From the NCBI GenBank assembly GCA_029226975.1, contig JAQXZB010000015.1, positions 1-64,000 of the forward strand: a DNA stretch of 64,000 nucleotides, read 5' to 3'. This DNA comes from Clostridiales bacterium (GTDB taxonomy: Bacteria > Bacillota > Clostridia > UBA1381). Positions 1 through 64,000 of the stretch are shown one piece after another. Position numbers and translations under genes: made by a program. Every line of letters starts with the position of its first letter. Positions within the stretch are counted from its first letter, which is position 1. A model generated the notes under the pieces. It did not search any database. It worked only from the letters and a program-made list of their open reading frames with translations, and was not told where the DNA came from.

Positions 1-124
1 AATCATCATATCTGCCGAGTCTTTCTACACATTTGCTTGTTGATTTACCGTTTTCATTACGAAAAGATTTATATACATAAAGAGTGTTATGACCATATTT
101 ACTTTTATCGATCATCAAATGCAT
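1..124 (-). CDS. IS1634-like transposase, N-terminal part (cut by window edge)
   Basis: On the minus strand an ATG at 124 opens a frame running off the window, giving 41 codons (starts MHLMIDKSKYGHNTLYVYKS, continues FRNENGKSTSKCVERLGRYD). A GGGG-type ribosome site lies about 9 bases before it. The pattern of a short K/N-rich start, then a YxxxSFRxENGKxxxKxVExLG block, is the usual opening of IS1634-family (IS4-related) transposases. The catalytic DDE domain would lie outside the window, so activity cannot be judged. A stem-loop terminator reading the same way sits just upstream (193-217), as is common for elements shielded from outside transcription. Confidence 0.7.
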   Translation of the reverse strand, partial: MHLMIDKSKYGHNTLYVYKSFRNENGKSTSKCVERLGRYDD

Positions 125-192
125 ATTTCATCACCCCTCTACATTATATCACAAACCACCACAAACTACAATACCAAATTCAAAATTTGACG

Positions 193-217
193 ACAAAAAA
201 ACGCCGAAAATGGCGTT
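193..217 (-). terminator. Rho-independent terminator, minus strand
   Basis: Read on the minus strand, AACGCC-ATTTTC-GGCGTT is followed directly by a run of T. It would stop transcription entering the transposase gene from the right. Confidence 0.6.
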
Positions 218-524
218 GTTATCACATTATTTTATGGTTGTTTTGCTGTGCGAGCTTCAAAAAGTGTCAAATTCCCGGGAGGCTGACGTATCCCAAGAGG
301 TACTGGTGGACTTTGGCGAAGAAATACGGCAGGCACAGCCTTGTGTGCAGGACGAGATTAAAGCACGTCTGATGCCCATGAAATGTGAATATACACTGAA
401 GTCAAGAATATACGGACTGTGCAGAGGAGGCAGCAAGGAGCAGACCATATGTGATATCCTGACAATGGACATAAGCGAGGAATTAAAGTATGCGGTGTTG
501 GAGCCGGTTTTAAGAATAGTATAA
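210..524 (+). pseudogene. Unrecognised ORF, probable remnant
   Basis: An open frame of up to 104 codons ends at 524. The part from about 265 on reads like real protein (charged, alternating helix-like pattern, ending EELKYAVLEPVLRIV). No ribosome site precedes any ATG, and the first 20 residues read through the region flanking the insertion element. I do not recognise the family. The simplest reading is the 3' end of a gene cut by the insertion element at the left edge, but it could also be non-coding. Confidence 0.3.
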
Positions 525-558
525 ATTATACAAATTTGCGAAATAAGTCGTTAATATA

Positions 559-587
559 TTGATTTTATTTTTGATTTGTGTTATTAT
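559..587 (+). promoter_or_regulatory. Promoter of the phosphofructokinase gene
   Basis: TTGATT (559-564), 17-base spacer, TATTAT (582-587), about 43 bases before the start codon. Confidence 0.7.
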
Positions 588-629
588 AGTAACGTAAGAG
601 AATTTGTATTAAATTTATAGGAGTAGCAA

Positions 630-1871
630 ATGTTAAAAGGAAATGTAATAGTAGGACAGTCGGGAGGTCCCACCTCTGTGATAAATTCCAGTCTTGTAGG
701 CGTGTTTAAGGCGTCAAAGGACAACGGTGCGGGGACGGTATACGGTATGTTGCATGGAATAGAGGGATTGCTTAAAAGGCAATATGTGGATTTGTCGGAG
801 CATATAAGGTCGGAACTGGAGGTGGAGCTTTTAAAAAGAACACCGTCATCATTTCTCGGCTCCTGCCGCTTTAAGCTGCCTGAGCCTGATGAGAATACAC
901 AGATATATGAACAGCTATTTAATATCCTTACAGAACTCGATATAAAGCATTTTTTCTATATCGGCGGGAACGATTCAATGGATACCATAAAGAAGCTGTC
1001 ATATTACGGTAAGGAAACAGGCAGGGATATAACCTTTATAGGTGTGCCAAAAACCATCGACAATGATCTTGCGATTACGGACCATACTCCGGGCTACGGC
1101 AGTGCAGCAAAGTATATTGCATCTGTAATGAAGGAGATAATCAGGGATTCTAAAATCTATGATCTCGATTCCGTAACAATAGTAGAGATTATGGGGCGAA
1201 ATGCCGGCTGGCTTACTGCCGCATCCGCATTATCGAAGGGTGAGGATTGTGTAGGACCGGATTTGATTTATCTTCCCGAAATACCTTTTGATTACAATGA
1301 ATTTATAAGTAAAATCGAAAGGAAAAAGAAGGAGCGAAAGTCGGTTGTTATTGCTGTATCGGAGGGCATAAGAACGAAAGACGGGCTTTATGTCTGCGAA
1401 AATGATAAACCGGGATATGGGGATTCGTTCGGACATAACATACTGGGAGGTACGGCCCTAAAGCTTGCTGATTTTGTGGGCTCGGAGTTGGGAGTAAAGG
1501 CGAGAGGAATTGAGCTTTCAACCCTGCAGCGCTGTGCTTCGCATATTGTGTCGCGGACAGATATAACTGAGGCATATATGGCGGGCGCAGATGCGGTCAA
1601 ACTGGCAATGAAGGGTGAGAGCGGGAAGATGATTATATTTGACAGAATATCAAATGATCCTTATCTTATATCGACTGCCGGTTATGATGTGAATATGATA
1701 GCGAACAAAGAGAAGCTTGTTCCGAAGGAATGGATAATTGATGACGGCACATACATTTCAAATGATTTTGCTGTCTATGCCGCGCCGTTAATCATAGGCG
1801 AACTGCCGCCGTTTATGGTGGAGGGGCTGCCGAGACATTTGTATATAGATGACGCGGCAATAAAAAGCTAA
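630..1871 (+). CDS. pfp: 6-phosphofructokinase, PPi-dependent type
   Basis: Phosphorylates fructose 6-phosphate in glycolysis in the cytosol, probably with pyrophosphate. The 413-residue protein has the phosphofructokinase fold: GQSGGPTS at 9-16 (phosphoryl-donor loop), GGND at 112-115, PKTIDND at 140-146 (TIDND holds the catalytic Asp), MGRNAGW at 188-194. Aspartate in the GGND position and the PKTIDND form are typical of PPi enzymes; ATP enzymes have GGDGS and GTIDND. Start ATG 630 follows TAGGAG with good spacing. Monocistronic: own promoter at 559-587 and a strong terminator at 1925-1968. Donor preference is inferred from motifs only. Confidence 0.88.
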   Translation: MLKGNVIVGQSGGPTSVINSSLVGVFKASKDNGAGTVYGMLHGIEGLLKRQYVDLSEHIRSELEVELLKRTPSSFLGSCRFKLPEPDENTQIYEQLFNILTELDIKHFFYIGGNDSMDTIKKLSYYGKETGRDITFIGVPKTIDNDLAITDHTPGYGSAAKYIASVMKEIIRDSKIYDLDSVTIVEIMGRNAGWLTAASALSKGEDCVGPDLIYLPEIPFDYNEFISKIERKKKERKSVVIAVSEGIRTKDGLYVCENDKPGYGDSFGHNILGGTALKLADFVGSELGVKARGIELSTLQRCASHIVSRTDITEAYMAGADAVKLAMKGESGKMIIFDRISNDPYLISTAGYDVNMIANKEKLVPKEWIIDDGTYISNDFAVYAAPLIIGELPPFMVEGLPRHLYIDDAAIKS

Positions 1872-1924
1872 ATAAACATAATTAAAAAAAGGAACGGTCA
1901 GCCGGATAAGCCGGCTACGGAACG

Positions 1925-1968
1925 CCCCGGATTTTATGCAAGAGCATTGCACAAAATCCGGGGTTTTT
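1925..1968 (+). terminator. Rho-independent terminator after pfp
   Basis: An 11-bp stem, CCCCGGATTTT (1925-1935) with AAAATCCGGGG (1953-1963), then TTTTT. Confidence 0.9.
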
Positions 1969-2379
1969 ATATGCATTTTTAGTAAAATCTCAATGTTTGT
2001 TTTGTGTTTTACGAGGTCTTTTTTAGTATAACTTTTTGATCGATTTTGACATTGGATTGCTGCGGGAAGAACCGCATTTATATTGCAAAAATTCACCCGA
2101 ATATAAGGAATTGAATACCAAAATACAAGGTTTTTCGCGGAAAAACAGGCATGCCGAGAACCCGCTGTGAAAAATGAATATGAGTTGAAATTGGGTGTAA
2201 ATGGCGAGTAGAGTTTTGCAACAAAGACGAAATCTGCTTGTTGCGGGGGTGTGTGAGCCTATGTTAGACTGGTGGCAGTGACAATGACGGCACAGTTAAT
2301 GCCGATAATATGGGGTACGGCTGATAAAAATGCGTGTTGTTCTTGTTGCCATTATGCTGATATAGGAGTGATTTGATTT
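1969..2379 (+). other. Gene-free interval upstream of the surface-protein operon
   Basis: No convincing gene in about 410 bases. It holds a short hairpin (GTTTTTC-GCG-GAAAAAC near 2129-2146), the conserved promoter/operator block at 2214-2271, and a leader of about 100 bases with the ribosome site of the 2380 gene (AGGAGTGA near 2365). Its length and A+T-rich start suit a regulated promoter region. Confidence 0.5.
2214..2271 (+). promoter_or_regulatory. Conserved promoter/operator block (copy 1)
   Basis: TTTTGCAA at 2214, TTGCG at 2241 and TATGTTAGACTG at 2260-2271. The same three words occur with identical spacing at 20372-20429, ahead of the sugar ABC importer. TATGTT is the likely -10 element; no good -35 is present, which suits an activator-dependent promoter. 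The likely activator is the AraC protein encoded at 17923-20211, next to copy 2 (inference). Confidence 0.65.
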
Positions 2380-4026
2380 ATGAAAAAGAAGATGACGTCG
2401 GTTGGTCTGATTGTTTCAATGCTGCTTGGTTTATCTGCTCAGGCGGGCGCATTGGATGTAACAAATGAAGGTTATATTGACATAACCGGAGAAGGCGCAG
2501 CGGCGGGATCGGTAGTTACGGTGGAAATTATTGACGGACATACGAATCTATCGAATGAAGGCGTGTGGAGCAGCTTTTCGGATAACGGCGAAAAGACGTT
2601 GTTTATGGGAACAACCAATGCTGATGATGACGGAAAATATGAGTTGGGAGTTTTTCTTACAGACAGCGGAAGCTATATTGTAAGAGTGGGCAATGATAAT
2701 TTTGATGCTGTTAAAGAAGACGCGCTTAATTTCATAAATGAGGAAAAAATGAAAAACAGCATAGACGCATTGAAAGCTGCTGTGGACGGAGAAGACATTG
2801 ACGCAGTTAGGGAAGTTCTTGAAAATAACCGTTTTGATTTGGGCGTTTTTTCTAATGTGGGCTATGATGCGGATATGGAAAAGACCGCTGAAATACTTTA
2901 TCTTTACATAAAAAGTAATTTGGATTTAATAACCGAGGATACAATGGCGGTTATCATAGAAAAAGCCTGCATTTTATCCATTCTCTCAAGCGATTCTTTT
3001 GCGGGTTTTGAAAAATATTCGGACGGATTTGGTATAAGCGACTTAAAGGTTTCTGAATTTTATAAAGACACATACGCTCAGGAATTTACGAAAATGATGA
3101 AAAGTGATAATCCGAAAACTATCGAGGAGTACAACGATGCTCTTGAAAAAAATATATTGATCAGCCTTGTTAAGCTTAATGACAGCTCGGAAGATCTTAT
3201 GAAATGCATGAAGATGTATGCCGGGAAGATAGGAATTGATGAGACAAATATAACTTCGGATATGTGTAAGGCACTGATGGGCGCCGGTAATATAAACAGC
3301 TATTCGGACATTAAAAACTTTGTACAGAGCTATTTAAGCAAAAATAATAATCAAACCGGCGGCAGCGGTAGTACCGGGACGGGAAGCTACAGCGGAAAAA
3401 CATCAAGCAGCTCCTCCGGAGTCGGGAACATGACATATTCTCAGGAGTATATACCCGCCTCATCACAAACTTCGGTAGAAATTTTTAGTGATATGGAAGG
3501 ATACGGTTGGGCAAAAGGCTCGGTTGAGGGACTTTTCAAAAAGGGTATAGTATCAGGAAGAGACGGCGGGAGGTTTGAGCCCGGTGATAATGTAAAAAGA
3601 GAAGAAATTGTTAAGATGCTTGTAAAATTATTCGAGCTTTCGGTTATAGGCAGCAAGCTACCGTTTTTGGACGTGGCTGAAGATGAGTGGTATACGGAAT
3701 TTGTTGAATGTGCATACCACAGCGGTATTATAAACGGTTATTCAGACACGATTTTCGGTATTGGCGACCGGGTTTCAAGAGAAGATTTGGCAGTGATGAT
3801 TGTAAGAGCGGCTCAGGCGTGTGATTACACGTTTAAAAGTACGGCACAAACACAATTTGCGGACGAGGCGGATATTGCAGAGTATGCAAAGGATGCGGTA
3901 AAAATCCTTTCGGACGCGGGGATAATTGACGGTGATGAAAACGCAAGATTTAATCCCAAACAAAAAGCAACCAGAGCGGAAAGCGCAAAAATACTCTGGA
4001 CGACAATTCAAAACTGCACGAAATAA
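2380..4026 (+). CDS. Exported S-layer-homology protein
   Basis: First gene of the six-gene exported-protein operon. A signal peptide (residues 1-25, ending AQAGA) is followed by a small beta-type region to about 110 with alternating Val/Gly/Asp, a helical middle (about 115-325), a Gly/Ser/Thr linker (about 325-350), and three SLH repeats at about 370-545 (for example FEPGDNVKREEIVKMLVKLF, RFNPKQKATRAESAKIL). SLH repeats bind pyruvylated secondary cell-wall polymer, so the protein is probably held on the cell surface. No catalytic motif is recognised; a scaffold or glycan-binding role is possible. Start ATG 2380 follows AGGAGTGA. The next gene is 21 bases downstream. Confidence 0.8.
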   Translation: MKKKMTSVGLIVSMLLGLSAQAGALDVTNEGYIDITGEGAAAGSVVTVEIIDGHTNLSNEGVWSSFSDNGEKTLFMGTTNADDDGKYELGVFLTDSGSYIVRVGNDNFDAVKEDALNFINEEKMKNSIDALKAAVDGEDIDAVREVLENNRFDLGVFSNVGYDADMEKTAEILYLYIKSNLDLITEDTMAVIIEKACILSILSSDSFAGFEKYSDGFGISDLKVSEFYKDTYAQEFTKMMKSDNPKTIEEYNDALEKNILISLVKLNDSSEDLMKCMKMYAGKIGIDETNITSDMCKALMGAGNINSYSDIKNFVQSYLSKNNNQTGGSGSTGTGSYSGKTSSSSSGVGNMTYSQEYIPASSQTSVEIFSDMEGYGWAKGSVEGLFKKGIVSGRDGGRFEPGDNVKREEIVKMLVKLFELSVIGSKLPFLDVAEDEWYTEFVECAYHSGIINGYSDTIFGIGDRVSREDLAVMIVRAAQACDYTFKSTAQTQFADEADIAEYAKDAVKILSDAGIIDGDENARFNPKQKATRAESAKILWTTIQNCTK

Positions 4027-4047
4027 TTATTATACGGAGGTAAAAAA

Positions 4048-6846
4048 ATGAGAAAAATAATTTCATTGGTGCTTTGCTGCATTATGCTTATAACATCATT
4101 TACGGCAATTTATGCGGAGGAAGAAGCACAAAACTATAATTATGATAAAATTGTGGCGGTATTTCAAAATGCGGGAGTTATTGACAGCGGTGAGATGAAC
4201 GATGCGGACTTTGCGTCTGTGCTGACAAGAGCGGAATTTGCGGACTATGTCGCAAAGCTTATGAACGTTCATGCATCTGCAAACGATATAATGTATGTTG
4301 ATGTGCCCACGGATAATTTGTATGCAGGCAGTATAAACTATCTGGCGCAAAGCGGAATTTTATCGGTTCCTGCCGATATGAGATTTTATCCGGATGCGGC
4401 TGTTACATACGATGAGGCATTGGCAATGATTTTGCGTGCGGCAGGATATGAAATTGTCGCACAAGTGAACGGGGGTTATCCGGCGGGATACAGATCGGTT
4501 GCATCGACCCTTAAAATCAAAACTCTTGCAAAAAATGCAAATTCATTGACAATGGGAGAGGGATTAAGACTTCTGCTTGAGGGAGCAACGGCAGGAATGT
4601 ATGCGTCCGGTGAATCGGGAGCCAAGGGTTATCAGTTTAAAACGAAGGACGATACTCTTTTATCAAGTTATCATAATATATACCTGCAAGAGGGGAAAAT
4701 GTACTCGGCAAACGGCGCGAGTATAAGCAAGAGCTATTCGGCAGATGAAAATAAAGCGAATATAGACGGCTTGCTTTATGCTTGCCGACAGGATTTGAAT
4801 GCAGAGAATTTCCTCGGAAACAATATTGAGTTTTTCTACAAGCTTGATGATTCGGACGATAATGCGGAATTGATTTATCTCGAAAAGAAAAGCAGTGACA
4901 GTGAGATTGAAATATTATCGGAAAATATTGTTTCATTCGACCCTGCAAGCTTTACCGTAAAATATTTTAAAACAAGCGACTCTGCCAAGACAACAACGGC
5001 AACAATTATGCGTTCGGCAGGTATTGTTTATAACGGCAGACCGGATGACGGCAGTGTTTCGGCGCTTATAAATTCACTGAAGGATGATAACTGCCACGGA
5101 ACGATTTGTCTTAAGGATACCGATTCACAATCGGGATATGATTTGATAATTATCAAAAGATATAAAACCGCGGCGGTTACCGGATACAGTGACGATACAA
5201 TATATAATGCGCTCGACACCGCTCATAATATATGTACCAATGATTACGGCAATATGACTGTTAAAACACCGGACGGGCTTGAAACCAAAATACATAAAAG
5301 CTTCCCGTATGTTGCTGATATTGCCGAGTCAAAGGATAAAGAAAAATTGGAAATTATTATTTGTTCGGAATCCGTATCGGGAGTGTTAAATGAAGTAAAC
5401 GGTACAAATTCAATGGTTAAGCTTGATGACGAGTATTACAAAGTAGACGAAAGCTACTTAAATCAGGTTCAGGCTAAATTAACAATAGGTGTAGCGTATA
5501 CAATGTATATGAACTCCGAGGGCAAAATTACTTATTATGTCGCATCCGTAAATGATGAGTACAGGGTGGGATACCTCTTAAGAGCCACAGCCTATGAAGA
5601 AGATGAGTACAGAATCAAGATGCGGATATTCGACCATGATACAAGCGCTTTTGACTCATATATACTGGCGGATAAAGTAAAAATTGACGAAGTACAATAT
5701 GACAATGAGCCGTTAAAAGCTCTAAGCGCCATGCCCGGAGTAACGGGTATAGTGTCCGTAAATACCGATGACAGGGCAAATTCACCTAATGTAAAACCGC
5801 AGCTTATTCGCTACAAATCAGACGAAAACAAGAATATTACAGCTATAGACACAACAACACTTACCGATGAAGAGGACGAGGATAACACCTTGCAGTCAAT
5901 CCGTACCGCATCGGGGAAAAAAGTAAACTATAACGGTGGATTGAAAAGAATGGACCTTACAATTATCTATAACAGCACAAATACAAAGGTTATTGTTGTG
6001 CCGGAGCTGGACGATGAAGGCAAGATGGAGGTAGGTGGCGAGAAAACCTCCGATGTGGAAAGCTATTTCTCTACAATGAAAACAGATATTCTGGCAGATA
6101 AAGACAAGGAAATGTATGCATATAATTATAACGGATCCACTCCGTATGCAGACGCTGTTGTATATGTGGGAAGCGCAAAAACAACAAACTATAATGCTAT
6201 GATGTTTATAGAATTTATAAAGGCGCTTGACAAAGACGGTGAAGCGGCAGACGCTATGCGTGTTAATGAAGCGGGAGCGGAAAAGACATACATAATTGAC
6301 AAGCATACGGAAATTCCGGATGGTATTACTCAGGGAGATATTATCGGAATAGGTCAGGCTGCTGACGGAAGTATAACGCAGATTGATTTTATGTATGACC
6401 GAGAAACGGACAAGTACTGCGGTGACAGACTGTATAACGATAAGTATGATTACCATACAGGCGCTTGGTGGGACGATTATATTTATAATCTTCCCGGTTA
6501 TGAAGGATCATATGCATACAGAGATGTCGGCAGACAGATGTCTAAGGGCTATGTATATAAGAGGTTGGGGACATTCGTTCAGTTCTCATATATACCGGGT
6601 ACCTTGGAGGATATAGAACATGTGGATAAAGACGGAAAAATAACTAAGCACTTGTCATATGAATGCGTTGACCTAAACGGTCGTCCGATTGTGGTATATG
6701 ACAGCAATGCGCGCGGAAATAATCATGTGTCAAACGGAACAATAGATGACATACTCGATTATAAAACAGCCGGATACAGTTGTACAAAGATGATTTTGTA
6801 TTCATACGGCACAAAGGATTGCGCTTCTGTATTTATCTATAAATAA
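4048..6846 (+). CDS. Large exported protein with N-terminal SLH-like repeats
   Basis: 932 residues. A signal peptide (1-23, ending TAIYA) precedes three degenerate SLH-like repeats at about 30-180 (LTRAEFADYVAKLM, RFYPDAAVTYDEALAMILRA, LTMGEGLRLLL). The remaining ~750 residues are rich in Asp, Tyr, Asn, Thr and beta strands and match no family I can name. The order is reversed from the previous gene, where SLH repeats are C-terminal, suggesting two wall-anchored partners of one surface complex. Ribosome site ACGGAGG at about 4035. Gap of 12 bases to the next gene. Function unknown. Confidence 0.75.
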   Translation: MRKIISLVLCCIMLITSFTAIYAEEEAQNYNYDKIVAVFQNAGVIDSGEMNDADFASVLTRAEFADYVAKLMNVHASANDIMYVDVPTDNLYAGSINYLAQSGILSVPADMRFYPDAAVTYDEALAMILRAAGYEIVAQVNGGYPAGYRSVASTLKIKTLAKNANSLTMGEGLRLLLEGATAGMYASGESGAKGYQFKTKDDTLLSSYHNIYLQEGKMYSANGASISKSYSADENKANIDGLLYACRQDLNAENFLGNNIEFFYKLDDSDDNAELIYLEKKSSDSEIEILSENIVSFDPASFTVKYFKTSDSAKTTTATIMRSAGIVYNGRPDDGSVSALINSLKDDNCHGTICLKDTDSQSGYDLIIIKRYKTAAVTGYSDDTIYNALDTAHNICTNDYGNMTVKTPDGLETKIHKSFPYVADIAESKDKEKLEIIICSESVSGVLNEVNGTNSMVKLDDEYYKVDESYLNQVQAKLTIGVAYTMYMNSEGKITYYVASVNDEYRVGYLLRATAYEEDEYRIKMRIFDHDTSAFDSYILADKVKIDEVQYDNEPLKALSAMPGVTGIVSVNTDDRANSPNVKPQLIRYKSDENKNITAIDTTTLTDEEDEDNTLQSIRTASGKKVNYNGGLKRMDLTIIYNSTNTKVIVVPELDDEGKMEVGGEKTSDVESYFSTMKTDILADKDKEMYAYNYNGSTPYADAVVYVGSAKTTNYNAMMFIEFIKALDKDGEAADAMRVNEAGAEKTYIIDKHTEIPDGITQGDIIGIGQAADGSITQIDFMYDRETDKYCGDRLYNDKYDYHTGAWWDDYIYNLPGYEGSYAYRDVGRQMSKGYVYKRLGTFVQFSYIPGTLEDIEHVDKDGKITKHLSYECVDLNGRPIVVYDSNARGNNHVSNGTIDDILDYKTAGYSCTKMILYSYGTKDCASVFIYK

Positions 6847-6858
6847 GGAGGGTAAGAG

Positions 6859-9348
6859 ATGAAAAAAACGCTTTCAATGATCTGCCTTATAGTGTATCTC
6901 GTAACCGGCATGGGGTTTTCCGTTGCGTTTGCCGAGAGCTATGGTGAACAAATAAAAATAGAAACAGATCAAACAGCCGCCATTTTCTATGATAACGATG
7001 CTGCGGAATTTGCGATAAAGATTACAAACACAGCAAAACAGGCAGTGGAATACAGAGTAAAATATGAAGTGATTTTTAAAAACTACAACTATGATTCCTA
7101 TAAGGAAAATGTTGATGAGGTTTTAAAAAAGAGTACGGTAAGAGAAAATGTGCCGGTAAGCAAAACAAAAAGCTTCACCGATACCCTGTGCATTGATCTT
7201 AGCGGTGAAAAATACGGTTTGTACACTCTTAAGGCAACAGTGACGGACGCGGCAGGCGGCGTTGTCGCTCAAAATCAAATGCCCTTTGCCAAGTCAACCG
7301 TAAGCGAGAAGCTAAGCAAGACCTACGGCGCAGGCGTACATTTAACAAGATACGCAGATCCCAATGTTGTGTTTGAGCTTATGAAAAATGCCGGCTTGGG
7401 GCTTGCAAGAGATGACTTTAACTGGAGTAAGTACGAATTGTCAGAAGGAGAGTATGCTCTTAGTGAAAGCCAGGTTTCTACCCTTAAAAGCGCGAGAAAA
7501 TACGGTATAGATATGCTTGCGATTTTAACGGGCTACAACAGCCTCTACAGCCAAAATGCCACATACCCAACTATTCCGGACGACAGCGTGTATGATGCGC
7601 AGACGGGAAAAACATATGCGGACGCATATAAAAACTATGTTGCAAGCTTTGTGAGTGAGCCTCTTGTTAAAAATACGGTCAGTATGGTCGAGGTTATGAA
7701 CGAACCAGCGGCAGTGGTACCGGGCGGACTCGCCGAGCAGGAGGCCGGACCGCTTTATGTAAAAGCGGGCAAAGCCTATGCAAAGGCGACCGCCGCCGCA
7801 TATGATGCCGTAAAAGAAACAAATCCGAATATAAAGGTGGGCGCGTTTTCTACCTTTAGAATCGGTTACGAGGCGGACTATTTTATTGACGGTGCTTTAA
7901 GCAATATGAATAAGCAATACTATGACGCTTTTACGATTCATGACTATAAGGAACGGGGAACAGACGGTGACCCCGAACCGGGGTATCCTACGGAATCAGA
8001 AAAAAATTGGTATCCGCATTTGGACGGCGCAGTGGCAACCATTAAACATTTTGATGATTTAATGTGCGGAAACACACAAGCTCCCTACACAAAGAATAAG
8101 TACACCGCTTTTTCAAACAAAGAGCGTTGGTATACGGAGCGAGGATATTCAACCGATGATAAGCCCGGCGACAGCAATGTTTCAAAAAATCCTTATTATG
8201 ACCAGGCGCTGAATCTTGTTCGGTCCAAAATCGTTACGGACGCATATAACAACGGCACTATGACGGATAAAACATGGATATATGATTTTTCCGACGATCC
8301 TCTTGAAAAAGTGGATAACAGCATAAGAGAATCATCCTTTGGAATTACCGAGTCATATACGGATGCGGTGCCTTATGCCGCAAAACCGGCATATATCGCC
8401 GTTGCAAATTATAACAGCCTTGTTGCCGATGCCACAAAATGCGAGAAGGTGGACGGAGATGATATTAACGAGGCGGCGGGCGATTATATTTATAAATACA
8501 CCTGCCCCGAAAGAGAGGTATATATCCCGTACCATACAAAGGGCGGCGAACCGGCGCAAATATGCGAGCTTGCATTTGAACGCATAGGCAGCCAAAAAGA
8601 AGTGCATGTGTATGATTTCTGGGGCAATGAGATTGACGAAAACGATATATATCAAGACGGTAAATATCAGCTTACAAAGCAGCCCTATTATATATGCGTA
8701 GGAACTCCTGTAAACAGAAATGCGACGCAGGGAGATACAAATGAAAGAGATATAATTACAATTGAGGGTAAAATTGCGTCGGGGCAAAGCGGTAAAAGGG
8801 TGTCGCTGGTCGTTGTAAAGTCCGGTGAAGAACTGAGCATAGGAAACATTACCAATGCCATTGCTCTAAACCAAATGCTGACCGATGAGGGCGGAAGCTT
8901 CAGCTTTGAATGCAGTGTTCCTAAGCAGAACGGTCCGTATAAGGCATATGTCACATCCGAGGACTGCGATATTCCCGTGGTGTTTGATATTATGGCATCG
9001 CAGGTTAAGAAAATAAATATTTCCTTATTAAACGGAATGATTAAGCTAAAGTCAAATGATTTGAAAATGGTGGATTTGTCAAACCTGTCCGCGATTGTTG
9101 AATATTCAACCGTAGCAGAACAAATTCCGTATCAAATGTATTGCGCCCTGTATAAAAACAATGTCTGCCTTCATGTTACAAACATCTCCGACAGATTGGA
9201 AAGCATGAGCAGCGGAAACAATATATATCCGATGACTTTTGCCGGGGACAACGGTGAGAATGTGGATTTTGATAAGGTAATGCTGTTTATGTTCGACGGT
9301 AACGGAGCATTAAGACCTCTGTGCTCGGCATATACGGTAAAGGAATGA
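6859..9348 (+). CDS. Exported glycoside hydrolase, clan GH-A-like
   Basis: 829 residues. A signal peptide (1-25, ending SVAFA) is followed by a beta-sandwich (about 28-150) and a TIM-barrel-like region (about 155-540) with barrel-type signatures: YGAGVHLTRYADPN, GLARDDFNWSKYE, and VEVMNEP, where Glu282 would be the acid/base. Glu427 in WYTERGY is a candidate nucleophile. A barrel-closing beta domain and two more beta domains follow, the last ending FMFDGNGALRPLCSAYTVKE. The NEP motif places it in clan GH-A (GH5/GH39/GH2-type); I cannot assign a family or substrate. It has no SLH repeats, so it is either secreted or held by its SLH neighbours. Confidence 0.7.
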   Translation: MKKTLSMICLIVYLVTGMGFSVAFAESYGEQIKIETDQTAAIFYDNDAAEFAIKITNTAKQAVEYRVKYEVIFKNYNYDSYKENVDEVLKKSTVRENVPVSKTKSFTDTLCIDLSGEKYGLYTLKATVTDAAGGVVAQNQMPFAKSTVSEKLSKTYGAGVHLTRYADPNVVFELMKNAGLGLARDDFNWSKYELSEGEYALSESQVSTLKSARKYGIDMLAILTGYNSLYSQNATYPTIPDDSVYDAQTGKTYADAYKNYVASFVSEPLVKNTVSMVEVMNEPAAVVPGGLAEQEAGPLYVKAGKAYAKATAAAYDAVKETNPNIKVGAFSTFRIGYEADYFIDGALSNMNKQYYDAFTIHDYKERGTDGDPEPGYPTESEKNWYPHLDGAVATIKHFDDLMCGNTQAPYTKNKYTAFSNKERWYTERGYSTDDKPGDSNVSKNPYYDQALNLVRSKIVTDAYNNGTMTDKTWIYDFSDDPLEKVDNSIRESSFGITESYTDAVPYAAKPAYIAVANYNSLVADATKCEKVDGDDINEAAGDYIYKYTCPEREVYIPYHTKGGEPAQICELAFERIGSQKEVHVYDFWGNEIDENDIYQDGKYQLTKQPYYICVGTPVNRNATQGDTNERDIITIEGKIASGQSGKRVSLVVVKSGEELSIGNITNAIALNQMLTDEGGSFSFECSVPKQNGPYKAYVTSEDCDIPVVFDIMASQVKKINISLLNGMIKLKSNDLKMVDLSNLSAIVEYSTVAEQIPYQMYCALYKNNVCLHVTNISDRLESMSSGNNIYPMTFAGDNGENVDFDKVMLFMFDGNGALRPLCSAYTVKE

Positions 9349-9366
9349 TGGTAAGGCGGTGAAAAA

Positions 9367-12300
9367 ATGAGAATAAATAAGATTTTGAGCGCGCTGCTTT
9401 CGGTTTGTGTTCTTGCGTCCTCCTGCGCATTTAGCGCATATGCCGCGGAGGAAAATGAACAAAACAGCGATATTGCATATGCACAGCTTAGCTCAAATGG
9501 TTCAAAAAAACAAAATATCAGCAGTATAAGTCAAGGCTCCAGTGCAAGTGAAACCTATATTTCCGTAACGGCGGCAGATAGGGAAGGATGGCAGATGAAG
9601 TCCTCCTCACCGAATATTTATATCGATATTGACGATAAATTTGCCCATGAGGTGGAGGATGGTACTTCCTTTGACTTGGAGATTGATTATTATAACGCAT
9701 TGACGGGCTTTTTCCTGGTGAAGTATGACGCGTTAAACGTGGAACAAAAGCACGCGCATTATGAGTATTTGAACAGACAGGATAAATGGAAAACCGTAAA
9801 GATTACCTTGGATGACGCATATTTCGGCGGCAGATGCGCCGGTGCGGATATAGTGCTGACCACATCGACAGTGGGCGGAAGAGGGGCGGTTGTTGAGAGG
9901 TCTACGGCTCCCGTCACCATAGGTGCTGTAAGGATAGTAAAGCACGAAAAGAAAAATCCTCTGCGTCTTAGCGTAAATATAGACGAGTCGGGAAATTCCT
10001 TTGAGTGGTACAAAAAAGAGAAAAAAATCGTAAACTCCTTTACAAATCTCCGCGATACGGATATTACGGCACAGGTAACCTGCTGGGGCGAATCCCGGGA
10101 GAAAGTAAAGTGCTTTGAAACGGTAAACACCATTACGGTAAAGGCGGGAGAAACAACCGAGCTTCCGATAAATGTTGACAGTGACAGATGCGATTTGTAT
10201 GACTATTATGTAAAGATTGAATCTGATGCGGATAACGTACATTCGCTTTTGCAGCCTACGCAGTTTGCAATTTTGAAAACCGATGAAAACGGCTATAAAA
10301 ATCAGGACGTATACATATGCGCTCACCCTGACCAGGACCATACGAATGAGGAAATGGAAACGATGGCGGATATGATAAATAAAAGTAATGTGGGCGGTGT
10401 AAGATGGGCGGTACTTGCAGGGGCTGTGGAGTCAAAATCGGGAGAGGATGTTGTAGACAATACTTATCTCGGAACATGGCTTAACGCTTTAAGAGAGCGA
10501 AATCTAAAGGCTATGCCGATATTGCACGGACCGAATGTAACGGGGTTTACTTATGAAATGGTTGCGAATACGCCTGAGAGCTTGGCAAAGCAGAAGAGCG
10601 AGGCTGTAACCTTAATGAAGCATGCCGCCGATATAATTGATTGGTATGAGCTGTATAACGAAACCAACCATACCTTCAGCGAAGAAAAAAACGAAAGACT
10701 CGGCGGAGTTGAAAACTATGGTAAGTATGTGGATGCGGTAGCCGATGCCAGAGATAAATATGACCCGACAGCAAAAGTTATGGGCTTTGCTACCTGTGAC
10801 TTGGGACGTGAAACGCAAAAGCTTTTCCATGATAAAACCATTGACGGCGGTGCGTATACAAACCTGGACGCATATTCGTCACACCCTTACTCAACCTCGT
10901 TTACCGAAACGGGCGGAGCCGAAACCCTGGTGTTTAAGTGGCGTGATTATATCAAGGAAAGAACAGGAAAAGAACTCCCGATTGTAAGTGATGAGATTGG
11001 ATTTACAACAGCCGACTCAATGACTAACGGCGATCAGAGAACGCATGGTAATCTGATGACAAGATATGATATATATTATAAATCAATCGGACTGTCAGAG
11101 GTATGCGCGTTATACAACTTTGAGCGAAAAGGCTCCGTAGACTATGACCGAGAGGACAGCTTCGGACTTGTGGAATCGGCATTTCGTCATGTTACCAACG
11201 CTCGCGAAACAAAGCTATGTATGCCTATGGAAGGATATGTTGCCGTAACCGGACATAACTATATCTTTGCAGATACGGATTTTGTAAAAAAGCTTACCGA
11301 TAAGGATAACTTATATATAAATCTTTTCCGCAGCCAAAAGTATAATCAGGACATTTTGACATTAAATACCGCTGAGAGAAAAGCAAGAAAGCTTGTAACG
11401 GTGGATTTGGGTACCGATAATGTTGAGGTTTATGACGATTACGGAAATATGACTCCGGTTACCGGCCATGACGGAAAGTTCACTTTCTGGGTTGATGAGA
11501 GAGTAACGTATGTAAAAGGCAACTTTACCAAAGCCGAGCTTATGGAGGATAACAGCGCATTTTTGGAAATATCGGACAGCAATGTCAACAGTGCGAATAA
11601 TGACGTAACCGGCATATCCTATATAAATAATACGGATAAGGAATATGACGTTGAGGTTGTCGAGTCGGAAACGGTAAAGCTGTATTCGGGAGATAAGCTT
11701 GCAAAGGGTAAATCCGAGGTTTTGCTTATATCTAACGGCGAACTGGGAACAACGAGTATGGTTACAATAAACATAAAAGACGGCGATAAAATCGTTCAAA
11801 GCACACAGATATTTATCACAATAGATAAATCCGTAACGGCAGATGTGGGGCTTTCGCTTATCAGCCCCGAAAATGTTGATAACTGGATGATGAACCTAAG
11901 GCTTACCAATACGTCAATGCTTAATGTGGCAAAGGGTACCATAGAGTTCACATCTCCGAAGGAGTTTAAGGCCTTGGGAAAAATCAGTATAGGCAATATT
12001 CCCAGAAGCTGTACCTCCGAATACAATATAAAGCTGCCCAAGCTTGTGAAAAAAGGAATGTATGATGTAAGCTTTGACTTGAATTTAAACAGCGGCGAAA
12101 AGTATTCATACAGCCAAAAAGCGGATATGACAATTGCAAAGTACGCCCAAACAAAGCCCACTATAGACGGAAATATCGAGCCTGAGGTATGGAAGTATAA
12201 TACATGGATGTATGCGGATAAGGCTGAACAGCTAAAGGAAAATACCGGCTGGGCAGGACCTGATGACTTAAGCGGCAGAGCGTCGATTATGTGGGATGAG

Positions 12301-12774
12301 GATAATCTGTATTTTGCCGCCGTTGTAACGGATAATGTATTCTATCAGCCCTACTCCGGATGGGACACATGGCAAGCGGATAATATCCAAATCGGTGTGT
12401 TCTACGGTGAAGAGTCATATACCATATCCGGACAGCGTTCGACAACCTTCCATGAATTGTCCATGGCTCATACGCCTTTGGGAGATGAGGTTTACAGAAC
12501 CCTGTCCCAGGATAACTATTACACTGCAGGAAAGTTTGAAAACGCCGATATATGCATTGTAAGAAAAGGCAATCAGACCATATATGAGGCGAAAATTCCA
12601 TGGGAAGGCTTCTTGCTGCCCAATCAGCAGCCCAAAGAGAATGATAAGCTCGGTTTTTCGTATATGATTAACGAAAGTGACGGCGGAGCGAGAAACGGCT
12701 GGATAGAATATGCCAGCGGTATCGGATCTGCAAAGGATACTACGCTGTTTACCTGGCTTACACTTCTTAAATAA
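9367..12774 (+). CDS. Exported glycoside hydrolase with C-terminal CBM9-like module
   Basis: 1135 residues. A signal peptide (1-26, ending AFSAYA) is followed by a beta-rich region to about 310 and a TIM-barrel-like domain (about 315-640) containing YELYNETNH (Glu432, likely acid/base) and PIVSDEIGFTT (Glu543, likely nucleophile), the paired glutamates of clan GH-A. Beta domains follow, then a C-terminal region from about 930 (PTIDGNIEPEVW, SIMWDEDNLYFAAVV, WEGF) that reads as a CBM9/DOMON-type glycan-binding module. Family and substrate are not assignable by eye. Eighteen bases separate it from the preceding gene. Together the two hydrolases suggest a backbone plus side-chain pair. Confidence 0.72.
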   Translation: MRINKILSALLSVCVLASSCAFSAYAAEENEQNSDIAYAQLSSNGSKKQNISSISQGSSASETYISVTAADREGWQMKSSSPNIYIDIDDKFAHEVEDGTSFDLEIDYYNALTGFFLVKYDALNVEQKHAHYEYLNRQDKWKTVKITLDDAYFGGRCAGADIVLTTSTVGGRGAVVERSTAPVTIGAVRIVKHEKKNPLRLSVNIDESGNSFEWYKKEKKIVNSFTNLRDTDITAQVTCWGESREKVKCFETVNTITVKAGETTELPINVDSDRCDLYDYYVKIESDADNVHSLLQPTQFAILKTDENGYKNQDVYICAHPDQDHTNEEMETMADMINKSNVGGVRWAVLAGAVESKSGEDVVDNTYLGTWLNALRERNLKAMPILHGPNVTGFTYEMVANTPESLAKQKSEAVTLMKHAADIIDWYELYNETNHTFSEEKNERLGGVENYGKYVDAVADARDKYDPTAKVMGFATCDLGRETQKLFHDKTIDGGAYTNLDAYSSHPYSTSFTETGGAETLVFKWRDYIKERTGKELPIVSDEIGFTTADSMTNGDQRTHGNLMTRYDIYYKSIGLSEVCALYNFERKGSVDYDREDSFGLVESAFRHVTNARETKLCMPMEGYVAVTGHNYIFADTDFVKKLTDKDNLYINLFRSQKYNQDILTLNTAERKARKLVTVDLGTDNVEVYDDYGNMTPVTGHDGKFTFWVDERVTYVKGNFTKAELMEDNSAFLEISDSNVNSANNDVTGISYINNTDKEYDVEVVESETVKLYSGDKLAKGKSEVLLISNGELGTTSMVTINIKDGDKIVQSTQIFITIDKSVTADVGLSLISPENVDNWMMNLRLTNTSMLNVAKGTIEFTSPKEFKALGKISIGNIPRSCTSEYNIKLPKLVKKGMYDVSFDLNLNSGEKYSYSQKADMTIAKYAQTKPTIDGNIEPEVWKYNTWMYADKAEQLKENTGWAGPDDLSGRASIMWDEDNLYFAAVVTDNVFYQPYSGWDTWQADNIQIGVFYGEESYTISGQRSTTFHELSMAHTPLGDEVYRTLSQDNYYTAGKFENADICIVRKGNQTIYEAKIPWEGFLLPNQQPKENDKLGFSYMINESDGGARNGWIEYASGIGSAKDTTLFTWLTLLK

Positions 12775-12792
12775 TAAAATGGAGGATGAAAA

Positions 12793-14556
12793 ATGAAAAA
12801 GACAGTAATTTTTGCTATGATATGCTCGCTGCTTCTGTCCATGGTGCAAGTCGGTGCTCATGCGGAGGAATTTGATCCGTTTGTGTGGTACTATGACTTC
12901 AATGATTATGAAGCGGCCCTCGGAAGCGGCATAGGCCCCGACAGCAATTGGAGGGTTGCTTATATGCAGTCCGCAGGCTCATACATAGTATCGGAAAAGA
13001 GAAAGAAATTCGGAAGCTATGTGGACAGTGACGGAGCAAAGGTAATGCGCGTTGCGGGTCAGGGAGAACCGGTATTGCTTTTTAAGGATATGGTAGATTC
13101 CGGCTCGCTTCATGTAAGCTTTGATATTAAGTTTAAAACCATAAAGGATATGTATCAGGGATTTTATGACAGCCACAACTATCCCTCCGACAGCTCCAGG
13201 GTTTTGGAGAGTAACTATTCCATAGGCCCTTGGTTTAAAAGAGACAATAAGATATATTATTCTTATAAAGGCGCAAAGGACGGCGATGATATGTGCTGGA
13301 CCAATCACTGGAAGGCTCCGGCAGACAGCGGTCTTACCTTTAAAACAAATACATGGCACCACGTCGATATGTGTTTCGGAGATTACGGCTCCAATGATAC
13401 CGCGATTGCAAAATACTACATAGACGGACAGCTTATAAACCAAAACGATGTGTATTTTAAAGGCTGCGGCGGCTTTAAGGCCTTGTATTTTAGGGATGAA
13501 AATTCCGAGTTCTATCTCGATAACGTCTATGTAAGCAGCTTTCAGGATAATGAGTATCTGCATGGCTTTTTGGAAAATGATGTTTTGGACAAGGACACAA
13601 AAAGCCTTCGTCTTAAGCTTTCAGAGCCTTTAAACGGCGCTGTAACCAATGAGGACGTAATAATAACAAATGCACAAACGGGTGAGGAGGTTACGGATTT
13701 TACGGTAACCTCGGACTCTGACAGGTATGTGGATATTACCGTAAACGAGGAGCTTGCTCAGGGACGCTATAACCTTATCCTTAAGGATAATGTAACGGGA
13801 GCATATTACAATAACCCCATGTGGTCGAGCGTAACCTTCAGAACACCGCCCCGGTATGTGGATGACGTACTTTGTCCCGATGTGGAAAAGGTTTCATATA
13901 TAAATTATAAAGGCAGGGAGCAGAGTGCGGCAGATAGTATATCAACAGCCACCGACGCCGTTAAGATTTCGTTCTCGACAGAGATTATGGACGCTGATAT
14001 TATGGATAATATCAAGCTGTTAAACGGAGATGAAGAATGCGGCTATGATTACATGATTGACGGAAAAAACGTTGCTCTGAAATTAAATCGGGTTTTGGAG
14101 CCTGATACGGAATATCGCCTGTCAATCAGCGGGAATGTTTCAGCAGCGGACAGCGCGTCTGCAACAATGGGACTTGATTATGAAGAACAATTTAAGACCC
14201 TAAGCGATGAGCTGTTTGACGTTGTGGCTGAGGATATAGAAAAAGGGGAAGGGGGTGAAACATACTTCAAAGCAAAGCTTGTCAAAACAGATTACAGCGA
14301 TAACCATAAATACACCTATGCACAGGCGGCTTATAAAAAGCACACTGTGACAGGTGAAGACGGCAGCGAAAAAACATATCTGGAAATGACCGCCTTAAAC
14401 CGTATTCCGGTTATCGTTCCGGCGGCGGATAAAATGATTATGTATTTAGGTGAGGAACAGCCGATAAATGCGGGGGACGCAGATATGGCAGCCGGATATA
14501 TTTGGCTCTATCCCGACAATTCGCCGATTGTCACAAAAAGCCTTAATCTGAAATGA
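12793..14556 (+). CDS. Exported LamG-like multidomain protein
   Basis: 587 residues with a signal peptide (1-24, ending VGAHA). Residues 28-250 read as a concanavalin-A-like (LamG) jelly roll (FNDYE...LHVSFDIKFKT...FYLDNVYVSSF). Two Ig-like (bacterial Ig/SLH-linker type) domains follow at about 255-460, then a C-terminal beta domain ending in a YIWLYPDNSPIV segment like that of neighbouring proteins. No catalytic residues are evident, so glycan binding is more likely than hydrolysis. Ribosome site TGGAGG at about 12780. A 70-base gap follows. Confidence 0.68.
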   Translation: MKKTVIFAMICSLLLSMVQVGAHAEEFDPFVWYYDFNDYEAALGSGIGPDSNWRVAYMQSAGSYIVSEKRKKFGSYVDSDGAKVMRVAGQGEPVLLFKDMVDSGSLHVSFDIKFKTIKDMYQGFYDSHNYPSDSSRVLESNYSIGPWFKRDNKIYYSYKGAKDGDDMCWTNHWKAPADSGLTFKTNTWHHVDMCFGDYGSNDTAIAKYYIDGQLINQNDVYFKGCGGFKALYFRDENSEFYLDNVYVSSFQDNEYLHGFLENDVLDKDTKSLRLKLSEPLNGAVTNEDVIITNAQTGEEVTDFTVTSDSDRYVDITVNEELAQGRYNLILKDNVTGAYYNNPMWSSVTFRTPPRYVDDVLCPDVEKVSYINYKGREQSAADSISTATDAVKISFSTEIMDADIMDNIKLLNGDEECGYDYMIDGKNVALKLNRVLEPDTEYRLSISGNVSAADSASATMGLDYEEQFKTLSDELFDVVAEDIEKGEGGETYFKAKLVKTDYSDNHKYTYAQAAYKKHTVTGEDGSEKTYLEMTALNRIPVIVPAADKMIMYLGEEQPINAGDADMAAGYIWLYPDNSPIVTKSLNLK

Positions 14557-14626
14557 CATCTGTGCAAAGAAGTGAAAATTTCATAAAACCAACCAAAATA
14601 TAAGAATTTGAATGGAGGAATAAAAA

Positions 14627-17600
14627 GTGAAAAAAAGTAAAAAGTTGATTAGCTTAGCAATCAGTGCGGTAATGTGTGCGGGAATGGCAGTTCCCGTAAA
14701 TGCGGCAGCCGGCACCGGTGAGGTTTTTGTATCTCATTTTGACGACTTCTCCGGCTGGACATCCGTTAAGGGCGCAGTTGATGATTTGCCCGATGGCTTC
14801 TTTGCCCTTGACGGTGGATTTCATCCGGAAAGAGCAACGGCTACAGGATCGGTTACTGACGATAACTATGCGGAGTCAAGATTATTTAAGCTTGGAAACG
14901 GTGCGATGGTTTGTTATCAGTTTGATAATGTGTATAAAACCGGTAAGCGCAGAGTAAGCTTTGATTTAAAGTTTAATGAAGTCCCTACAGGTAAATTCTT
15001 TATAAGCGGACACGAGAATAACGGCAATGACAACCCATATGATTATTGGCAGGCAGAGCCGACAAACGGCACCGATGTAAAGTGGGATTACATACCTTAT
15101 GTTAATATTGAGGGCGGTACATTTAAAGCCCTAAGGCCCGACTGGTCACTGGGGGCTGAGTGGACAGGCGGAAACTTTAACGATGGGTGTTTGCATAAGA
15201 TTGAAATGGTTTTTGACTATGACAATGATACAATCACATCATACGTTGACGGCACCGAGGTTTACACCGGAAAAAGAAGCCAAGCAAACAAAACCTTCTA
15301 TTTTACCAATGAATCGGGCGTAGACGTATATATCGACAACTTCGCCGTATATCACGGATCGGATCCAAGCTATGCGGACGGGTGCAGAATGGTAAAAGAG
15401 ACATATAACAGAGGATTGGTGCCTTTAACGGGAGGAAATGTCCTGGTTAATATGTCGCGGGCAATAACCGATGTGTCGGAAACCGATTTTACGGTAAAAG
15501 ACTCGGACGGAAATGTGGTTTCAAATGCAGTTGTTTATGCATCTAAGTGGGGAGGAGCTACCGTACAAGTGGATTTGAATACACTTCCCAAAGCAGGTAT
15601 GTATACCCTTGAGTATAGCGGTGCGGTAAACTCCGTAAACTTTATTGCGGGAGAAGACGTGACAATAGACAATGTTGACACCGCGCCTTATTACTATATG
15701 AACGAGGACTTTGGCAGCTATGCGGGCGGTGTTCCGGCTCAGTGGCAGGCAACCGTAAACTCAAGTACTACAACCAAGCCGACCGCCGGAACGGACGCGG
15801 CTAAGGGTACAACGCTTAAAATGCCTAAAGGAGTTGTTTCAAGCTATATGAACAAGTTCGGCGAATCCTTCAAGTCCGGAAAGCTTAAGGTTGAGTTTGA
15901 TATGAAAGCATCAGGCAAAGGCTGGGGTGTTGGATTTATCCGCGAAGCCGACTGGCAGGACACAGATTATGAGCAGCATCTTGCCATAGGTAATATAAGC
16001 GGCGCTGATGGGGATATTTACACAAGCGGCCTAGGAGAAAAGATGCTTTCCCAAAAAATGGAGGATGCTGCCATAAGCAATAGTGATTGGAATCATGTTT
16101 CAATCACCGTAAATATGACAAACGACAGATATTACTTTGATGTAAACGGAAAAAAAGCTGATGTATCACAGCCGTTGCATGAATATGGAAGATGGGACGT
16201 ATGTTGGTATGATGTGGTAAAAAGCACTGATACAACGCTTACGGGAGCAGACGCATACAAGTGCGGTCTGAACGGTATCAGACTGTATTCGGACGGTACA
16301 AGCGATGTTGAATTTGACAATGTTAAAATCTATGCGGAAAATTCGGACTATATATCCGAGGATTTTAATGATTGGGGAGCTAATCGATCTGGTAATAACG
16401 TGCCGGCAGGTTACTACCGTATGCAGGATTTATACAACCCGAATTCTTTGGCGCCTGCCGAAGGCAGCGGCGGAACAGAAAAAACCGGTGCGGCAGTAAA
16501 GAATACCGAACAGATAAGATTGGGTCTGACTCATCCGATAAATAACCTTAAAAAGACAAAGTTTGCCGTTGAGTTTGATGTAAAGCCGAATGAAACTGTA
16601 AAAAATTCGCTGAAATTCGCATTGTATCCCAAAGAAAAATTTTATGGGCAGAAGCAGAATGGCGATTCATCGACATGTCTGCACGGACAAGGAGTTTATC
16701 AAGATCCAATAATAGCTATGGGCAATATGGGTGTTCCAGGCAAAGTAATTTATCATTCAGGTCCGTGGGGAGAAGGTACCGCTCCGATGACTGCCGACGG
16801 TCAAACCTTGGATTTTGAATGGGGTCGGTGGAATCATATTAAGTTAATATTTGATCCGACTAACGGTATGACCATAACTTTGACAAAGCCGAATGGTACA
16901 GTACTTGAATCGACAACGATTCCGACAAGCAGTGTTATTAATTATAACAAGCTTTGCAATGACTATAACAATATTTACGGAATAGGCTTAAATGTGGACA
17001 AGTCGATGACATCAACGGCGGAAGGTGATACTCCGATTGATAATTTAAAGGTTTATGAGCTGGGAACGGTAACAAAGCCTTCCGTAGTGTCGGTAAATGT
17101 AATAGGCATAGATGACGAAAGTACGGTATTGAGCAATGATATTACAGAGGTTTCAACTGCGACAAAGGCTGTTGAGGTGAACTTTACATCACCGGTAGAT
17201 GAAACCGATGAAACAATAGCTAAGAAGATAACACTTACCGATTCAAACGGAGCGGCTGTTGCGACAGGAACTCTTTCAAGTGACAAGACAAAATACACTC
17301 TAAACATCAATCAGGCTCCGGCAGACGGTTCATATGCAACCTTAAAAACAAGCTATACCATAAGCGGCACAAGCTCTGTTGCACAGATTTCCGACGCTGT
17401 TTCAAAGACCTTGAAGTTCGTCAGCCCGGCAGGAGAACGCGGTGTAAAGATAGACAGCATGAGGCTGATGAAGAAAATAGCCGGAAGACAGATTGGAACA
17501 AGCCGCCAATCACCGGACGCATGGGTTAGGGCAGAATCGAGAAATGATGCGGATGCTGCAGAGTACAAGGTTTACATAACCGGTACAAATGCAACAGGCG

Positions 17601-17815
17601 AAGCGGACAGCACCACATACAACTATATAAATGCTGTATACGGTGATGACAGAGGTATAGAAGCCTTAGATACCGCAGTAATGACAAAGCTTCCGGTACC
17701 GGCAGATCTTCAGTTTACAATAGAAGAAAACGTGCCTGAAGTTGGAGCAAATCAAACATGGAAGACCTTTGTATGGACCAATAACATGGTTCCGGTGGCT
17801 CCGGTATTACAGTAG
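14627..17815 (+). CDS. Exported protein with three LamG-like domains
   Basis: 1062 residues from a GTG start (14627) behind TGGAGGAATAAAAA. Signal peptide 1-26 (ending AVPVNA). Three jelly-roll domains are visible at about 28-245, 355-585 and 595-805, each closing with an IDNF/FDNV/IDNL-type strand (VDVYIDNFAVYHG, VEFDNVKIYAE, PIDNLKVYELG). Ig-like domains lie between the first two and at about 810-915. The C-terminal ~125 residues end TWKTFVWTNNMVPVAPVLQ. The multivalent carbohydrate-binding layout suggests a surface or shed glycan-capture protein. Last gene of the operon; a terminator pair follows at 17849-17914. Confidence 0.7.
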   Translation: MKKSKKLISLAISAVMCAGMAVPVNAAAGTGEVFVSHFDDFSGWTSVKGAVDDLPDGFFALDGGFHPERATATGSVTDDNYAESRLFKLGNGAMVCYQFDNVYKTGKRRVSFDLKFNEVPTGKFFISGHENNGNDNPYDYWQAEPTNGTDVKWDYIPYVNIEGGTFKALRPDWSLGAEWTGGNFNDGCLHKIEMVFDYDNDTITSYVDGTEVYTGKRSQANKTFYFTNESGVDVYIDNFAVYHGSDPSYADGCRMVKETYNRGLVPLTGGNVLVNMSRAITDVSETDFTVKDSDGNVVSNAVVYASKWGGATVQVDLNTLPKAGMYTLEYSGAVNSVNFIAGEDVTIDNVDTAPYYYMNEDFGSYAGGVPAQWQATVNSSTTTKPTAGTDAAKGTTLKMPKGVVSSYMNKFGESFKSGKLKVEFDMKASGKGWGVGFIREADWQDTDYEQHLAIGNISGADGDIYTSGLGEKMLSQKMEDAAISNSDWNHVSITVNMTNDRYYFDVNGKKADVSQPLHEYGRWDVCWYDVVKSTDTTLTGADAYKCGLNGIRLYSDGTSDVEFDNVKIYAENSDYISEDFNDWGANRSGNNVPAGYYRMQDLYNPNSLAPAEGSGGTEKTGAAVKNTEQIRLGLTHPINNLKKTKFAVEFDVKPNETVKNSLKFALYPKEKFYGQKQNGDSSTCLHGQGVYQDPIIAMGNMGVPGKVIYHSGPWGEGTAPMTADGQTLDFEWGRWNHIKLIFDPTNGMTITLTKPNGTVLESTTIPTSSVINYNKLCNDYNNIYGIGLNVDKSMTSTAEGDTPIDNLKVYELGTVTKPSVVSVNVIGIDDESTVLSNDITEVSTATKAVEVNFTSPVDETDETIAKKITLTDSNGAAVATGTLSSDKTKYTLNINQAPADGSYATLKTSYTISGTSSVAQISDAVSKTLKFVSPAGERGVKIDSMRLMKKIAGRQIGTSRQSPDAWVRAESRNDADAAEYKVYITGTNATGEADSTTYNYINAVYGDDRGIEALDTAVMTKLPVPADLQFTIEENVPEVGANQTWKTFVWTNNMVPVAPVLQ

Positions 17816-17848
17816 TTGTCTGCCGAAATCATAAATTCTTAGGATTTT

Positions 17849-17868
17849 GGGGGAACAAGCGTTCCCCC
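17849..17868 (+). repeat. Short hairpin after the surface operon
   Basis: GGGGGAAC-AAGC-GTTCCCCC, a perfect 8-bp stem just before the bidirectional terminator. It may protect the transcript 3' end or contribute to termination. Confidence 0.5.
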
Positions 17869-17884
17869 GTTCCCCCTCAAAAAT

Positions 17885-17914
17885 AAAGCCCGCAGTTAAA
17901 GGTTGCGGGCTTTT
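17885..17914. terminator. Bidirectional terminator
   Basis: AAAGCCCGCA (17885-17894) pairs with TGCGGGCTTT (17904-17913), with T runs on both strands. It serves the surface operon (+) and the AraC regulator (-). Confidence 0.85.
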
Positions 17915-17922
17915 AAATATAT

Positions 17923-20211
17923 TTAAGATTTTATTTTTCCTTCCTTATACAGGCTGCGGTATTCACTGGGCGAAATACCGGTTTTTTGCTTAAAGGCTCT
18001 TACAAAGGACGAGTGGTTTGTAAAGCCGGACATAACGCCTACATCGGCTATCTTCACATCATCGGATATCAAAAGCTCCTTTGCCTTGCCTATACGAAGC
18101 TGTGTAAGATATTGCTTGAACGAGGTGCCAATCTGCTGCTTTATTGCCTTTGACATATACTTTGGCGTTGTATTAAAGGTTTCGGCAAGATTATCGAGAT
18201 ACAAATCCTCTGTATAATGCTCCTGTATATACTCGGCAATATTGGAAAGCTTATGTCCCGATGCATTGTCAAAGGTCGTTATATTCTCGGTCAGTTCAAG
18301 AATATAGTGTAAAATCGAATTGTCCGAGTCGGTGGTGGTTATATCATTTAACAGCTCCGATTCGGTTTTTGCCTTAAAATCCGGAATACGAAACTTTTTA
18401 ATCTCTATAACCTTTGAAAACGCATTGAAAATACCTGCATATATATTGGCGCGGCTTTGGGGAGGATTTTTTGCGCAGGAGGCAAATATATCCTTTATAA
18501 GCTCCGACGCGGACTCTCCGTGACCGGTGAGCATATAGTTTATTAAAATGTTTTCGTTATATATATTGGAGGAATAATTTTTAAAGCTTGTGCTGTCAAG
18601 CATCTGCACCTTGTTTTTATTCATGGTATTGAATATATCAAACAGAGCCTCCTTGTGGGATTGACGCAGTCCGTCTATACCTTTATAAATATCGCCCATG
18701 CCCACAAACACATCGATGTATTCCTCATCTGCCGCGAAAAGCTTTTTTATATGCTCTATTGTTAAGTTAAGCTCACTGCCATCCTCCGATTCGATATTTA
18801 AAATGAGATACAGCGTATTTTTTGTATTGGGCAGAGAAAACGTCAAAAACGATGACGCAAATACCGCCTCTATTGCCCGATATATCTCTGTGTAGAGCGG
18901 TACATCAAGCACAACATACTTGTCGGAGGACGCGCTCTTTTGGGATATATTTACGGCGACCGACACGAAATAATCATGCTTAAATATCATTTTGTTCATT
19001 TGCTCATCTAAGCAGGTTGTAGGGTCATTTAGAATATCGACAAGGTATTTCTCCTGAGCGTGTGACAGTGACACTGCAAGATTGCGGGTCAGGTCGATAT
19101 TTTCGTTTAGCAGACTGCTTACTGTATCATTTACATAGGAAATAATATCGTTGTGCTTTTTGGATTGAGGACTGCTGCGTTGTAGGTTTTTGGCTATGGA
19201 TTTCCATGGCTTTATAAGTATTGCGGAGCCGAAATACGCATACAACAGCATAAGCAGCAGTAAAATCACACAAATTACGATAAGGCTTATCATGGTTTTG
19301 TGTATATACCTTTCTATATCTGAATAGGGAACAGCGGCAATATATGTATAACCGAATATATTTGAGCGGGGCTGAGATGATATAATAAAATGCTTTTTAC
19401 GGTTAATTTTTGTATCGCCGGTAAAGTAGTAATTTGATTCATACTGCTTTTTTATCAAAGACATATTTATCGAGCCGGCATTATCGCGGTCAACGGTTAT
19501 AACTTCTCCGGTATGATTGTCAATCATATAAAGACAGCTGTTGTCGGTGAATTTATATGTACGGAAATTTTCAAATATATTCTTGGCATTTATATTGAAA
19601 ATAATAAGGCTGTTTCTTTTTGAGCCTACCGGAAAAACTGCCGGTACAACGGGGTGCGAAGCCTTATCCGTGGTATACCATGCGGGTGATGAGTCAAGAT
19701 ACTTTGACATTCCGTTTCCGGTATTGTAACTCACCCAAAAATCAAGATCATAATTATCATATTTATAAATGTCATTAAAATAATGCGCCATATCGTATAC
19801 GCCGCTTGTGCTTACCACAAAGCCGGAGGAACGATTTACAATGGCAATGTTATCAAGATACTGAAGTCTTGAATTGATTGTCTGAAGGGTGGTCTGAACC
19901 CTTCTGGTAATATCTCTGTCTAACTGATTTGCATTTTGTTCGGACTCGGACACATATTTTGTATCCTGATTGGACATAAGCACGGACGCATATGCGCTTA
20001 GATTTGATATTTCATCTTCCGAATAGCGCAAAAATTTGTTCAGCTCATTTGTATATGCCGATGTGAGCACCGAGCGATATTGATTTGTGTAATACGTGCT
20101 GCTTATGAATGCAAAAAGCAATATTAAAAGCACCGGAACAAACAGCATTAAAAAAAATCTATGCATTGTTGTGCCGTTTTTTGTGGTGAAAAATGTGTTC
20201 TTTAACTTCAT
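17923..20211 (-). CDS. Membrane-bound AraC-family regulator with extracellular sensor
   Basis: 762 residues. Transmembrane helix at about 18-40, an extracellular sensor region of about 250 residues (Cache-like layout), a second helix near 300-328 (SLIVICVILLLLMLLYAYF), a cytosolic linker region, and a C-terminal double helix-turn-helix (about 660-758; LDNLAETFNTTPKYMSKAIK, then FTNHSSFVRAFKQKTGISPSEYR). This architecture is typical of Clostridia/Paenibacillus regulators that sense an extracellular sugar and activate a neighbouring importer. It diverges from the ABC importer genes, and the conserved block at 20372-20429 lies between. ATG 20211 follows CGGAG. Ligand unknown. Confidence 0.85.
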   Translation of the reverse strand: MKLKNTFFTTKNGTTMHRFFLMLFVPVLLILLFAFISSTYYTNQYRSVLTSAYTNELNKFLRYSEDEISNLSAYASVLMSNQDTKYVSESEQNANQLDRDITRRVQTTLQTINSRLQYLDNIAIVNRSSGFVVSTSGVYDMAHYFNDIYKYDNYDLDFWVSYNTGNGMSKYLDSSPAWYTTDKASHPVVPAVFPVGSKRNSLIIFNINAKNIFENFRTYKFTDNSCLYMIDNHTGEVITVDRDNAGSINMSLIKKQYESNYYFTGDTKINRKKHFIISSQPRSNIFGYTYIAAVPYSDIERYIHKTMISLIVICVILLLLMLLYAYFGSAILIKPWKSIAKNLQRSSPQSKKHNDIISYVNDTVSSLLNENIDLTRNLAVSLSHAQEKYLVDILNDPTTCLDEQMNKMIFKHDYFVSVAVNISQKSASSDKYVVLDVPLYTEIYRAIEAVFASSFLTFSLPNTKNTLYLILNIESEDGSELNLTIEHIKKLFAADEEYIDVFVGMGDIYKGIDGLRQSHKEALFDIFNTMNKNKVQMLDSTSFKNYSSNIYNENILINYMLTGHGESASELIKDIFASCAKNPPQSRANIYAGIFNAFSKVIEIKKFRIPDFKAKTESELLNDITTTDSDNSILHYILELTENITTFDNASGHKLSNIAEYIQEHYTEDLYLDNLAETFNTTPKYMSKAIKQQIGTSFKQYLTQLRIGKAKELLISDDVKIADVGVMSGFTNHSSFVRAFKQKTGISPSEYRSLYKEGKIKS

Positions 20212-20249
20212 GATTGTTTCTCCGTATATTATAAATATGTTGTTGTAAA

Positions 20250-20297
20250 AATCTACTTGGGTAAAAAGTTGATATAACTATTATAGTAGATTTTACC
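20250..20297. repeat. Inverted repeat in the regulator's 5' leader
   Basis: GTAAAAATCTACTT near 20248-20261 is mirrored by ATAGTAGATTTTAC near 20283-20296 and overlaps the -10 region of the minus-strand promoter. It could be an autoregulatory operator or a leader hairpin. Confidence 0.45.
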
Positions 20298-20308
20298 GCA
20301 GATGTCAA
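20280..20308 (-). promoter_or_regulatory. Promoter of the AraC/sensor regulator
   Basis: On the minus strand TTGACA (308-303 of 20300s), 17-base spacer, TATAAT (20285-20280). Both hexamers are consensus. Confidence 0.8.
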
Positions 20309-20371
20309 GTGTGGAAAAGCTGATGGTGAAAATTGTATAATCGAATAAATTTGCGTTGGTAAAAGAGTTGA

Positions 20372-20429
20372 ATTTTGCAATAAAGGGGAAAAGTAGGCAT
20401 TGCGCGGGCTAAGTACGGTATGATAGACT
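20372..20429 (+). promoter_or_regulatory. Conserved promoter/operator block (copy 2)
   Basis: TTTTGCAA at 20372, TTGCG at 20399 and TATGATAGACTG at 20418-20429. Spacing is identical to the block at 2214-2271. An inverted TTGCAAAA also occurs near 20497. Probable activator-dependent promoter of the ABC importer. Confidence 0.68.
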
Positions 20430-20590
20430 GAGATCACAAAAAAATGCGGGATTTTGCTTGGAGCGAAACCTTGCGTGAAAACTGCAATGGGTTAAAAGTT
20501 GCAAAATAAAATCCGGCGTAACGGGGTTTTGTTTCAGTGAAAAATTCCCGTCAGGGAAAATCAAAATTATCTATAAAAGGAGAGAGTAAA

Positions 20591-22012
20591 GTGAAAAAAA
20601 GAAAATGTGAAAAGCGGTCTAAGGCTTTGCGTGTAATTGCGCTTGCAACAGTGCTTGCGCTGACGGCGGGAGCTGTCGGCGGCTGTGCCGGCGGCAAGGA
20701 TAAGGATGCACAGGGCAGAACAAGGGTATCGGTTGTCTGGCCTCAGAAGGAGGGCCCGAGTCTTGACAAGATGGAGGCACGAAAGGTGACCTACGAGGAG
20801 AACAATCCGGACGCCGTTATTGAAAGGGATTCATGGCAGTTTGACTTAAAGACCTTTTATGCAAAGGCGGCGGGCGGTCAGCTTCCCACAGTTTATGACA
20901 CTAATTTTACGGAGATTCCTCAAATTATTGCATCCGAGTACTCTGCCGATCTTACTGATGTGTTAAAGAAACGGGGTTATGAGGGTAAGCTGTCGGACAA
21001 GGTACTTGAGGTAATATCCAGAGACGGAAAGATATATGCGCTGCCGTATACGGCATATGTTTTGGGTTTGGGATACAATACGGAAATGTTTGAAGCAGCA
21101 GGACTTATGGAGCCGGACGGAACACCGAAGCAGCCCAAGGACTGGAATGAGGTTGCGGAGTTTGCTCAGAAGATAAAGGCGGCTACGGGAAAACCGGGAT
21201 TTGTATTCCCCACAGCCAACAATAACGGCGGCTGGATATTCACTTCTCTGGCATGGTCTTTCGGAGCGGAGTTCGTAAAGCAGGACGCAGACGGCAATTG
21301 GCAGGCGGCCTTCAACAGCCCCGAAGCGGCTGAGGCGCTTCAGTATATTAAGGATTTAAAGTGGAAGTATGATGTTCTTCCCTCGAATATTCTTGTAGAC
21401 GACAAGGAATACTATAAAACCTTTGCAACGGGAAATGCGGGTATGATTATAACTGCGGGAGATTATCCCAGAAAGGTTGTTCAGTATGATATGCAGCCGG
21501 AGCAGTCGGGAATTATGGCAATACCGGCAGGACCGAAGCGTCATGTAACGCTTATGGGCGGCGGCGTTTGCTGTATTGCTCCCAACTCAACCGAGGATCA
21601 GATTGACGCGGCTGTACGCTGGATTGAAATGACAACCAATTTCAATGCAACAGATGAATACAAGGACAGCGTCAAGAAAGATATAGAAATCAAGCTTGGA
21701 GAAAATCAGCTCATCGGTATCAAGGATATGTCGATATGGTCAGCGGATACGGAAGCGGTTGAATACAGAAACGGTCTTATAGATAAAAATGCAAACATAA
21801 ACACGAATCATGTAAAGCTTTACAATGAATTTGTTGAAAATATGCCCTGTGAGGTGCAGGCAGAGGTTCCGGTATGCGCTCAGGAGCTTTACGGAATTTT
21901 GGACAACTGCATACAGGAAGTTTTAAACAACGAAAATGCAGACTGTGCACAGCTGCTTGAAAGCGCGGCATCGGAGTATCAGACAAATTATCTCAATAAC
22001 ATTGATTATTGA
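20591..22012 (+). CDS. Sugar ABC transporter substrate-binding lipoprotein
   Basis: Extracellular family 1 solute-binding protein delivering an oligosaccharide to the permeases encoded downstream. The GTG at 20591 is chosen because AAGGAGAG lies just before it; an in-frame start at 20537 has no ribosome site. That gives 473 residues with a lysine-rich N-region, a hydrophobic core and a lipobox VGGC (Cys about 32). The mature part shows typical binding-protein landmarks (LPTVYDTNFTEIPQI, IYALPYTAYVLGLGYNTEMF, GNAGMIITAGDYP). A short hairpin and the permease ribosome site follow the stop codon at once. Confidence 0.9.
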   Translation: MKKRKCEKRSKALRVIALATVLALTAGAVGGCAGGKDKDAQGRTRVSVVWPQKEGPSLDKMEARKVTYEENNPDAVIERDSWQFDLKTFYAKAAGGQLPTVYDTNFTEIPQIIASEYSADLTDVLKKRGYEGKLSDKVLEVISRDGKIYALPYTAYVLGLGYNTEMFEAAGLMEPDGTPKQPKDWNEVAEFAQKIKAATGKPGFVFPTANNNGGWIFTSLAWSFGAEFVKQDADGNWQAAFNSPEAAEALQYIKDLKWKYDVLPSNILVDDKEYYKTFATGNAGMIITAGDYPRKVVQYDMQPEQSGIMAIPAGPKRHVTLMGGGVCCIAPNSTEDQIDAAVRWIEMTTNFNATDEYKDSVKKDIEIKLGENQLIGIKDMSIWSADTEAVEYRNGLIDKNANINTNHVKLYNEFVENMPCEVQAEVPVCAQELYGILDNCIQEVLNNENADCAQLLESAASEYQTNYLNNIDY

Positions 22013-22051
22013 TTTGTGCCGCCTACGGCGGCAGAATGGAGGAATAACATA
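22010..22051 (+). repeat. Hairpin-ribosome-site leader, copy 1
   Basis: Directly after the binding-protein stop, TGATTTGTGCCG starts a hairpin GCCGCC-TAC-GGCGGC followed by GAATGGAGGAATAA and the permease start. The same leader with a compensated hairpin recurs at 36808-36851. In this position it may stabilise the upstream mRNA and so keep the binding protein in excess. Confidence 0.6.
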
Positions 22052-22978
22052 ATGAAAGTTTCTCGAAACAAACCGGGAACTGCAACATTGAAGAAAAAAC
22101 GATGGACTCGAAGTGACACTACGGCATGGCTGCTGATGCTTCCCATGGTTTTGGTGATGTATCTTATGATATGGCGCCCGACCGTAATGGGTGCGGTATG
22201 GTCATTCTTCAAGATGAAGGGGTATTCGGTTGACAAGTTTATAGGACTTGAGAATTTTCGGCTGGTTGTTACAAACACTCAGTTTTTGCCCACGCTTTGG
22301 AATACGGTGCAGTATGTATTCTGGTCGCTTGTTATCGGCTTTTTGCCGCCTGTGGTTATTGCCGTTATACTAAACGAGATGGTACATTTTAAGAGCGGGT
22401 TTAGGGTTACAATATATCTGCCGGCAGTAATTCCCGGAATTGCGGGAATGCTTATGTGGTATTACATATACTACCCGGATCAGACAGGTCTTTTGAATAT
22501 GCTGTTTGGCAAGCTTGGAATAGAGCCGTTTAACTGGCTGAATAATTCAAAGTTTGTAATACCCGGTATAGTGATTTATATGTCATGGCAAGGCTTTGCG
22601 GGAACGATGCTTCTGTACTATGCGTCGGTTCAGTCCGTATCGGCGGAGCTGTATGAAGCGGCATTGATCGACGGTGCGGGTATATGGAAGCGTGCATGGC
22701 ATGTTACAAGACCGCAGCTTGCGGGGATTTTGCTCCTAAACTTAGTCCGCCAGATTATAGCGGTGTTCCAGGTAATGGAACAGCCGCTCGCCATGACGGG
22801 CGGAGGTCCCAACGGAGCTTCCATATCACTGGCATATCAGCTTTATTTATACGGCTTTAACAGCGGAGGTAAGGCTACGGGACAGGCTATGGCGCTTGGA
22901 GTAATAATCTTCTTGATACTTATAGTATTCACCTGCTTCTATTTCTGGATCAATAAGCGTATTGAGGACAATTATTAA
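22052..22978 (+). CDS. Sugar ABC transporter permease (MalF-type)
   Basis: Inner-membrane permease of a carbohydrate importer, 308 residues from ATG 22052 (GGAGG 8 bases upstream; an in-frame ATG at 22016 lacks one). Six hydrophobic segments are evident, beginning AWLLMLPMVLVMYLMIW. The EAA loop that docks the ATPase is visible as YEAALIDGAGIWKRAWHVT. It pairs with the next gene. No ATPase gene lies in the window; such systems commonly share one MsmK-type ATPase encoded elsewhere. Confidence 0.9.
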   Translation: MKVSRNKPGTATLKKKRWTRSDTTAWLLMLPMVLVMYLMIWRPTVMGAVWSFFKMKGYSVDKFIGLENFRLVVTNTQFLPTLWNTVQYVFWSLVIGFLPPVVIAVILNEMVHFKSGFRVTIYLPAVIPGIAGMLMWYYIYYPDQTGLLNMLFGKLGIEPFNWLNNSKFVIPGIVIYMSWQGFAGTMLLYYASVQSVSAELYEAALIDGAGIWKRAWHVTRPQLAGILLLNLVRQIIAVFQVMEQPLAMTGGGPNGASISLAYQLYLYGFNSGGKATGQAMALGVIIFLILIVFTCFYFWINKRIEDNY

Positions 22979-22991
22979 GGGGTGAGTGGAT

Positions 22992-23903
22992 ATGACAAAA
23001 AGATTTAAAAACAAACCGACAGGACTTTTGAGTTTTTCGGATTTAAAGACACCAAAGGGAAAGATTGTATACTGGTTATTCTTTGCGCTGCTGCTGATTG
23101 CCTGTCTTGTTGCGGTTATTCCGGCGATTTGGACGATTTTAACGGCATTTAAGGATACACAGGAGATATATTCGGAATTTACCTTTTTACCGAAGAATAT
23201 GTCATGGGGCAGGATTGTAACAAGACTGTCGGAATCATGGGCTGCCCTGCAGCTTGGAGGCTCCGTATTCAACACGATTATACTTTCAGTCGGAAATCTT
23301 GTTATGACGGTTATAGTGTGCGGAATAGGCGGATATGTTCTTTCAAAGCTTAAGCCCAAAGGGTACAAGCTGATATTTACCCTTGTGGTATGGACAATGA
23401 TGATGCCGGGTCAAATGCGTCTGGTTCCCTGTTATATATCATACCTGCATTTCCCGTTTGCCTATGACATAGGCGGGGTAAGTCTGCTTGACACCTACTG
23501 GCCCATGTGGCTCGGTGCGGCGGCGAATGCCTTTAACGTGATACTGTTTAAAAACAGCTTTGACGGGCTGTCGCAGTCATATGTTGATGCGGCAAAGATT
23601 GACGGCTGCGGGGATGTCGGTACGTTTTTTAAGATTATGCTTCCGCTTGCAATGCCGATTGTGATTTTTGTTTCAATCGGAGCGCTGAGCGGTGCATGGG
23701 CTGAGTTCTTTACACCAATGCTTGTACTTGACAAAAACACAGTGCTTCCGGTTAAGATATATAGGCTGGCGGGAGATACAAGTATTAAGATGAATACATA
23801 TTTTATGGCTCTTGTATTCTCGTGTGTACCTACATTCTTAATATTCCTTATATTCCAGAGGCATATTCTGGGAGGTGTCAACATCGGAGGAGTTAAGGGG
23901 TAA
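22992..23903 (+). CDS. Sugar ABC transporter permease (MalG-type)
   Basis: Second inner-membrane permease, 303 residues. ATG 22992 is preferred over GTG 22986 because AAGGGG at 22978 gives usual spacing. Six transmembrane segments and an EAA loop (YVDAAKIDGCGDVGTFFKIML). The C-terminus FQRHILGGVNIGGVKG is typical of MalG-type partners. Thirteen bases from the upstream permease. A short terminator-like hairpin follows at 23928-23950. Confidence 0.9.
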   Translation: MTKRFKNKPTGLLSFSDLKTPKGKIVYWLFFALLLIACLVAVIPAIWTILTAFKDTQEIYSEFTFLPKNMSWGRIVTRLSESWAALQLGGSVFNTIILSVGNLVMTVIVCGIGGYVLSKLKPKGYKLIFTLVVWTMMMPGQMRLVPCYISYLHFPFAYDIGGVSLLDTYWPMWLGAAANAFNVILFKNSFDGLSQSYVDAAKIDGCGDVGTFFKIMLPLAMPIVIFVSIGALSGAWAEFFTPMLVLDKNTVLPVKIYRLAGDTSIKMNTYFMALVFSCVPTFLIFLIFQRHILGGVNIGGVKG

Positions 23904-23927
23904 TGAGCCTTTATGACATGATTTAAG

Positions 23928-23950
23928 AACCGTCCTTTGGGGCGGTTTTT
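23928..23950 (+). terminator. Weak terminator after the importer genes
   Basis: AACCGTCC-TTTG-GGGCGGTT followed by TTT. The stem is good but the T run is short. Confidence 0.6.
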
Positions 23951-23976
23951 AAATACAACAAATTTATTAAAAACGC

Positions 23977-24005
23977 TTGATAATTCCCAAGGCTTATGGT
24001 ATACT
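23977..24005 (+). promoter_or_regulatory. Promoter of the SGNH esterase gene
   Basis: TTGATA (23977-23982), 17-base spacer, TATACT (24000-24005). Confidence 0.7.
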
Positions 24006-24054
24006 TATGGCGAGCATTAAAGGCTCTTAAAATGTATTTTGGAGATGAATGATA

Positions 24055-24714
24055 ATGATATTTGAAAACGGAGACAGAATTGTATTTGCCGGGGATTCGG
24101 TAACGGACATGGGAAGCGCTCAGCCTGTGGGCGAGGGCTTGTTCGATAATTTGGGACAGGGTTATGTGAGAGTTATAGAAAATTTGCTTACGGCCTGTTA
24201 TCCCGAGCTTAATATAAGAGTTACAAATTCCGGAATAAGCGGAAATACAAGCCGGGATTTGATTGAAAGATACGATCGTGATGTGGTTGAGTTAAAGCCT
24301 GACTGGGTATCGATATGTATCGGTATAAATGATGTATGGCGGCAGTTTGATACTCCGGCTATGAAAGACGCTCAGGTCATGCCGCAGGAGTATGAGCAAA
24401 ATGTGGAAAAAATGATTACCGCCGTAAAGGACAAGGTAAAGGGAGTGCTGATTTTATCGCCCTATTACATGGAGCCTAATCGTGAGGACATGATGAGGGC
24501 GAGAATGGATGAGTATGTTGCCATATGCCAAAAGCTGGCGGACAAATACGGTTGTATTTTTGTGAATTTCCAGAAAATGTACGAGGATTTCTTTAAAATA
24601 CGTCATTCAAGCTGTATCGCATGGGACAGAGTTCACCCTAACGAGATGGGAGCAACGCTTATGGCAAAAACAGTGCTTGACGCGTGCGGATTTGACTATT
24701 ACCACAGTATATAG
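24055..24714 (+). CDS. SGNH/GDSL esterase, cytosolic
   Basis: Probably removes acetyl or other acyl esters from imported sugars. 219 residues from ATG 24055 (GGAGAT 8 bases before; ATG 24049 is too close). All SGNH blocks are present: GDSVTD (Ser15), GISGNTS (block II), GINDVW (block III Asn) and DRVHPN with Asp191/His194. The closest general type is rhamnogalacturonan acetylesterase-like SGNH hydrolases, common in pectin and xylan loci. No signal peptide, so it acts after import. Own promoter and terminator. Confidence 0.85.
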   Translation: MIFENGDRIVFAGDSVTDMGSAQPVGEGLFDNLGQGYVRVIENLLTACYPELNIRVTNSGISGNTSRDLIERYDRDVVELKPDWVSICIGINDVWRQFDTPAMKDAQVMPQEYEQNVEKMITAVKDKVKGVLILSPYYMEPNREDMMRARMDEYVAICQKLADKYGCIFVNFQKMYEDFFKIRHSSCIAWDRVHPNEMGATLMAKTVLDACGFDYYHSI

Positions 24715-24743
24715 GCAGAGCCTTCGGGCTTTGTCTCATTTTT
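24714..24743 (+). terminator. Terminator after the esterase gene
   Basis: GGCAGAGCC-TTCG-GGCTTTGTC (24714-24735, wobble pairs included), then TCATTTTTTT. The stem begins within the stop codon. Confidence 0.8.
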
Positions 24744-24764
24744 TTGTCTGATAAAAAAACCAGT

Positions 24765-24823
24765 TTTTGTGCATCTATACAGGGATAATATGTATTGACT
24801 GTGTATAGGTGAGATGTTAAAAT
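24765..24823 (+). promoter_or_regulatory. Conserved promoter/operator block, AraC-2 (copy 1)
   Basis: TTTTGTGCATC at 24765, TAATATG at 24786, TTGACT (24795-24800), 17-base spacer, TAAAAT (24818-24823). The same words with identical spacing occur at 27818-27877, before the catabolic operon. Likely operator of the AraC protein encoded immediately downstream, giving autoregulation and control of the catabolic genes. Confidence 0.7.
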
Positions 24824-24858
24824 AAAAGAGTGAAATATAGCTTTTGGGGGACGGTTTT

Positions 24859-25794
24859 ATGAAGTGCTTTCAAATTGATTTGAATGAAGTCTTAAGAGTT
24901 GTGCTTCTCGGCAAGGAAGCGCTTATACCTCCGCGTATGCATTATTCAAGGTATCTTACGGAATATGTTATGTATGTGGTAGTAAAGGGCAGTCTTGTGC
25001 TTAACGTTAATATGGATACGGTGACCCTTGAAGCGGGAGATGTGTATTTGTTTCGGGAGGGCGATCAGCAGGTTCCGGCAAAGAGCAGCTTTTGTGAATA
25101 TTATTATATTCATTTCCGTGCTGAGCGTATCCGCGAAACAGAGCTTTCCGAAGCTGAGTATGAAGCAGTGCTTCAGAAAAAACGTGAGCAGTGCATGAGG
25201 GCGGATTCCTTCAGTACGCAGTGCTACGATTTTCTTAATGTGGTTATTAAGCAGAAAAATCATATTGCATCCGAAAAGCTCTTTAACAGCATTAAGGAGC
25301 TTATGCAAAACAGCATACTTACAACCGACTGCAAATACCCGAAAAAAAGGCTTGCGGTGTCAAATGCTCTGGCGTCCGTTTTAATAAAACTGGAAAACAA
25401 CAGTATTCAAAGAGGAAGCAGCAATAAGCAAAAAAGTCGCAAAAGCTATGAAACCGCCCGTAAAATTGCGTCGTATATCGAGCAGCATTATGCCGAGCCG
25501 ATTACGGGAAAGCTTATCGAGCAGAAATTCTTTTTAAGCTATGACTATGTAAATACGGTATTTTGCGAGATTATGGGATGTACCATAATTAAATACTGCA
25601 ATATCGTTCGTATTCAGCACGCTAAGGCGAAAATGCGGGCAACAAACCTGACGATTAAGGAAGTGGCTATGGAAACGGGTTTTGAAAATGCGTATTATTT
25701 CAGCCGCTTGTTTAAGAAAAATGAGGGAATTTCTCCGTCGGAATATAAAAGAAAATTTTTAAAGGTATTGGACAAGGAAGGAACTGACGAATAA
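24859..25794 (+). CDS. AraC-family transcriptional regulator with cupin sensor
   Basis: 311 residues from ATG 24859 (GGGGG upstream; a TTG at 24844 is less likely). The N-terminal region (about 20-110) is a cupin-like sugar-binding fold (VVVKGSLVLNVNMDTVTLEAGDVYLFREGD). The C-terminal ~100 residues hold two helix-turn-helix units (ITGKLIEQKFFLSYDYVNTV; AMETGFENAYYFSRLFKKNE, then GISPSEYKRKF). It is followed after one base by the 670-residue gene, so the two are co-transcribed. The conserved block at 24765-24823 lies in its promoter. Effector probably an intermediate of the catabolic cluster (inference). Confidence 0.88.
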   Translation: MKCFQIDLNEVLRVVLLGKEALIPPRMHYSRYLTEYVMYVVVKGSLVLNVNMDTVTLEAGDVYLFREGDQQVPAKSSFCEYYYIHFRAERIRETELSEAEYEAVLQKKREQCMRADSFSTQCYDFLNVVIKQKNHIASEKLFNSIKELMQNSILTTDCKYPKKRLAVSNALASVLIKLENNSIQRGSSNKQKSRKSYETARKIASYIEQHYAEPITGKLIEQKFFLSYDYVNTVFCEIMGCTIIKYCNIVRIQHAKAKMRATNLTIKEVAMETGFENAYYFSRLFKKNEGISPSEYKRKFLKVLDKEGTDE

Positions 25795-25795
25795 T

Positions 25796-27808
25796 ATGAA
25801 AAACGAAAGGTTTTGTGTAAGCATTGATGAAAATACGGGATTTATCACATCAATTGTAAACAGAAAAGACCCTTATGAGATGAACTGGTGCGCCGAGGAC
25901 GGACAATGGGGAAAAATTCATCAAAGAAACTGGAACGCATGGACGGGGGAATTGGGCGAGATAGAGGAAAAGAAAATGAGGCTCATATCCTTTGCCCAAA
26001 ACGATAACAGCTCAAAGACTGTATACAGTAACGGAGAACTTTCTGTTACGGTAAGCAGAAGCTTTAAGGCTAACGGTAATTTTGTCGAAAACTATACCAT
26101 AAAGAATTTAACTGATACCGTTGTATGTGTAAACCGCGACAACTTTGGCATTGAAACACCCTTTAATGACCGGTATCCCAATGCGGAGGAGTGTATGATA
26201 CATCACTGCAACGCGCATATTTGGTGCGGGCACAATATAACATGGGTAAACGCTCTTAGAATGGGCGACTCCGATATAAATTTAGGCTTGTATCTGACAA
26301 AGGGCGCAATAGACTGCTATGACCAGAACAGATGCGGGGATCGCAATATATGCGGTGGCTGCACAAGAGGAGTGTTTGTGCTTGAGCCGGAAAGTATGCT
26401 GCTTATGAGCGGCGAGGAATATGAGCTTGAATGGGAGCTTTTCTGGCATGAGGGCAAAGAGGATTTCATGTCCAAAATCAGCGGCTTTAAGGGTTATATA
26501 GGAATTGATGCGGTTCACTACACCGTTTTTGAAGATGAGAATATCGATTTTACAGTAGTATGCGATGAAACGCCGAAGATAAAATGCGGCGGTGAAATTG
26601 TTCCCATAAAAAAGAACGATAAGGGATATAGGATTGTTTACAAAGCGTCTGCCGGTGAGTATCGCTTTTTGATAAAGGCGGGAAATGTATGCACATGGGC
26701 GGAATTTATGGTAAAAATCCCGTTTAAGGATTTGTTGGAGAAAAGAATTCATTTTATCATTGATAATCAGCAGTGCACAGACCCAAAAAGTCCCTTGTGC
26801 GGAGCGTTTTTGATATATGATAATGACTATGACAGCGTGTATTTTGATTATGCAAACCCCGACCACAACGCCTGCCGGGAGAGAATGAATATTCCGCTTT
26901 TGCTGATGAAATATCTGCAGGTCAAAAACGACCCCAAGGTGAGAAAAGCGGTCGATTTGTATATGGAATTTGTGCTTAGAGAATTTTATGACGAGGAAAC
27001 CGGCGAGGTGTTTAACACGATAGGCAAAAACCGGGATCAGTTAAGACTTTACAATGCTCCGGGCGTTATGCAGATATTTGGCGAAATGTATTTTATTACC
27101 CGCGACGAGGTTTACCTTAAGCATATTATGAAGCTTGCAAAAAACTATTACGGCATAGGCGGAGAAAAGTGCTATGCAAACGGTCTTACGATCGGGAAGA
27201 TAATCCGTGCCTTTATGATGGCAGGAAATGACGGGAATACGCAAAAGATGATGACATATTTCCAAAAGCACGTTGATAATATTATGGGCAACGGCACCGC
27301 TTACCCAAAGCATGAGGTGAATTATGAGCAGACAATTGTAACTCCGGCGGTAAATTATATCTCCGAAATGGGCGCATTAAGAGAGGATAAGGAGCGCTAC
27401 ATAACCGAGGCAACAAAGCATATTAAGATTTTGGAGCGTTTTTCGGGAATGCAGCCGAGCTTCCATTTAAATGAGATTGCAATCCGATTTTGGGATGATT
27501 ATTGGTTTGGCAAAAACAGAACGGTAGGCGATACTCTGCCTCATCATTTAAGCTGTTTAAGTGCCCGCGCATATCTTTCCTACGGTTTATTAAGCGGCAA
27601 AAAACAATGGATAGAAAAAGCCGAGGAATGTATAAGAAACTGTATGTGTCTTATTAAGGACAACGGCAGGGGTGCGGCGGCATATGTATATCCTTATAAG
27701 GTGGACGCAAAACGAGGCGAATTCTATGACCCATGGTCAAACGACCAGGATTTGGTACTGTATGACGCGCTGTATTTTGCGGATCATACCGATACATTCC
27801 AAATCTAA
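25796..27808 (+). CDS. Unrecognised cytosolic protein, possible (alpha/alpha)-barrel carbohydrate-active enzyme
   Basis: 670 residues, no signal peptide. Residues 1-215 look like a beta-sandwich (NGNFVENYTIKNLTDTVV, LEPESMLLMSGEEYELEWEL), 225-305 a small beta domain, and about 315-665 a run of paired helices with Trp/Asp/Tyr-rich turns (HNACRERMNIPLLLMKYLQV, PSFHLNEIAIRFWDDYWFGK, YDPWSNDQDLVLYDALYFAD), as in six-hairpin glycosidases and lyases. I cannot match it to GH88, GH105, GH127 or another named family. It is co-transcribed with the AraC regulator and sits between esterase and uronate-type catabolic genes, so processing of an imported oligosaccharide is the best guess. Confidence 0.6.
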   Translation: MKNERFCVSIDENTGFITSIVNRKDPYEMNWCAEDGQWGKIHQRNWNAWTGELGEIEEKKMRLISFAQNDNSSKTVYSNGELSVTVSRSFKANGNFVENYTIKNLTDTVVCVNRDNFGIETPFNDRYPNAEECMIHHCNAHIWCGHNITWVNALRMGDSDINLGLYLTKGAIDCYDQNRCGDRNICGGCTRGVFVLEPESMLLMSGEEYELEWELFWHEGKEDFMSKISGFKGYIGIDAVHYTVFEDENIDFTVVCDETPKIKCGGEIVPIKKNDKGYRIVYKASAGEYRFLIKAGNVCTWAEFMVKIPFKDLLEKRIHFIIDNQQCTDPKSPLCGAFLIYDNDYDSVYFDYANPDHNACRERMNIPLLLMKYLQVKNDPKVRKAVDLYMEFVLREFYDEETGEVFNTIGKNRDQLRLYNAPGVMQIFGEMYFITRDEVYLKHIMKLAKNYYGIGGEKCYANGLTIGKIIRAFMMAGNDGNTQKMMTYFQKHVDNIMGNGTAYPKHEVNYEQTIVTPAVNYISEMGALREDKERYITEATKHIKILERFSGMQPSFHLNEIAIRFWDDYWFGKNRTVGDTLPHHLSCLSARAYLSYGLLSGKKQWIEKAEECIRNCMCLIKDNGRGAAAYVYPYKVDAKRGEFYDPWSNDQDLVLYDALYFADHTDTFQI

Positions 27809-27817
27809 AATTATAGG

Positions 27818-27877
27818 TTTTGTGCATCAACAAAGCGGTAATATGCATTGTAATTTTTAAAAATAGATGTTTAAATA
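27818..27877 (+). promoter_or_regulatory. Conserved promoter/operator block, AraC-2 (copy 2)
   Basis: TTTTGTGCATC at 27818, TAATATG at 27839, TTGTAA (27849-27854), 17-base spacer, TTAAAT near 27872. Spacing of the first words and of the AGATGTT segment before the -10 matches the block at 24765-24823. Promoter of the catabolic cluster. Confidence 0.68.
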
Positions 27878-27908
27878 TATGAGTAGGCAGGATAGTGTCT
27901 ACTCATAT
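27877..27908 (+). repeat. Hairpin in the leader of the catabolic operon
   Basis: ATATGAGTAG pairs with CTACTCATAT around a 12-base loop, followed by TTATT. It may be an attenuator-like or stabilising element 30 bases before the first gene. Confidence 0.5.
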
Positions 27909-27939
27909 TTATTAAGTGATTAAATTTGGAGGTAAGCAT

Positions 27940-28992
27940 ATGGCAAAAATCAAACTGGATGAGCTTAGAAGATTTTCGGCTAAAGCCCTTGTAAAGGCGG
28001 GGATGAGCGAGGAGGATGCGGCAACAACCGCCGAGGTTCTCATAACCACCGACACCTTCGGAGTGCTGACCCACGGTACGAAAAACCTGTATCAGTACAT
28101 ACTTAAAATGCAGGCGGGCGGACTTGACGCAAAGGCTGCTGCGACTGTTGAGGGCGAGGGTCCCTCATGGGCAATCATAAACGGCAACAAGGCGGTAGGT
28201 ATGGTTTCTGCCTGCAAGGCTATGAATTTGGCAATTAAAAAGGCAAAGGAAACGGGCGTTGCATATGTGGGAGTTAAAAACAGCTGTCACTTCGGTGCAG
28301 CGGGGTACTATGCAAACCTTGCTGCAAAAGAGGGAATGATAGGACTTGCGATGAGTAACGCAGATCCTGTAATTGCTGTTCCGAACGGCTGCAAAAAGGC
28401 GATTGGAACAAACCCGTTTTCGTTTGCGGCTCCCTTGGGAAACGGCAAAAGCGTATTTTTGGATATTGCTCTTAGTAATGTGGCTGCTTTAAAGGTAATT
28501 ATGGCACAGGAAAAAGGAATGGCAATTCCCGATACATGGCTTGTGGACAGAGATGGACTTCCCACAACCGATGCAGGCAAATTCCCCAAGGAGGCAAGTC
28601 TTCAGCCCATGGGTGCGCATAAGGGATACGGTCTGGCGGTACTGGTTGAGATACTTGCAGCCGTTATTACCGGTGCGGGGCTTTTAAGCGAGATTACAAG
28701 CTGGAATTTGGATTTATCATCAACAAATAATGCAGGTCACGGATTTATTGCCGTTGATGTGTCAAAAATGATGCCCTATGAAAAGTTCATTGAGCGTATG
28801 AACAAAATGGCACAGGAGCTTAAAAATGCGCCAAAAGCAAAAAATGCCGACAGGATTTATCTGCCCGGTGAGATGGAATGGGACAAGAGAAGTGCGGCAT
28901 TAGAAAGCGGAGAAATCGAGATTACCGACGCAATGGCACAAAGCTACATAAAATTATCGGAATTGACCGGTGTTGAAATTAAATTTAATTAA
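27940..28992 (+). CDS. Malate/L-lactate dehydrogenase-family (Ldh2) NAD(P)H oxidoreductase
   Basis: Family of YlbC/YiaK/AllD enzymes that reduce 2-keto acids (for example 2,3-diketogulonate) or oxidise the 2-hydroxy acids. 350 residues from ATG 27940, with TTGGAGG just upstream. Family landmarks are THGTKNL (catalytic His), NSCHFGAAGYY, ISNADP-like MSNADP, and GTNPFSFAAP. The family is full length. First gene of the 13-gene catabolic cluster, 14 bases before the aldolase gene. Role inferred: interconversion of a keto-uronate or aldonate intermediate; the precise substrate is not readable. Confidence 0.85.
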   Translation: MAKIKLDELRRFSAKALVKAGMSEEDAATTAEVLITTDTFGVLTHGTKNLYQYILKMQAGGLDAKAAATVEGEGPSWAIINGNKAVGMVSACKAMNLAIKKAKETGVAYVGVKNSCHFGAAGYYANLAAKEGMIGLAMSNADPVIAVPNGCKKAIGTNPFSFAAPLGNGKSVFLDIALSNVAALKVIMAQEKGMAIPDTWLVDRDGLPTTDAGKFPKEASLQPMGAHKGYGLAVLVEILAAVITGAGLLSEITSWNLDLSSTNNAGHGFIAVDVSKMMPYEKFIERMNKMAQELKNAPKAKNADRIYLPGEMEWDKRSAALESGEIEITDAMAQSYIKLSELTGVEIKFN

Positions 28993-29006
28993 CGGAGGAT
29001 ATAATC

Positions 29007-29666
29007 ATGGATAAAACAATGTATGGGATTTTAAAAACAACGGGTATTTGCCCAATTATGGTTGCGCCAGAGTTGGATTTTGCGGCAGATGCGGCGCACG
29101 CTTTGGCGGAGGGCGGCTTGCCTGTTTGTGAGGTTTTGCTTCACAGAGATGAAGATTCATTAAACAGAATTAATGAAATAGCGAAAAATGCGCCCGAGGT
29201 TATAGTTGGTGCAGGTTCGGTTATTTCAATTAAAGATGCCGAGGAAGCAATCGATGCAGGGGCAAGGTTTTTCGTTGCGCCGGGATTTGTTCCGGAGGTT
29301 GTGGAGTTTGCACTCAAAAAGAATATGCCTATTTTGCCGGGCTGTGTTACTGCAAGTGATATTTCAATGGCGCTGAATTACGGGATTAATATTCTAAAAT
29401 TCTTCCCAATCTATCAGCTTGGCGGAGCAGATACTCTTGCACAGTATCACGGCGGTCCCTTCGGTAATGTTGAATGGGTTGTAACCGGCGGACTCAATGG
29501 CAAAAACTTCTTGCCGTTTGCGGAGATTGACTATGTTTTGGCTTCCGGCGGTGACTGGATGTTTGCCGAAAATAATGCCGTAAACGATAAGAATTATGAA
29601 ATGATTGTTGAAAATACAAGAAGGACGATTAAGGATGTTTTGGATTTGCGTTCAATAAACAGATAG
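29007..29666 (+). CDS. KDPG/KHG-type aldolase
   Basis: Class I pyruvate aldolase cleaving 2-keto-3-deoxy (phospho)gluconate-type acids to pyruvate and an aldehyde. 219 residues. Schiff-base Lys131 in NILKFFP, acid/base Glu42 in CEVLLHR, Arg47, PGCVTASDI (the PGxxT loop) and the VVTGGLNGKN phosphate or carboxylate site. The usual phosphate-binding region is altered enough that KDG-type, unphosphorylated substrates are possible. Ribosome site CGGAGG. Neighbours (Ldh2 reductase, SDR, aldehyde dehydrogenase, glycerate kinase) fit an Entner-Doudoroff-like branch. Confidence 0.85.
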   Translation: MDKTMYGILKTTGICPIMVAPELDFAADAAHALAEGGLPVCEVLLHRDEDSLNRINEIAKNAPEVIVGAGSVISIKDAEEAIDAGARFFVAPGFVPEVVEFALKKNMPILPGCVTASDISMALNYGINILKFFPIYQLGGADTLAQYHGGPFGNVEWVVTGGLNGKNFLPFAEIDYVLASGGDWMFAENNAVNDKNYEMIVENTRRTIKDVLDLRSINR

Positions 29667-29687
29667 ATTTTGTTGGGTGGTGTCATA

Positions 29688-30467
29688 ATGTCAAAAATGT
29701 GTTTTGATTTTGAAGGTAAAAATGTTTTGATTACCGGTGCGGAGCGCGGAATCGGCCTTGAAATTGCCAAAGGTTTTGCAAAGTGTGGTGCAAACATTAT
29801 TATTGCCGGAATTATGAACGATGAATTTCCGAATGCGGAAAAGCTTATAAAGCAAGAGGGGGCGGAATGCGTCTGCGTTCATACAGATATTTCCGACGAA
29901 GTTTCTGTTAAGAAAATGGTTAATACCGTAAAAGAAAAATTCGAACGGATAGATATACTTGTTAATAATGCGGGAATCAATAAGCTTGCACCGGCAGAAG
30001 AAATGCCTCTTGAGGTTTGGCAAAGAATTATCAATGTGAATTTTACAGGCACATTCATTATGTGCCGTGAAATAGGTTCAATTATGATTAAGCAAGGCGG
30101 CGGAAATATCGTAAATATCGCGTCTATGTCAGGCTTGGTTGTAAATCCTTTGCCGCAGCAGCAATGTGCGTATAACAGTTCAAAAGCAGGGGTTATTATG
30201 CTTACAAAATGTTTGGCGAACGAGTGGGCGGAAAAGGGCATCCGAGTTAATGCCGTTTGTCCCGGATTTACACGGACACCGCTTACCGCAAAGCGATTGG
30301 ATACGCCGAATGACCCGGCGGTTAAAAAATGGATAGGCGGAACACCTATGAACAGAGTGGCTAATCCGGATGAAATGGTTGGAATTGTTTTATATTATGC
30401 AAGTGAGTTTTCGTCATTTACAACAGGTACATGTATACCCATTGACGGCGGATATACTTGCTTGTAA
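29688..30467 (+). CDS. Short-chain dehydrogenase/reductase, KduD/gluconate dehydrogenase-like (paralogue 1)
   Basis: NAD(P)-dependent reductase, 259 residues from ATG 29688 (GGTGGTG upstream). GAERGIG at 17-23 binds the cofactor; NNAG and YNSSK (Tyr162, Lys166) form the active site. It resembles SDRs acting on keto-deoxy sugar acids, such as 2-dehydro-3-deoxy-gluconate 5-dehydrogenase. It is a close sister of the SDR at 39097-39867, sharing long stretches such as PAEEMPLEVW and TPNDPAVKKWI. The function would suit reduction of a 5-keto-4-deoxyuronate from lyase products. Confidence 0.85.
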   Translation: MSKMCFDFEGKNVLITGAERGIGLEIAKGFAKCGANIIIAGIMNDEFPNAEKLIKQEGAECVCVHTDISDEVSVKKMVNTVKEKFERIDILVNNAGINKLAPAEEMPLEVWQRIINVNFTGTFIMCREIGSIMIKQGGGNIVNIASMSGLVVNPLPQQQCAYNSSKAGVIMLTKCLANEWAEKGIRVNAVCPGFTRTPLTAKRLDTPNDPAVKKWIGGTPMNRVANPDEMVGIVLYYASEFSSFTTGTCIPIDGGYTCL

Positions 30468-30534
30468 TAAGCTTAGGCGATTGTAAAATTATAGTATTAC
30501 ATATTAAAAAATTGCGTAAAATCCGGCTTTTCAG

Positions 30535-30556
30535 ACTTTTGCAAATGGCTATATAA
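30535..30556 (+). promoter_or_regulatory. Possible internal promoter of the catabolic cluster
   Basis: TTTTGCAAATGGC followed by TATAAT (near 30551). The -35 region is weak and a TTTTGCAA box like those at 2214 and 20372 is present. Confidence 0.4.
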
Positions 30557-30578
30557 TAAGCTTTCAAGGAGAACGATT

Positions 30579-31427
30579 ATGAATAATATTACAGATACAT
30601 TTAAATTATATAACGGTGTTGAGATCCCTTGTATGGGACTTGGCACATGGCAATCAAAAGATGAAATCGCAAAACTATCTGTTCTTGCGGCAATGTCACA
30701 CGAGTATCGCCTTATTGATACGGCAGCGGCATACGGAAATGAACGTGGAGTAGGCGCAGGAATAAAAGAATGCGGACTTAAAAGAGAAGAAATTTTTGTT
30801 ACAAGTAAGCTCAGAAACGCTGACCACGGCTATAAATCAACGCTCAATGCATTCGAACTGACTATGGAAAAGCTTGGACTTGAGTATTTGGACTTATATT
30901 TAATTCACTGGCCAAATCCCGTTCAGTATCGCTTTATATGGAAAGAGGCAATGCAGGAAACATGGAGAGCTTTTGAAGAGTTATACGAAGCAGGGAAAAT
31001 TCGTGCAATCGGCATAAGTAATTTTATGCCCCATCATATTGATGCACTTATGGAAACAGCAAAAATCAAACCCATGGTAAATCAGCTTAAGCTTTGCCCG
31101 GGAATAACTCAGGACGAAGCTGTTGATTACTGCAAAAAGAACGATATTGTCGTTGAGGCATACAGCCCCTTCGGTACGGGCGCAATATTTAAGGTACCCG
31201 AAATGAACGAAATGTCGAAAAGATATGGCAAGTCCATAGGTCAGCTTTGCTTAAGGTGGTGTCTGCAAAATGGTTTTGTTTCACTGCCCAAGTCTGCAAA
31301 CCCCATGAGAATTAAGCAAAACGGAGAAATATTCGATTTTGAGCTTTCAAAAGAGGATATGGATATAATATCAAACCTTAAGGGAGTCTGCGGCGAGGCG
31401 CCCGACCCGGATAATATCTTGTTTTAG
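30579..31427 (+). CDS. Aldo/keto reductase
   Basis: NAD(P)H-dependent reductase of aldehydes or ketoses, 282 residues, (beta/alpha)8 barrel. The catalytic tetrad is visible: Asp and Tyr in LIDTAAAYGNE, Lys in VTSKLRN, His in LYLIHWP. The C-terminal LPKSANPMRIKQN is the usual cofactor site. A 111-base gap before it contains TTTTGCAA (near 30536) and a TATAAT, so an internal promoter is possible. AAGGAG ribosome site. Its substrate is unknown; glyceraldehyde or a uronate-derived aldehyde would fit. Confidence 0.85.
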   Translation: MNNITDTFKLYNGVEIPCMGLGTWQSKDEIAKLSVLAAMSHEYRLIDTAAAYGNERGVGAGIKECGLKREEIFVTSKLRNADHGYKSTLNAFELTMEKLGLEYLDLYLIHWPNPVQYRFIWKEAMQETWRAFEELYEAGKIRAIGISNFMPHHIDALMETAKIKPMVNQLKLCPGITQDEAVDYCKKNDIVVEAYSPFGTGAIFKVPEMNEMSKRYGKSIGQLCLRWCLQNGFVSLPKSANPMRIKQNGEIFDFELSKEDMDIISNLKGVCGEAPDPDNILF

Positions 31428-31435
31428 GAGCGCTT

Positions 31436-32896
31436 ATGAGAATTACAAATAAAGAGGCTCTTATTTCTCACGGAAACAAAGAAGGGCGAAAAATCGTAAC
31501 GGAGCTTTTGGATGCCGGTCTTGACGCTCTTGACCCTTACTACAGAGTAAAAGAGCTTGTAAAAATAGAGGACAACAAAATCATACTCGATAATAGGGGC
31601 TTTGAAATGAAAGGCGACCCAAGAAGCGGTGCGGCGGTGTATGACCTTAAGGACTATGACAGGATTTTCGTTATAGGCGCGGCAAAGGGAATACAGCGGG
31701 CGGCACTTGCTTTAGAGGAGGTTTTGGGCGAGCATCTTACGGCAGGTCATGTAATAGGAAAGCACGGCGAGGAAATTATATGCAAAAAAATCGGCGTTAC
31801 CTTGGCGGGACATCCCGTACCCGACAAATACTGTGTTGAGGGCTGCAAAAGGATTGAAAAGCTTGCAAGGGATATTACGGAAAGAGATTTGGTTTTTACT
31901 GTTTTCGGCAGCGGCTGCGGCTCGCTCTTTACATATCCGGCAGGGGATATAACCATAGAGGATATATCGGATTTTACCCATATGATGCAGATTGAGAAGG
32001 GTGTACCCACAAGCGATTTAAACAGTATAAGAACACATACAGACCGATTTAAAGGCGGAAGAATTACAAGGCTTTTAAAAAAAGCGACCATGGTGCATAT
32101 GGTTACGGCAGACCCGTCTAAGATGTCAACTCCGGTTTTGAGGGTATCATATTTTGAAATGTTAAAGAGCAACACGTTTTTCCCGACCGTTGCCACAGCA
32201 TCGACTTATAAAGACTGCATAGACATAATCAATAAATGGGACGCATGGGACAAAACTCCAAAATCCATAAAGGAGCATCTGCTCTCATGCAAGGACGAGA
32301 ATATGTCTACAGAGGAGTATGAGAATTTCAATTCGAGATTTTTCGGGCTGATTTTTAAGGATTCAACGGTATACCCGGCAGTCAGGAAAAAGGCTTCGGA
32401 GTTGGGCTTTAAATGTATTATGCTTTCGGAGTACATGGAAGCGGAAGCGAGAGAAGCGGGCTTTGTGGACGCCAATATGGCTCTTTGCTGTGAGAGGATG
32501 GGCGAGCCGTTTGAAGCTCCGGTTGTGCTTATGTCGTCGGGGGAAAATGTTGTAACGGTAGGCAGTGAAACCGGTATCGGCGGACGTAATCAGGAATACT
32601 GCACAGCGGCGGCATTAAGGATTGCCGGAAGCAAAAGAATTGTCATGGGTGCGGTTGATACGGACGGTACGGACGGCCCCGGGGGCTTTTGCTTTGAGGG
32701 TGCACCGAAATGCCTTGCAGGTGCGGTGGTTGACGGATATACCGCCGATGAGGCGAAAAATTCGGGAATAAATTTGTGGGACGGACTTAAAAGCCATGGA
32801 ACAAGCAAGCCGCTTTGGCGGCTTGACAGCGCAGTAGCGGCAAGAGAAAATGTTTCGGCGCTTGATTTAAGAGTAATATTTATAGGAGGAGAATGA
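31436..32896 (+). CDS. Glycerate kinase type II (GckA/TtuD, MOFRL family)
   Basis: ATP-dependent phosphorylation of D-glycerate, in this family to 2-phosphoglycerate. 486 residues. N-terminal DUF4147-type domain with IGAAKGIQRAALALEEVLG, AGHPVPD, FGSGCGSLFTYPAG and DLNSIRTHTDRFKGGR; C-terminal MOFRL domain with VGSETGIGGRNQEYC and GAVDTDGTDGPGGF. Full length for the family, with slightly unusual GSGCGS where SGGGSA is common. The ribosome site overlaps the end of the upstream gene; its stop overlaps the next start (ATGA). Together with an aldehyde dehydrogenase it would turn glyceraldehyde into 2-phosphoglycerate. Confidence 0.83.
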   Translation: MRITNKEALISHGNKEGRKIVTELLDAGLDALDPYYRVKELVKIEDNKIILDNRGFEMKGDPRSGAAVYDLKDYDRIFVIGAAKGIQRAALALEEVLGEHLTAGHVIGKHGEEIICKKIGVTLAGHPVPDKYCVEGCKRIEKLARDITERDLVFTVFGSGCGSLFTYPAGDITIEDISDFTHMMQIEKGVPTSDLNSIRTHTDRFKGGRITRLLKKATMVHMVTADPSKMSTPVLRVSYFEMLKSNTFFPTVATASTYKDCIDIINKWDAWDKTPKSIKEHLLSCKDENMSTEEYENFNSRFFGLIFKDSTVYPAVRKKASELGFKCIMLSEYMEAEAREAGFVDANMALCCERMGEPFEAPVVLMSSGENVVTVGSETGIGGRNQEYCTAAALRIAGSKRIVMGAVDTDGTDGPGGFCFEGAPKCLAGAVVDGYTADEAKNSGINLWDGLKSHGTSKPLWRLDSAVAARENVSALDLRVIFIGGE

Positions 32897-34200
32897 CTAT
32901 GTACGGTACGTTAATTACAGACGTTAAGGCACGTCAGGTTTATACCAACCGAGGCAAGCCGGGCGTTGAGGTTACAATAACAACACAAAACGGTGCAGAG
33001 GGCAGAGGAATGTGTACTGCGGGCGTTTCAATGGGAACTCACGAGGTGGATTTTTCCTATGACGGCGGCAAAAAATTCGGCGGCAAGGGTGTGGGCAGAG
33101 CCATAGAAAGCGTCAAAAACAAAATTGCGCCGGTAATTATCGGAATGGATGCGGCAAATCAGGCAGAGATAGACGCTGCAATGCTCGCTATTGAGCCTGA
33201 TGCAAAGATAAGGCTTGGCGGAAATGCCGTTGCGGCGGTTTCGGCGGCGGTGCTAAAGGCGGGCGCAAAAGCCCTGGGTATTCCGCTTTACCGTCATATA
33301 GGCGGTGCGGGAGCAATGTATCTGCCTGTTCCCGGAGTAGCAATGGCTGCGGGCGATGAACGCTACGGCGGCGGTATTACCACGCCCGGAGGAAAGCCGA
33401 CGATGTCGGTTATGGCTTACGGCTTTGACACATTCTCGGAAGCTTCCTATGCCTGTTGGGAAATTCATACCCGCTGGGCGCAAAAAATGAAGGATAAATT
33501 CGGCGGACTTCCCAACGTTAGAGATTTTATATCCATTCCCAAGGGAGTTTACAGCTGCGACAGAGAGATATGGGAGGATATGCTAAAAATCATAATCGAA
33601 GCGGGCTATGAAGGCAAGGTCGGATTTCAGATGGACGTTGCAACGGATACATATCATAATAAAGAGGACGATAAATATTACGGCTTGTTTGACAAGACAC
33701 CGAAAACCAAGGAGCAGCTTTATGATTTCTATATGCAGATAATAAAGGACTATCCCTTTGTGATTATAGAGGATCCCTTTAACGAGGACGATTATGAAAC
33801 CACCGCCGCACTTACAAAGGAATGCGGAATACAGATTGTGGGCGATGATTTATTTACCACAAACCCCGAACGTGTGGCATACGGCATTTCAAAGAATGCG
33901 GCAAACGCGGTGCTTCTTAAAGTAAATCAGGTGGGTACAATATCCGAAGCTCTTGAAATGATTCAGTATGCGTATAAATTCGGCTACGGGGTTATGCCCT
34001 CGGACAGCCGAGGTGAGGGTGCAGCCATTGCGGATTATGCGGTCGGCATAAATGCCGGTTCTGTTCGTGAAAGCGCCATAGGCGACAGAGGAAACCGCTT
34101 CCTTGAAATTGAGGAGGAGTTAGGCTCATCGGCTAAATTTATCGGAGCAAGAGGCTTAAAGGGCTTTAGAAATCAGCAAAGAGCGGAAGGCAAGCTTTGA
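32893..34200 (+). CDS. Divergent enolase-superfamily enzyme (not a canonical enolase)
   Basis: 435 residues, alignable end to end with enolase: GKPGVEVTIT, KFGGKGVGRAIE, RLGGNAVAAVSAA, PLYRHIGG, LLKVNQVGT. Metal ligands Asp248, Glu293 and Asp318 and the base Lys343 are kept. Most other catalytic parts are not: the SGAST loop is AGVSMGT, the QEFMI block (catalytic-site Glu) is SVMAYG, the GDEGG loop is absent (about 212-224), SHRSGETED is SDSRGEGAA, and the substrate-binding Lys of KTGA is Arg (VRESA). It should bind metal and form an enolate, but probably on a substrate other than 2-phosphoglycerate, for example a sugar acid (inference). ATG 32893 overlaps the upstream gene; ATG 32899 has better spacing to AGGAGG. 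Confidence 0.8.
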   Translation: MTMYGTLITDVKARQVYTNRGKPGVEVTITTQNGAEGRGMCTAGVSMGTHEVDFSYDGGKKFGGKGVGRAIESVKNKIAPVIIGMDAANQAEIDAAMLAIEPDAKIRLGGNAVAAVSAAVLKAGAKALGIPLYRHIGGAGAMYLPVPGVAMAAGDERYGGGITTPGGKPTMSVMAYGFDTFSEASYACWEIHTRWAQKMKDKFGGLPNVRDFISIPKGVYSCDREIWEDMLKIIIEAGYEGKVGFQMDVATDTYHNKEDDKYYGLFDKTPKTKEQLYDFYMQIIKDYPFVIIEDPFNEDDYETTAALTKECGIQIVGDDLFTTNPERVAYGISKNAANAVLLKVNQVGTISEALEMIQYAYKFGYGVMPSDSRGEGAAIADYAVGINAGSVRESAIGDRGNRFLEIEEELGSSAKFIGARGLKGFRNQQRAEGKL

Positions 34201-34215
34201 TTTGGGAGGTAGATT

Positions 34216-35646
34216 ATGTATAAACAGTATATAAACGGAAAATTGGTTGACGGTGCGGGCAAGCCTATGGACGTATTTAATCCTGCAACCGGCGAGATTG
34301 TGGGAACTGTGGGCTGTGCCGACAAAAATCAGACAACAGAAGCCTTAAAAGCTGCCCAAACAGCCTTTAAGACCTGGTCGAAAACCTCTGTAAACGAGAG
34401 AGCCGATTGGCTCTATAAGCTAAAGGATGCGTGTCTTAAAGAAAGAGATACTTTAATTGATTTGGTATCGGCAGAATCGGGCAGACCTTATCCGGCCGCC
34501 TGCGGAGATGTTGACTGGCTGCTTATAAGCCTTTCGTATTATGCGGAGGAAGCCAAAAGAATTGAGGGTGAGGTTATGCCGGCACTTCACGCAGGAGATA
34601 AGCTTAATTATCAGATTGTCACAAAACAGCCCGTAGGCGTTACGGTGGGTCATGTGGCATGGAATTATCCTTTGGGAAACGCAAGCATAAAGCTTGCACC
34701 GGCGGTAGCTTCGGGCTGTACCTGTATTATCAAGCCATCCTCACAAACGCCGCTTGCAACACTTTATGTGGGTGAGATTGCGGAAAAAATCGGATTTCCG
34801 GCAGGAGTTATAAATATTCTTTCCGGTCCCTCCGGCGAGGTTGCAAAAACCCTTAACGAAAGCGACATTCCGAGAATGATAAGTCTTATCGGCTCCTATG
34901 AAACAGGGATTAAGCTTATGCAGCAGGGCTCAAGGTCATTAAAGAAGTATTCTTTGGAGCTTGGCGGAAACGCTCCCGTTGTTGTTATGCCGGATGCGGA
35001 TATTGAGGAAACAGCGGCAAACATTGTTGCAAAAAAGGTTGGATTTGCCGGTCAGACCTGCGTAAACTACAACCGTATTTATATCCATGAAAGCATATAT
35101 GATGTAATGTGTGAAAAGATTGCACAGGAGCTTAAAAAGGTAAAGCTGGGCAAGGGTAAGGATGAAGGATATATTATGGGACCCGTTATCAATGCTGCCG
35201 CAAGAGACAGAATGCTTGAGCTTATAGACGATGCCGTAGAGGGCGGTGCAAGGCTTGTTATGGGCGGCGAGGTGCCAGAGGAATTTAAGAAGGGCAGCTA
35301 TATAACTCCCGCGCTTTTGATTGATGTAAACGATGATATGAGAGTATCAAAGGAAGAAATTTTCGGACCCATTATTCCGCTTCAGTCCTTTAAGACTTTA
35401 GACGAGGCGATAGAGAAGTCCAACAATACAATCTTTGGACTTTCGGCGTATTTCTTCGGTCATAACTCAAAGGAAATGAGCAGGTATTTTGAGGGCGTAA
35501 GAGCCGGAGAAATATTCGTAAACGGCGGTATCGGCAGCGAGTTTTCGCCCCATGCGGGAGCAAAGCAGTCGGGTATAGGATGTGATAAGTCAAAGCATTC
35601 ACTGGCGGAATACTATGACATTAAATTCCTGTCCATGATTCCGTAA
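34216..35646 (+). CDS. NAD(P)-dependent aldehyde dehydrogenase
   Basis: Oxidises an aldehyde to the acid. 476 residues with the standard active site: Asn150 in WNYPLG, Glu248 in ELGGNAP, Cys282 in GQTC, and the EEIFGPI block. It is closest in style to succinate-semialdehyde, lactaldehyde and glycolaldehyde dehydrogenases. In this cluster it most likely oxidises the aldehyde released by one of the two aldolases (glyceraldehyde, lactaldehyde or similar). GGGAGG ribosome site, 15 bases after the enolase-like gene. Confidence 0.88.
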   Translation: MYKQYINGKLVDGAGKPMDVFNPATGEIVGTVGCADKNQTTEALKAAQTAFKTWSKTSVNERADWLYKLKDACLKERDTLIDLVSAESGRPYPAACGDVDWLLISLSYYAEEAKRIEGEVMPALHAGDKLNYQIVTKQPVGVTVGHVAWNYPLGNASIKLAPAVASGCTCIIKPSSQTPLATLYVGEIAEKIGFPAGVINILSGPSGEVAKTLNESDIPRMISLIGSYETGIKLMQQGSRSLKKYSLELGGNAPVVVMPDADIEETAANIVAKKVGFAGQTCVNYNRIYIHESIYDVMCEKIAQELKKVKLGKGKDEGYIMGPVINAAARDRMLELIDDAVEGGARLVMGGEVPEEFKKGSYITPALLIDVNDDMRVSKEEIFGPIIPLQSFKTLDEAIEKSNNTIFGLSAYFFGHNSKEMSRYFEGVRAGEIFVNGGIGSEFSPHAGAKQSGIGCDKSKHSLAEYYDIKFLSMIP

Positions 35647-35661
35647 CAAAGGAGCACTGTG

Positions 35662-36636
35662 ATGGATAAAAAAATAGATTTAATAGGCTTGGGCGACCCG
35701 TTTTTGGACTTGGTAATAGAAATTGACGCTCTGCCCAAATCCAACACCAACTGCCCCATGCACGAAAGATGCTTTCAGGGCGGCGGAAATGTTGCAACAG
35801 CCCTTGCGGCGGCGTCAAGGCTTGGGCTTAAAACCTCGCTTATAGGCTCTGTAGGAGATGATTTGTTCGGTAAAATGTCCCTGTCGGATTTGGAATACAA
35901 CGGAGTTGATATTTCAAAAATGATAACGCATAATAACAAAAAGAGCAATTTTTCCGTATGCGTTGCCGAACGTGCCGTTAAGGGCAAAGAATTTATAGTG
36001 GGGCATGGTGATTTTGAGCAAATTGAGCCTGAGGACATAGATGAGGAATATATACGGTCCGCAAAAATGCTGCATACGGGACTTATTACTCCGGCAGTTA
36101 TAAAGGCGTGCGAATGTATTCATAAGGCAGGCGGCAAGGTCAGCATAGACGCGCCCTATTACAAGCCCTTTGTGTATGAAAACTATAAGCATTTTGATAT
36201 TTTTATCGGCTCTGAAATGTATTATGATGAAATGTGCAAAGTAAAGGGATTTAATAAAGACGAATATGAGAAGAACATGAATACTCTAAGAGATGAAGGC
36301 TGCGAAATTGTTATATTCACTTTCGGTGCAGACGGCTGCCGCGGTGTTTGGGAGGATAAGTATTTTGAAATCCCGGCAATTGAGGTTGATGTCGTTGATA
36401 CAACCGGTGCGGGGGATGTGTTCCATGGAGCGTTTGATTATGCATATCTTAAAGGCATGAATGCAGAAGAATGTGCGCGCTTTTCAACCGCCGTATCGGC
36501 GATAAAATGCACCCGTCCCGGCGGACGTTCGGGAATACCCACACTTGCGGTTTTGGAAAAATTCCTTGAAACCGGCAAGATAGATTACAGCGAAATAGAT
36601 GAGCGTGTGGCTCATTATAAGCGCGGAATTATATAG
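35662..36636 (+). CDS. PfkB-family sugar kinase
   Basis: Cytosolic ATP-dependent kinase of the ribokinase family, 324 residues from ATG 35662 (AAAGGAG 8 bases before; GTG 35659 less likely). GGGNVATALAAASRLG is the first PfkB signature, and DTTGAGDVFHGAF the second, with catalytic base Asp252. The substrate may be 2-keto-3-deoxygluconate or a ketose; the family cannot be split by eye. The next gene encodes an isomerase-like protein and the one after a class II aldolase, which favours a ketose-1-phosphate route. Confidence 0.85.
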   Translation: MDKKIDLIGLGDPFLDLVIEIDALPKSNTNCPMHERCFQGGGNVATALAAASRLGLKTSLIGSVGDDLFGKMSLSDLEYNGVDISKMITHNNKKSNFSVCVAERAVKGKEFIVGHGDFEQIEPEDIDEEYIRSAKMLHTGLITPAVIKACECIHKAGGKVSIDAPYYKPFVYENYKHFDIFIGSEMYYDEMCKVKGFNKDEYEKNMNTLRDEGCEIVIFTFGADGCRGVWEDKYFEIPAIEVDVVDTTGAGDVFHGAFDYAYLKGMNAEECARFSTAVSAIKCTRPGGRSGIPTLAVLEKFLETGKIDYSEIDERVAHYKRGII

Positions 36637-36851
36637 GAGGTAATGTGAAAAATAAGCTGCGCATCTCATCTCGAAAGTCTGCCTTGAAGTATACACATAC
36701 GTTGGCGGCAGCCTTTCGAGCAATCTGCATTCACCGCCAAGAAGGGCGGACGCACGCAGTGCGGCTTTTGCGAAGCAAAAGTGATGACAGGCTTCTTTTC
36801 CACATTATGATTTGTGCCGTCGCAGGGCGGCGGAATGGAGGAATAATATAA
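36637..36851 (+). other. Structured intergenic island inside the catabolic operon
   Basis: A 215-base insert in an otherwise tightly packed operon, made of successive hairpins: CTCGAAAGTCTGCC (36670-36683) with GGCAGCCTTTCGAG (36707-36720); CCGCC/GGCGG (36734-36749); CGCAC/GTGCG (36751-36763); CTTTTGC-GAA-GCAAAAG (36765-36781); and the leader hairpin near 36816. A 68-codon frame (GTG 36645, behind AGGAGG) spans it, but its protein is low-complexity basic and looks like a by-product of the hairpins. The end matches the leader at 22010-22051. Confidence 0.55.
36808..36851 (+). repeat. Hairpin-ribosome-site leader, copy 2
   Basis: TGATTTGTGCCG, hairpin GCCGTC-GCAG-GGCGGC, then GAATGGAGGAATAATATA and the start codon. 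Same as 22010-22051, with the loop changed but pairing kept. Confidence 0.6.
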
Positions 36852-38243
36852 ATGCTTGATTATAAAGTAAGAATCGGTCTTGTACCGTTAAGGCGCGACT
36901 GTACGCCCAGACCCGGTCAGTTTAACTGGGAAATTGCCGAGGAAAGGGGAAGAAAAACGGTTGCGTACATAAAGGAACACTATTCAACAGACAATATTTC
37001 CTTTGTGGATTTAAAGGGTGTGATAGACGTTGAGGTGCTTTGGTCATGCAACGATGTTGACAAGGTGGCAGAGCATTTCAGAAAGGAAAAGGTTGACGCG
37101 ATTTTCCTGATTGCCGCAAATTTCGGGAATGAAGAAGCGGCGGGCGAGCTTGCCAAAAAGTGCAAAAAGCCTGTGCTTTTGTGGGGACCCCGCGATGAAG
37201 CGCCCGATGAGGGCGACGGTATGCGTTATACGGATTCCCAGTGCGGTCTGTTCGGAATAAGCCGTCAGCTTATGCGCATGAATGTTCCCTTTACATATAT
37301 TGAAAACTGTCACGTGGAGGATGCGGCGCTTGAAAAGGGAATTAAGCGCTTTGCCTCGGTTGCCTGCGGAGTAAGGAATTTTTCGGGTATGAGAATAGGT
37401 CAGATAGGTCAAAGACCTGCACCCTTCTGTTCCGTTATCTGCAACGAGGGACAGCTTATGGAGGAGTTTGATATTCATCTTGTACCCATAAATCTGGCAC
37501 TTATTCAGGACAGGTTTAATACCATTGTAAATACCCGTCAAAAGGAGCTTGAAGCGGGAGCGCAGATGCTTCGCAATATGTATGAGCTGGACGCCGCGTC
37601 GGATGAAACCGCTAAGAAGCAGTATGCATATGTTCTGCTCTTTAAGGATTTGTTTGAGGAATTTAAGCTTGATGCGATTTCCTCGGAGTGCTGGTCAGCA
37701 CTGCAGCTGCTTGTGGGCGCGATGCCCTGCACCGCCTACGGCATTCTTGCGGACGAAGGGTATATTATAAGCTGTGAAAACGATGTTCACGCCGTTATGA
37801 CTCAGGTGCTGTTAAAATCGCTTGCACTGGGAAAAAAGCCGCCGCTGTTCGGTGAGTTTACCATTCGTCATCCCGAGGAGGAGAATGTGGAGCTTCTGTG
37901 GCATTGCGGACAGTTTGCGTATTCAGCAAGAAGAACGGATAAGCCCTGTCGCTGTATGAATATGAGAGAAAATTTCGAGGCAAAGAAAGGTCATTACACA
38001 GTTGCCAGAATTGACCAGGATCATGGAAAATATTCGATTATTGCCGGAGAATGTGACAGCGCCGAGGGACCCTATACCAACGGTACATACCTGTGGGCGC
38101 GCTTTGATGATTTAAACGCATGGGAGCGCAAACTCGTTGAGGGACCGTATATTCACCATGTATCGGAGATAGAGGGAAGCCTTACGGAGAATGTAAAGGA
38201 ATTTTGCAAGTATGTTCCTGCATTGAAGTTTGAAACAGTATAA
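36852..38243 (+). CDS. L-fucose/L-arabinose isomerase-family protein
   Basis: 463 residues, resembling the short fucose/arabinose isomerase-like proteins. The N-terminal Rossmann-like part has VDAIFLIAANFGNEEAAGELAKKCKKP and GPRDEAPDEG; the C-terminal part has SSECWSAL, YIISCENDVHAVMT and LLWHCGQFAYS, where acidic and His residues would hold the metal. The family interconverts aldoses and ketoses, but members of this subgroup are poorly characterised. It is preceded by the hairpin leader at 36808-36851 and followed after 21 bases by a class II aldolase. An isomerase, PfkB kinase, aldolase order is the textbook logic of fucose/rhamnose-type degradation. Confidence 0.78.
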   Translation: MLDYKVRIGLVPLRRDCTPRPGQFNWEIAEERGRKTVAYIKEHYSTDNISFVDLKGVIDVEVLWSCNDVDKVAEHFRKEKVDAIFLIAANFGNEEAAGELAKKCKKPVLLWGPRDEAPDEGDGMRYTDSQCGLFGISRQLMRMNVPFTYIENCHVEDAALEKGIKRFASVACGVRNFSGMRIGQIGQRPAPFCSVICNEGQLMEEFDIHLVPINLALIQDRFNTIVNTRQKELEAGAQMLRNMYELDAASDETAKKQYAYVLLFKDLFEEFKLDAISSECWSALQLLVGAMPCTAYGILADEGYIISCENDVHAVMTQVLLKSLALGKKPPLFGEFTIRHPEEENVELLWHCGQFAYSARRTDKPCRCMNMRENFEAKKGHYTVARIDQDHGKYSIIAGECDSAEGPYTNGTYLWARFDDLNAWERKLVEGPYIHHVSEIEGSLTENVKEFCKYVPALKFETV

Positions 38244-38264
38244 TTTTGTTTGGAGGATATTATA

Positions 38265-39095
38265 ATGCGTTATACATTAAAGGAAATTTTGGATTTGGCA
38301 CAGGAGGGCGGCTTTGCCGTTCCTGCGTTTAATGTTTACAATCTGGAAACTCTTATGGGTGTTGCGTTAGCAGCCAAAGAAACAAAAGCACCGGTTATAA
38401 TTCAGATGTACAGCCGTCTTTTTAATACCGGAACGGGTGAGTTCATGGCACCGGTTATCATAGATGTAATGAATAAATTAAAGACACCGGTTACCTTCCA
38501 CCTTGATCACGGCGCGGGCATACCCGAATGTATCCGCGCAATGCGCTTCGGAACAACGGGAGTTATGATTGACGCTTCGACCATGCCCATTGACGAAAAT
38601 ATTGAAACAACCAAAAAGGTTGTGGATATGGCAAGGGAAGCCGGAGTTGCCGTTGAGGGCGAGCTGGGACATATCGGCTCAACCAAGGATGAAAAATGGG
38701 ACGCGTATACCGAGGTTGAGGACGCGGTAAGATATGTTGAGGAAACCGGAATTGACGCGCTTGCGATAATGGTAGGAACGGCTCATGGAAAGTATGCACA
38801 GGCACCGGTTCTGGCAATTGACAGAATTAAGGAAATCCACGCAAACACAAGAGCGCATCTTGTTCTGCACGGAGGATCGGGAGTTGGCGACAATCAGATA
38901 AAAGCGGCGGTAAATGCGGGAATACGCAAAATCAATTTCGGAACAGATGTCTGCTATGCGTTTATGGACGGATATAAGGCACTTGATCCCTACAGCGCAC
39001 CTCTTGACGTTACCATGTCAAAGGTTGCACAGAACGTAAAGGAATTTGCAATCGGGAAGATTAAGCTTCTCGGAGCGGAGCAAAAAGGAGAATAA
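38265..39095 (+). CDS. Class II fructose/tagatose-bisphosphate-type aldolase
   Basis: Zinc aldolase splitting a ketose (bis)phosphate to glycerone phosphate and an aldehyde. 276 residues from ATG 38265 behind TTGGAGG. HLDHG at 79-83 (catalytic Asp, zinc His), EGELGHIG at 131-138, GTAHG with zinc His174, LHGGSG at 201-206 and NFGTD (phosphate site). Length suits the GatY/KbaY/FbaA group. In this cluster it probably works on a sugar 1-phosphate made by the PfkB kinase. The stop codon is one base before the next start. Confidence 0.87.
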   Translation: MRYTLKEILDLAQEGGFAVPAFNVYNLETLMGVALAAKETKAPVIIQMYSRLFNTGTGEFMAPVIIDVMNKLKTPVTFHLDHGAGIPECIRAMRFGTTGVMIDASTMPIDENIETTKKVVDMAREAGVAVEGELGHIGSTKDEKWDAYTEVEDAVRYVEETGIDALAIMVGTAHGKYAQAPVLAIDRIKEIHANTRAHLVLHGGSGVGDNQIKAAVNAGIRKINFGTDVCYAFMDGYKALDPYSAPLDVTMSKVAQNVKEFAIGKIKLLGAEQKGE

Positions 39096-39096
39096 C

Positions 39097-39867
39097 ATGG
39101 AATACGATTTTAAGGGCAAAACCGTTATAATTACCGGTGCGGAAAGAGGAATAGGCCTTGAAATTGCAAAGGGCTTTGCCAAAGCCGGTGCGGATATTGC
39201 AATAGCCGGCATGATGGAGGAGGAGTTTGACAACGCCTGCGCCCAGGTGACTAAAGAGGGCGTTGAATGTCTTTGCATAAAAACCGACGTTTCAAAGGAG
39301 GATTGTGTAAAGAGCATGATAGCTCAGGTAAAGCAGACCTTCGGAAAGATTGATATTCTGGTAAACAATGCCGGAATAAACAAGCTGTATCCCGCAGAGG
39401 AAATGCCGTTGGAGGTTTGGAACAGTATAATAGGCGTAAATCTGACGGGCGTATTCTTGGTAAGTCGTGAGGCGGCAAATGTGATGCTTGAGCAGGGCGG
39501 GGGAAATATTGTAAACATTACCTCCATGTCGGGTCTTGTTGTAAATCCGCTGCCCCAGACCCAGTGCGCATATAACAGCTCAAAGGCGGGAGCAATAATG
39601 CTTACAAAGTGCATGGCTGTAGAGTGGGCACAGCGGGGGATAAGAGTAAATGGCATAGCACCGGGCTTTATGGAAACTCCCCTTACCCAAAAGCGGCTTA
39701 GCACACCCAATGACCCGGCAGTTAAAAAGTGGATAGAGGGAACACCTCTAAACCGCGTGGGCAAGCCGTCGGAGCTTGTGGGACTGGCGCTTTATCTTGC
39801 GTCGGACGCATCCTCATATACAACGGGAACGGTAATTTCCGTTGACGGAGGTTATACCTGTTTGTAA
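39097..39867 (+). CDS. Short-chain dehydrogenase/reductase, KduD/gluconate dehydrogenase-like (paralogue 2)
   Basis: 256 residues from ATG 39097 (AAAAGGAG upstream). GAERGIG cofactor loop, NNAG, YNSSK (Tyr159, Lys163). It is a close sister of the SDR at 29688-30467 along its full length, including the C-terminal DGGYTCL. Two copies in one operon suggest two successive redox steps or two epimeric substrates rather than redundancy. It is translationally linked with the aldolase gene. 26 bases to the DUF4867 gene. Confidence 0.85.
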   Translation: MEYDFKGKTVIITGAERGIGLEIAKGFAKAGADIAIAGMMEEEFDNACAQVTKEGVECLCIKTDVSKEDCVKSMIAQVKQTFGKIDILVNNAGINKLYPAEEMPLEVWNSIIGVNLTGVFLVSREAANVMLEQGGGNIVNITSMSGLVVNPLPQTQCAYNSSKAGAIMLTKCMAVEWAQRGIRVNGIAPGFMETPLTQKRLSTPNDPAVKKWIEGTPLNRVGKPSELVGLALYLASDASSYTTGTVISVDGGYTCL

Positions 39868-39893
39868 AAAATATAAGTGTTAGGAGAAAGAAA

Positions 39894-40544
39894 ATGCTTG
39901 AAATTTTAAAAAAGAAAAACCCGGGACTTAAAGTGTATTCCGTATTCGATGAGGAATTTAAAAGCTTCGGTAGGGTTATAGAAAATATCGATACAGCTCA
40001 AATTATAGATGCGGGAGCAAAAATTCCGCTGCCGGAGATGGGAGTTAAATATGTTCCCTCCGAGGCGGAATTTGAGAAACTTTCCATTGCAGAGGAAATT
40101 CAAAAGGAGCTGTTTGGCACGCTCCCTGCGCAGCTGGGCTATTGTTGGGGACACAGCTCGTTTTTAAATGCTGCGGAATGGCATACATCAAGCGAGATAA
40201 ACATTGCAATAACGCCCATGGTTTTGATTATGGGACACAGATGGGAGATAGAGAACAATAAAATAGACTCGTCTAAGTTTACGGCGTTTTATCTTCCCAA
40301 GGGAGCGGTAATAGAATGTTTTGCCACAACCCTGCACTACTGTCCCTGTCAGGTTTCGGATGAGGGCTTCGGCTGCGCTGTGGGACTTCCCAAGGACACA
40401 AACACAGCCCTTGAGAATGTGCCGGAGGATAAGCTGATAAGCGCAAAAAACAAGTGGATAATATGCCATGAGGAAAATCAATCGGCAATAGCCAGGGGAA
40501 TAACTCCCGGCATAACCGGTGTAAATTTTGAGATAAAGTATTAA
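39894..40544 (+). CDS. DUF4867-family protein, cupin-like
   Basis: 216 residues, recognised as DUF4867, a family of unknown function found beside sugar-catabolic genes in Clostridia. It reads as a single cupin-like beta barrel: YCWGHSSFLNAAEWHTSSEI (His and Glu candidates), LIMGHRW, FYLPKGAVIECFATTLHYCP with a further His. A metal site like that of KduI-type sugar isomerases is plausible. Because the cluster has lyase and SDR genes but no recognisable KduI, I infer it could isomerise a uronate or keto-deoxyuronate. Clear AGGAG ribosome site. Confidence 0.7.
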   Translation: MLEILKKKNPGLKVYSVFDEEFKSFGRVIENIDTAQIIDAGAKIPLPEMGVKYVPSEAEFEKLSIAEEIQKELFGTLPAQLGYCWGHSSFLNAAEWHTSSEINIAITPMVLIMGHRWEIENNKIDSSKFTAFYLPKGAVIECFATTLHYCPCQVSDEGFGCAVGLPKDTNTALENVPEDKLISAKNKWIICHEENQSAIARGITPGITGVNFEIKY

Positions 40545-40566
40545 ACCGTAATTTTATGAAAGGGCT

Positions 40567-41652
40567 GTGAGGGCTTTGGCTGATATTCTTATAAAAAACG
40601 GACGTGTCTGGGACGGAGAAAGGTTTTATTATTCGGATATTTTAATTAACATGGGAAAAATCGAAAAAATACTTCCGAAAATAAATACCGTCGCGGATTT
40701 TATATATGACGCGGCGGGGAAAACCGTTTTGCCGGGGCTTGTTGATATGCATGCGCATCTAAGGACACTGTCCTCGGACAGTATAGGAGTGCAGGCGGAA
40801 ATGGGGTGCTTCCCCTTTGGAGTAACCGCTGCCGCCGATACGGAGGGCTGTAGCGGAAACAAATATTTATCCGACCTTCTCATGGTAAAGAACGTGGTTT
40901 TTGTCACAGCGGCAATAAAGGATAACAAGCCGGATTTTGAATATATCAGCCAAAGGCTTTCACAATACAAAGAAAAGGCTATTGGCATAAAGGTTTTTTA
41001 TGATTTAGGCTCTTATGAGACTTGGAGCCTGGAACTGTTGGAGGAGATTTGCGCCTTTGCCCGGAAAAAGGGCTTAAAGGTAATGGTACACTCAACAAAT
41101 GCGCCTTCTTCCATGAGCGATATAGTAAGTGTTCTTAAAAAGGGCGATATACTTACTCACATATTCCACGGCGGTAAAAACAGCAGTGCAAAGGACAATT
41201 ATAACTGTATGATCGAAGCAAAGAACAGGGGAATAATTGTTGATTTGGGCTTTGAGGGTATAAACCATACGGATTTCGGTGTGTTTAAAAATGCGATAGA
41301 CAAGGGCGTAAAGCCCGATACCATAAGCACTGATATTACAAAGTTCAGCGTATGCACCTTAGGCGGCAGATACGGCATGACAATGGTAATGAGCGCCGCA
41401 AAAACCCTCGGTATGAGCGAGGAGGAGATTTTTAAGGCAGTAACCTCCGCACCTGCCGTCGCTTTGGGAAAAACGGCATGGTGGGGACATATAAAGGAAG
41501 GACGCTGCGGTGATGTAACGGTGTTGGATTACGGGGACGAGGGCTTTAATCTTACCGACTGCTTCGGAAATAATATAAAATCCGAAAAGGGCTACAGATG
41601 CGCTTTAACCGTAGTTAACGGCCGGGTTATTTACAGAAACGCTCTGCTGTAA
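40567..41652 (+). CDS. Amidohydrolase-superfamily metalloenzyme (dihydroorotase-like)
   Basis: 361 residues. VDMHAHLR carries the two first metal His, GIKVF the likely bridging Lys, MVHSTN and LTHIFHG two more metal His, and STDITKF the catalytic Asp; the outer beta domain ends VTVLDYGDEGFN. This is the pattern of the EF_0837/D-aminoacylase-like group, whose members sit beside KDPG-type aldolases in amino-sugar-acid operons. It may deacylate or open a derivative of the sugar acid (inference). Start GTG 40567 follows AAAGGG closely; TTG 40576 is an alternative. Last gene of the cluster; terminator at 41638-41680. Confidence 0.75.
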   Translation: MRALADILIKNGRVWDGERFYYSDILINMGKIEKILPKINTVADFIYDAAGKTVLPGLVDMHAHLRTLSSDSIGVQAEMGCFPFGVTAAADTEGCSGNKYLSDLLMVKNVVFVTAAIKDNKPDFEYISQRLSQYKEKAIGIKVFYDLGSYETWSLELLEEICAFARKKGLKVMVHSTNAPSSMSDIVSVLKKGDILTHIFHGGKNSSAKDNYNCMIEAKNRGIIVDLGFEGINHTDFGVFKNAIDKGVKPDTISTDITKFSVCTLGGRYGMTMVMSAAKTLGMSEEEIFKAVTSAPAVALGKTAWWGHIKEGRCGDVTVLDYGDEGFNLTDCFGNNIKSEKGYRCALTVVNGRVIYRNALL

Positions 41653-41680
41653 GAAAGCAACTGACAGCAGCGTTTTTTTC
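41638..41680 (+). terminator. Terminator after the catabolic cluster
   Basis: CGCTCTGCTGT, overlapping the stop codon, pairs imperfectly with ACAGCAGCG, followed by TTTTTTT. Confidence 0.75.
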
Positions 41681-42107
41681 TACCGAAAAATACTTGACCC
41701 GCAACAACAAAAATGCTATTATGTATGTATAAAATTGTTGATTTGATAACCGACAGAGCGAAAAAAACAATGTCGCATATAGAGTCTTGATAAAACGAAA
41801 AAATGAAAAGAATACAAATAATTGAATAATAGCTTGTCTTAAATAATAAGCGGAGGTGTGTTTTGCATCTCCGCTTTAAGTTAAAAAATATAATTAACCT
41901 CAATTTCTAATGACAGTCTGATTTTTGCGTTGTATAATAAAGGTATGAAATGCTGATGAAGAAATGAAATCCTTACTTGAAGCTGTTTTAAAAATTGACA
42001 TATTGAGTTAATAAATTGCCTATTGACCTTACGGCGTTTAATGGGATATAATCATATTACATTCAAGAAGTTTATTCGGCTTTTGGTCGGTGGAATGGAG
42101 GATTAAT
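41681..42107 (+). other. Gene-free interval before the PL8 lyase
   Basis: About 430 bases, A+T rich, with no convincing gene. It contains an 11-bp hairpin AAGCGGAGGTG (41848-41858) with CATCTCCGCTT (41866-41876) without a T run, and two promoter candidates (41911-41939 and 42024-42053). A 15-codon frame near 41967 has no ribosome site and is ignored. Confidence 0.5.
42024..42053 (+). promoter_or_regulatory. Promoter of the PL8 lyase gene
   Basis: TTGACC, 18-base spacer, TATAAT, about 55 bases before the start. A second candidate, ATGACA-17-TATAAT, lies near 41911-41939. Confidence 0.65.
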
Positions 42108-44672
42108 ATGTTTATACGAAGGCTCGTTATTTTGCTTGCGGCGGCGGCTGCCATGAGTGCAAGCGCATATGCGGAGGATATAAGCCGGAACGAGGATTTC
42201 TTTATTTGTGCACCCGTAATAAGGTGCGAGGGAAAAAGGACGGACGTGCTTGAGGCCGGAAAAAACTGCGGCACCCTTGAAATAAGCTTGAGTGCGGAAA
42301 AAAACAGGTCCTCCGCATATGCGGAGCTTACGGCTGCGGCAGCGTATTACAGCGGTGGTATGCTTGTAAAGGCTGCGGCGGCAAGGGGTGTGTCAACCGA
42401 AAACGTTACGGATTTTGTCTGCACGCTGAACGATATTACTCCGTCCGAGGGCGATGTGATAAAGATTTTTGTGTGGAACGGAGTGCAAAAGCCGTATGCG
42501 CAGGTTTACACCGTAAATACAGAGCCGTCGGCAAAGGATTCGGAGCAAAAGGATATGGAAACAATAAGGGCAAGAATTGAAAAGGATTCAGGGCTTTACA
42601 GCACAACCGCAAATCCGTCAGGCATTTTGGCAAAGCTGGGTTCGGACGGTAAATTTACCGATGTTAATTATTCGGATACCTCAAAAAGTACATGGTCGCC
42701 GTCTGTTGTAATGACCAATGCGGCAACAATGTGCAGCGCATATTTCAGTGAGGGAAATAAATATTACATGGACGAAAATCTTAAGGCGGCTATTGACAGC
42801 GTTTTAAGCGATTGGGCAAAAAACAAATACAAAAGCACAAACTGGTGGTTTAACGAAATAGACACACCGAAAAAGCTGTCACAGGTGCTGTTATATCCTT
42901 TTGACGAAGCTGAGCCGTATTTGGCGGAGCTTAAGGAGCTTGCCATGCTCGGTATGCCGTACGTTGACGAAACAAAGGTACATAAGACCGGCGATACCGG
43001 CGGAAATCTGACGGATAAGCTTCAGATAGCTGTAAAAATTGCAGCGGCGACAGGGAATGCAGACGCAATGCGCAGTGTTGTGACGTATCTTTTGGATAGT
43101 GAACTGTCTGTATTTCCGAAGAACAGCGAGGGCATCATGGGCGACTACAGCTTTCATCAGCACAATTCGTTTTTCTATAACGGCAGCTATGGAAACGTTT
43201 TCTGCACCGGAGTAAACAAGCTGTTGGGGTACTTGAGCGGAACGGATTTCATGGTGTCGGAGCGTGCGTTAAATACATATGCCGATTTTATAATAGACGG
43301 TCATTCTTGGTTTTTTAAAGGGGATCAGTCGGATTTTTCGTGCTTCGGACGTGCAATTTCGAGAAAGAACGGAGTCACAACTACGGTAAAAAGCGACAGC
43401 AAAAAGGCGGTAGAGGTACTGCTTGCGCAGACGGGGATAGAACGCAGAGCAGAGCTTAATGAGCTTTATGCGGCAAGACTTTCCTCGACCGATACGTCAA
43501 CGAATGCGGCAAAGCATTTTTATCTGTCGGATATAACCGTTGCGCAGCGACCCGAATATTACATTAGTGTGCGCAATGCGTCAAAGAGAAATATCTGTAC
43601 GGAATACATGAATAATGAAAATCCGTATGCGGCGTTTATTTCTGACGGTACAACGGTTATCATGAGAACGGGGAACGAATACAAGGGTATTTTTCCGCTG
43701 TGGGACTGGAGCATGATACCCGGTACAACCACAGAATATATCTCACCCATGACTGCAATGACAACGACATATCAGTACGGAAACGGTGAGTTTGTCGGAG
43801 GAGTGTCGGACGGGCAAAATGCAGTGTCTGTCATGGATTATAAGCGGTTAGGAACAACGGTAAAAAAATCTTGGTTTATATTCGGCGAGGGCTTTGCGGC
43901 ACTTGGAGCGGGAATAACCGATGCAGACGGAACAAAGGAGGTTCGCACCGCAATAAATCAGTGCATGGCAAACGGAGCAGCAGTGTACCGGGGAGAGGAG
44001 AGAGGAACTGTTTCGGCAGGCGATGCACCTGTCAAAGATGCGGAATATGTGCTTCATGACGGAATTGGATATTATTTCCCCGGAAGTGAAAGCATAGATA
44101 TACAGATAAATAACAAAAGCGGCAGGTGGTATAATATCAATACCTCGCAGTCAAAGGATACGGTATTTGGGGACGTGTTTACGCTTTACAAATCCCACGG
44201 CTTTGCGCCGACAGACGATTCATACAGCTACATGGTTTTGCCGTCGGTGACGGAGTCGGAGCTTGCGTCATACGTCAAAGATCCCAACATGGTAATTCTC
44301 TCCAACACAAAGGCGGTGCAGTCTGTGTGGAGTAAAAACGATAAAACGGCGGGGATTGTGTTCTGGAACAAGGGAGTACAGAATTATTATGAAAGCATTA
44401 CCCTTCCCTCAGACGTAACGGGGCTTGACAGAGATATTTTGATGGAGGCACTTCGTGATCCATGCGTGGTTATGCTTAAAAAGACTGATTACGGCTTTGA
44501 GCTTATCGTATCCAATCCGAAAAACAATGAACTCAAAGAAACATATATCGGAATAAACCGTCATCTAAGCGGCAGCGGCACATCATGGGACGGCGAGAAA
44601 ACAACTGTAAAAATCGACTTTCCGCAAGGAAACGAAAGCGGCTCGGCGGTTACGGTAAAGCTTTATGAATAA
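42108..44672 (+). CDS. Secreted polysaccharide lyase, family PL8
   Basis: Cleaves a uronate-containing polysaccharide (PL8 acts on hyaluronan, chondroitin, xanthan and related polymers) by beta-elimination. 854 residues from ATG 42108 behind GGAGG. Signal peptide 1-22 (ending SAYA). Residues about 30-135 are an accessory beta domain ending IKIFVWNGVQKPYA. The (alpha/alpha) toroid has NWWFNEIDTP at 245, then Asn300, His352 (SFHQHN), Tyr361 (YNGSYG) and Arg415/Arg419 (GRAISR), matching the Asn-His-Tyr-Arg set and spacing recalled for chondroitin AC lyase. WDWSMIPGTT follows in the beta-sandwich part. Substrate not decidable by eye. Own promoters; terminator at 44687. Confidence 0.88.
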   Translation: MFIRRLVILLAAAAAMSASAYAEDISRNEDFFICAPVIRCEGKRTDVLEAGKNCGTLEISLSAEKNRSSAYAELTAAAAYYSGGMLVKAAAARGVSTENVTDFVCTLNDITPSEGDVIKIFVWNGVQKPYAQVYTVNTEPSAKDSEQKDMETIRARIEKDSGLYSTTANPSGILAKLGSDGKFTDVNYSDTSKSTWSPSVVMTNAATMCSAYFSEGNKYYMDENLKAAIDSVLSDWAKNKYKSTNWWFNEIDTPKKLSQVLLYPFDEAEPYLAELKELAMLGMPYVDETKVHKTGDTGGNLTDKLQIAVKIAAATGNADAMRSVVTYLLDSELSVFPKNSEGIMGDYSFHQHNSFFYNGSYGNVFCTGVNKLLGYLSGTDFMVSERALNTYADFIIDGHSWFFKGDQSDFSCFGRAISRKNGVTTTVKSDSKKAVEVLLAQTGIERRAELNELYAARLSSTDTSTNAAKHFYLSDITVAQRPEYYISVRNASKRNICTEYMNNENPYAAFISDGTTVIMRTGNEYKGIFPLWDWSMIPGTTTEYISPMTAMTTTYQYGNGEFVGGVSDGQNAVSVMDYKRLGTTVKKSWFIFGEGFAALGAGITDADGTKEVRTAINQCMANGAAVYRGEERGTVSAGDAPVKDAEYVLHDGIGYYFPGSESIDIQINNKSGRWYNINTSQSKDTVFGDVFTLYKSHGFAPTDDSYSYMVLPSVTESELASYVKDPNMVILSNTKAVQSVWSKNDKTAGIVFWNKGVQNYYESITLPSDVTGLDRDILMEALRDPCVVMLKKTDYGFELIVSNPKNNELKETYIGINRHLSGSGTSWDGEKTTVKIDFPQGNESGSAVTVKLYE

Positions 44673-44686
44673 TTGCTCATTCAAAA

Positions 44687-44715
44687 ACCGCGATTAAAAA
44701 CATTGACATCGCGGT
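44687..44715. terminator. Bidirectional terminator between PL8 and the LysR remnant
   Basis: ACCGCGAT (44687-44694) pairs with ATCGCGGT (44708-44715). The T run is strong on the minus strand (TTTTT) and weaker on the plus strand. Confidence 0.7.
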
Positions 44716-44719
44716 GGGT

Positions 44720-45108
44720 TTATGGTATAACACTTTTGTACATAGCCAAAGGATGTGCCGGGGGCAGAGAAAGCATTAAATGCTCATGGCAATATTCACG
44801 GCAGATTGTTTCATCATTTTCAATCTGCTGAGCTGTGATAATAAGATTATATGTTCCGTTTTTAAGTCCCTCATAAACCTGTTCTTCATTTTTTAACTCG
44901 GAAGATATGGTCTGCTCCGGATATAATTCGGCAAGAGCCGGCGACAGCTTCCAAAGCGGTGCAGGTGCGCAGGAACCGATGTAAATTGTACGCTTGCTGC
45001 TGTCATATAAGCGAATGCGCTCAGTCATATTCTGCACATCATAAAGGATTTTTTTCGCACACTCTACGGCAAGCTGCCCGTTATCGTTTAATTCTATCTT
45101 ATTTTTTT
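44720..45108 (-). pseudogene. LysR-family regulator remnant (DNA-binding domain missing)
   Basis: The minus-strand frame reads KKNKIELNDNGQLAVECAKK, then ILYDVQNMTERI, then RTIYIGSCAPAPLWKLSPAL, which is the linker helix and start of the effector-binding domain of a LysR regulator. It is open upstream to about 45108 with no start codon, and the ~60-residue helix-turn-helix is gone. It stops at 44720 after about 130 codons, so roughly half of the effector domain is missing too. The upstream break falls exactly at the ribosome site of the divergent gene. Certainly not a working regulator as it stands. Confidence 0.7.
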
Positions 45109-45123
45109 TGAGGAGGTTGTATT

Positions 45124-46011
45124 ATGGAATTTATAACATTAAATAATGGTATAAAGATGCCTGCCATGGGCTTTAATAGATTTGAATCGGACAGAACGGT
45201 TACAGCAGATGAATATTCAATTATGCTTTCAAGAGCAAAAGGACTTGCAAATACAAACAGTAATCAATCGATAACTCAAAATTCACTTGTGATTGCCAAG
45301 GAAGGTATGTTCTCTTCGGGCGGTACAGTTACGGAGCCGGTAGCGGGAGAATTTGACGCAACCACAAACTGGCTTGATGCAACACGCGCCGGAAATACCG
45401 CTCATGTGGACCATGCAAATGTACTTTATCAGATACCTGAAACCGAAACGGAACTTCCGATGGTATTTTTGCACGGCTATGGTCAATCACGTATGGGATG
45501 GATGACAACTCCTGACGGCAGAGATGGCTGGTCAACATTATTTTTGAAAAAAGGACACAGTGTGTTTTTGGTAGACCAGCCGCGCAGAGGCGAAGCAGGT
45601 TCTACTATAGCTATGACAAACGACTCTCTTGATACATGGGCGGAAGATTCCAAAAATTACAAGCCGGGAGATCAGGCGTGGTATACGCATTTCCGTATCG
45701 GGCGAGGCACACCGAACAGATATGACGGTTCACAGTTCCCCGAGGGAGATGAAGCACAGAACCAGTTTTTGCGTCAGATGACACCTAATACAGGCAGCTT
45801 TGATTTGGCTGTAAACAAAGCAGCACTTGATGAAGTATTGTCTGATGTTAAAGATATGACAGGCAAAAAGAGCATATATGTAACACATTCTCAAGGGTAC
45901 TCTCTAAATGGGATTAAATGTTTAGGAGGTTTTTTCAATGAAAAGGATAATATCAATTTTAATGGCATTGATTTTTGCAATGTCAATGATGACAGGATGT
46001 TCTGCTGCTGA
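45124..46011 (+). pseudogene. In-frame fusion: aldo/keto reductase start plus truncated alpha/beta hydrolase
   Basis: The first ~18 residues (MEFITLNNGIKMPAMGF) are the classic opening of an aldo/keto reductase, a usual divergent partner of LysR genes. From about residue 20 the protein is an alpha/beta hydrolase of the secreted type (FLHGYGQSRMGWMTTPDGRD, VFLVDQPRRGEAG, QFLRQMTPNTG). It reaches the nucleophile elbow VTHSQG at about 255-260, then the frame continues as YSLNGIKCLGG into the leader of the next gene. Signal peptide and the Asp/His half are missing, so it is almost certainly inactive. GGAGG precedes the ATG. Two deletion junctions explain it. Confidence 0.7.
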
Positions 46012-46471
46012 AAACAAAGCAGAAAGCTTTGTACTCACAATGCAGATCGGAAATCCGAATATGATAGTAAATGGTACAGAAAAAGAGATTGATCCCGGAC
46101 GGGGTACTGTGCCGGTTGTACAAAACGACAGAACTCTCGTGCCTATCCGCGCCATTATTGAAGCGATGGGCGGCAGCGTTAATTGGGATGAAGAAACGCA
46201 AACGGCATTTCTTGAATATAACGGCGATATCATAACACTTGCAATCGGAAACCGGACGGCATATTTAGGCGAAACAGCAAATACGCTTGATGTTGCTCCC
46301 ACAGTGATTAATGACAGAACAATGCTTCCGATACGTTTTATTGCGGAGAGCTTTAAGTTTAATGTTGATTGGGACGAAAAAACACAGACAATAACCATCA
46401 CAAAATCAGATGAAGTGTCTGATAATCCTGCTATGCAGCCGACAGAACATGGAAAGGTACTGGTTGCTTAG
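45938..46471 (+). CDS. Lipoprotein with copper-amine-oxidase N-terminal (stalk) domain, probably truncated
   Basis: 177 residues from ATG 45938 behind TAGGAGG. Lipobox MTGC at 18-21. Residues about 45-155 form two copies of the stalk repeat (NDRTLVPIRAIIEAMGGSVNWDEETQT; NDRTMLPIRFIAESF...VDWDEKTQTITI). It ends TEHGKVLVA then a stop; GKVLVAYFS is the usual opening of a flavodoxin domain, so a C-terminal flavodoxin appears to have been removed. It overlaps the 3' end of the upstream fused frame. The short form could still be exported and wall-associated. Confidence 0.7.
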   Translation: MKRIISILMALIFAMSMMTGCSAAENKAESFVLTMQIGNPNMIVNGTEKEIDPGRGTVPVVQNDRTLVPIRAIIEAMGGSVNWDEETQTAFLEYNGDIITLAIGNRTAYLGETANTLDVAPTVINDRTMLPIRFIAESFKFNVDWDEKTQTITITKSDEVSDNPAMQPTEHGKVLVA

Positions 46472-46484
46472 GGTGTATGTCAAA

Positions 46485-46530
46485 AAAATACCGCATAATC
46501 ACCGAAAGCTCAGTAAATATGCGGTATTAG
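46485..46530 (-). terminator. Terminator of the tRNA-Arg transcript
   Basis: On the minus strand AATACCGCATA (46528-46518) pairs with TATGCGGTATT (46497-46487), followed by TTTTT. Confidence 0.85.
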
Positions 46531-46605
46531 TGGCACCCTCTGCGTGAGTCGAACACGCGACTAGCCCTTAGGAGGGGCTTGTTATATCCACTTAACTAAG
46601 AGGGC
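46531..46605 (-). tRNA. tRNA-Arg (anticodon CCT)
   Basis: 75 nt including an encoded CCA. Acceptor stem GCCCTCT/AGAGGGT (G1-U72 wobble), D stem GTTA/TAAC, anticodon stem AGCCC/GGGCT with loop CTCCTAA (anticodon CCT, reading AGG), T stem GCGTG/CACGC with loop TTCGACT, discriminator G. Promoter upstream and terminator downstream make it a single-gene unit. Confidence 0.92.
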
Positions 46606-46623
46606 ATATGCCATGCGCGGAAA

Positions 46624-46645
46624 AGCCCGCTGCATTAAACGGGCT
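46624..46645 (-). repeat. Terminator-like hairpin between promoter and tRNA
   Basis: On the minus strand AGCCCG-TTTAATGCAG-CGGGCT then TTTT. It lies in the leader of the tRNA transcript, about 20 bases before the mature 5' end. Confidence 0.5.
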
Positions 46646-46664
46646 ATTTATCCGCAACATAAAC

Positions 46665-46693
46665 ATTATACCATATAATATTAAAAAAATCAA
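46665..46693 (-). promoter_or_regulatory. Promoter of tRNA-Arg
   Basis: Minus strand TTGATT (46693-46688), 17-base spacer, TATAAT (46670-46665). Confidence 0.8.
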
Positions 46694-46736
46694 CCTTTAT
46701 CTTAATATTTTTTTATGAAATTTGAAATTTGAAATG

Positions 46737-47987
46737 TTATATAAACGCTCCGTTTTTCGTTAATAACTCTCTTAGCTTATCTGTGTCAACCTCCGCGGCA
46801 TGGCAGCCGTTATTGAGGGCAAGGGCTGCCGCCGTACCGGCAGCTTCGCCCAAGGTGCAGCAGACCGGCATGATTCTGTATGATGCCTGTGCTTCGTGGG
46901 TGCCGGAAATACATCTTCCCGCCACAAGAAGATTGCTTATACCTTGAGGTACAAGACAGCGGTAAGGAATGGTGTAATAGGTACCCTCTTCAAAGTAATA
47001 ATGGCTTGTTCCGCTTCCGTCGGGACTGTGTATATCAATGTCATAATTGCAGGCGGCAATGCCGTCGCTGAATTTTGTACAGGATTTTAAATCCTCCTGC
47101 GTAAGAGTGTAAAGCCCGTCAATCATGCGGCTCTCTCTTACGCCTATTTCGGGGCCGGAGGGGAGCAAGACCGCATTTTCAAAGCCCTCGCAGTTTTCTT
47201 TAAGGAATGTGAACAGCTCAAAAACCTGTTCCCGCGCTTCACGCTCCGCCTCGCTTACATCAAAGACATTTATCGGGGATTTTCTTATAACTCTTGTGGA
47301 GTTTAAATGCAGAATATTGCCGGACATATGCCGCATATATAAAACGTCACCGCGGGGATTTTTGATTTTTCCTTCACTGCATTTTTGACGGTACAGCTCA
47401 TTTATCTGTGAATATGTATGAAAAATCTTATCAACGTCAACATCGGCAAGATTAAAGCACAGAGTCATGGGCTGACACAGATTATCACCGCTTCTGCCTA
47501 CGCGGAACGGACACCCGCAAAGAGCGGCAATATCCGCGTCACCAGTAGCGTCAATAAAGAAATCTGCATGGTAGGTCTGCAAGCCGGACTTGTTTGTGCA
47601 GGAAACCGCGCATATGCGGTCATCTTCCTTTATCACATCGGTTATATATGAATGGAAAAGCACCGTAACCGAGTATTTTGCCGTAAGTCTGTCAAGCACA
47701 AGCTTTAATATCTCATCATTAAAGACTCCATCATCGCGAAGTCCGCCCAATGCCGCAAGCTCTGAGATAATCTCCTTAAATAATCCGGCGGATAAATAGG
47801 TTTTTACTCCGTCTATTTTTGTAAAGTATGGCATAAACGGGTTTACCTGGCAGTTTCCGGCAGCACCGCCCAAGAAACCGCTTTTTTCGATAATAAGCAC
47901 ATCGGCACCTTCCCGCGCAGCTGCAACAGCCGCCGCTGTTCCGGCAAATCCGCCTCCGCATACTATTAAGTCATATTTTGTTTTCAT
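46737..47987 (-). CDS. FAD-dependent oxidoreductase
   Basis: 416 residues of the FAD_oxidored type. LIVCGGGFAGTAAAVAAAREGADVLIIEK would be the N-terminal dinucleotide fold (GGGFAG at about 11-16), HADFFIDATGDADIAALCG the second nucleotide motif, and LLVAGRCISGTHEAQASYRIMPVC the C-terminal FAD contact. Proteins of this group occur in sugar-degradation loci and are mostly uncharacterised. ATG 47987 follows AGGAGCG. It is directly downstream of the AraC regulator at 48130-48966, but has its own promoter region with TGTGCAA boxes. Substrate unknown. Confidence 0.82.
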   Translation of the reverse strand: MKTKYDLIVCGGGFAGTAAAVAAAREGADVLIIEKSGFLGGAAGNCQVNPFMPYFTKIDGVKTYLSAGLFKEIISELAALGGLRDDGVFNDEILKLVLDRLTAKYSVTVLFHSYITDVIKEDDRICAVSCTNKSGLQTYHADFFIDATGDADIAALCGCPFRVGRSGDNLCQPMTLCFNLADVDVDKIFHTYSQINELYRQKCSEGKIKNPRGDVLYMRHMSGNILHLNSTRVIRKSPINVFDVSEAEREAREQVFELFTFLKENCEGFENAVLLPSGPEIGVRESRMIDGLYTLTQEDLKSCTKFSDGIAACNYDIDIHSPDGSGTSHYYFEEGTYYTIPYRCLVPQGISNLLVAGRCISGTHEAQASYRIMPVCCTLGEAAGTAAALALNNGCHAAEVDTDKLRELLTKNGAFI

Positions 47988-48015
47988 GTTGATCGCTCCT
48001 TTGTTTTTTTATCTC

Positions 48016-48120
48016 ATTATATTACATAAATCATGAGCTGTCTAATATAAAGGATAAAAAAACTTGCACAAAAGATACTTTTACTGCAAAATAAACAAAA
48101 AACGATAGGATTATGTGCAA
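48016..48120 (-). promoter_or_regulatory. Regulated promoter of the FAD oxidoreductase gene
   Basis: Minus strand TTAGAC (48045-48040), 18-base spacer, TATAAT (48021-48016). About 20 bases upstream lies TGTGCAA (48070-48064), and an inverted TTGCACA lies at 48120-48114. The inverted pair, 43 bases apart, is a candidate AraC operator. Confidence 0.5.
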
Positions 48121-48129
48121 CTTTGGGCG

Positions 48130-48966
48130 TTAATTCTTTGAATACTCATTGGGCTTCTTTCCGGTAATTTTAACAAACGCCTTATAAAAATTCGATGAGC
48201 TGGAAAATCCGCAGCGTTCGGCTATTTCAAGTTTGGTTAAATCGGTGGTTTTAAGCAGTTCAACTGCCGCCTCAACACGCTTAATGGTGATGTATTCCCA
48301 GGGGGAAATGCCGTTTAGCTTTTTAAAGACATAGGAAAAATAAGTCGGCGTCATGCAGGCGGTTTCGGCAATGGACTTAAGGGTAAGCTTGTCGCAAAGG
48401 TGCAGGTCAATATATTTGAGTGCGGCACTCAGCCCATCTGCCGCGCTTTGAGAAGCGGGCTGTATGCTTTGATTAGTATAGGGGTAGCTTCGCATTATAT
48501 GTATGAGCGCGAAAAGAAGCGTATATTTTGACATGGTTTGGTAGCATACGCCTTTGTTTTTAAGTTCATTTTCAAGGGATAGGATAAACGCACGAAGTCT
48601 TTCGTCATTGAACTTGTTTGAAAAATTACTGTTTCTTGCCGAAAACAGCTTAAGAAGCTCGATATTTTGTGCGCTTTCCCATAAGACGCGCGGCTCAAAA
48701 TGAATGTTAAGAAGATTTATCTGCTCGGTAATAACAGTTATGCAATGCTCTTCATTGCTGCCGAACAGAAATATATCGCCGCTGTTAAACTCATATTGCT
48801 TTTGTTTAACCGTATATATACCGCTGCCGCTTATAAACAGCGACAGCTCACACTCCGTATGATGATGAGCGCGGTAAGGTCTTGTTCCGGCTGTTACGCT
48901 TGAATGAAAGGTCCTTATAAGCGGGTTTTCGGTATCGTCATGCAATATGTATTCATCAAACCTCAT
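48130..48966 (-). CDS. AraC-family transcriptional regulator with cupin sensor
   Basis: 278 residues from ATG 48966 (GAAGGAG before it; the frame is open to 48996 without a ribosome site). Cupin-like N-terminal half (RAHHHTECELSLFISGSGIYTV, EFNSGDIFLFGSNEEHC) and C-terminal double helix-turn-helix (LKSIAETACMTPTYFSYVFKKL; IAERCGFSSSSNFYKAFVKITG, then KKPNEYSKN). It probably controls the FAD oxidoreductase gene and possibly genes outside the window. Third AraC regulator in the region. Confidence 0.88.
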   Translation of the reverse strand: MRFDEYILHDDTENPLIRTFHSSVTAGTRPYRAHHHTECELSLFISGSGIYTVKQKQYEFNSGDIFLFGSNEEHCITVITEQINLLNIHFEPRVLWESAQNIELLKLFSARNSNFSNKFNDERLRAFILSLENELKNKGVCYQTMSKYTLLFALIHIMRSYPYTNQSIQPASQSAADGLSAALKYIDLHLCDKLTLKSIAETACMTPTYFSYVFKKLNGISPWEYITIKRVEAAVELLKTTDLTKLEIAERCGFSSSSNFYKAFVKITGKKPNEYSKN

Positions 48967-49148
48967 AGCAATACTCCTTCGCAAAATAGTGGACAAATAT
49001 CGTAATATAGGTTGAATTGTCCTTTGCGTTATGTTAAAATTATTCTATAAAGCAAGTATAGCACAGCATATACTTTATGTCAAGATTGAATTTGCCAAAG
49101 CTAAAGTCGACGCTTTAAGAAATGAGGCATTTGTAATAAAACTATACA

Positions 49149-49184
49149 AAAACTTTACAGCAGACTTGACAGCTGTAAAGTTTT
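49149..49184. promoter_or_regulatory. Palindromic operator candidate of the nad operon
   Basis: AAAACTTTACAGC (49149-49161) and GCTGTAAAGTTTT (49172-49184), a perfect 13-bp inverted repeat with a 10-base centre. It covers the -35 box and spacer, so a bound repressor would block RNA polymerase. NiaR, encoded in the same operon, is the expected binder. Confidence 0.7.
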
Positions 49185-49194
49185 GTTGTATAAT
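49166..49194 (+). promoter_or_regulatory. Promoter of nadB-nadC-niaR
   Basis: TTGACA (49166-49171), 17-base spacer, TATAAT (49189-49194). Both hexamers are consensus. Confidence 0.88.
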
Positions 49195-49224
49195 GGCAGT
49201 AATAACTTCAAAAGGAGCCTACTT

Positions 49225-50520
49225 ATGATACTGCAAACTGATGTGCTTATCGTCGGTACGGGAGTGGGCGGGCTGTTTTGCGCGCTGCATATTCCCGAGG
49301 ATAAAAATGTATTGATGATAACAAAGGCAAAGGCTGATGAAAGTGATTCCTTTCTTGCTCAGGGAGGAATTTGCGTACTTAAAAGCGAGGAGGACTACGA
49401 CAGCTATTTCGAGGACACCATGCGCGCCGGACATTATGAGAATAATCCGGAGGCGGTGGATATAATGCTTCGTTCCTCACGCGGCGTTATTGACGAACTT
49501 ATCGGCATGGGTGTGGAGTTTGAGCGCGATGAAAACGGGGAGCTTTTATATACCAAGGAGGGCGCTCATTCCACTGCGCGGATACTGTTCCATGAGGATG
49601 TTACGGGCAAGGAAATAACAAGCAAGCTGCTTTCTTTAGCAAAGTCCAAAAAAAACATAAAAATAATCGAGGACTGTACAATGGTCGATATTATCGAACA
49701 GGACGGTGCCTGCGCCGGAATTGCGGCAAGGCATAAAAACGGAGTCTGCACACAGATAAATGCGGATTATACCGTTCTTGCCACCGGGGGAGTGGGCGGA
49801 CTTTACAAGCACTCGACAAATTACCGGCATTTAAGCGGCGACGGGCTTGCGGTTTCGATAAAGCACGGTATTGAGCTTGAAAATATCGATTATATCCAAA
49901 TCCATCCGACTACGCTGTATTCCGGGGAACGCGGCAGACGCTTCCTTATATCGGAGTCGGTACGGGGCGAGGGTGCGGTGCTGTATAATTCACATATGCA
50001 GCGTTTTACCGATGAGCTTCAGCCCAGGGACGTGGTAACCGCGGCAATATATGAGCAGATGAAAAAGGATAAAGCCAGATATGTGTGGCTGTCCATGAAG
50101 CCCATTGACAAAAAGGAGCTTATAAGCCATTTTCCGCATATTTTAGAGCATTGCCGAAAAAACGGCTATGATGTTACAAAGGAGCCGATACCGGTCGTTC
50201 CGTCGCAGCATTATTTCATGGGCGGAATAAAGGTTAATATGTCATCAAAGACCTCGATGGACAGGCTGTATGCCACAGGAGAAACCGCCTGCAACGGAGT
50301 GCATGGAAGAAACCGTCTTGCAAGCAATTCATTGCTTGAAAGTCTGGTTTTTGCAAAGCGCGCCGCCATGGAAATCGGCAGTACATATAAAAAATACGAG
50401 CCATGCCCGGAGCTTGACATGAGGGCGTATGAGGATTGTGATAAGGATTACGGCACTCTTGTGCTTAAGGAAATAGAAAGGAGCAAAACAGAACATGAAC
50501 AAAATAACAACAAGGCTTAA
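49225..50520 (+). CDS. nadB: L-aspartate oxidase
   Basis: Oxidises L-aspartate to iminoaspartate, first step of de novo NAD synthesis, using FAD. 431 residues from ATG 49225 (AAAAGGAG upstream). GTGVGGLF at 11-18 is the FAD loop; SFLAQGGI, HEDVTGKEIT, TVLATGGVGGLY, IHPTTLYSGERGRRFLISESVRGEGA and HYFMGGIKVNM are family landmarks. It is about 100 residues shorter than E. coli NadB and appears to lack much of the C-terminal helical domain, which is common in Clostridia. The 3' end overlaps nadC by 26 bases. No nadA lies beside it. Confidence 0.92.
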   Translation: MILQTDVLIVGTGVGGLFCALHIPEDKNVLMITKAKADESDSFLAQGGICVLKSEEDYDSYFEDTMRAGHYENNPEAVDIMLRSSRGVIDELIGMGVEFERDENGELLYTKEGAHSTARILFHEDVTGKEITSKLLSLAKSKKNIKIIEDCTMVDIIEQDGACAGIAARHKNGVCTQINADYTVLATGGVGGLYKHSTNYRHLSGDGLAVSIKHGIELENIDYIQIHPTTLYSGERGRRFLISESVRGEGAVLYNSHMQRFTDELQPRDVVTAAIYEQMKKDKARYVWLSMKPIDKKELISHFPHILEHCRKNGYDVTKEPIPVVPSQHYFMGGIKVNMSSKTSMDRLYATGETACNGVHGRNRLASNSLLESLVFAKRAAMEIGSTYKKYEPCPELDMRAYEDCDKDYGTLVLKEIERSKTEHEQNNNKA

Positions 50521-51346
50521 TGCGGATAATCTGATACTGTCCGCCTTAAGAGAGGATATAACCGGTGAGGATATAACCACAAACGCCGTTATGCGCGAAT
50601 ATCAAAAGGGCGAGGTGCAGCTCATATGCAAGCAGGACGGAGTTTTGGCAGGTTTAGAGGTCTTTAAGAGGGTTTTTGAGCTTCTGGACGATAAAATCGA
50701 ATTTGAGATGAATAACAGTGACGGGGATTTTGTCAAAAACGGTGATGTTATAGGTGTTGTGCGCGGAGATATACGCGTTCTGCTTTCGGGCGAGAGAACG
50801 GCACTTAATTATCTGCAGAGAATGAGCGGAATTGCTACATATACAAACGATATTGTAAAGCTTCTTGAGGGTACGGGAATTAAGCTTCTCGACACAAGAA
50901 AAACCACTCCGAATATGCGTATATTTGAAAAATACGCAGTAAAGGTGGGCGGCGGCTGCAATCACAGATACAATTTGAGTGATGGTGTATTGTTAAAGGA
51001 CAATCACATCGGCGCGGCCGGAAGCATCACCAAGGCGGTTATGATGGCAAAGGAATACGCTCCCTTTGTAAGAAAAATCGAGGTTGAAACGGAAAACCTG
51101 GATATGGTCGCAGAAGCCCTTAAGGCAGGTGCGGATATAATCATGCTTGACAATATGAGCGATGAGGATATGAAAAAAGCGGTTGAAATGATAGACGGCA
51201 GAGCGCAGACGGAATGCAGCGGCAACATTACCAAGGAAAATATAAAAAGACTGTCAGACATAGGCGTGGACTATGTTTCCAGCGGTGCGCTGACTCATTC
51301 CGCGCCGATAATGGATTTGTCGCTTAAAAATCTTCATGCAGTCTGA
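50495..51346 (+). CDS. nadC: Quinolinate phosphoribosyltransferase (decarboxylating)
   Basis: Converts quinolinate and PRPP to nicotinate mononucleotide. 283 residues. RTALNYLQRMSGIAT, DTRKTTPNMRIFEKYAV, GGGCNHRYNLSDGVLLKDNHI, EVETENLDM and LDNMS are the conserved blocks, including substrate-binding Arg, His and Lys. Start ATG 50495 lies inside the nadB 3' end behind AAAGGAG, so the two are translationally coupled. Confidence 0.94.
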   Translation: MNKITTRLNADNLILSALREDITGEDITTNAVMREYQKGEVQLICKQDGVLAGLEVFKRVFELLDDKIEFEMNNSDGDFVKNGDVIGVVRGDIRVLLSGERTALNYLQRMSGIATYTNDIVKLLEGTGIKLLDTRKTTPNMRIFEKYAVKVGGGCNHRYNLSDGVLLKDNHIGAAGSITKAVMMAKEYAPFVRKIEVETENLDMVAEALKAGADIIMLDNMSDEDMKKAVEMIDGRAQTECSGNITKENIKRLSDIGVDYVSSGALTHSAPIMDLSLKNLHAV

Positions 51347-51357
51347 AAGAGGGACAA

Positions 51358-51873
51358 ATGGATACGCTAAAAAGACGTGAAGATATTTTAAGTATAATAT
51401 CAAAAAGCACCTCTCCGGTATCGGGGGCGGCGCTTGCCGAGAAAATGCAGGTGTCCAGACAGATAATAGTTTCGGATATAGCGCATCTTAAAGCGGACGG
51501 AAATGATATTCTCTCAACGAACAAGGGCTATATATTAAATCAGCCCAAGCGCGCCCAAAGAGTGTTTAAGGTTTTTCACAGCGATGAAGATTTGGGAGAT
51601 GAGCTTTTTGCCGTTGTGGAAGCGGGGGCAAGGATTGAGGATGTATATGTGTGGCACAAGATATACGGAAAAATCGTGGGCAGGCTTGATATATCCTCAA
51701 GACGGGAGGTATGCGAATACCTCGAAAGCCTAAGAACCGGGCGTTCCGCACCCCTTAAAAACGTTACATCCGGGTATCATTACCATACCGTCACAGCAGA
51801 GAATGAGGAAATCCTCGATAGGGTGGAGAAAATACTCAGCCAAAAGGGATTTTTGGTCAAAGAGGAAGAATAA
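51358..51873 (+). CDS. niaR: NAD-biosynthesis transcriptional repressor (HTH plus 3H domain)
   Basis: 171 residues. N-terminal winged helix (REDILSIISKSTSPVSGAALAEKM, VSRQIIVSDIAHLKADG) and C-terminal 3H domain with its conserved His (VYVWHKIYGKI and SGYHYHTV). This is the NiaR (YrxA) family, a nicotinate-responsive repressor of NAD genes in Firmicutes. It sits 11 bases after nadC behind GAAAGAGGG, in the operon it presumably controls through the palindrome at 49149-49184. Confidence 0.9.
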   Translation: MDTLKRREDILSIISKSTSPVSGAALAEKMQVSRQIIVSDIAHLKADGNDILSTNKGYILNQPKRAQRVFKVFHSDEDLGDELFAVVEAGARIEDVYVWHKIYGKIVGRLDISSRREVCEYLESLRTGRSAPLKNVTSGYHYHTVTAENEEILDRVEKILSQKGFLVKEEE

Positions 51874-51929
51874 ATTAAGCGGTAAAAACAGGCATATAAA
51901 TAATTTTAATTTTTTTTTGAAAAAGGGGT

Positions 51930-51957
51930 TGACATTTGGTCTTATCGGTGTATAATA
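51930..51957 (+). promoter_or_regulatory. Promoter of the ABC exporter transcript
   Basis: TTGACA, 16-base spacer, TATAAT (ending near 51957), about 90 bases upstream of the start codon. Confidence 0.75.
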
Positions 51958-51984
51958 TGTTAGTAAATTAAAACCAATTAAGAC

Positions 51985-52048
51985 ATCATCTCCCTTTGAG
52001 GGGGTGAACGGCAGAGAGATACTGCCGTAAACGAAAGCGGTGATTTAT
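51985..52048 (+). promoter_or_regulatory. Structured 5' leader able to mask the ribosome site (riboswitch candidate)
   Basis: ATCATC (51985-51990) can pair with GGTGAT (52039-52044), the ribosome site of the exporter gene, closing a junction that contains hairpin ACGGCAG/CTGCCGT (52008-52014 and 52022-52028). Alternatively TCATCTCC (51986-51993) pairs with GGGGGTGA (52000-52007), freeing the ribosome site. Two mutually exclusive pairings of one strand are the hallmark of a translational switch. I do not recognise a known riboswitch class. An eight-codon GTG frame (52004-52030) is a weaker leader-peptide alternative. Confidence 0.55.
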
Positions 52049-53878
52049 ATGCCAAAGAAATCAAATATAACCCAAGAACAGGCTTTGCCGGATTATGAGC
52101 CTTTATTTAATGAAAATTCGGATACCATAAGAAAAAAGCCGATTAAACTGCTTGTCGGTATTATGAGTATGAACTGGGCGAGAATTTTGCTGTCCATTTT
52201 GCTGTATGTTGTAAAAAGCTGCGCCCAGTGGATAATACCGATAATTACGGCGAATATAATAAATGCGGTTACATATACAGACAGCGCCACTGCCAAGACT
52301 CTGCTTATGAATGCCGCAATTCTTTTTGCGGTCGTTGTTCAAAATATTCCCACTCATGTACTTTATGCAAGATATACCGACAGAATGTTAAGGAACATCG
52401 GTGCCGGTCTGCGCAATACCCTTGTAAGAAAGCTTCAGCATTTGTCGCTTTCCTATCACAGGGAGATAGAGTCGGGGCGTATTCAGTCCAAATTCCTGCG
52501 CGATATTGAAGCGATAGAGTTCTTTAATAACCATTTCATAAAAACCGTTATTCCCGCAATCATAGGGATTATTGTTTCTGTGGCAATCTCCGTATGCAAG
52601 AGTGGCGAGGTGACGATTTTCTATGCGCTGGTAATTCCGGTGAATATAATCGCTGTTAATCTTTTCCGCAAGAAGATGAATGAGAATAATCATCGATTCA
52701 GATATGAAAATGAAAATATGTCCGCCAATGTGTCGTCCATGATTGACATGATTCCCGTTACCAAGGCGCATGGACTTGAGAACGAGGAGATTTCAAGACT
52801 GGAGGGGATTATAAAATCGCTTAAGGAAAAGGGAATTATCGTTGACAGGACAAACGCATATTTCGGCTCGATTACATGGGTAATAAGTCAGTTGCTTAGC
52901 GGATTGTGTTTGATATTTACCGGCTATCTTGCGTTTAAGGGCAAAATTGACGTGGGAGATATAGTGATTTATCAGACATACTTTAACAATATATCCGGCA
53001 ATGTTCAAACCCTTGTAAATATATATCCGGAGCTTGCAAAGGGTCTTGAATCGGTAAGAAGTGTATCGGAAATAGTTTTATCGGACCATACCGAGGACAA
53101 CCGCAATAAAATAAAGTTAAGGTATGTTCACGGCTCCATAGACTTTAAAAATGTATATTTCAGATACCCCAATTCGGATAAGGATATAATAAAGGATTTT
53201 TCCCTAAATGTAAATCCCGGCGAATGTGTTGCCTTTGTCGGCTCATCCGGCTCCGGCAAGTCCACGATAATGAATATGATTATCGGCTTTTTGCCGCCTG
53301 TAAGCGGTGAGCTTTCAATCGACGGAAAGCCGATTGAGATGCTTAATCTTACCAATTACCGCAAATTCATATCGGTTGTGCCGCAGAACTCGATATTGTT
53401 TAAAGGGACGATAAAGGAGAATATTACATACGGACTGACGAATGTAAGCGAAGCGGAGCTTGAACGTGCGGTAAAGATGGCAAATATTGACGAGTTTCTG
53501 CCCTCTTTGCCCGACGGAATAAATACCGTTGTGGGCGAGCATGGTGATAAGCTTTCCGGCGGTCAGAAGCAGCGTATTTCCATTGCCAGAGCACTTATAA
53601 GAAATCCGCGGATACTCATTCTTGACGAAGCAACCTCGGCACTTGACAATATTTCCGAATACCATGTACAGAGGGCAATTTCATCGCTTATCAAGGGACG
53701 AACTACCTTTATTGTGGCGCACAGGCTCTCAACAATTCGTGACGCGGATAAAATAGTTGTAATGGACGAGGGACGGATTGTGGAAACAGGCACCTTTGAG
53801 GAGCTTATGGAAAAGAAGGGTCGTTTTTACGAGCTTAAGAAATTAAACGAAATCGGACTTGAAAAGGAAACGGAATAA
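52049..53878 (+). CDS. ABC exporter (fused membrane and ATPase domains)
   Basis: 609-residue half-transporter of the MsbA/LmrA type. Six transmembrane helices at about 30-310 (ARILLSILLYVVKSCAQWII onward), then an ATPase domain with GSSGSGKST (Walker A, about 398), LSGGQKQR (signature, about 502), ILILDEATSALD (Walker B) and a switch His in IVAHRLST. ATG 52049 follows GGTGA in the leader; GTG 52040 is less likely. Single gene, so it would work as a homodimer. Substrate (lipid, peptide, drug) unknown. The preceding leader suggests induction by its own substrate or by translation stress (inference). Confidence 0.9.
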   Translation: MPKKSNITQEQALPDYEPLFNENSDTIRKKPIKLLVGIMSMNWARILLSILLYVVKSCAQWIIPIITANIINAVTYTDSATAKTLLMNAAILFAVVVQNIPTHVLYARYTDRMLRNIGAGLRNTLVRKLQHLSLSYHREIESGRIQSKFLRDIEAIEFFNNHFIKTVIPAIIGIIVSVAISVCKSGEVTIFYALVIPVNIIAVNLFRKKMNENNHRFRYENENMSANVSSMIDMIPVTKAHGLENEEISRLEGIIKSLKEKGIIVDRTNAYFGSITWVISQLLSGLCLIFTGYLAFKGKIDVGDIVIYQTYFNNISGNVQTLVNIYPELAKGLESVRSVSEIVLSDHTEDNRNKIKLRYVHGSIDFKNVYFRYPNSDKDIIKDFSLNVNPGECVAFVGSSGSGKSTIMNMIIGFLPPVSGELSIDGKPIEMLNLTNYRKFISVVPQNSILFKGTIKENITYGLTNVSEAELERAVKMANIDEFLPSLPDGINTVVGEHGDKLSGGQKQRISIARALIRNPRILILDEATSALDNISEYHVQRAISSLIKGRTTFIVAHRLSTIRDADKIVVMDEGRIVETGTFEELMEKKGRFYELKKLNEIGLEKETE

Positions 53879-53885
53879 ATTGAAG

Positions 53886-53906
53886 CCCGGAGCGGTCTGC
53901 TCCGGG
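53886..53906 (+). terminator. Terminator after the ABC exporter
   Basis: CCCGGAGC-GGTCT-GCTCCGGG, an 8-bp GC-rich stem with a poor T run (TTCTGCTCTATTTT). Confidence 0.65.
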
Positions 53907-54021
53907 TTCTGCTCTATTTTAACAGGTCAAATATTCTTAATTCGCGCAGTGTTTTCTGTAAATGGATTTTTGAAAAAGTATGCAGATATGGCTGACAAGT
54001 ACCTGAACATATCACATGATA

Positions 54022-54051
54022 TTGACAATATATGATTAAATATGGTATAAT
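54022..54051 (+). promoter_or_regulatory. Promoter of the M15 peptidase gene
   Basis: TTGACA (54022-54027), 18-base spacer, TATAAT (54046-54051). Confidence 0.75.
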
Positions 54052-54111
54052 CAGCCAAAGAGCTGTTGACTATAATAGATCTTTAGACAACAAAAAATAG
54101 TGGGTGATTAA

Positions 54112-54963
54112 ATGTATATCAAAAAAGAAATTCACAAAAGGCAAAGAAAAAGAAAACAGCAAAGAATGATTGCTTTGATTGTTGTGCTTGCGGGATTGGC
54201 GGCAATAACGGCGGGATTTTTGAAATTAGTTGTTTTTCGCGGCACTGATCCTAAACCGTCGGAGGATATTTATGTGATGGCGACGGACTATCCTACATAT
54301 GTGCCTGAGCAAAGCCCCACAGAGCTTCCTACGGAAATTCCTACGGCGGCGCCGACCGAGCAGGTGATAACTAAAAGGGGTAGTGCACAGCCTATTCCCG
54401 AGAATGTACGGGAGCTGATGTCGGGAAGCTCAATGACGCCCAATTATAATATAACCTATGATGATTTATCCTATCTTACAATACCGCACTATGATTTTTC
54501 ATATAACGTAACCGAGGGCCATATGGTGGTGGATGCCGATTTGGCGCAGGAAGTGCTGGATATATTTGAAGAATTATTCGATATTCAATATCCTATCCAA
54601 AGAATGGAGCTGGTTGATAATTATGGTGCTGATGACTATATGTCAATAGAAAACAATAATACATCATCATTCAATTACCGCGAATCAACAGATGGCTCGG
54701 GGAGATTATCGAAGCACGCGCTGGGCAGAGCGATTGATATAAATCCGCAGATAAATCCTTATGTCAATGCTGACGGTACAGGCGCACATTCCAATGCGGC
54801 AGAGTATTGGAGCCGGGATGTGAGCAACTGGACAAGTGATATTGCAAAGGCGGCATACATCGGATATGATACTGAAATTTATAGGATTTTTGTTAATGAA
54901 CATGGATGGTCTTGGGGAGGAGCATGGGATTCTTATAGGGACTATCAGCATTTTCAGAAATAA
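54112..54963 (+). CDS. Membrane-anchored M15-family peptidase (D,D- or L,D-peptidase-like)
   Basis: 283 residues. Basic N-terminus, one transmembrane helix (about 18-40, MIALIVVLAGLAAITAGFL), a Pro/Thr/Glu-rich linker to about 85, then an extracellular domain. SKHALGRAIDINPQINPYV holds the zinc His and Asp, and HGWSWGGAW...DYQHFQK the catalytic-side and last zinc His, as in the M15 (VanY/Peptidase_M15_4) fold. It probably trims cell-wall peptides. Monocistronic with its own promoter. Confidence 0.82.
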   Translation: MYIKKEIHKRQRKRKQQRMIALIVVLAGLAAITAGFLKLVVFRGTDPKPSEDIYVMATDYPTYVPEQSPTELPTEIPTAAPTEQVITKRGSAQPIPENVRELMSGSSMTPNYNITYDDLSYLTIPHYDFSYNVTEGHMVVDADLAQEVLDIFEELFDIQYPIQRMELVDNYGADDYMSIENNNTSSFNYRESTDGSGRLSKHALGRAIDINPQINPYVNADGTGAHSNAAEYWSRDVSNWTSDIAKAAYIGYDTEIYRIFVNEHGWSWGGAWDSYRDYQHFQK

Positions 54964-55211
54964 ATCATAAGCGGAGCATTAACCGGCATCCGGCTTTGAA
55001 CGGACGGATATTGTGCAAAATGTACAAATTGTCACAAAAACGGCGATTTTGTACGATTTTGTGACAAAATGCGATTTTTCTTCGGAATTGCCTATGTGTT
55101 TTTGTCACAAATTGGGTCATATACCCCCAAATTTGACGTTTTAAAAATTCATTTTGCCAAACTTTGCCGAATTTTATTGAATTTTTTGGAGTTGTGATGT
55201 ATAATTTGTAT
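54964..55211 (+). other. Gene-free interval with GTCACAAA repeats
   Basis: No gene is supported; a minus-strand frame over it has no ribosome site. It holds three related words: TTGTCACAAAA (55029-55039), the perfect palindrome ATTTTGTGACAAAAT (55056-55070) and TTTTTGTCACAAATT (55099-55113). Then comes the promoter of the small RNA candidate. Confidence 0.5.
55177..55205 (+). promoter_or_regulatory. Promoter of the small RNA candidate
   Basis: TTGAAT (55177-55182), 17-base spacer, TATAAT (55200-55205). Confidence 0.7.
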
Positions 55212-55356
55212 GGAAAAACCATTTAGGTGGTTTTTCCTAAATTACCGGACAGGGGAGATGCTGCGTGCATATGCGCAGCAGTAGAAACCTGAACAGGCAT
55301 GGAGCATCGGCATAACAGTTTTAATGTTAAGCGGACTGCTCCATGTTGCTTTTTTG
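55212..55356 (+). ncRNA. Candidate small non-coding RNA, about 145 nt
   Basis: A promoter at 55177-55205 predicts a start near 55212. The transcript begins with a perfect hairpin, GGAAAAACCA (55212-55221) with TGGTTTTTCC (55228-55237). A second element is GCTGCG-TGCATATG-CGCAGC (55260-55279), enclosed by CAGG/CCTG, with A/G-rich internal loops. It ends with CATGGAGCA (55298-55306) paired with TGCTCCATG (55337-55345) and a T run (55350-55355). No start codon with a ribosome site lies inside. It does not match my memory of 6S, SRP or tmRNA. The GH127 gene downstream has its own promoter. Confidence 0.55.
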
Positions 55357-55368
55357 CGGTAAAAACAG

Positions 55369-55397
55369 TTGAAAACTACAGCGGACTATGTTATAAT
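55369..55397 (+). promoter_or_regulatory. Promoter of the GH127 gene
   Basis: TTGAAA (55369-55374), 17-base spacer, TATAAT (55392-55397). Confidence 0.75.
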
Positions 55398-55418
55398 TAG
55401 GCAAATATATGAAAGGAA

Positions 55419-57764
55419 ATGAACACCGTGAGATGTTTTAGCAAAAAGCCGGGCTTTGCCGATGCTTTAAGAGTATCGCTTGTCCCAAACAGCATATTTG
55501 AAGCAAGCGAGAGAACAGGCTTGGAATATATAAAATCCGTAGAGGTTGACAGGCTTCTTGCACCGTCTTTTGAGACGCGCGGACTGACAGCACCGAATAA
55601 TGCACAGCGTTACGGAGGTTGGGAAAGAAAAGGCGCAAACAACTGGGAAACCTCTGCCGATACATTTACGCTTGCAGGTCATTCTCTCGGACATTGGATG
55701 AGCGCCGCCGCCGTATTTTACAGGGATACGGAGGATGAGGAACTTTTAGAAATGCTCAATTATGCGGTTGACAAGCTTGATTATTTGCAGAGGATAACCA
55801 ATTCGGCATATATAGGCGGCTGTGGTGAGGAATGTTTTACAAGACTGTTTGATGGGGATGTTTCCTCATGGTCAAGGGGCTATTGGGTTCCTTGGTACGG
55901 CATACACAAAATTTATCAGGGACTGTTAGACGCATATGCTTATACCGGGAACGAAACGGCTTTTGCGGTGTTGAAAAAATTTGCGGACTGGGCAGTTGAC
56001 GGCACTGCGGGACTTAATGATTTACAGATGCAGACCATGCTTGAGGTTGAGCATGGCGGTATGAATGAAATATTTGCGTTTATGTATGAGCTTACCGGGG
56101 AGGAAAAATATCTTAATACGGCAAGGAGATTTACCCATGATATGGTAACAGAGCCACTTATATCGGGCAGGGATTGCCTTACGGGGCTTCATGCCAACAC
56201 GCAGATACCCAAAATTGTCGGCGCGGCAAAAATATATGAGCAGTCTCCCCATAAATATAAGGCTTACAGGACGGCGTGCGAAAATTTTTGGGACTTTGTG
56301 GTAAACAACCGTTCATACGCAATAGGCGGAAATTCCATAAGCGAGCATTTTGAAAACGAAGGTGCGGAAACCCTCGGAGTTAAAACCTGCGAAAGCTGCA
56401 ATACCTATAACATGATGCGGCTTACGGAGCATTTGTTCTCATGGAAGCATGACAGTGCATATATGGACTGGTATGAGGACGCGCTGTATAATCATATTCT
56501 GGGTCAGCAGGAACCTAAAACGGGTGCAAAGATGTATTTTGTATCGCTTTTGCCGGGACATCACAGAGTATATGAGATAAAAGGCGAATCTTGGTGGTGC
56601 TGTACGGGGACGGGCATGGAAAATCCGGGCAGATATACAAGATGCATTTACTATGAGGATAAGGACGAGTTGTATGTTAATTTGTATATGCCAAATACCT
56701 ATACATGGGCGGATAAGGGTTTAACCTTTAAAATGGAAACCGAATATCCCTATTCGGACAATATAAAAATGACCGTAACGGAGGGCTGTGGCTATGCTTC
56801 AATAAATTTTCGCGCACCGGCATGGCTTGAGGAGAAAATGACGGTTGAAGTGAACGGTAAAAGCCTTGCTTCGGGCGTGGGAGAGTACCTTGCGGCGGTG
56901 CGTGACTGGAAGGCGGGTGACGTGATAGATATTAAAATACCCATGAGTGTGCGGGTATATCGTTCAAGAGAGGATAATAAAATTGCATATAAATACGGAC
57001 CTGTCACACTGGCTGCACCCTTGGGAAGTGTTGAGGGCGTAAACGGAGCGGAGGAATATATAAGCAACGAAACCGTAATTGACACAAAAACACAAAGTGT
57101 TCCATACATAATAACCGGCAATAAAAAGGCAGAGGATTTGGCAGAGCTGACAGATAAAGCGTCGCTGACCTTTACCGTTAAAGCCGAAAATAATTCCGGC
57201 GGGAATGATATAAGACTTGTGCCCTTTTACGGTGTGCATCATCAATTTTATACGGTTTACTGGAATGTAAATACAGAAACGGACGGCTTTTTTAAAGCCT
57301 TAAACGATGTGACCATAGACAAGGTGGAGCCTGACGGACAGCAGGACGAAATCGGACACTGCAAAAAGACCAACACCTCAGGCAATATTCATCAAGGCAG
57401 CTTTACGGGTGCGGACGGAAAAATTCATATGTACCGCAGTGCGTGGGGAACAACGGACGAGGGCAGCGATGAGCTTCCGTATTTTTCATATGTTCTTAAG
57501 GCGGGAGCGGGACAGAGCTTTTTATATGCCGTATACCGGGGCTTGACCGAGCATACGGGAGATTTTAACATTCTTATTGACGGAGAAAAAATTGCGGATC
57601 AGACAATAGATAATTCAATGGGAGTGTATTCGGTATTCTATGAAATTCCGAAAAGCTTAACCCAAGGCAAGAAAACGGTCACAGTTAAGTTGCAGGCAAA
57701 AACGGCGGCTTCCTGTGCGGAAGCGCTTGAGCTTAGAATAACAAGCGGTGTGGTTTCAAAGTAA
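55419..57764 (+). CDS. GH127-family beta-L-arabinofuranosidase-like hydrolase
   Basis: Cytosolic (no signal peptide) enzyme releasing beta-L-arabinofuranose or related residues from imported oligosaccharides. 781 residues in the DUF1680/GH127 layout. Toroid landmarks are AGHSLGHWMSAAA, WVPWYGIHKIYQGLLDAY and HGGMNE. The active site matches that of HypBA1: Glu309 (ISEHF) as acid/base candidate, Glu325 and Cys327 (CESC), and Cys394/Cys395 (WWCCTGTG), with zinc-bound cysteine as nucleophile. C-terminal beta domains follow. ATG 55419 is only one base after AAAGGA; GTG 55428 has better spacing and may be the real start. A GH146 assignment is possible. Confidence 0.87.
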   Translation: MNTVRCFSKKPGFADALRVSLVPNSIFEASERTGLEYIKSVEVDRLLAPSFETRGLTAPNNAQRYGGWERKGANNWETSADTFTLAGHSLGHWMSAAAVFYRDTEDEELLEMLNYAVDKLDYLQRITNSAYIGGCGEECFTRLFDGDVSSWSRGYWVPWYGIHKIYQGLLDAYAYTGNETAFAVLKKFADWAVDGTAGLNDLQMQTMLEVEHGGMNEIFAFMYELTGEEKYLNTARRFTHDMVTEPLISGRDCLTGLHANTQIPKIVGAAKIYEQSPHKYKAYRTACENFWDFVVNNRSYAIGGNSISEHFENEGAETLGVKTCESCNTYNMMRLTEHLFSWKHDSAYMDWYEDALYNHILGQQEPKTGAKMYFVSLLPGHHRVYEIKGESWWCCTGTGMENPGRYTRCIYYEDKDELYVNLYMPNTYTWADKGLTFKMETEYPYSDNIKMTVTEGCGYASINFRAPAWLEEKMTVEVNGKSLASGVGEYLAAVRDWKAGDVIDIKIPMSVRVYRSREDNKIAYKYGPVTLAAPLGSVEGVNGAEEYISNETVIDTKTQSVPYIITGNKKAEDLAELTDKASLTFTVKAENNSGGNDIRLVPFYGVHHQFYTVYWNVNTETDGFFKALNDVTIDKVEPDGQQDEIGHCKKTNTSGNIHQGSFTGADGKIHMYRSAWGTTDEGSDELPYFSYVLKAGAGQSFLYAVYRGLTEHTGDFNILIDGEKIADQTIDNSMGVYSVFYEIPKSLTQGKKTVTVKLQAKTAASCAEALELRITSGVVSK

Positions 57765-57769
57765 ATAAT

Positions 57770-57813
57770 AAGGGTCTGTATCAAAACTCGATTGGGCTTT
57801 GATACAGACCCTT
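57770..57813. terminator. Bidirectional terminator
   Basis: A perfect 16-bp stem, AAGGGTCTGTATCAAA (57770-57785) with TTTGATACAGACCCTT (57798-57813), between two convergent genes. Confidence 0.85.
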
Positions 57814-57817
57814 GTGG

Positions 57818-59461
57818 TTATACTCGGTATAAAAATCCGTTTTTAAGGTCCTGTGCCGCCATTTCCTTGGCTTTGTAGTGAAGCTTTTTTCCGGTAAGAT
57901 TTAAGGGGATTTCGTTTACAAAACGATAATAGCGCGGACGCTTGTAGTTTGCAATCATCGGGCTTTCCTTGCAGAAGCTTTCAAGCTCCTCATAGGTAAG
58001 AGAATCATCGCTTTTAACGATATATGCTGTAACCAGCTCGCCCCGTATCTTGTCCGGCGCGGCAGTGACAATGCAGTCCTTTACCTTCGGATGAGAGTTT
58101 AAAACCTCCTCTACCTGCGTAGGATATATGTTTTCTCCGGAGGAGATGATCATATCGTCCTTTCTTCCCACTATCGTAACATAGCAGTTCTCACTCCAGG
58201 TGGCAAGGTCGTTGGTATATATAAAGCCCTTGTAATACTTGTTTTGGGTTTCTTCCTCATTGTTGAAGTATCTGTAGGGCGATTTTGCGGGGGATTTGAT
58301 TATAACCTCTCCGACTTCGGTGTTATCCGTACGGGCAAGATCGTCCGGCTCGGCTTTTCTGTCCTCGTAAATCTTTACAACCCTTACATCATCGTCAATA
58401 CAGGATCCGCCGGCCGTTCCGGCATATTCGGGCAGATCGAAGGGTCTCAGGAAGGTGTTCCAGAAGGTTTCGGTAGTGCCGTAGCCGTTGAAGATGTTGG
58501 GGGTAAGTGTATTTTGATAGCGTATGCATGCGGCGCGCTCCAGTGCGCTTCCCATGGTGACAATTCCTCTTAAGGAGCCCAAATCCCTGCCGTTTTTGTC
58601 CTGAGAATCCGCAAGTGCCTCCAATACGGTAGGAACGCCGATAACAAAGGTTATGCCGAATTTTTCCACATATTCAAGGCATTTGTCGGGATTGAACTTG
58701 CGCATTATATAAATTGCCGCACCCGCATACAAGGACGGGCAGGGACCTGCGCAGTGTATTCCGCCCCGGTGGAACCATGGCGTAGTGTTCATGGTCTTGT
58801 CGGTCTGATTCATGGGAAAATGAATCATTACATCATGGCTTGACAAAACCTCGTTGATGCTTGTAAGCGGAACACCCTTTTGGCGTCCTGTTGTGCCTGA
58901 GGTGTATAGTCTCGTGGTTTCATCGTAGATATTATGATCAAAGGCGAGAGCAGGCTCGGTGTCAGGCTCGCTTTGAACATAATCATCATAGGAAATACAG
59001 CCGTCAAGTCTTGCTGTTCTGTCATAGGGGTCAATCATAATAAGACGTCCGGGCTTGTGCTTTGCCATTTCCACAGCTTGGCGTATCTCCTTTTCCTGTT
59101 CCGCTTCAAAGAACATTACCGACGGCTTGGAATCGTCAATATTCATGGCAATTTCGCCGGCACTCAGTCGATAGTTTGCCGGGCAGTTTACCGCGCCTAT
59201 CTTGTGAGCGGCGACATAGGCAAATACAAAAACAGGGCAGTTAAGAAGCTGATACATAATAACATCGCCCTTTTTCACGCCGTCATGTATAAACGCGTTG
59301 GCAAGCTTGTTCACCTCGCGGTTAAGTTCCGCATAGGTCCAGTTTTCGCCGGTTTCCGGGAAATACATTGCCTGCTTGTTTGAAAATCTGCGAACATTGC
59401 GCATAAAACCCTCAATCCAAGTGTATTCACGTTCAAAGATTGATTTAAAATCGTTATCCAT
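57818..59461 (-). CDS. Acyl-CoA synthetase (AMP-forming)
   Basis: Activates a carboxylic acid to its CoA thioester through an acyl-adenylate. 547 residues. YTSGTTGRQKGV is the ATP/Mg loop; NTTPWFHRGGIH, NGYGTTET, YTNDLATW and GRKDDMIISSGENIYP follow, with a late Lys in NLTGKKLHYK. The substrate acid cannot be read off. ATG 59461 follows GGAGG on the minus strand; own promoter. No obvious link to the sugar genes; its GC-rich codon use is like that of its neighbours. Confidence 0.88.
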   Translation of the reverse strand: MDNDFKSIFEREYTWIEGFMRNVRRFSNKQAMYFPETGENWTYAELNREVNKLANAFIHDGVKKGDVIMYQLLNCPVFVFAYVAAHKIGAVNCPANYRLSAGEIAMNIDDSKPSVMFFEAEQEKEIRQAVEMAKHKPGRLIMIDPYDRTARLDGCISYDDYVQSEPDTEPALAFDHNIYDETTRLYTSGTTGRQKGVPLTSINEVLSSHDVMIHFPMNQTDKTMNTTPWFHRGGIHCAGPCPSLYAGAAIYIMRKFNPDKCLEYVEKFGITFVIGVPTVLEALADSQDKNGRDLGSLRGIVTMGSALERAACIRYQNTLTPNIFNGYGTTETFWNTFLRPFDLPEYAGTAGGSCIDDDVRVVKIYEDRKAEPDDLARTDNTEVGEVIIKSPAKSPYRYFNNEEETQNKYYKGFIYTNDLATWSENCYVTIVGRKDDMIISSGENIYPTQVEEVLNSHPKVKDCIVTAAPDKIRGELVTAYIVKSDDSLTYEELESFCKESPMIANYKRPRYYRFVNEIPLNLTGKKLHYKAKEMAAQDLKNGFLYRV

Positions 59462-59506
59462 AAAAAAACCTCCTTGTTTAACATATGGTATAAATCCTTT
59501 CTACTT

Positions 59507-59535
59507 ATAATAACCGAAATTTGTGCTTTTGTCAA
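59507..59535 (-). promoter_or_regulatory. Promoter of the acyl-CoA synthetase gene
   Basis: Minus strand TTGACA (59535-59530), 17-base spacer, TATTAT (59512-59507). Confidence 0.8.
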
Positions 59536-59593
59536 TGGATTTTGGTATTTTTGAAAAATATTTCCGGCAAATACTTAAAGAGTTGTATTAAGC

Positions 59594-59622
59594 TTGACAT
59601 TGAGGAGCGTTTATGGTAATAT
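59594..59622 (+). promoter_or_regulatory. Promoter of mutS2
   Basis: TTGACA (59594-59599), 17-base spacer, TAATAT (59617-59622). Confidence 0.75.
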
Positions 59623-59687
59623 TATTAAGGATAAAAGCTGACAAGCTGCCGCACCTAAATATATAATGGATATAAGAGGAATGTTTA

Positions 59688-62066
59688 ATGGATAAGGCAT
59701 ATAAAGTTCTTGAATATAATAAAATATTGGAAAGGCTTGCCGGATATACGCAAAGCCCTGATGTAAAAAACAGGATTTTGGAGCTTGAGCCGTATAAGGA
59801 GCTTGAGCAGGCAAGGGCGGCACAGCGTGAAACAACGGAAGCACTGATTACCATGTTAAAGCTTGGCTCTCCGGCGGTATCTCTGTCGGTTAAAAACGTT
59901 TTGGGAGCGGTCAAAAGAAGTGAGCTGGGCGGCGTTTTGCATACGGACGAGCTGTTGGACGTATCGCGGCTTTTGTATGCGGCAAGGTATATGAAAGGGT
60001 ATCTGTCGGAGGCGGCGGACGAGTGCGGACTGCTTTTAAAAATACGTGAGAGCATTATAACCGCAAAGGCACTGGAGGATAAAATAAACTCGGCTGTAAT
60101 ATCCGAAAACGAGATTGCCGATGACGCTTCGCCGGAGCTTGGCACCATACGCAGAAAAATAAAAAACCTCAACGGCAGAATAAGAGAAACCTTAAATCAT
60201 ATGATTCATTCCGCCCATTATAAAAAGTTTTTGCAGGACCCAATTGTAACAATGCGCTCCGAGCGTTTCGTAATACCCGTAAAAAGCGAGTACAAAAGCG
60301 AGGTCAGCGGAATAGTACATGATTCCTCCGCAACGGGGGCAACGCTGTTTATAGAGCCGATGAGCGTTGTGCGCGACAACAACGAAATACGGGATTTAAA
60401 AAACAGGGAACAGCTTGAGATTGAGCGGATACTTGCCGCACTTTCGGCGGAGGTTGCCGAAAACGGCCATACGATGTTTGTGGATTACAGGGCAATGTGC
60501 GATTTGGATTTTATGTTTTGTAAGGGCAGGCTGTCACTGGATATGAACGCGGTTGAGCCGGTATTAAACGATGAAGGACGCGTGTATTTGAAAAAAGCGC
60601 GGCATCCGCTTATCGATAAGGACAAGGTTGTCGCAAATGATATAGAGCTTGGAAAAAGCTTTGATACCCTGGTTGTAACGGGACCCAATACCGGCGGAAA
60701 AACCGTTACGTTAAAAACCATAGGACTGTTTTCTTTAATGGCGGCTGCGGGACTGCATATAAGCGCGGCGGACAACAGTGAAGCGGCGGTTTTTACAAGA
60801 GTGTTTGCGGATATAGGAGATGAGCAGTCCATTGAGCAGAGCCTGTCAACCTTCTCATCACATATGGTAAATATCGTATCTATTCTTCGGGAGGTGGATG
60901 AAAATTCCCTTGCGCTGTTTGATGAGTTGGGCGCGGGAACGGACCCGACGGAGGGAGCGGCTTTGGCGATTGCAATACTGGAATATCTGCGCGCAATGGG
61001 CGCAAGAACCGTTGCAACCACCCATTACAGCGAGCTAAAGCTGTTTGCGCTTTCCGAAAACGGCGTTGAAAACGCATCATGCGAATTTGACGTTGCGTCA
61101 TTGCAGCCTACCTATAAGCTGCTCATAGGCGTTCCCGGAAAAAGCAATGCCTTTGCAATATCAAGGCGGTTAGGACTTGACGAGGGGATTATAAGCCGTG
61201 CAAACGATATACTTTCTGATGAGGATATAAAATTTGAGGATGTAATAACCGATTTGGAGGTAAACCGCAACAAAGCCAGAACTGCGGCAGATGAAGCGCA
61301 GAGAATGAAGCGGGAGCTTGGGGAGCTTAAAAAGCAGGTTGAAGATGACAGGATAAAGCTTAAGGAGAATAAATCGAGAATTCTTGACGAGGCAAGGCGC
61401 GAAGCGAAGATAATCGTTATGGAAGCCCGCGAGGAAGCAAACTCGCTTATAAAAGAGCTTGAAAAAATGAAAAGCCAAGGGGACGCGGATATACGTCAAA
61501 AAACCGCAAAGCTGAAGGACAAGCTAAAGGAGAAGGAAGATACCATTGACGCGGCAATGGCAAGGGCTGCAAAGCCCAAGAAAACCTATGCGCCGCCTCC
61601 CAAGGATCTAAGACCGGGCAGTGCGGTGAAGATTGTGGATATGAATCAGGAAGCAACCGTTCTTGTACCACCGGATAAGAACGGAAAGGTCAAGGTACAG
61701 GCGGGAATTATAAAAATGGATGTGCATATATCCAATTTGAGAAAGCTTGATGAGAAAAAGCCTGCCGAAACCGCCAAAACCTATGTTAAGTCCACACGCG
61801 CCCTTAACTCAAAGACGAAAACCGCTTCTACCGAGGTAGATGTAAGAGGACAGTATCCCGAGGAAGCGTGGTCGAATGTGGAGAAATTCCTTGACGACTG
61901 TTATCTTGCCGGAATTTCACCGGTAAATATTATCCACGGCAAGGGTACCGGCGTTTTAAAGAAAATGATACGGGAAAATTTAAGGAAGCACAGATATGTA
62001 AAATCCTTCCGTCCGGGGCGCTACGGCGAGGGCGAGGACGGAGTAACGGTCTGTGAGCTTAAGTAG
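59688..62066 (+). CDS. mutS2: Endonuclease MutS2 / ribosome-rescue ATPase
   Basis: 792 residues. N-terminal helical core and lever domain, ATPase domain with GPNTGGKT (332-339), DIGDEQSIEQSLSTFSSHM, LFDELGAGTDP (Walker B) and ATTHYSELK; a long coiled-coil (about 515-640, KARTAADEAQRMKRELGELK and on); a KOW-like basic patch; and a C-terminal Smr domain (VDVRGQ near 717, IHGKGTGVL with His750). Full length. MutS2 suppresses recombination and, in Bacillus, splits collided ribosomes. It heads a three-gene unit with ybaK and the DUF1015 gene. Confidence 0.95.
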   Translation: MDKAYKVLEYNKILERLAGYTQSPDVKNRILELEPYKELEQARAAQRETTEALITMLKLGSPAVSLSVKNVLGAVKRSELGGVLHTDELLDVSRLLYAARYMKGYLSEAADECGLLLKIRESIITAKALEDKINSAVISENEIADDASPELGTIRRKIKNLNGRIRETLNHMIHSAHYKKFLQDPIVTMRSERFVIPVKSEYKSEVSGIVHDSSATGATLFIEPMSVVRDNNEIRDLKNREQLEIERILAALSAEVAENGHTMFVDYRAMCDLDFMFCKGRLSLDMNAVEPVLNDEGRVYLKKARHPLIDKDKVVANDIELGKSFDTLVVTGPNTGGKTVTLKTIGLFSLMAAAGLHISAADNSEAAVFTRVFADIGDEQSIEQSLSTFSSHMVNIVSILREVDENSLALFDELGAGTDPTEGAALAIAILEYLRAMGARTVATTHYSELKLFALSENGVENASCEFDVASLQPTYKLLIGVPGKSNAFAISRRLGLDEGIISRANDILSDEDIKFEDVITDLEVNRNKARTAADEAQRMKRELGELKKQVEDDRIKLKENKSRILDEARREAKIIVMEAREEANSLIKELEKMKSQGDADIRQKTAKLKDKLKEKEDTIDAAMARAAKPKKTYAPPPKDLRPGSAVKIVDMNQEATVLVPPDKNGKVKVQAGIIKMDVHISNLRKLDEKKPAETAKTYVKSTRALNSKTKTASTEVDVRGQYPEEAWSNVEKFLDDCYLAGISPVNIIHGKGTGVLKKMIRENLRKHRYVKSFRPGRYGEGEDGVTVCELK

Positions 62067-62078
62067 GGGGACAGGGAA

Positions 62079-62585
62079 ATGCCAAAAAAGAAGCCTGTTG
62101 TTACAAATGCCATGCGCACCGTTAAGGCGGCGGGGATTGATTTTGAAGCTTATGAATATGAGGCGGACGAGGTCGGGGAAAATTTCGGTATGAAAATCAG
62201 CGAAAAAACCGGAATAAGTCCCGACAGGTCCTTTAAGACACTTGTAATACGCGGTGAAAAAAACGGTATCATGGTTGTGTGTATTCCATGCAGTCGTGAA
62301 CTGGATTTAAAGAAAACCGCAAAGGCGGTGGGTGACAAAAAGGCGGAAATGATACATGTAAAAGAGCTTTTGGGGCTTACCGGCTATATACGCGGCGGAG
62401 TGTCACCCATAGGAATGAAAAAGAAATACCCGACAATTATAAGCAGTTTGGCACTTGATTATGATAAAATAGCCGTTTCCGGCGGGGTCTGCGGTGTGGC
62501 TCTTATGCTCTCGCCGAAGGATTTGCAGACCTTAACGGATTGTCGGTTTATGGATATAACCATTGATAAGGAGATGACAATATGA
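62079..62585 (+). CDS. ybaK: Aminoacyl-tRNA deacylase, YbaK/EbsC family
   Basis: Hydrolyses mischarged Cys-tRNA(Pro) (YbaK type). 168 residues. TNAMRTVKAAGIDFEAYEYE, DRSFKTLVIRGEKNG (the catalytic Lys region), MIHVKELLGLTGYIRGGVSPIGMKKK and AVSGGVCGVALMLSP are family blocks. GGGGGACAGGGA ribosome region, 12 bases after mutS2; the stop overlaps the next start. Confidence 0.9.
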   Translation: MPKKKPVVTNAMRTVKAAGIDFEAYEYEADEVGENFGMKISEKTGISPDRSFKTLVIRGEKNGIMVVCIPCSRELDLKKTAKAVGDKKAEMIHVKELLGLTGYIRGGVSPIGMKKKYPTIISSLALDYDKIAVSGGVCGVALMLSPKDLQTLTDCRFMDITIDKEMTI

Positions 62586-63844
62586 ATGTATTTACACCGG
62601 CGGATATTATGATACCCAAGGGGATTGATTTTGAAAAATGGAGTGTTGTTGCCTGCGACCAGTACACCTCACAGCGCGATTACTGGGAGGATGCGGCAAG
62701 GCTTGTAGGCTCTGCGCCATCCACGCTCAAAATAACCTTTCCGGAAGTTTATTTAAACGACGGGGGAGCGGAGGAAAGAATTGAGAAAATAAACAATACA
62801 ATGGAGGAGTATTTGGCGGCTGATATGTTTTGTACTCTTAAAAATTCCTTTGTGTATGTTGAGAGAGAACAGTCCAACGGAAAAGTACGGCGCGGACTTA
62901 TCGGAAAAATAGACCTTGAGGAATATGATTTTTCAAAAGGCTCCGGCTCAAAGGTCAGAGCAACCGAGGGGACAATACTTTCAAGAATTCCGCCCCGCCA
63001 AAAAATCAGAAGAAACGCGCCATTGGAACTGCCGCATATTCTGATGCTCATAGACGACAGAGAAGCGACCGTTATAGAGCCGATTGGAGAGATAAAGCAA
63101 AGTTTTGAGAAGCTTTATGATTTTGAGCTTATGAAGGACGGCGGGCATATAACGGGGTATCTTGTGGATCAAAAGCTTAATCAAAGCATAACGGACGCAA
63201 TAAACCGTCTGGAAGACAGAAACTCATTTAATGAAAAATATAATGTTAAAGACGAGCCTGTGCTGCTTATCGCCGCCGGGGACGGCAATCATTCTCTTGC
63301 AACGGCAAAAACCTGTTGGGAGGAGGTTAAGAAAAATCTTTCTGAGGAGGAAAGAAAAACTCATCCGGCAAGATATGCGCTTGTGGAGCTTAACAATATC
63401 CATGACCCGGCTCTGGAATTTGAGCCGATACAGAGGGTTATATTTAAAACCGAGCCAAAAAAGCTTATGGACGCGCTTTTTGAATATTATCCGGGAGCGT
63501 CAAAAAAGGATAACGGCGGACAGAGGATAGCATATACATACGGCAAAAGTGAGGGAATGATATACATAAAAGATGCGCCATCAAATCTGCCCGTAGGAAC
63601 ATTGCAGGAGTTTTTGGATAAGTATTTATCCGAAAATTCGGGAGAACTTGACTATATTCACGGAAATGATGTGGTAAGGCAGCTCGCTTCAGAGGAGAAC
63701 ACCATAGGCTTTATGGTTGAGCCGATGGAGAAAAATGATTTGTTCACAACCGTAATAAAGGACGGAGCGCTGCCGAGAAAGACCTTTTCAATGGGCGAAG
63801 CGCGGGATAAGCGTTTTTATCTGGAATGTAAGAGGATAAAATAA
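62582..63844 (+). CDS. DUF1015-family protein
   Basis: 420 residues of the DUF1015 family, common in Firmicutes and of unknown function. Hallmarks: PKGIDFEKWSVVACDQYTSQRDYW, GLIGKIDLEEYDF, ATEGTILSRIPPRQKIR, LLIAAGDGNHSLATAKTCWE and GFMVEPM. The DGNH and RIPPR patches are probably an active site. It overlaps ybaK by 4 bases (ATGA), so the two are translationally coupled. Confidence 0.88.
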   Translation: MNVFTPADIMIPKGIDFEKWSVVACDQYTSQRDYWEDAARLVGSAPSTLKITFPEVYLNDGGAEERIEKINNTMEEYLAADMFCTLKNSFVYVEREQSNGKVRRGLIGKIDLEEYDFSKGSGSKVRATEGTILSRIPPRQKIRRNAPLELPHILMLIDDREATVIEPIGEIKQSFEKLYDFELMKDGGHITGYLVDQKLNQSITDAINRLEDRNSFNEKYNVKDEPVLLIAAGDGNHSLATAKTCWEEVKKNLSEEERKTHPARYALVELNNIHDPALEFEPIQRVIFKTEPKKLMDALFEYYPGASKKDNGGQRIAYTYGKSEGMIYIKDAPSNLPVGTLQEFLDKYLSENSGELDYIHGNDVVRQLASEENTIGFMVEPMEKNDLFTTVIKDGALPRKTFSMGEARDKRFYLECKRIK

Positions 63845-63876
63845 AGGGGCTGTGACAAAATAGTTTCCCGAAAGAA

Positions 63877-63937
63877 AACTCTTGAATTAGACCGATAATG
63901 GGTCTTATTCAAGAGCTTTTATTTATTCTTTCATGTT
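63877..63937. terminator. Bidirectional terminator
   Basis: ACTCTTGAAT with ATTCAAGAGC and an inner TAGACC/GGGTCT stem around GATAAT, then TTTTATTT; an A run on the other side serves the minus strand. Confidence 0.75.
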
Positions 63938-64000
63938 ATTTAAAGCTTTCTGCAAAGCGTATAAGCTCGCGTCTGTTCAGATTTCCCTGTGATGCGATGG
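63936..64000 (-). CDS. 3' end of a minus-strand gene (cut by window edge)
   Basis: The minus-strand frame reads IASQGNLNRRELIRFAESFK and stops at 63936, immediately before the shared terminator. Only 21 codons are visible. The amphipathic helix-like end and its position before a terminator suggest a real gene; the family is not recognisable. Confidence 0.35.
   Translation of the reverse strand, partial: IASQGNLNRRELIRFAESFK

Follow-up and report, generated by a model that had tools for sequence, protein, structure and literature searches.

Two adjacent genes for exported SLH proteins, here called A and B, form a recurring module. We describe the pair from the window, the 64,000-nucleotide (nt) stretch of contig JAQXZB010000015.1 from a Clostridiales bacterium that was analyzed here, where it opens an operon of exported proteins. 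The distribution of the pair in sequence data makes it a well-supported proposal that A and B act together. Beyond this, we lean toward a reading in which A and B are a two-component surface platform of polysaccharide loci in gut Clostridia, with SLH-free enzymes and binders gathered; the wall location, the contact between A and B, and the gathering of the SLH-free proteins at the same place are what we infer.

The operon and its locus

The operon consists of six open reading frames (ORFs) for exported proteins, all on the forward strand and separated by intergenic gaps of 12 to 70 nt; signal-peptide-like starts on all six proteins were judged by visual inspection and a rough hydrophobicity count. 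The first gene encodes protein A (2380..4026; 548 aa), with a signal peptide and a C-terminal SLH trimer recognized by Pfam, alignment, and an AF2 model. The second encodes protein B (4048..6846; 932 aa), with a signal peptide and a degenerate N-terminal SLH trimer, as read from Pfam and from a table of SLH arginines. Behind them lie genes for two GH39-like enzymes of 829 aa (6859..9348) and 1135 aa (9367..12774), a free LamG-like/Big_5 protein of 587 aa (12793..14556), and a free LamG-like protein of 1062 aa (14627..17815). None of these four proteins has a Pfam SLH match up to an E value of 0.1. Pfam thus confirms the initial annotation in placing SLH repeats on only the first two of the six exported proteins, C-terminal in one and N-terminal in the other, although the single N-terminal match in B (E 9e-6) understates a family that has three SLH units.

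The two proteins read earlier as hydrolases bear out that assignment, since both match the solved glycosidase 5jvk in searches run as small alignments (E 3e-16 for the 829-aa protein and 6e-30 for the 1135-aa protein, which also matches PslG at 1e-9). We take 5jvk to be a GH39 glycosidase. The 5jvk match marks the catalytic-type region of the 829-aa enzyme at about nt 7177-8478. In the 1135-aa enzyme, which has relatives in other A/B operons, the catalytic-type region spans about nt 10114-11154, and a CBM9-type domain (Pfam CBM9_1) forms the C terminus (nt 12163-12765). For the last two proteins the label LamG is weak: Laminin_G_3 matches both, but below the Pfam cut-off (E 0.0016 and 0.021). 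A clear Pfam match in the 587-aa protein is Big_5 (E 1.8e-10). Both proteins have orthologs in the operon's best relative, locus L145, which comes from another family. This locus keeps all six genes in identical order, at 57, 53, 59, 74, 53, and 49% identity, so that a search for the same operon order, proposed earlier as a check, returned a positive answer and the grouping cannot be put down to chance. A further locus, L147, has the first four genes in order at 50-75% identity.

Beyond the operon, an AraC-type regulator (17923..20211, reverse strand; HTH_18 and GGDEF_2), whose N-terminal part is membrane-spanning by sequence, likely controls the locus, judging from the role of its family. A sugar-type ABC importer (20537..23903, forward strand) comprises a solute-binding protein (20537-22012; SBP_bac_1) and two ORFs that are permease-like by sequence and position (22016-22978 and 22986-23903). 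A downstream family 8 polysaccharide lyase (PL8; 42090..44672, forward strand), with the N, middle, and C domains of Lyase_8, is possibly part of the same pathway. It is one of the catabolic genes found beyond the importer, which also include a KDPG/KHG aldolase. With a regulator, a solute-binding protein, GH39-like enzymes, and a PL8 lyase co-located in the window, we class it as a polysaccharide-utilization locus. An ORF at 45124-46011 starts like an aldo/keto reductase and continues, by eye, like an alpha/beta-hydrolase; it may be degenerate or chimeric.

Recurrence of the pair and its gene neighbors

The genome that contains the window comprises 2.8 Mb. An initial SLH scan, in which the best 150 of 205 candidate matches were scored, revealed side-by-side genes of A and B size on contig after contig. 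Leave-one-out profiles recovered A in 11/11 cases (E 6e-16 to 3e-37) and B in 11/11 cases (E 9e-78 to 1e-105), each from 204 proteins, and most of the proteins recovered share only 15-23% identity with the first row of the alignment. Searches of the whole genome identified 14 A-type genes, 3 matches to the Ig domain only, and 22 B matches that extend beyond the SLH part. Each of the 14 A-type genes is either next to B or joined to it in frame, and in the 11 standard pairs the gap from A to B is -4 to +23 nt.

What surrounds the pair varies by locus. The enzymes nearby include GH65, GH38, a GH42-like protein, GH5 with GH94, GH10, and a pectinesterase-like protein, and other neighbors carry CBM9, F5/8C, and more; several have no Pfam match at all. 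Among 59 neighboring proteins from 18 paired loci, counted over the 25 commonest families so that single occurrences may be hidden, were 10 permeases of the binding-protein-dependent type, solute-binding proteins, AraC regulators, GH10, GH1, a fucosidase, and a few unrelated enzymes. In one locus (L034), two closely related SLH proteins of 961 and 889 aa (1819-4704 and 12556-15225; E 1e-146) enclose a solute-binding-like gene and an A/B-like pair (1187 and 875 aa).

We also compared A and B distances in a set in which 60 of 73 loci gave both domains and several rows represent one genome twice (e.g., L050/L079, L053/L078, and L057/L081). The correlation over all pairs was high (r 0.86), driven by orthologs. 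For paralogous pairs of one genome, the Mantel r was 0.11 (p 0.24, 14 pairs), and a second set gave -0.26 (p 0.87, 9 pairs); partner-specific coevolution within genomes is thus unsupported by these tests. The absence of correlation, which speaks against our reading, perhaps reflects sequence saturation.

Distribution of the pair across Clostridia

The other named loci come from MAGs of Clostridia; for many of these the source is goat, deer, buffalo, or rabbit gut, and some are labeled Ruminococcus, Oscillospiraceae, or Clostridiales. In a set of 41 genomes, the B profile, including its SLH part, matched all 41 (weakest best E 7e-51), and the A profile matched 24. Of the best 150 A matches listed for these genomes, 87 had a neighbor among the best 150 B matches, just downstream in 82 and just upstream in 5. 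When 20 of the remaining 63 listed A matches were sampled at regular steps, B was directly adjacent in 17, separated by an intervening gene in 1, and absent in 2. Of 20 sampled from the 63 B matches without a listed A, 8 were accompanied by A or a three-SLH protein (immediately upstream in six, immediately downstream in one, and beyond an intervening gene in one), and 12 were not. The order is reversed, B before A, in loci L109 and L110, and in L110 a further SLH protein follows the pair.

A class-wide search with A then provided ten picked loci from six families other than that of the window, two of which (L133 and L134) are the same DNA as L086 and L084. A adjoins B in 9 of these 10 loci; in the exception, L138, B is separated from a three-SLH protein by three unscanned genes. 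Among 398 genomes sampled across the phylum, the window's own included, 8 contain the beta part of B, which indicates a restricted family.

Fusions of A to B and to other exported proteins

A and B are fused in three genomes. In the window's own genome, a 1873-aa protein (L035) combines an A domain, three SLH repeats, and B, and two other genomes encode clean A-B fusions of 1438 and 1412 aa (L143 and L144). A second protein of the own genome (L036), on a contig open at both ends, has three SLH repeats and B, with no A domain detected.

A is also joined to other exported sequences. Six of the 11 named loci in which A is complete (L078, L080, L082, L083, L085, and L087) encode it as the C-terminal part of a protein of 1273-1656 aa. 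Because five of these cases, those of the L078 type, are close relatives, we count two arrangements rather than six events. Big_5 was recognized in four of the five fused N-terminal parts scanned (L083 is without it), and LamG gave no match in the same five up to E 0.05. Free exported relatives of the L078-type fused parts occur in L077, L079, L081, and a locus on contig C9 of the window's genome (profile E 1e-37). For the fused part in L085, phmmer identified two free relatives in L084 (E 2e-107 and 3e-85), one of which directly precedes A.

Architecture of A and B

Protein A begins with an Ig-like domain (residues 21-118, nt 2440-2733), followed by a helical domain (residues 121-323, nt 2740-3348), a Gly/Ser-rich linker modeled at low confidence (residues 324-367), and the SLH trimer (residues 369-548, nt 3484-4023). 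The AF2 model built for this protein from a 12-row alignment (mean pLDDT 69.6) shows these four parts. Pfam recognizes three SLH repeats (E 7e-28), and in A and B together it finds, up to E 0.1, only SLH plus one match below the cut-off. The best structural match of the SLH part is the Sap SLH structure 3pyw (TM-score 0.80 by target length). The TRAE-motif arginine (SLH-Arg43), which binds the pyruvylated cell-wall polymer, is present in each of the three SLH units of A (Arg407, Arg467, and Arg532), as it is in all three units of all 12 alignment rows. Pyruvyl transferases of the CsaB type go with SLH cell-wall anchoring; the own genome has three PS_pyruv_trans genes, and the family also occurs in 8 of 14 control genomes.

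Protein B consists of an SLH region (about residues 33-183, nt 4144-4596) and a beta-rich chain of about 740 aa (nt 4615-6843), with boundaries read from the alignment. The motif arginine is missing from two of its three SLH units and present in unit 1 only (Arg61 by our count). An AF2 model of the L079 relative (24% identical; 13-row alignment; mean pLDDT 80.8) combines an SLH trimer with about 680 aa of small beta-barrels. The SLH part, the only one with a clear structural match, aligns with the SLH domain of SpaA at Z 17. Single barrels reach at most Z 7.3 against OB/SH3-like chains, which may be merely a common arrangement. No carbohydrate-binding or enzyme fold stood out for the barrels in structure comparison, which excludes nothing, and comparison of the B profile with itself showed no significant internal repeats in the beta part. 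OmpM proteins combine SLH with an outer-membrane barrel, and we considered a porin-like B of this kind. We set it aside, as the model has many small barrels and not one large one, and in 8bym, 8bys, and 8bz2 ("SLH domain-containing protein") the B profile matched the SLH part alone.

A distinct class of B genes has no A in the flanks fetched. Each of these solo B proteins is at least 50% identical to another, and orthologs occur in four families. Their neighbors (46 proteins from 10 loci, counted over the 25 commonest families, with the same limit for single occurrences) are mostly housekeeping genes, e.g., TsaD, LepA, and triosephosphate isomerase, along with three SLH proteins, one GH77, and one UxuA. 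In the window's own genome, we saw no B-type match that resembles the solo B present in many relatives; it may have been lost, left unassembled, or diverged.

Solo and paired forms differ in their SLH arginines. All 13 solo B proteins have the arginine in units 1 and 3 and none in unit 2, against 25/30, 1/30, and 2/30 paired B proteins for units 1, 2, and 3, respectively; solo B is one orthologous group, so the difference in unit 3 (13/13 versus 2/30) may be a single event. In the available part of the SpaA report, the arginine is likewise described in units 1 and 3, not 2, and that of unit 1 serves the primary pocket (PMC6081394). Since the unit 1 arginine is kept in most paired B proteins, B may anchor itself. 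The pattern fits a division of labor in which A would have taken over part of the anchoring from paired B.

Could B then be a locus-specific subunit of an S-layer? Housekeeping S-layer-like paralogs would enter the lattice on induction, with A as a linker. The combination of an SLH trimer with a long beta chain and the solo orthologs near mostly housekeeping genes in four families speak for it. The SLH trimer fold is shared with SpaA of Paenibacillus alvei and Sap of Bacillus anthracis, and solo B shares the arginine pattern of SpaA, so far as the portion of the source at hand covers these proteins (PMC6081394). However, the beta part of the L079 model has no clear match among known S-layer assembly domains, with Sap aligned at low probability only, and solo B is itself only presumably an S-layer protein. 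Paired B also differs from these S-layer proteins in mostly lacking the unit 3 arginine and in being bound, paralog by paralog, to its locus. We consider a lattice subunit unlikely.

Under the platform reading that we prefer, A would be a wall clamp whose SLH trimer, with three arginines, holds the secondary cell-wall polymer and presents the Ig-like and helical head on a flexible linker. B, a putative paralog of a solo S-layer-like protein with a chain of small beta-barrels on a weakened SLH base, would serve as a shell or scaffold element next to A. With a pair, enzymes, binders, an importer, and a regulator particular to each locus, the polysaccharide would be cut and bound at the wall, near the importer.

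Fate of the SLH-free proteins

The initial annotation had proposed that the SLH proteins are docking scaffolds for the enzymes and binders of the operon. The ordered recurrence of A and B and their fusion in three genomes fit this proposal in showing that the two belong together, and Big_5-bearing proteins that are free in some sister species form the N-terminal part of A in others. For the proteins of the window itself, the comparison is less favorable. Its 587-aa and 1062-aa proteins have no clear relation to the A-fused parts (profile comparison probability 4% and 25%; no phmmer match at E 1e-5), and neither of its enzymes is fused to A in the loci examined. The proposal is therefore supported in part, and docking of these SLH-free proteins is a prediction that extends the reading of the pair.

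In a serious rival reading, to which we give an even chance, the wall would hold A and B, and the SLH-free proteins would diffuse into the medium or hold the polysaccharide through their own CBM or LamG domains, the operon providing co-regulation only. Such a mixed secretome is compatible with an A/B module and contradicts our reading in one respect, the gathering of the free proteins. It is favored by the CBM9-type domain on the 1135-aa enzyme, by scans that revealed no cohesin- or dockerin-type partner for the free proteins, and by the lack of clear fused relatives of the window's LamG-like proteins. There is also a precedent in Paenibacillus sp. JDR-2, where, in the accessible part of the source, one regulon contains two glucanases, one SLH-anchored and the other secreted (PMC4765114). 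Against it stand the A-fused relatives of free Big_5-bearing proteins in sister loci, which suggest that some proteins of this type, at least, benefit from being retained at the wall.

An Ig-like domain related to that at the N terminus of A lies near the C terminus of the 829-aa enzyme (nt 8728-9003; E 4.7e-8), and through this one domain every A profile matches the enzyme (E 2e-7 to 1e-10). A different, C-terminal Ig-like domain follows it (nt 9064-9327; E 1.7e-12). This type is common on exported SLH-free proteins, ends in a motif of the Leu-Trp-Asp/Asn type, and occurs in 72 of the 759 proteins of the fetched loci, at the C terminus in 52; within the window it is found on the 829-aa enzyme and the PL8 lyase only. 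We considered it as a docking tag. Among large exported-like SLH-free proteins, it is present in 31/106 from paired loci, 7/50 from elsewhere, and 0/4 from solo loci, a difference too weak for such a claim.

Comparison with known surface systems

Our literature search returned no description of such an SLH pair in polysaccharide loci. The genome paper on Monoglobus pectinilyticus reportedly lists many SLH proteins, so an earlier account of the pair may exist. SusC/SusD is a conserved ordered pair that recurs in the polysaccharide-utilization loci of Bacteroidota and works as an outer-membrane importer with a lid. The A/B pair resembles it as a conserved ordered gene pair found at many loci with changing enzymes, but we saw no relation between the proteins in the Pfam scan; the A/B pair has SLH regions and a sugar-type ABC importer nearby. 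A bolder version of our proposal would make A/B a Gram-positive, S-layer-derived counterpart of SusC/SusD that marks most polysaccharide loci of the clade, with the wall re-tiled by a substrate-specific anchor and scaffold and with SLH-free proteins docking without cohesins or dockerins. We hold this version to be a long shot.

The closest likeness among Gram-positive systems is Paenibacillus sp. JDR-2. In the part of the source that was available, it has many SLH proteins (77), co-regulated regulators, ABC importers, and exported enzymes, and anchored and secreted enzymes side by side (PMC4765114). There, according to the same part, the enzyme itself bears the CBM and SLH (PMC4765114), whereas the anchors described here are a separate conserved pair without a recognizable enzyme domain that is repeated from locus to locus.

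If our reading is right, the pair would make polysaccharide loci easy to recognize by sequence in a group of gut Clostridia that is largely uncultured, which is useful where several neighboring exported proteins have no Pfam match. It would also represent a noncellulosomal way to organize sugar degradation on the Gram-positive wall, in which two proteins without recognizable enzyme domains decide whether the enzymes of a locus stay on the cell.

The cellulosome shares with our proposal the idea of a wall-bound scaffold plus enzymes, but this operon has no Pfam cohesin or dockerin match, bearing out the earlier remark that dockerins are not visible. The genome does encode both: cohesin matches fall on contig C30 and, below the cut-off, on C116, and its two dockerin matches fall on C30 and C61. 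None lies on a contig that holds any of the 14 A genes. These scans rule out assembly through cohesin-dockerin pairs for this operon, apart from a diverged pair that would escape Pfam, and we leave it only the slimmest of chances. Contig C30 (14500-29670) holds a separate, small cellulosome-like locus: two adjacent genes encode one protein with three cohesins and another with one cohesin and three SLH repeats, and genes for a dockerin-bearing protein and further SLH proteins come after them.

Follow-up and report, generated by a model that had tools for sequence, protein, structure and literature searches.

Enolase (EC 4.2.1.11; TIGR01060, with the domains PF03952 and PF00113) is among the most conserved enzymes. 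The class II glycerate kinases, which combine DUF4147 and MOFRL domains, are associated with the non-phosphorylative ED pathway, and among the glycerate kinases that have been compared the relative activity on L-glycerate is 13-34% (PMC2063504). The sulfo-EMP2 pathway of SqvD, SqiK, SqiA and SlaB is found mainly in Firmicutes, and its review mentions neither an enolase nor a glycerate kinase (PMC12890257). On plasmids of the haloarchaea Haladaptatus and Halorubrum, a paralogue of eno adjoins a gene for a DUF4147 kinase. The locus described here, in which a variant enolase follows an altered kinase of the DUF4147/MOFRL type, touches on each of these systems. It lies in a 64,000-nucleotide stretch of a Clostridiales contig (JAQXZB010000015.1, positions 1 to 64,000; henceforth the window), and the genes of the locus given below are on its forward strand.

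The variant enolase is a protein of 435 residues encoded at 32893..34200; its true start is likely to be Met3 (32899), the point at which its homologues begin. The Enolase_N (PF03952, 122.8 bits) and Enolase_C (PF00113, 181.9 bits) domains span its full length, and its score against the phosphopyruvate hydratase model TIGR01060 is 286.6 bits, below the NCBI curated cut-off of 300. Its nearest relatives of solved structure are enolases, with the Methanocaldococcus enolase 2pa6 as the best match (E 4e-79). An AlphaFold2 model computed from an alignment of 30 relatives (mean pLDDT 89.8) matches enolases with Z scores of 46-49 and an rmsd of about 2 Å over about 400 residues; it is weak in the flap loop 155-167, where residues 155-161 and 163-167 fall under 50. 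Given the enolase domains, the match to solved enolases and the overlay of the model, the scaffold is that of a true enolase and not that of the mandelate racemase branch. Assignment to the MR/MLE sugar acid dehydratases was rejected (MR_MLE_C 40 bits against 182 bits for Enolase_C), as was assignment to the talarate/galactarate dehydratases (28 bits against a cut-off of 500).

We aligned 18 sequences of this variant type with canonical enolases. The metal ligands Asp248 (codon at 33634..33636), Glu293 and Asp318 and the general base Lys343 (codon at 33919..33921) are invariant across the variant sequences, as a preliminary description made from the window's sequence had proposed for this protein. 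The same description regarded the SGAST loop as replaced. This first loop does differ, but Gly44, Ser46, Gly48 and Glu51 are invariant in both the variant and the compared canonical enolases, and on this alignment the loop is altered, not lost. Ser46 is the equivalent of yeast Ser39, a ligand of the second Mg, and other canonical positions are likewise given in yeast numbering.

The remainder of the pocket is extensively changed. The flap-loop block (codons 157-170, 33361..33402; RYGGGITTPGGKPT) exceeds the canonical H..QE block by four residues, and its residues R157, Y158, K168, P169 and T170 are invariant in all the variant enolases: Arg157 stands in place of H159, Thr170 in place of E168, and Lys168 is inserted. 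The position of E211 is occupied by Phe212 (Tyr in the most distant member) and that of H373 by Asp371 (Glu or Ser in other members). The canonical SHRSGETED block is replaced by MPSDSRGEG (codons 368-376, 33994..34020), in which R374/S375 appear in swapped order as S372/R373, followed by a two-residue deletion, and the Lys of the KTG motif (K396) is replaced by Arg392. Like R157, K168 and T170, the S372/R373 pair and R392 are invariant across all 18 sequences. Apart from the correction to the first loop, the preliminary description, which had also listed the QEFMI, GDEGG and SHRSGETED blocks as replaced and Arg for Lys in KTGA, is confirmed. Both histidines (yeast H159 and H373) are missing, as is the catalytic acid pair (yeast E168 and E211), and because both acids are lost an ordinary dehydration of 2-phosphoglycerate by this protein would be very unlikely.

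In a maximum-likelihood tree the 18 sequences, of which the other members are 53-89% identical to that of the window, share a single branch (support 100/100) from which the canonical enolases of their own genomes are excluded. Screening 84,980 species genomes yielded 17 matches with 62-89% identity, and carriers were sparse in scans of the family, order, class and phylum. The carriers are described as Clostridia of gut, sediment and rumen. Among unsaturated pairs dN/dS is about 0.02-0.065, a range that indicates strong purifying selection. As the changes hold throughout 18 sequences from several families, and as dN/dS is low, the altered residues are, on these sequence comparisons, the product of neither decay nor chance. 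A fully canonical enolase, with the SGAS, QEFM, GDEGG, SHRSGE and KTG motifs intact, occurs in eight of the genomes that carry the variant, including the window's own (G000:C99:26791-28038). The separate clade and the second eno gene, for which the preliminary description had proposed to look, are therefore both present, and the lack of any other enolase gene, which would have told against its reading, does not apply to this genome. Five other carrier genomes, presumably incomplete assemblies, yielded no second enolase.

Directly upstream of the variant enolase, at 31436..32896, is a gene for a kinase with DUF4147 (128.3 bits) and MOFRL (60.1 bits) domains, whose stop codon overlaps the first ATG of the enolase gene by four bases (ATGA). 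This partner kinase scores 88.5 bits against the NCBIfam glycerate 2-kinase model, far below the cut-off of 550. In comparison with TM1585 and PH0495, the kinases linked to variant enolases show GSGCGS or NGIS for GGGS and RTH or RNH for RKH, together with loss of the SGPT motif and an insertion after TDGP. The GGRNQE and DTDGTDGP motifs are retained, and no obvious extra basic residue is gained. The kinase is directly upstream at every variant enolase locus examined; among 30 other enolase loci a single one (L047) has a relative of it beside the enolase, with 26% identity. Kinase and enolase have thus been altered in concert, an indication that both serve one substrate line, and that this line is not D-glycerate.

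Most loci share a longer gene order. In the window it begins with an Ldh2-family 2-hydroxyacid dehydrogenase (27916..28992) and an Eda-like aldolase of the KDPG/KHG type (29007..29666), both conserved in the operon, followed by an SDR oxidoreductase that is present at some loci only (29670..30467) and an aldo-keto reductase (30579..31427). The kinase-enolase pair is next, and downstream of it are an SSADH-like aldehyde dehydrogenase (34216..35646), a PfkB-family sugar kinase (35659..36636), a FucI/AraA-type isomerase (36852..38243), a class II ketose-phosphate aldolase (38250..39095) and, again at some loci only, a DUF4867 protein (39894..40544). The placement of the enolase gene between glycerate kinase and aldehyde dehydrogenase genes, as first described, thus stands. 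A DUF4867 gene is also seen beside tagatose-6-phosphate genes on a Carnobacterium plasmid, and plasmid searches with the Eda-type aldolase, PfkB, Ldh2 and FBA returned mostly generic relatives. The constant part across loci is the kinase-enolase pair. In two Eubacteriaceae genomes, with enolases 62% identical to that of the window, the pair stands alone and the rest of the operon is absent; at one of these loci (L019) it is flanked by housekeeping and restriction-modification genes. In a genome from another class of the phylum (G478; enolase 53% identical) the pair follows genes for a substrate-binding protein and two ABC transporter components, and precedes a LarA-type racemase related to malate racemases.

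All copies of the Eda-type aldolase have an Asp in place of the phosphate-binding Ser (invariant GGDW against GGSW in KDPG aldolase), the yardstick being the E. coli sequence. This suggests that its product is a non-phosphorylated, neutral aldehyde such as glyceraldehyde. Upstream of the operon, at 25796-27808, lies a homologue of the PL27 rhamnose-glucuronate lyases (match to 5no8, E 2.6e-111), a family described previously (PMC8377490), and further neighbours among the loci include a PL8 lyase, GH4 alpha-galactosidase-type genes, GH31 and a TRAP transporter. Among annotated proteins, those most closely related to the isomerase are from Listeria and Monoglobus, where they adjoin genes for a transketolase and an FGGY-type protein annotated as glycerol kinase. 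No match of solved structure was found for the isomerase or for two neighbouring proteins of loci L010 and L014. Taken as a whole, the neighbourhoods point to plant-polysaccharide sugars in general as the source, and to no single sugar. Replacement of the canonical uronate pathway was considered but is not supported, as 7 of the 15 genomes with the variant enolase, including the window's own, also have UxaC.

Our preferred reading, to which we give a probability of roughly 0.55, is that the partner kinase acts on an acid other than D-glycerate, and that the variant enolase performs a β-elimination to yield PEP or a PEP-like enol phosphate. In the full operons the aldolases would release an aldehyde, which the aldehyde dehydrogenase would turn into a small 2-hydroxy acid; the kinase would then phosphorylate the 2-hydroxyl of this acid. 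The resulting 2-phospho acid would be held as in enolase, with the carboxylate on Mg I and the phosphate bound by Mg II/Ser46 and by Arg residues. The enolate would then arise through the action of Lys343 and the metals, and the β substituent would be eliminated through the rebuilt pocket. A 2-phospho acid is favoured as substrate because the Ser loop of the second metal is kept, Arg is present in the phosphate-binding block and the pairing with the kinase is unbroken. That the pair can stand alone suggests direct entry of its product into central metabolism, and this would favour a C3 acid as substrate and PEP as product. A flipped substrate, with its phosphate in the old leaving-group pocket, is disfavoured by the retention of the same Ser loop. 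Several observations fit the preferred reading less well: in one genome (G840) the kinase occurs with an ABC transporter and without the variant enolase, a PEP product accounts only loosely for the need for an Eda-type aldolase and Ldh2 at nearly all loci, and the structure model is weak in the key loop 155-167. The preliminary description had proposed that a true enolase scaffold here carries a new activity, and the separate clade, the coexisting canonical enolase, the operon context of its own and the lost acids all argue for this. As to the substrate, for which a sugar acid or its phosphate had been suggested, a free sugar acid now seems less likely and a 2-phospho acid made by the partner kinase is favoured.

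If this pair made PEP either from 2-phospho-L-glycerate, the mirror image of 2-phospho-D-glycerate, or, by releasing sulfite, from phosphosulfolactate, it would constitute a second way into PEP on the enolase fold, which we propose only tentatively. Of the candidate substrates, two of the C3 type are favoured, 2-phospho-L-glycerate and a 2-phospho-3-substituted lactate. 2-Phospho-L-glycerate is a possible, if doubtful, substrate. It fits the activity of glycerate kinases on L-glycerate (PMC2063504) and the GGDW motif of the aldolase, and in this case Lys168 and Lys343 could provide base and acid from opposite faces. By our own derivation of the stereochemistry, cleavage of L-aldonates derived from D-uronates would give the L form. 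The racemase beside the pair in G478 fits poorly with L-glycerate. Longer 2-phospho-aldonates come after these two and are rather improbable substrates.

The second favoured substrate, a 2-phospho-3-substituted lactate, would have an anionic leaving group, as phosphosulfolactate does, and is the less likely of the two and an improbable one; its elimination would need no acid residue, and loss of all the acid residues with a gain of Arg/Lys would be expected. The full pathway built on this idea, itself a special case of the preferred reading, has the isomerase, PfkB kinase, class II aldolase and aldehyde dehydrogenase act as a sulfo-EMP2-like route to sulfolactate. The partner kinase would convert the latter to 2-phospho-3-sulfolactate, from which the variant enolase would form PEP by eliminating sulfite, in effect the ComA reaction run backwards. 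At the level of broad families, these operon enzymes match SqvD, SqiK, SqiA and SlaB. A sulfolactate-type substrate further suits the loss of both acid glutamates, the gain of Arg157 and Lys168 and the malate racemase relative in G478, malate being similar to sulfolactate. We nonetheless consider this pathway improbable. The isomerase scores 94-121 bits against a cut-off of 700 for NF048012, which rejects it as a sulfoquinovose isomerase of the SftI type, and it is no closer to SftI than is a Listeria protein from an operon of another, transketolase type. No AsrC sulfite reductase scored above the cut-off in any genome with the variant enolase, and the loci have no sulfur-specific gene. The aldolase Asp sits where an anion would bind, the neighbours are glycan-degrading, and the kinase is without an obvious extra basic residue. 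No sulfoquinovosidase was seen at the variant enolase loci either; a search for such enzymes gave nothing over the cut-off, a result that is uninformative as the E. coli control behaved likewise.

About equally improbable is that the variant enolase dehydrates a free sugar acid (e.g. galactonate, L-galactonate or L-gulonate) to a 2-keto-3-deoxy acid, which the Eda-type aldolase would cleave; glyceraldehyde and glycerate would then be processed by the aldehyde dehydrogenase and partner kinase, with the canonical enolase completing the route. This would fill the dehydratase gap before an aldolase whose GGDW motif suggests a non-phosphorylated substrate, in an operon that holds an aldehyde dehydrogenase and a glycerate-type kinase, and the nearby GH4, PL27 and PL8 genes could supply galactose or uronates. 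However, it sits poorly with the pairs that lack an adjacent aldolase, with a second-metal Ser loop and phosphate-site Arg residues that are kept or replaced by Arg/Lys, and with the altered kinase motifs, which make a plain D-glycerate kinase role unlikely.

Very doubtful is a role as epimerase or racemase of a 2-phospho acid, in which Lys343 and Lys168 on opposite faces would swap the α proton with no elimination: the leaving-group acid pair is lost, the base is kept and the new invariant Lys168 would be placed across from it, but the loop of Lys168 is poorly predicted, and the LarA-type protein of G478 would then be a second racemase beside the pair. An ordinary, fast-evolving 2-phospho-D-glycerate enolase, at work in a non-phosphorylative branch of ED type that passes through glycerate, is highly improbable and was rejected, for although fold, metal ligands, base and the adjacent aldehyde dehydrogenase and glycerate-type kinase would suit it, the two catalytic glutamates and the two histidines have given way to other residues clade-wide and are conserved as replaced, the sequence is under strong purifying selection, and eight of the genomes also have a canonical enolase.

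If the preferred reading is correct, this clade would show how the chemistry of enolase can be redirected, with scaffold, metals and base kept and the leaving-group pocket rebuilt together with a matching kinase. The locus would mark an uncharacterised route by which a sugar-derived acid enters central metabolism in gut and rumen Clostridia. Automated pipelines could label the protein a plain enolase, and a function taken from that name would then be wrong. Our literature searches gave nothing pertinent on L-2-phosphoglycerate, on phosphosulfolactate in sulfoglycolysis or on odd enolase paralogues, and in the literature searched we found neither the formation of PEP from 2-phospho-L-glycerate nor that from phosphosulfolactate.

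Among the described systems, enolase shares with the variant its fold, Mg I ligands, first-loop Ser and base Lys; the variant differs in having no equivalents of H159, E168, E211 and H373, in the swapped R/S of the SHRSG block and the K396 to R change, in the longer flap loop with its invariant Lys, and in scoring below the TIGR01060 cut-off. The class II glycerate kinases resemble the partner kinase in architecture and in the GGRNQE and DTDGTDGP motifs, whereas GGGS, RKH and SGPT are changed in the latter and its score is well short of the NCBIfam glycerate 2-kinase cut-off. Sulfo-EMP2 is similar in that the operon has a FucI-like isomerase, a PfkB kinase, a class II aldolase and an aldehyde dehydrogenase; it differs in that the operon isomerase is only remotely SftI-like. 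The haloarchaeal plasmid pairs share the same gene adjacency and, in Halorubrum, have sugar-acid genes nearby. In contrast to the clostridial pairs, however, their enolase paralogues carry other substitutions (SERSG, G(V/F)EGG and GGELAAG), keep both acid glutamates and fall outside the variant clade, and their kinase motifs are nearly canonical.

Neighbourhoods that combine a glycerate-type (DUF4147) kinase with an enolase homologue also occur outside the clade of ENO*, the enolase-fold protein with an altered active site. On two haloarchaeal plasmids an enolase paralogue adjoins a DUF4147 kinase (L092, 7703-10365; L096, 6696-9347). These paralogues are annotated as plain phosphopyruvate hydratase and display active-site changes of their own (SHRSG to SERSG, GDEGG to GVEGG or GFEGG, and the His loop to GGELAAG); the haloarchaeal kinase-enolase pair is independent. 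A third such neighbourhood is L047 (8692-11236): here an enolase homologue on a long branch, its motifs for the most part canonical, directly follows a remote DUF4147-type kinase (26% versus the window's kinase). In G840 (L095, 2683-6074), a genome in which ENO* was not found, the altered kinase is encoded alongside a pair of ABC permeases and a regulator that looks IclR-like by eye.

Downstream of kinase-ENO* at L076 lies a LarA-family protein from an unassigned subfamily in a sugar-acid context (11662-12978), scoring 253 bits against the LarAH6 malate racemase, below the cut-off of 500. In Lachnospiraceae UBA1759, the region preceding the ENO* operon (L015, 205-5132) encodes a LarA matched as lactate racemase (599 bits) together with an FAD-linked oxidase and two ETF-domain proteins.

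A gene cluster for a putative sugar pathway on Zymomonas mobilis plasmid pZZM402 (L097, 128-4636) comprises a class II aldolase, an aldose epimerase, a FucI-type isomerase (288 bits against the sulfoquinovose isomerase SftI), a Gfo/Idh/MocA protein and an MFS transporter; the plasmid also carries SSADH and PfkB genes.

In the window, the 670-aa product of 25796-27808 lacks a Pfam match; from its homology to BACCELL_00875 (PDB 5no8; E 2.6e-111) we take it as a candidate PL27 L-rhamnose-alpha-1,4-D-glucuronate lyase, pointing to use of arabinogalactan or gum arabic.

The Eda-type aldolase of the ENO* operon (29007-29666) and its counterparts at 11 related loci share an invariant GGDW, whereas KDPG aldolase has GGSW at that place, with the Ser binding phosphate; this replacement suggests a non-phosphorylated substrate.
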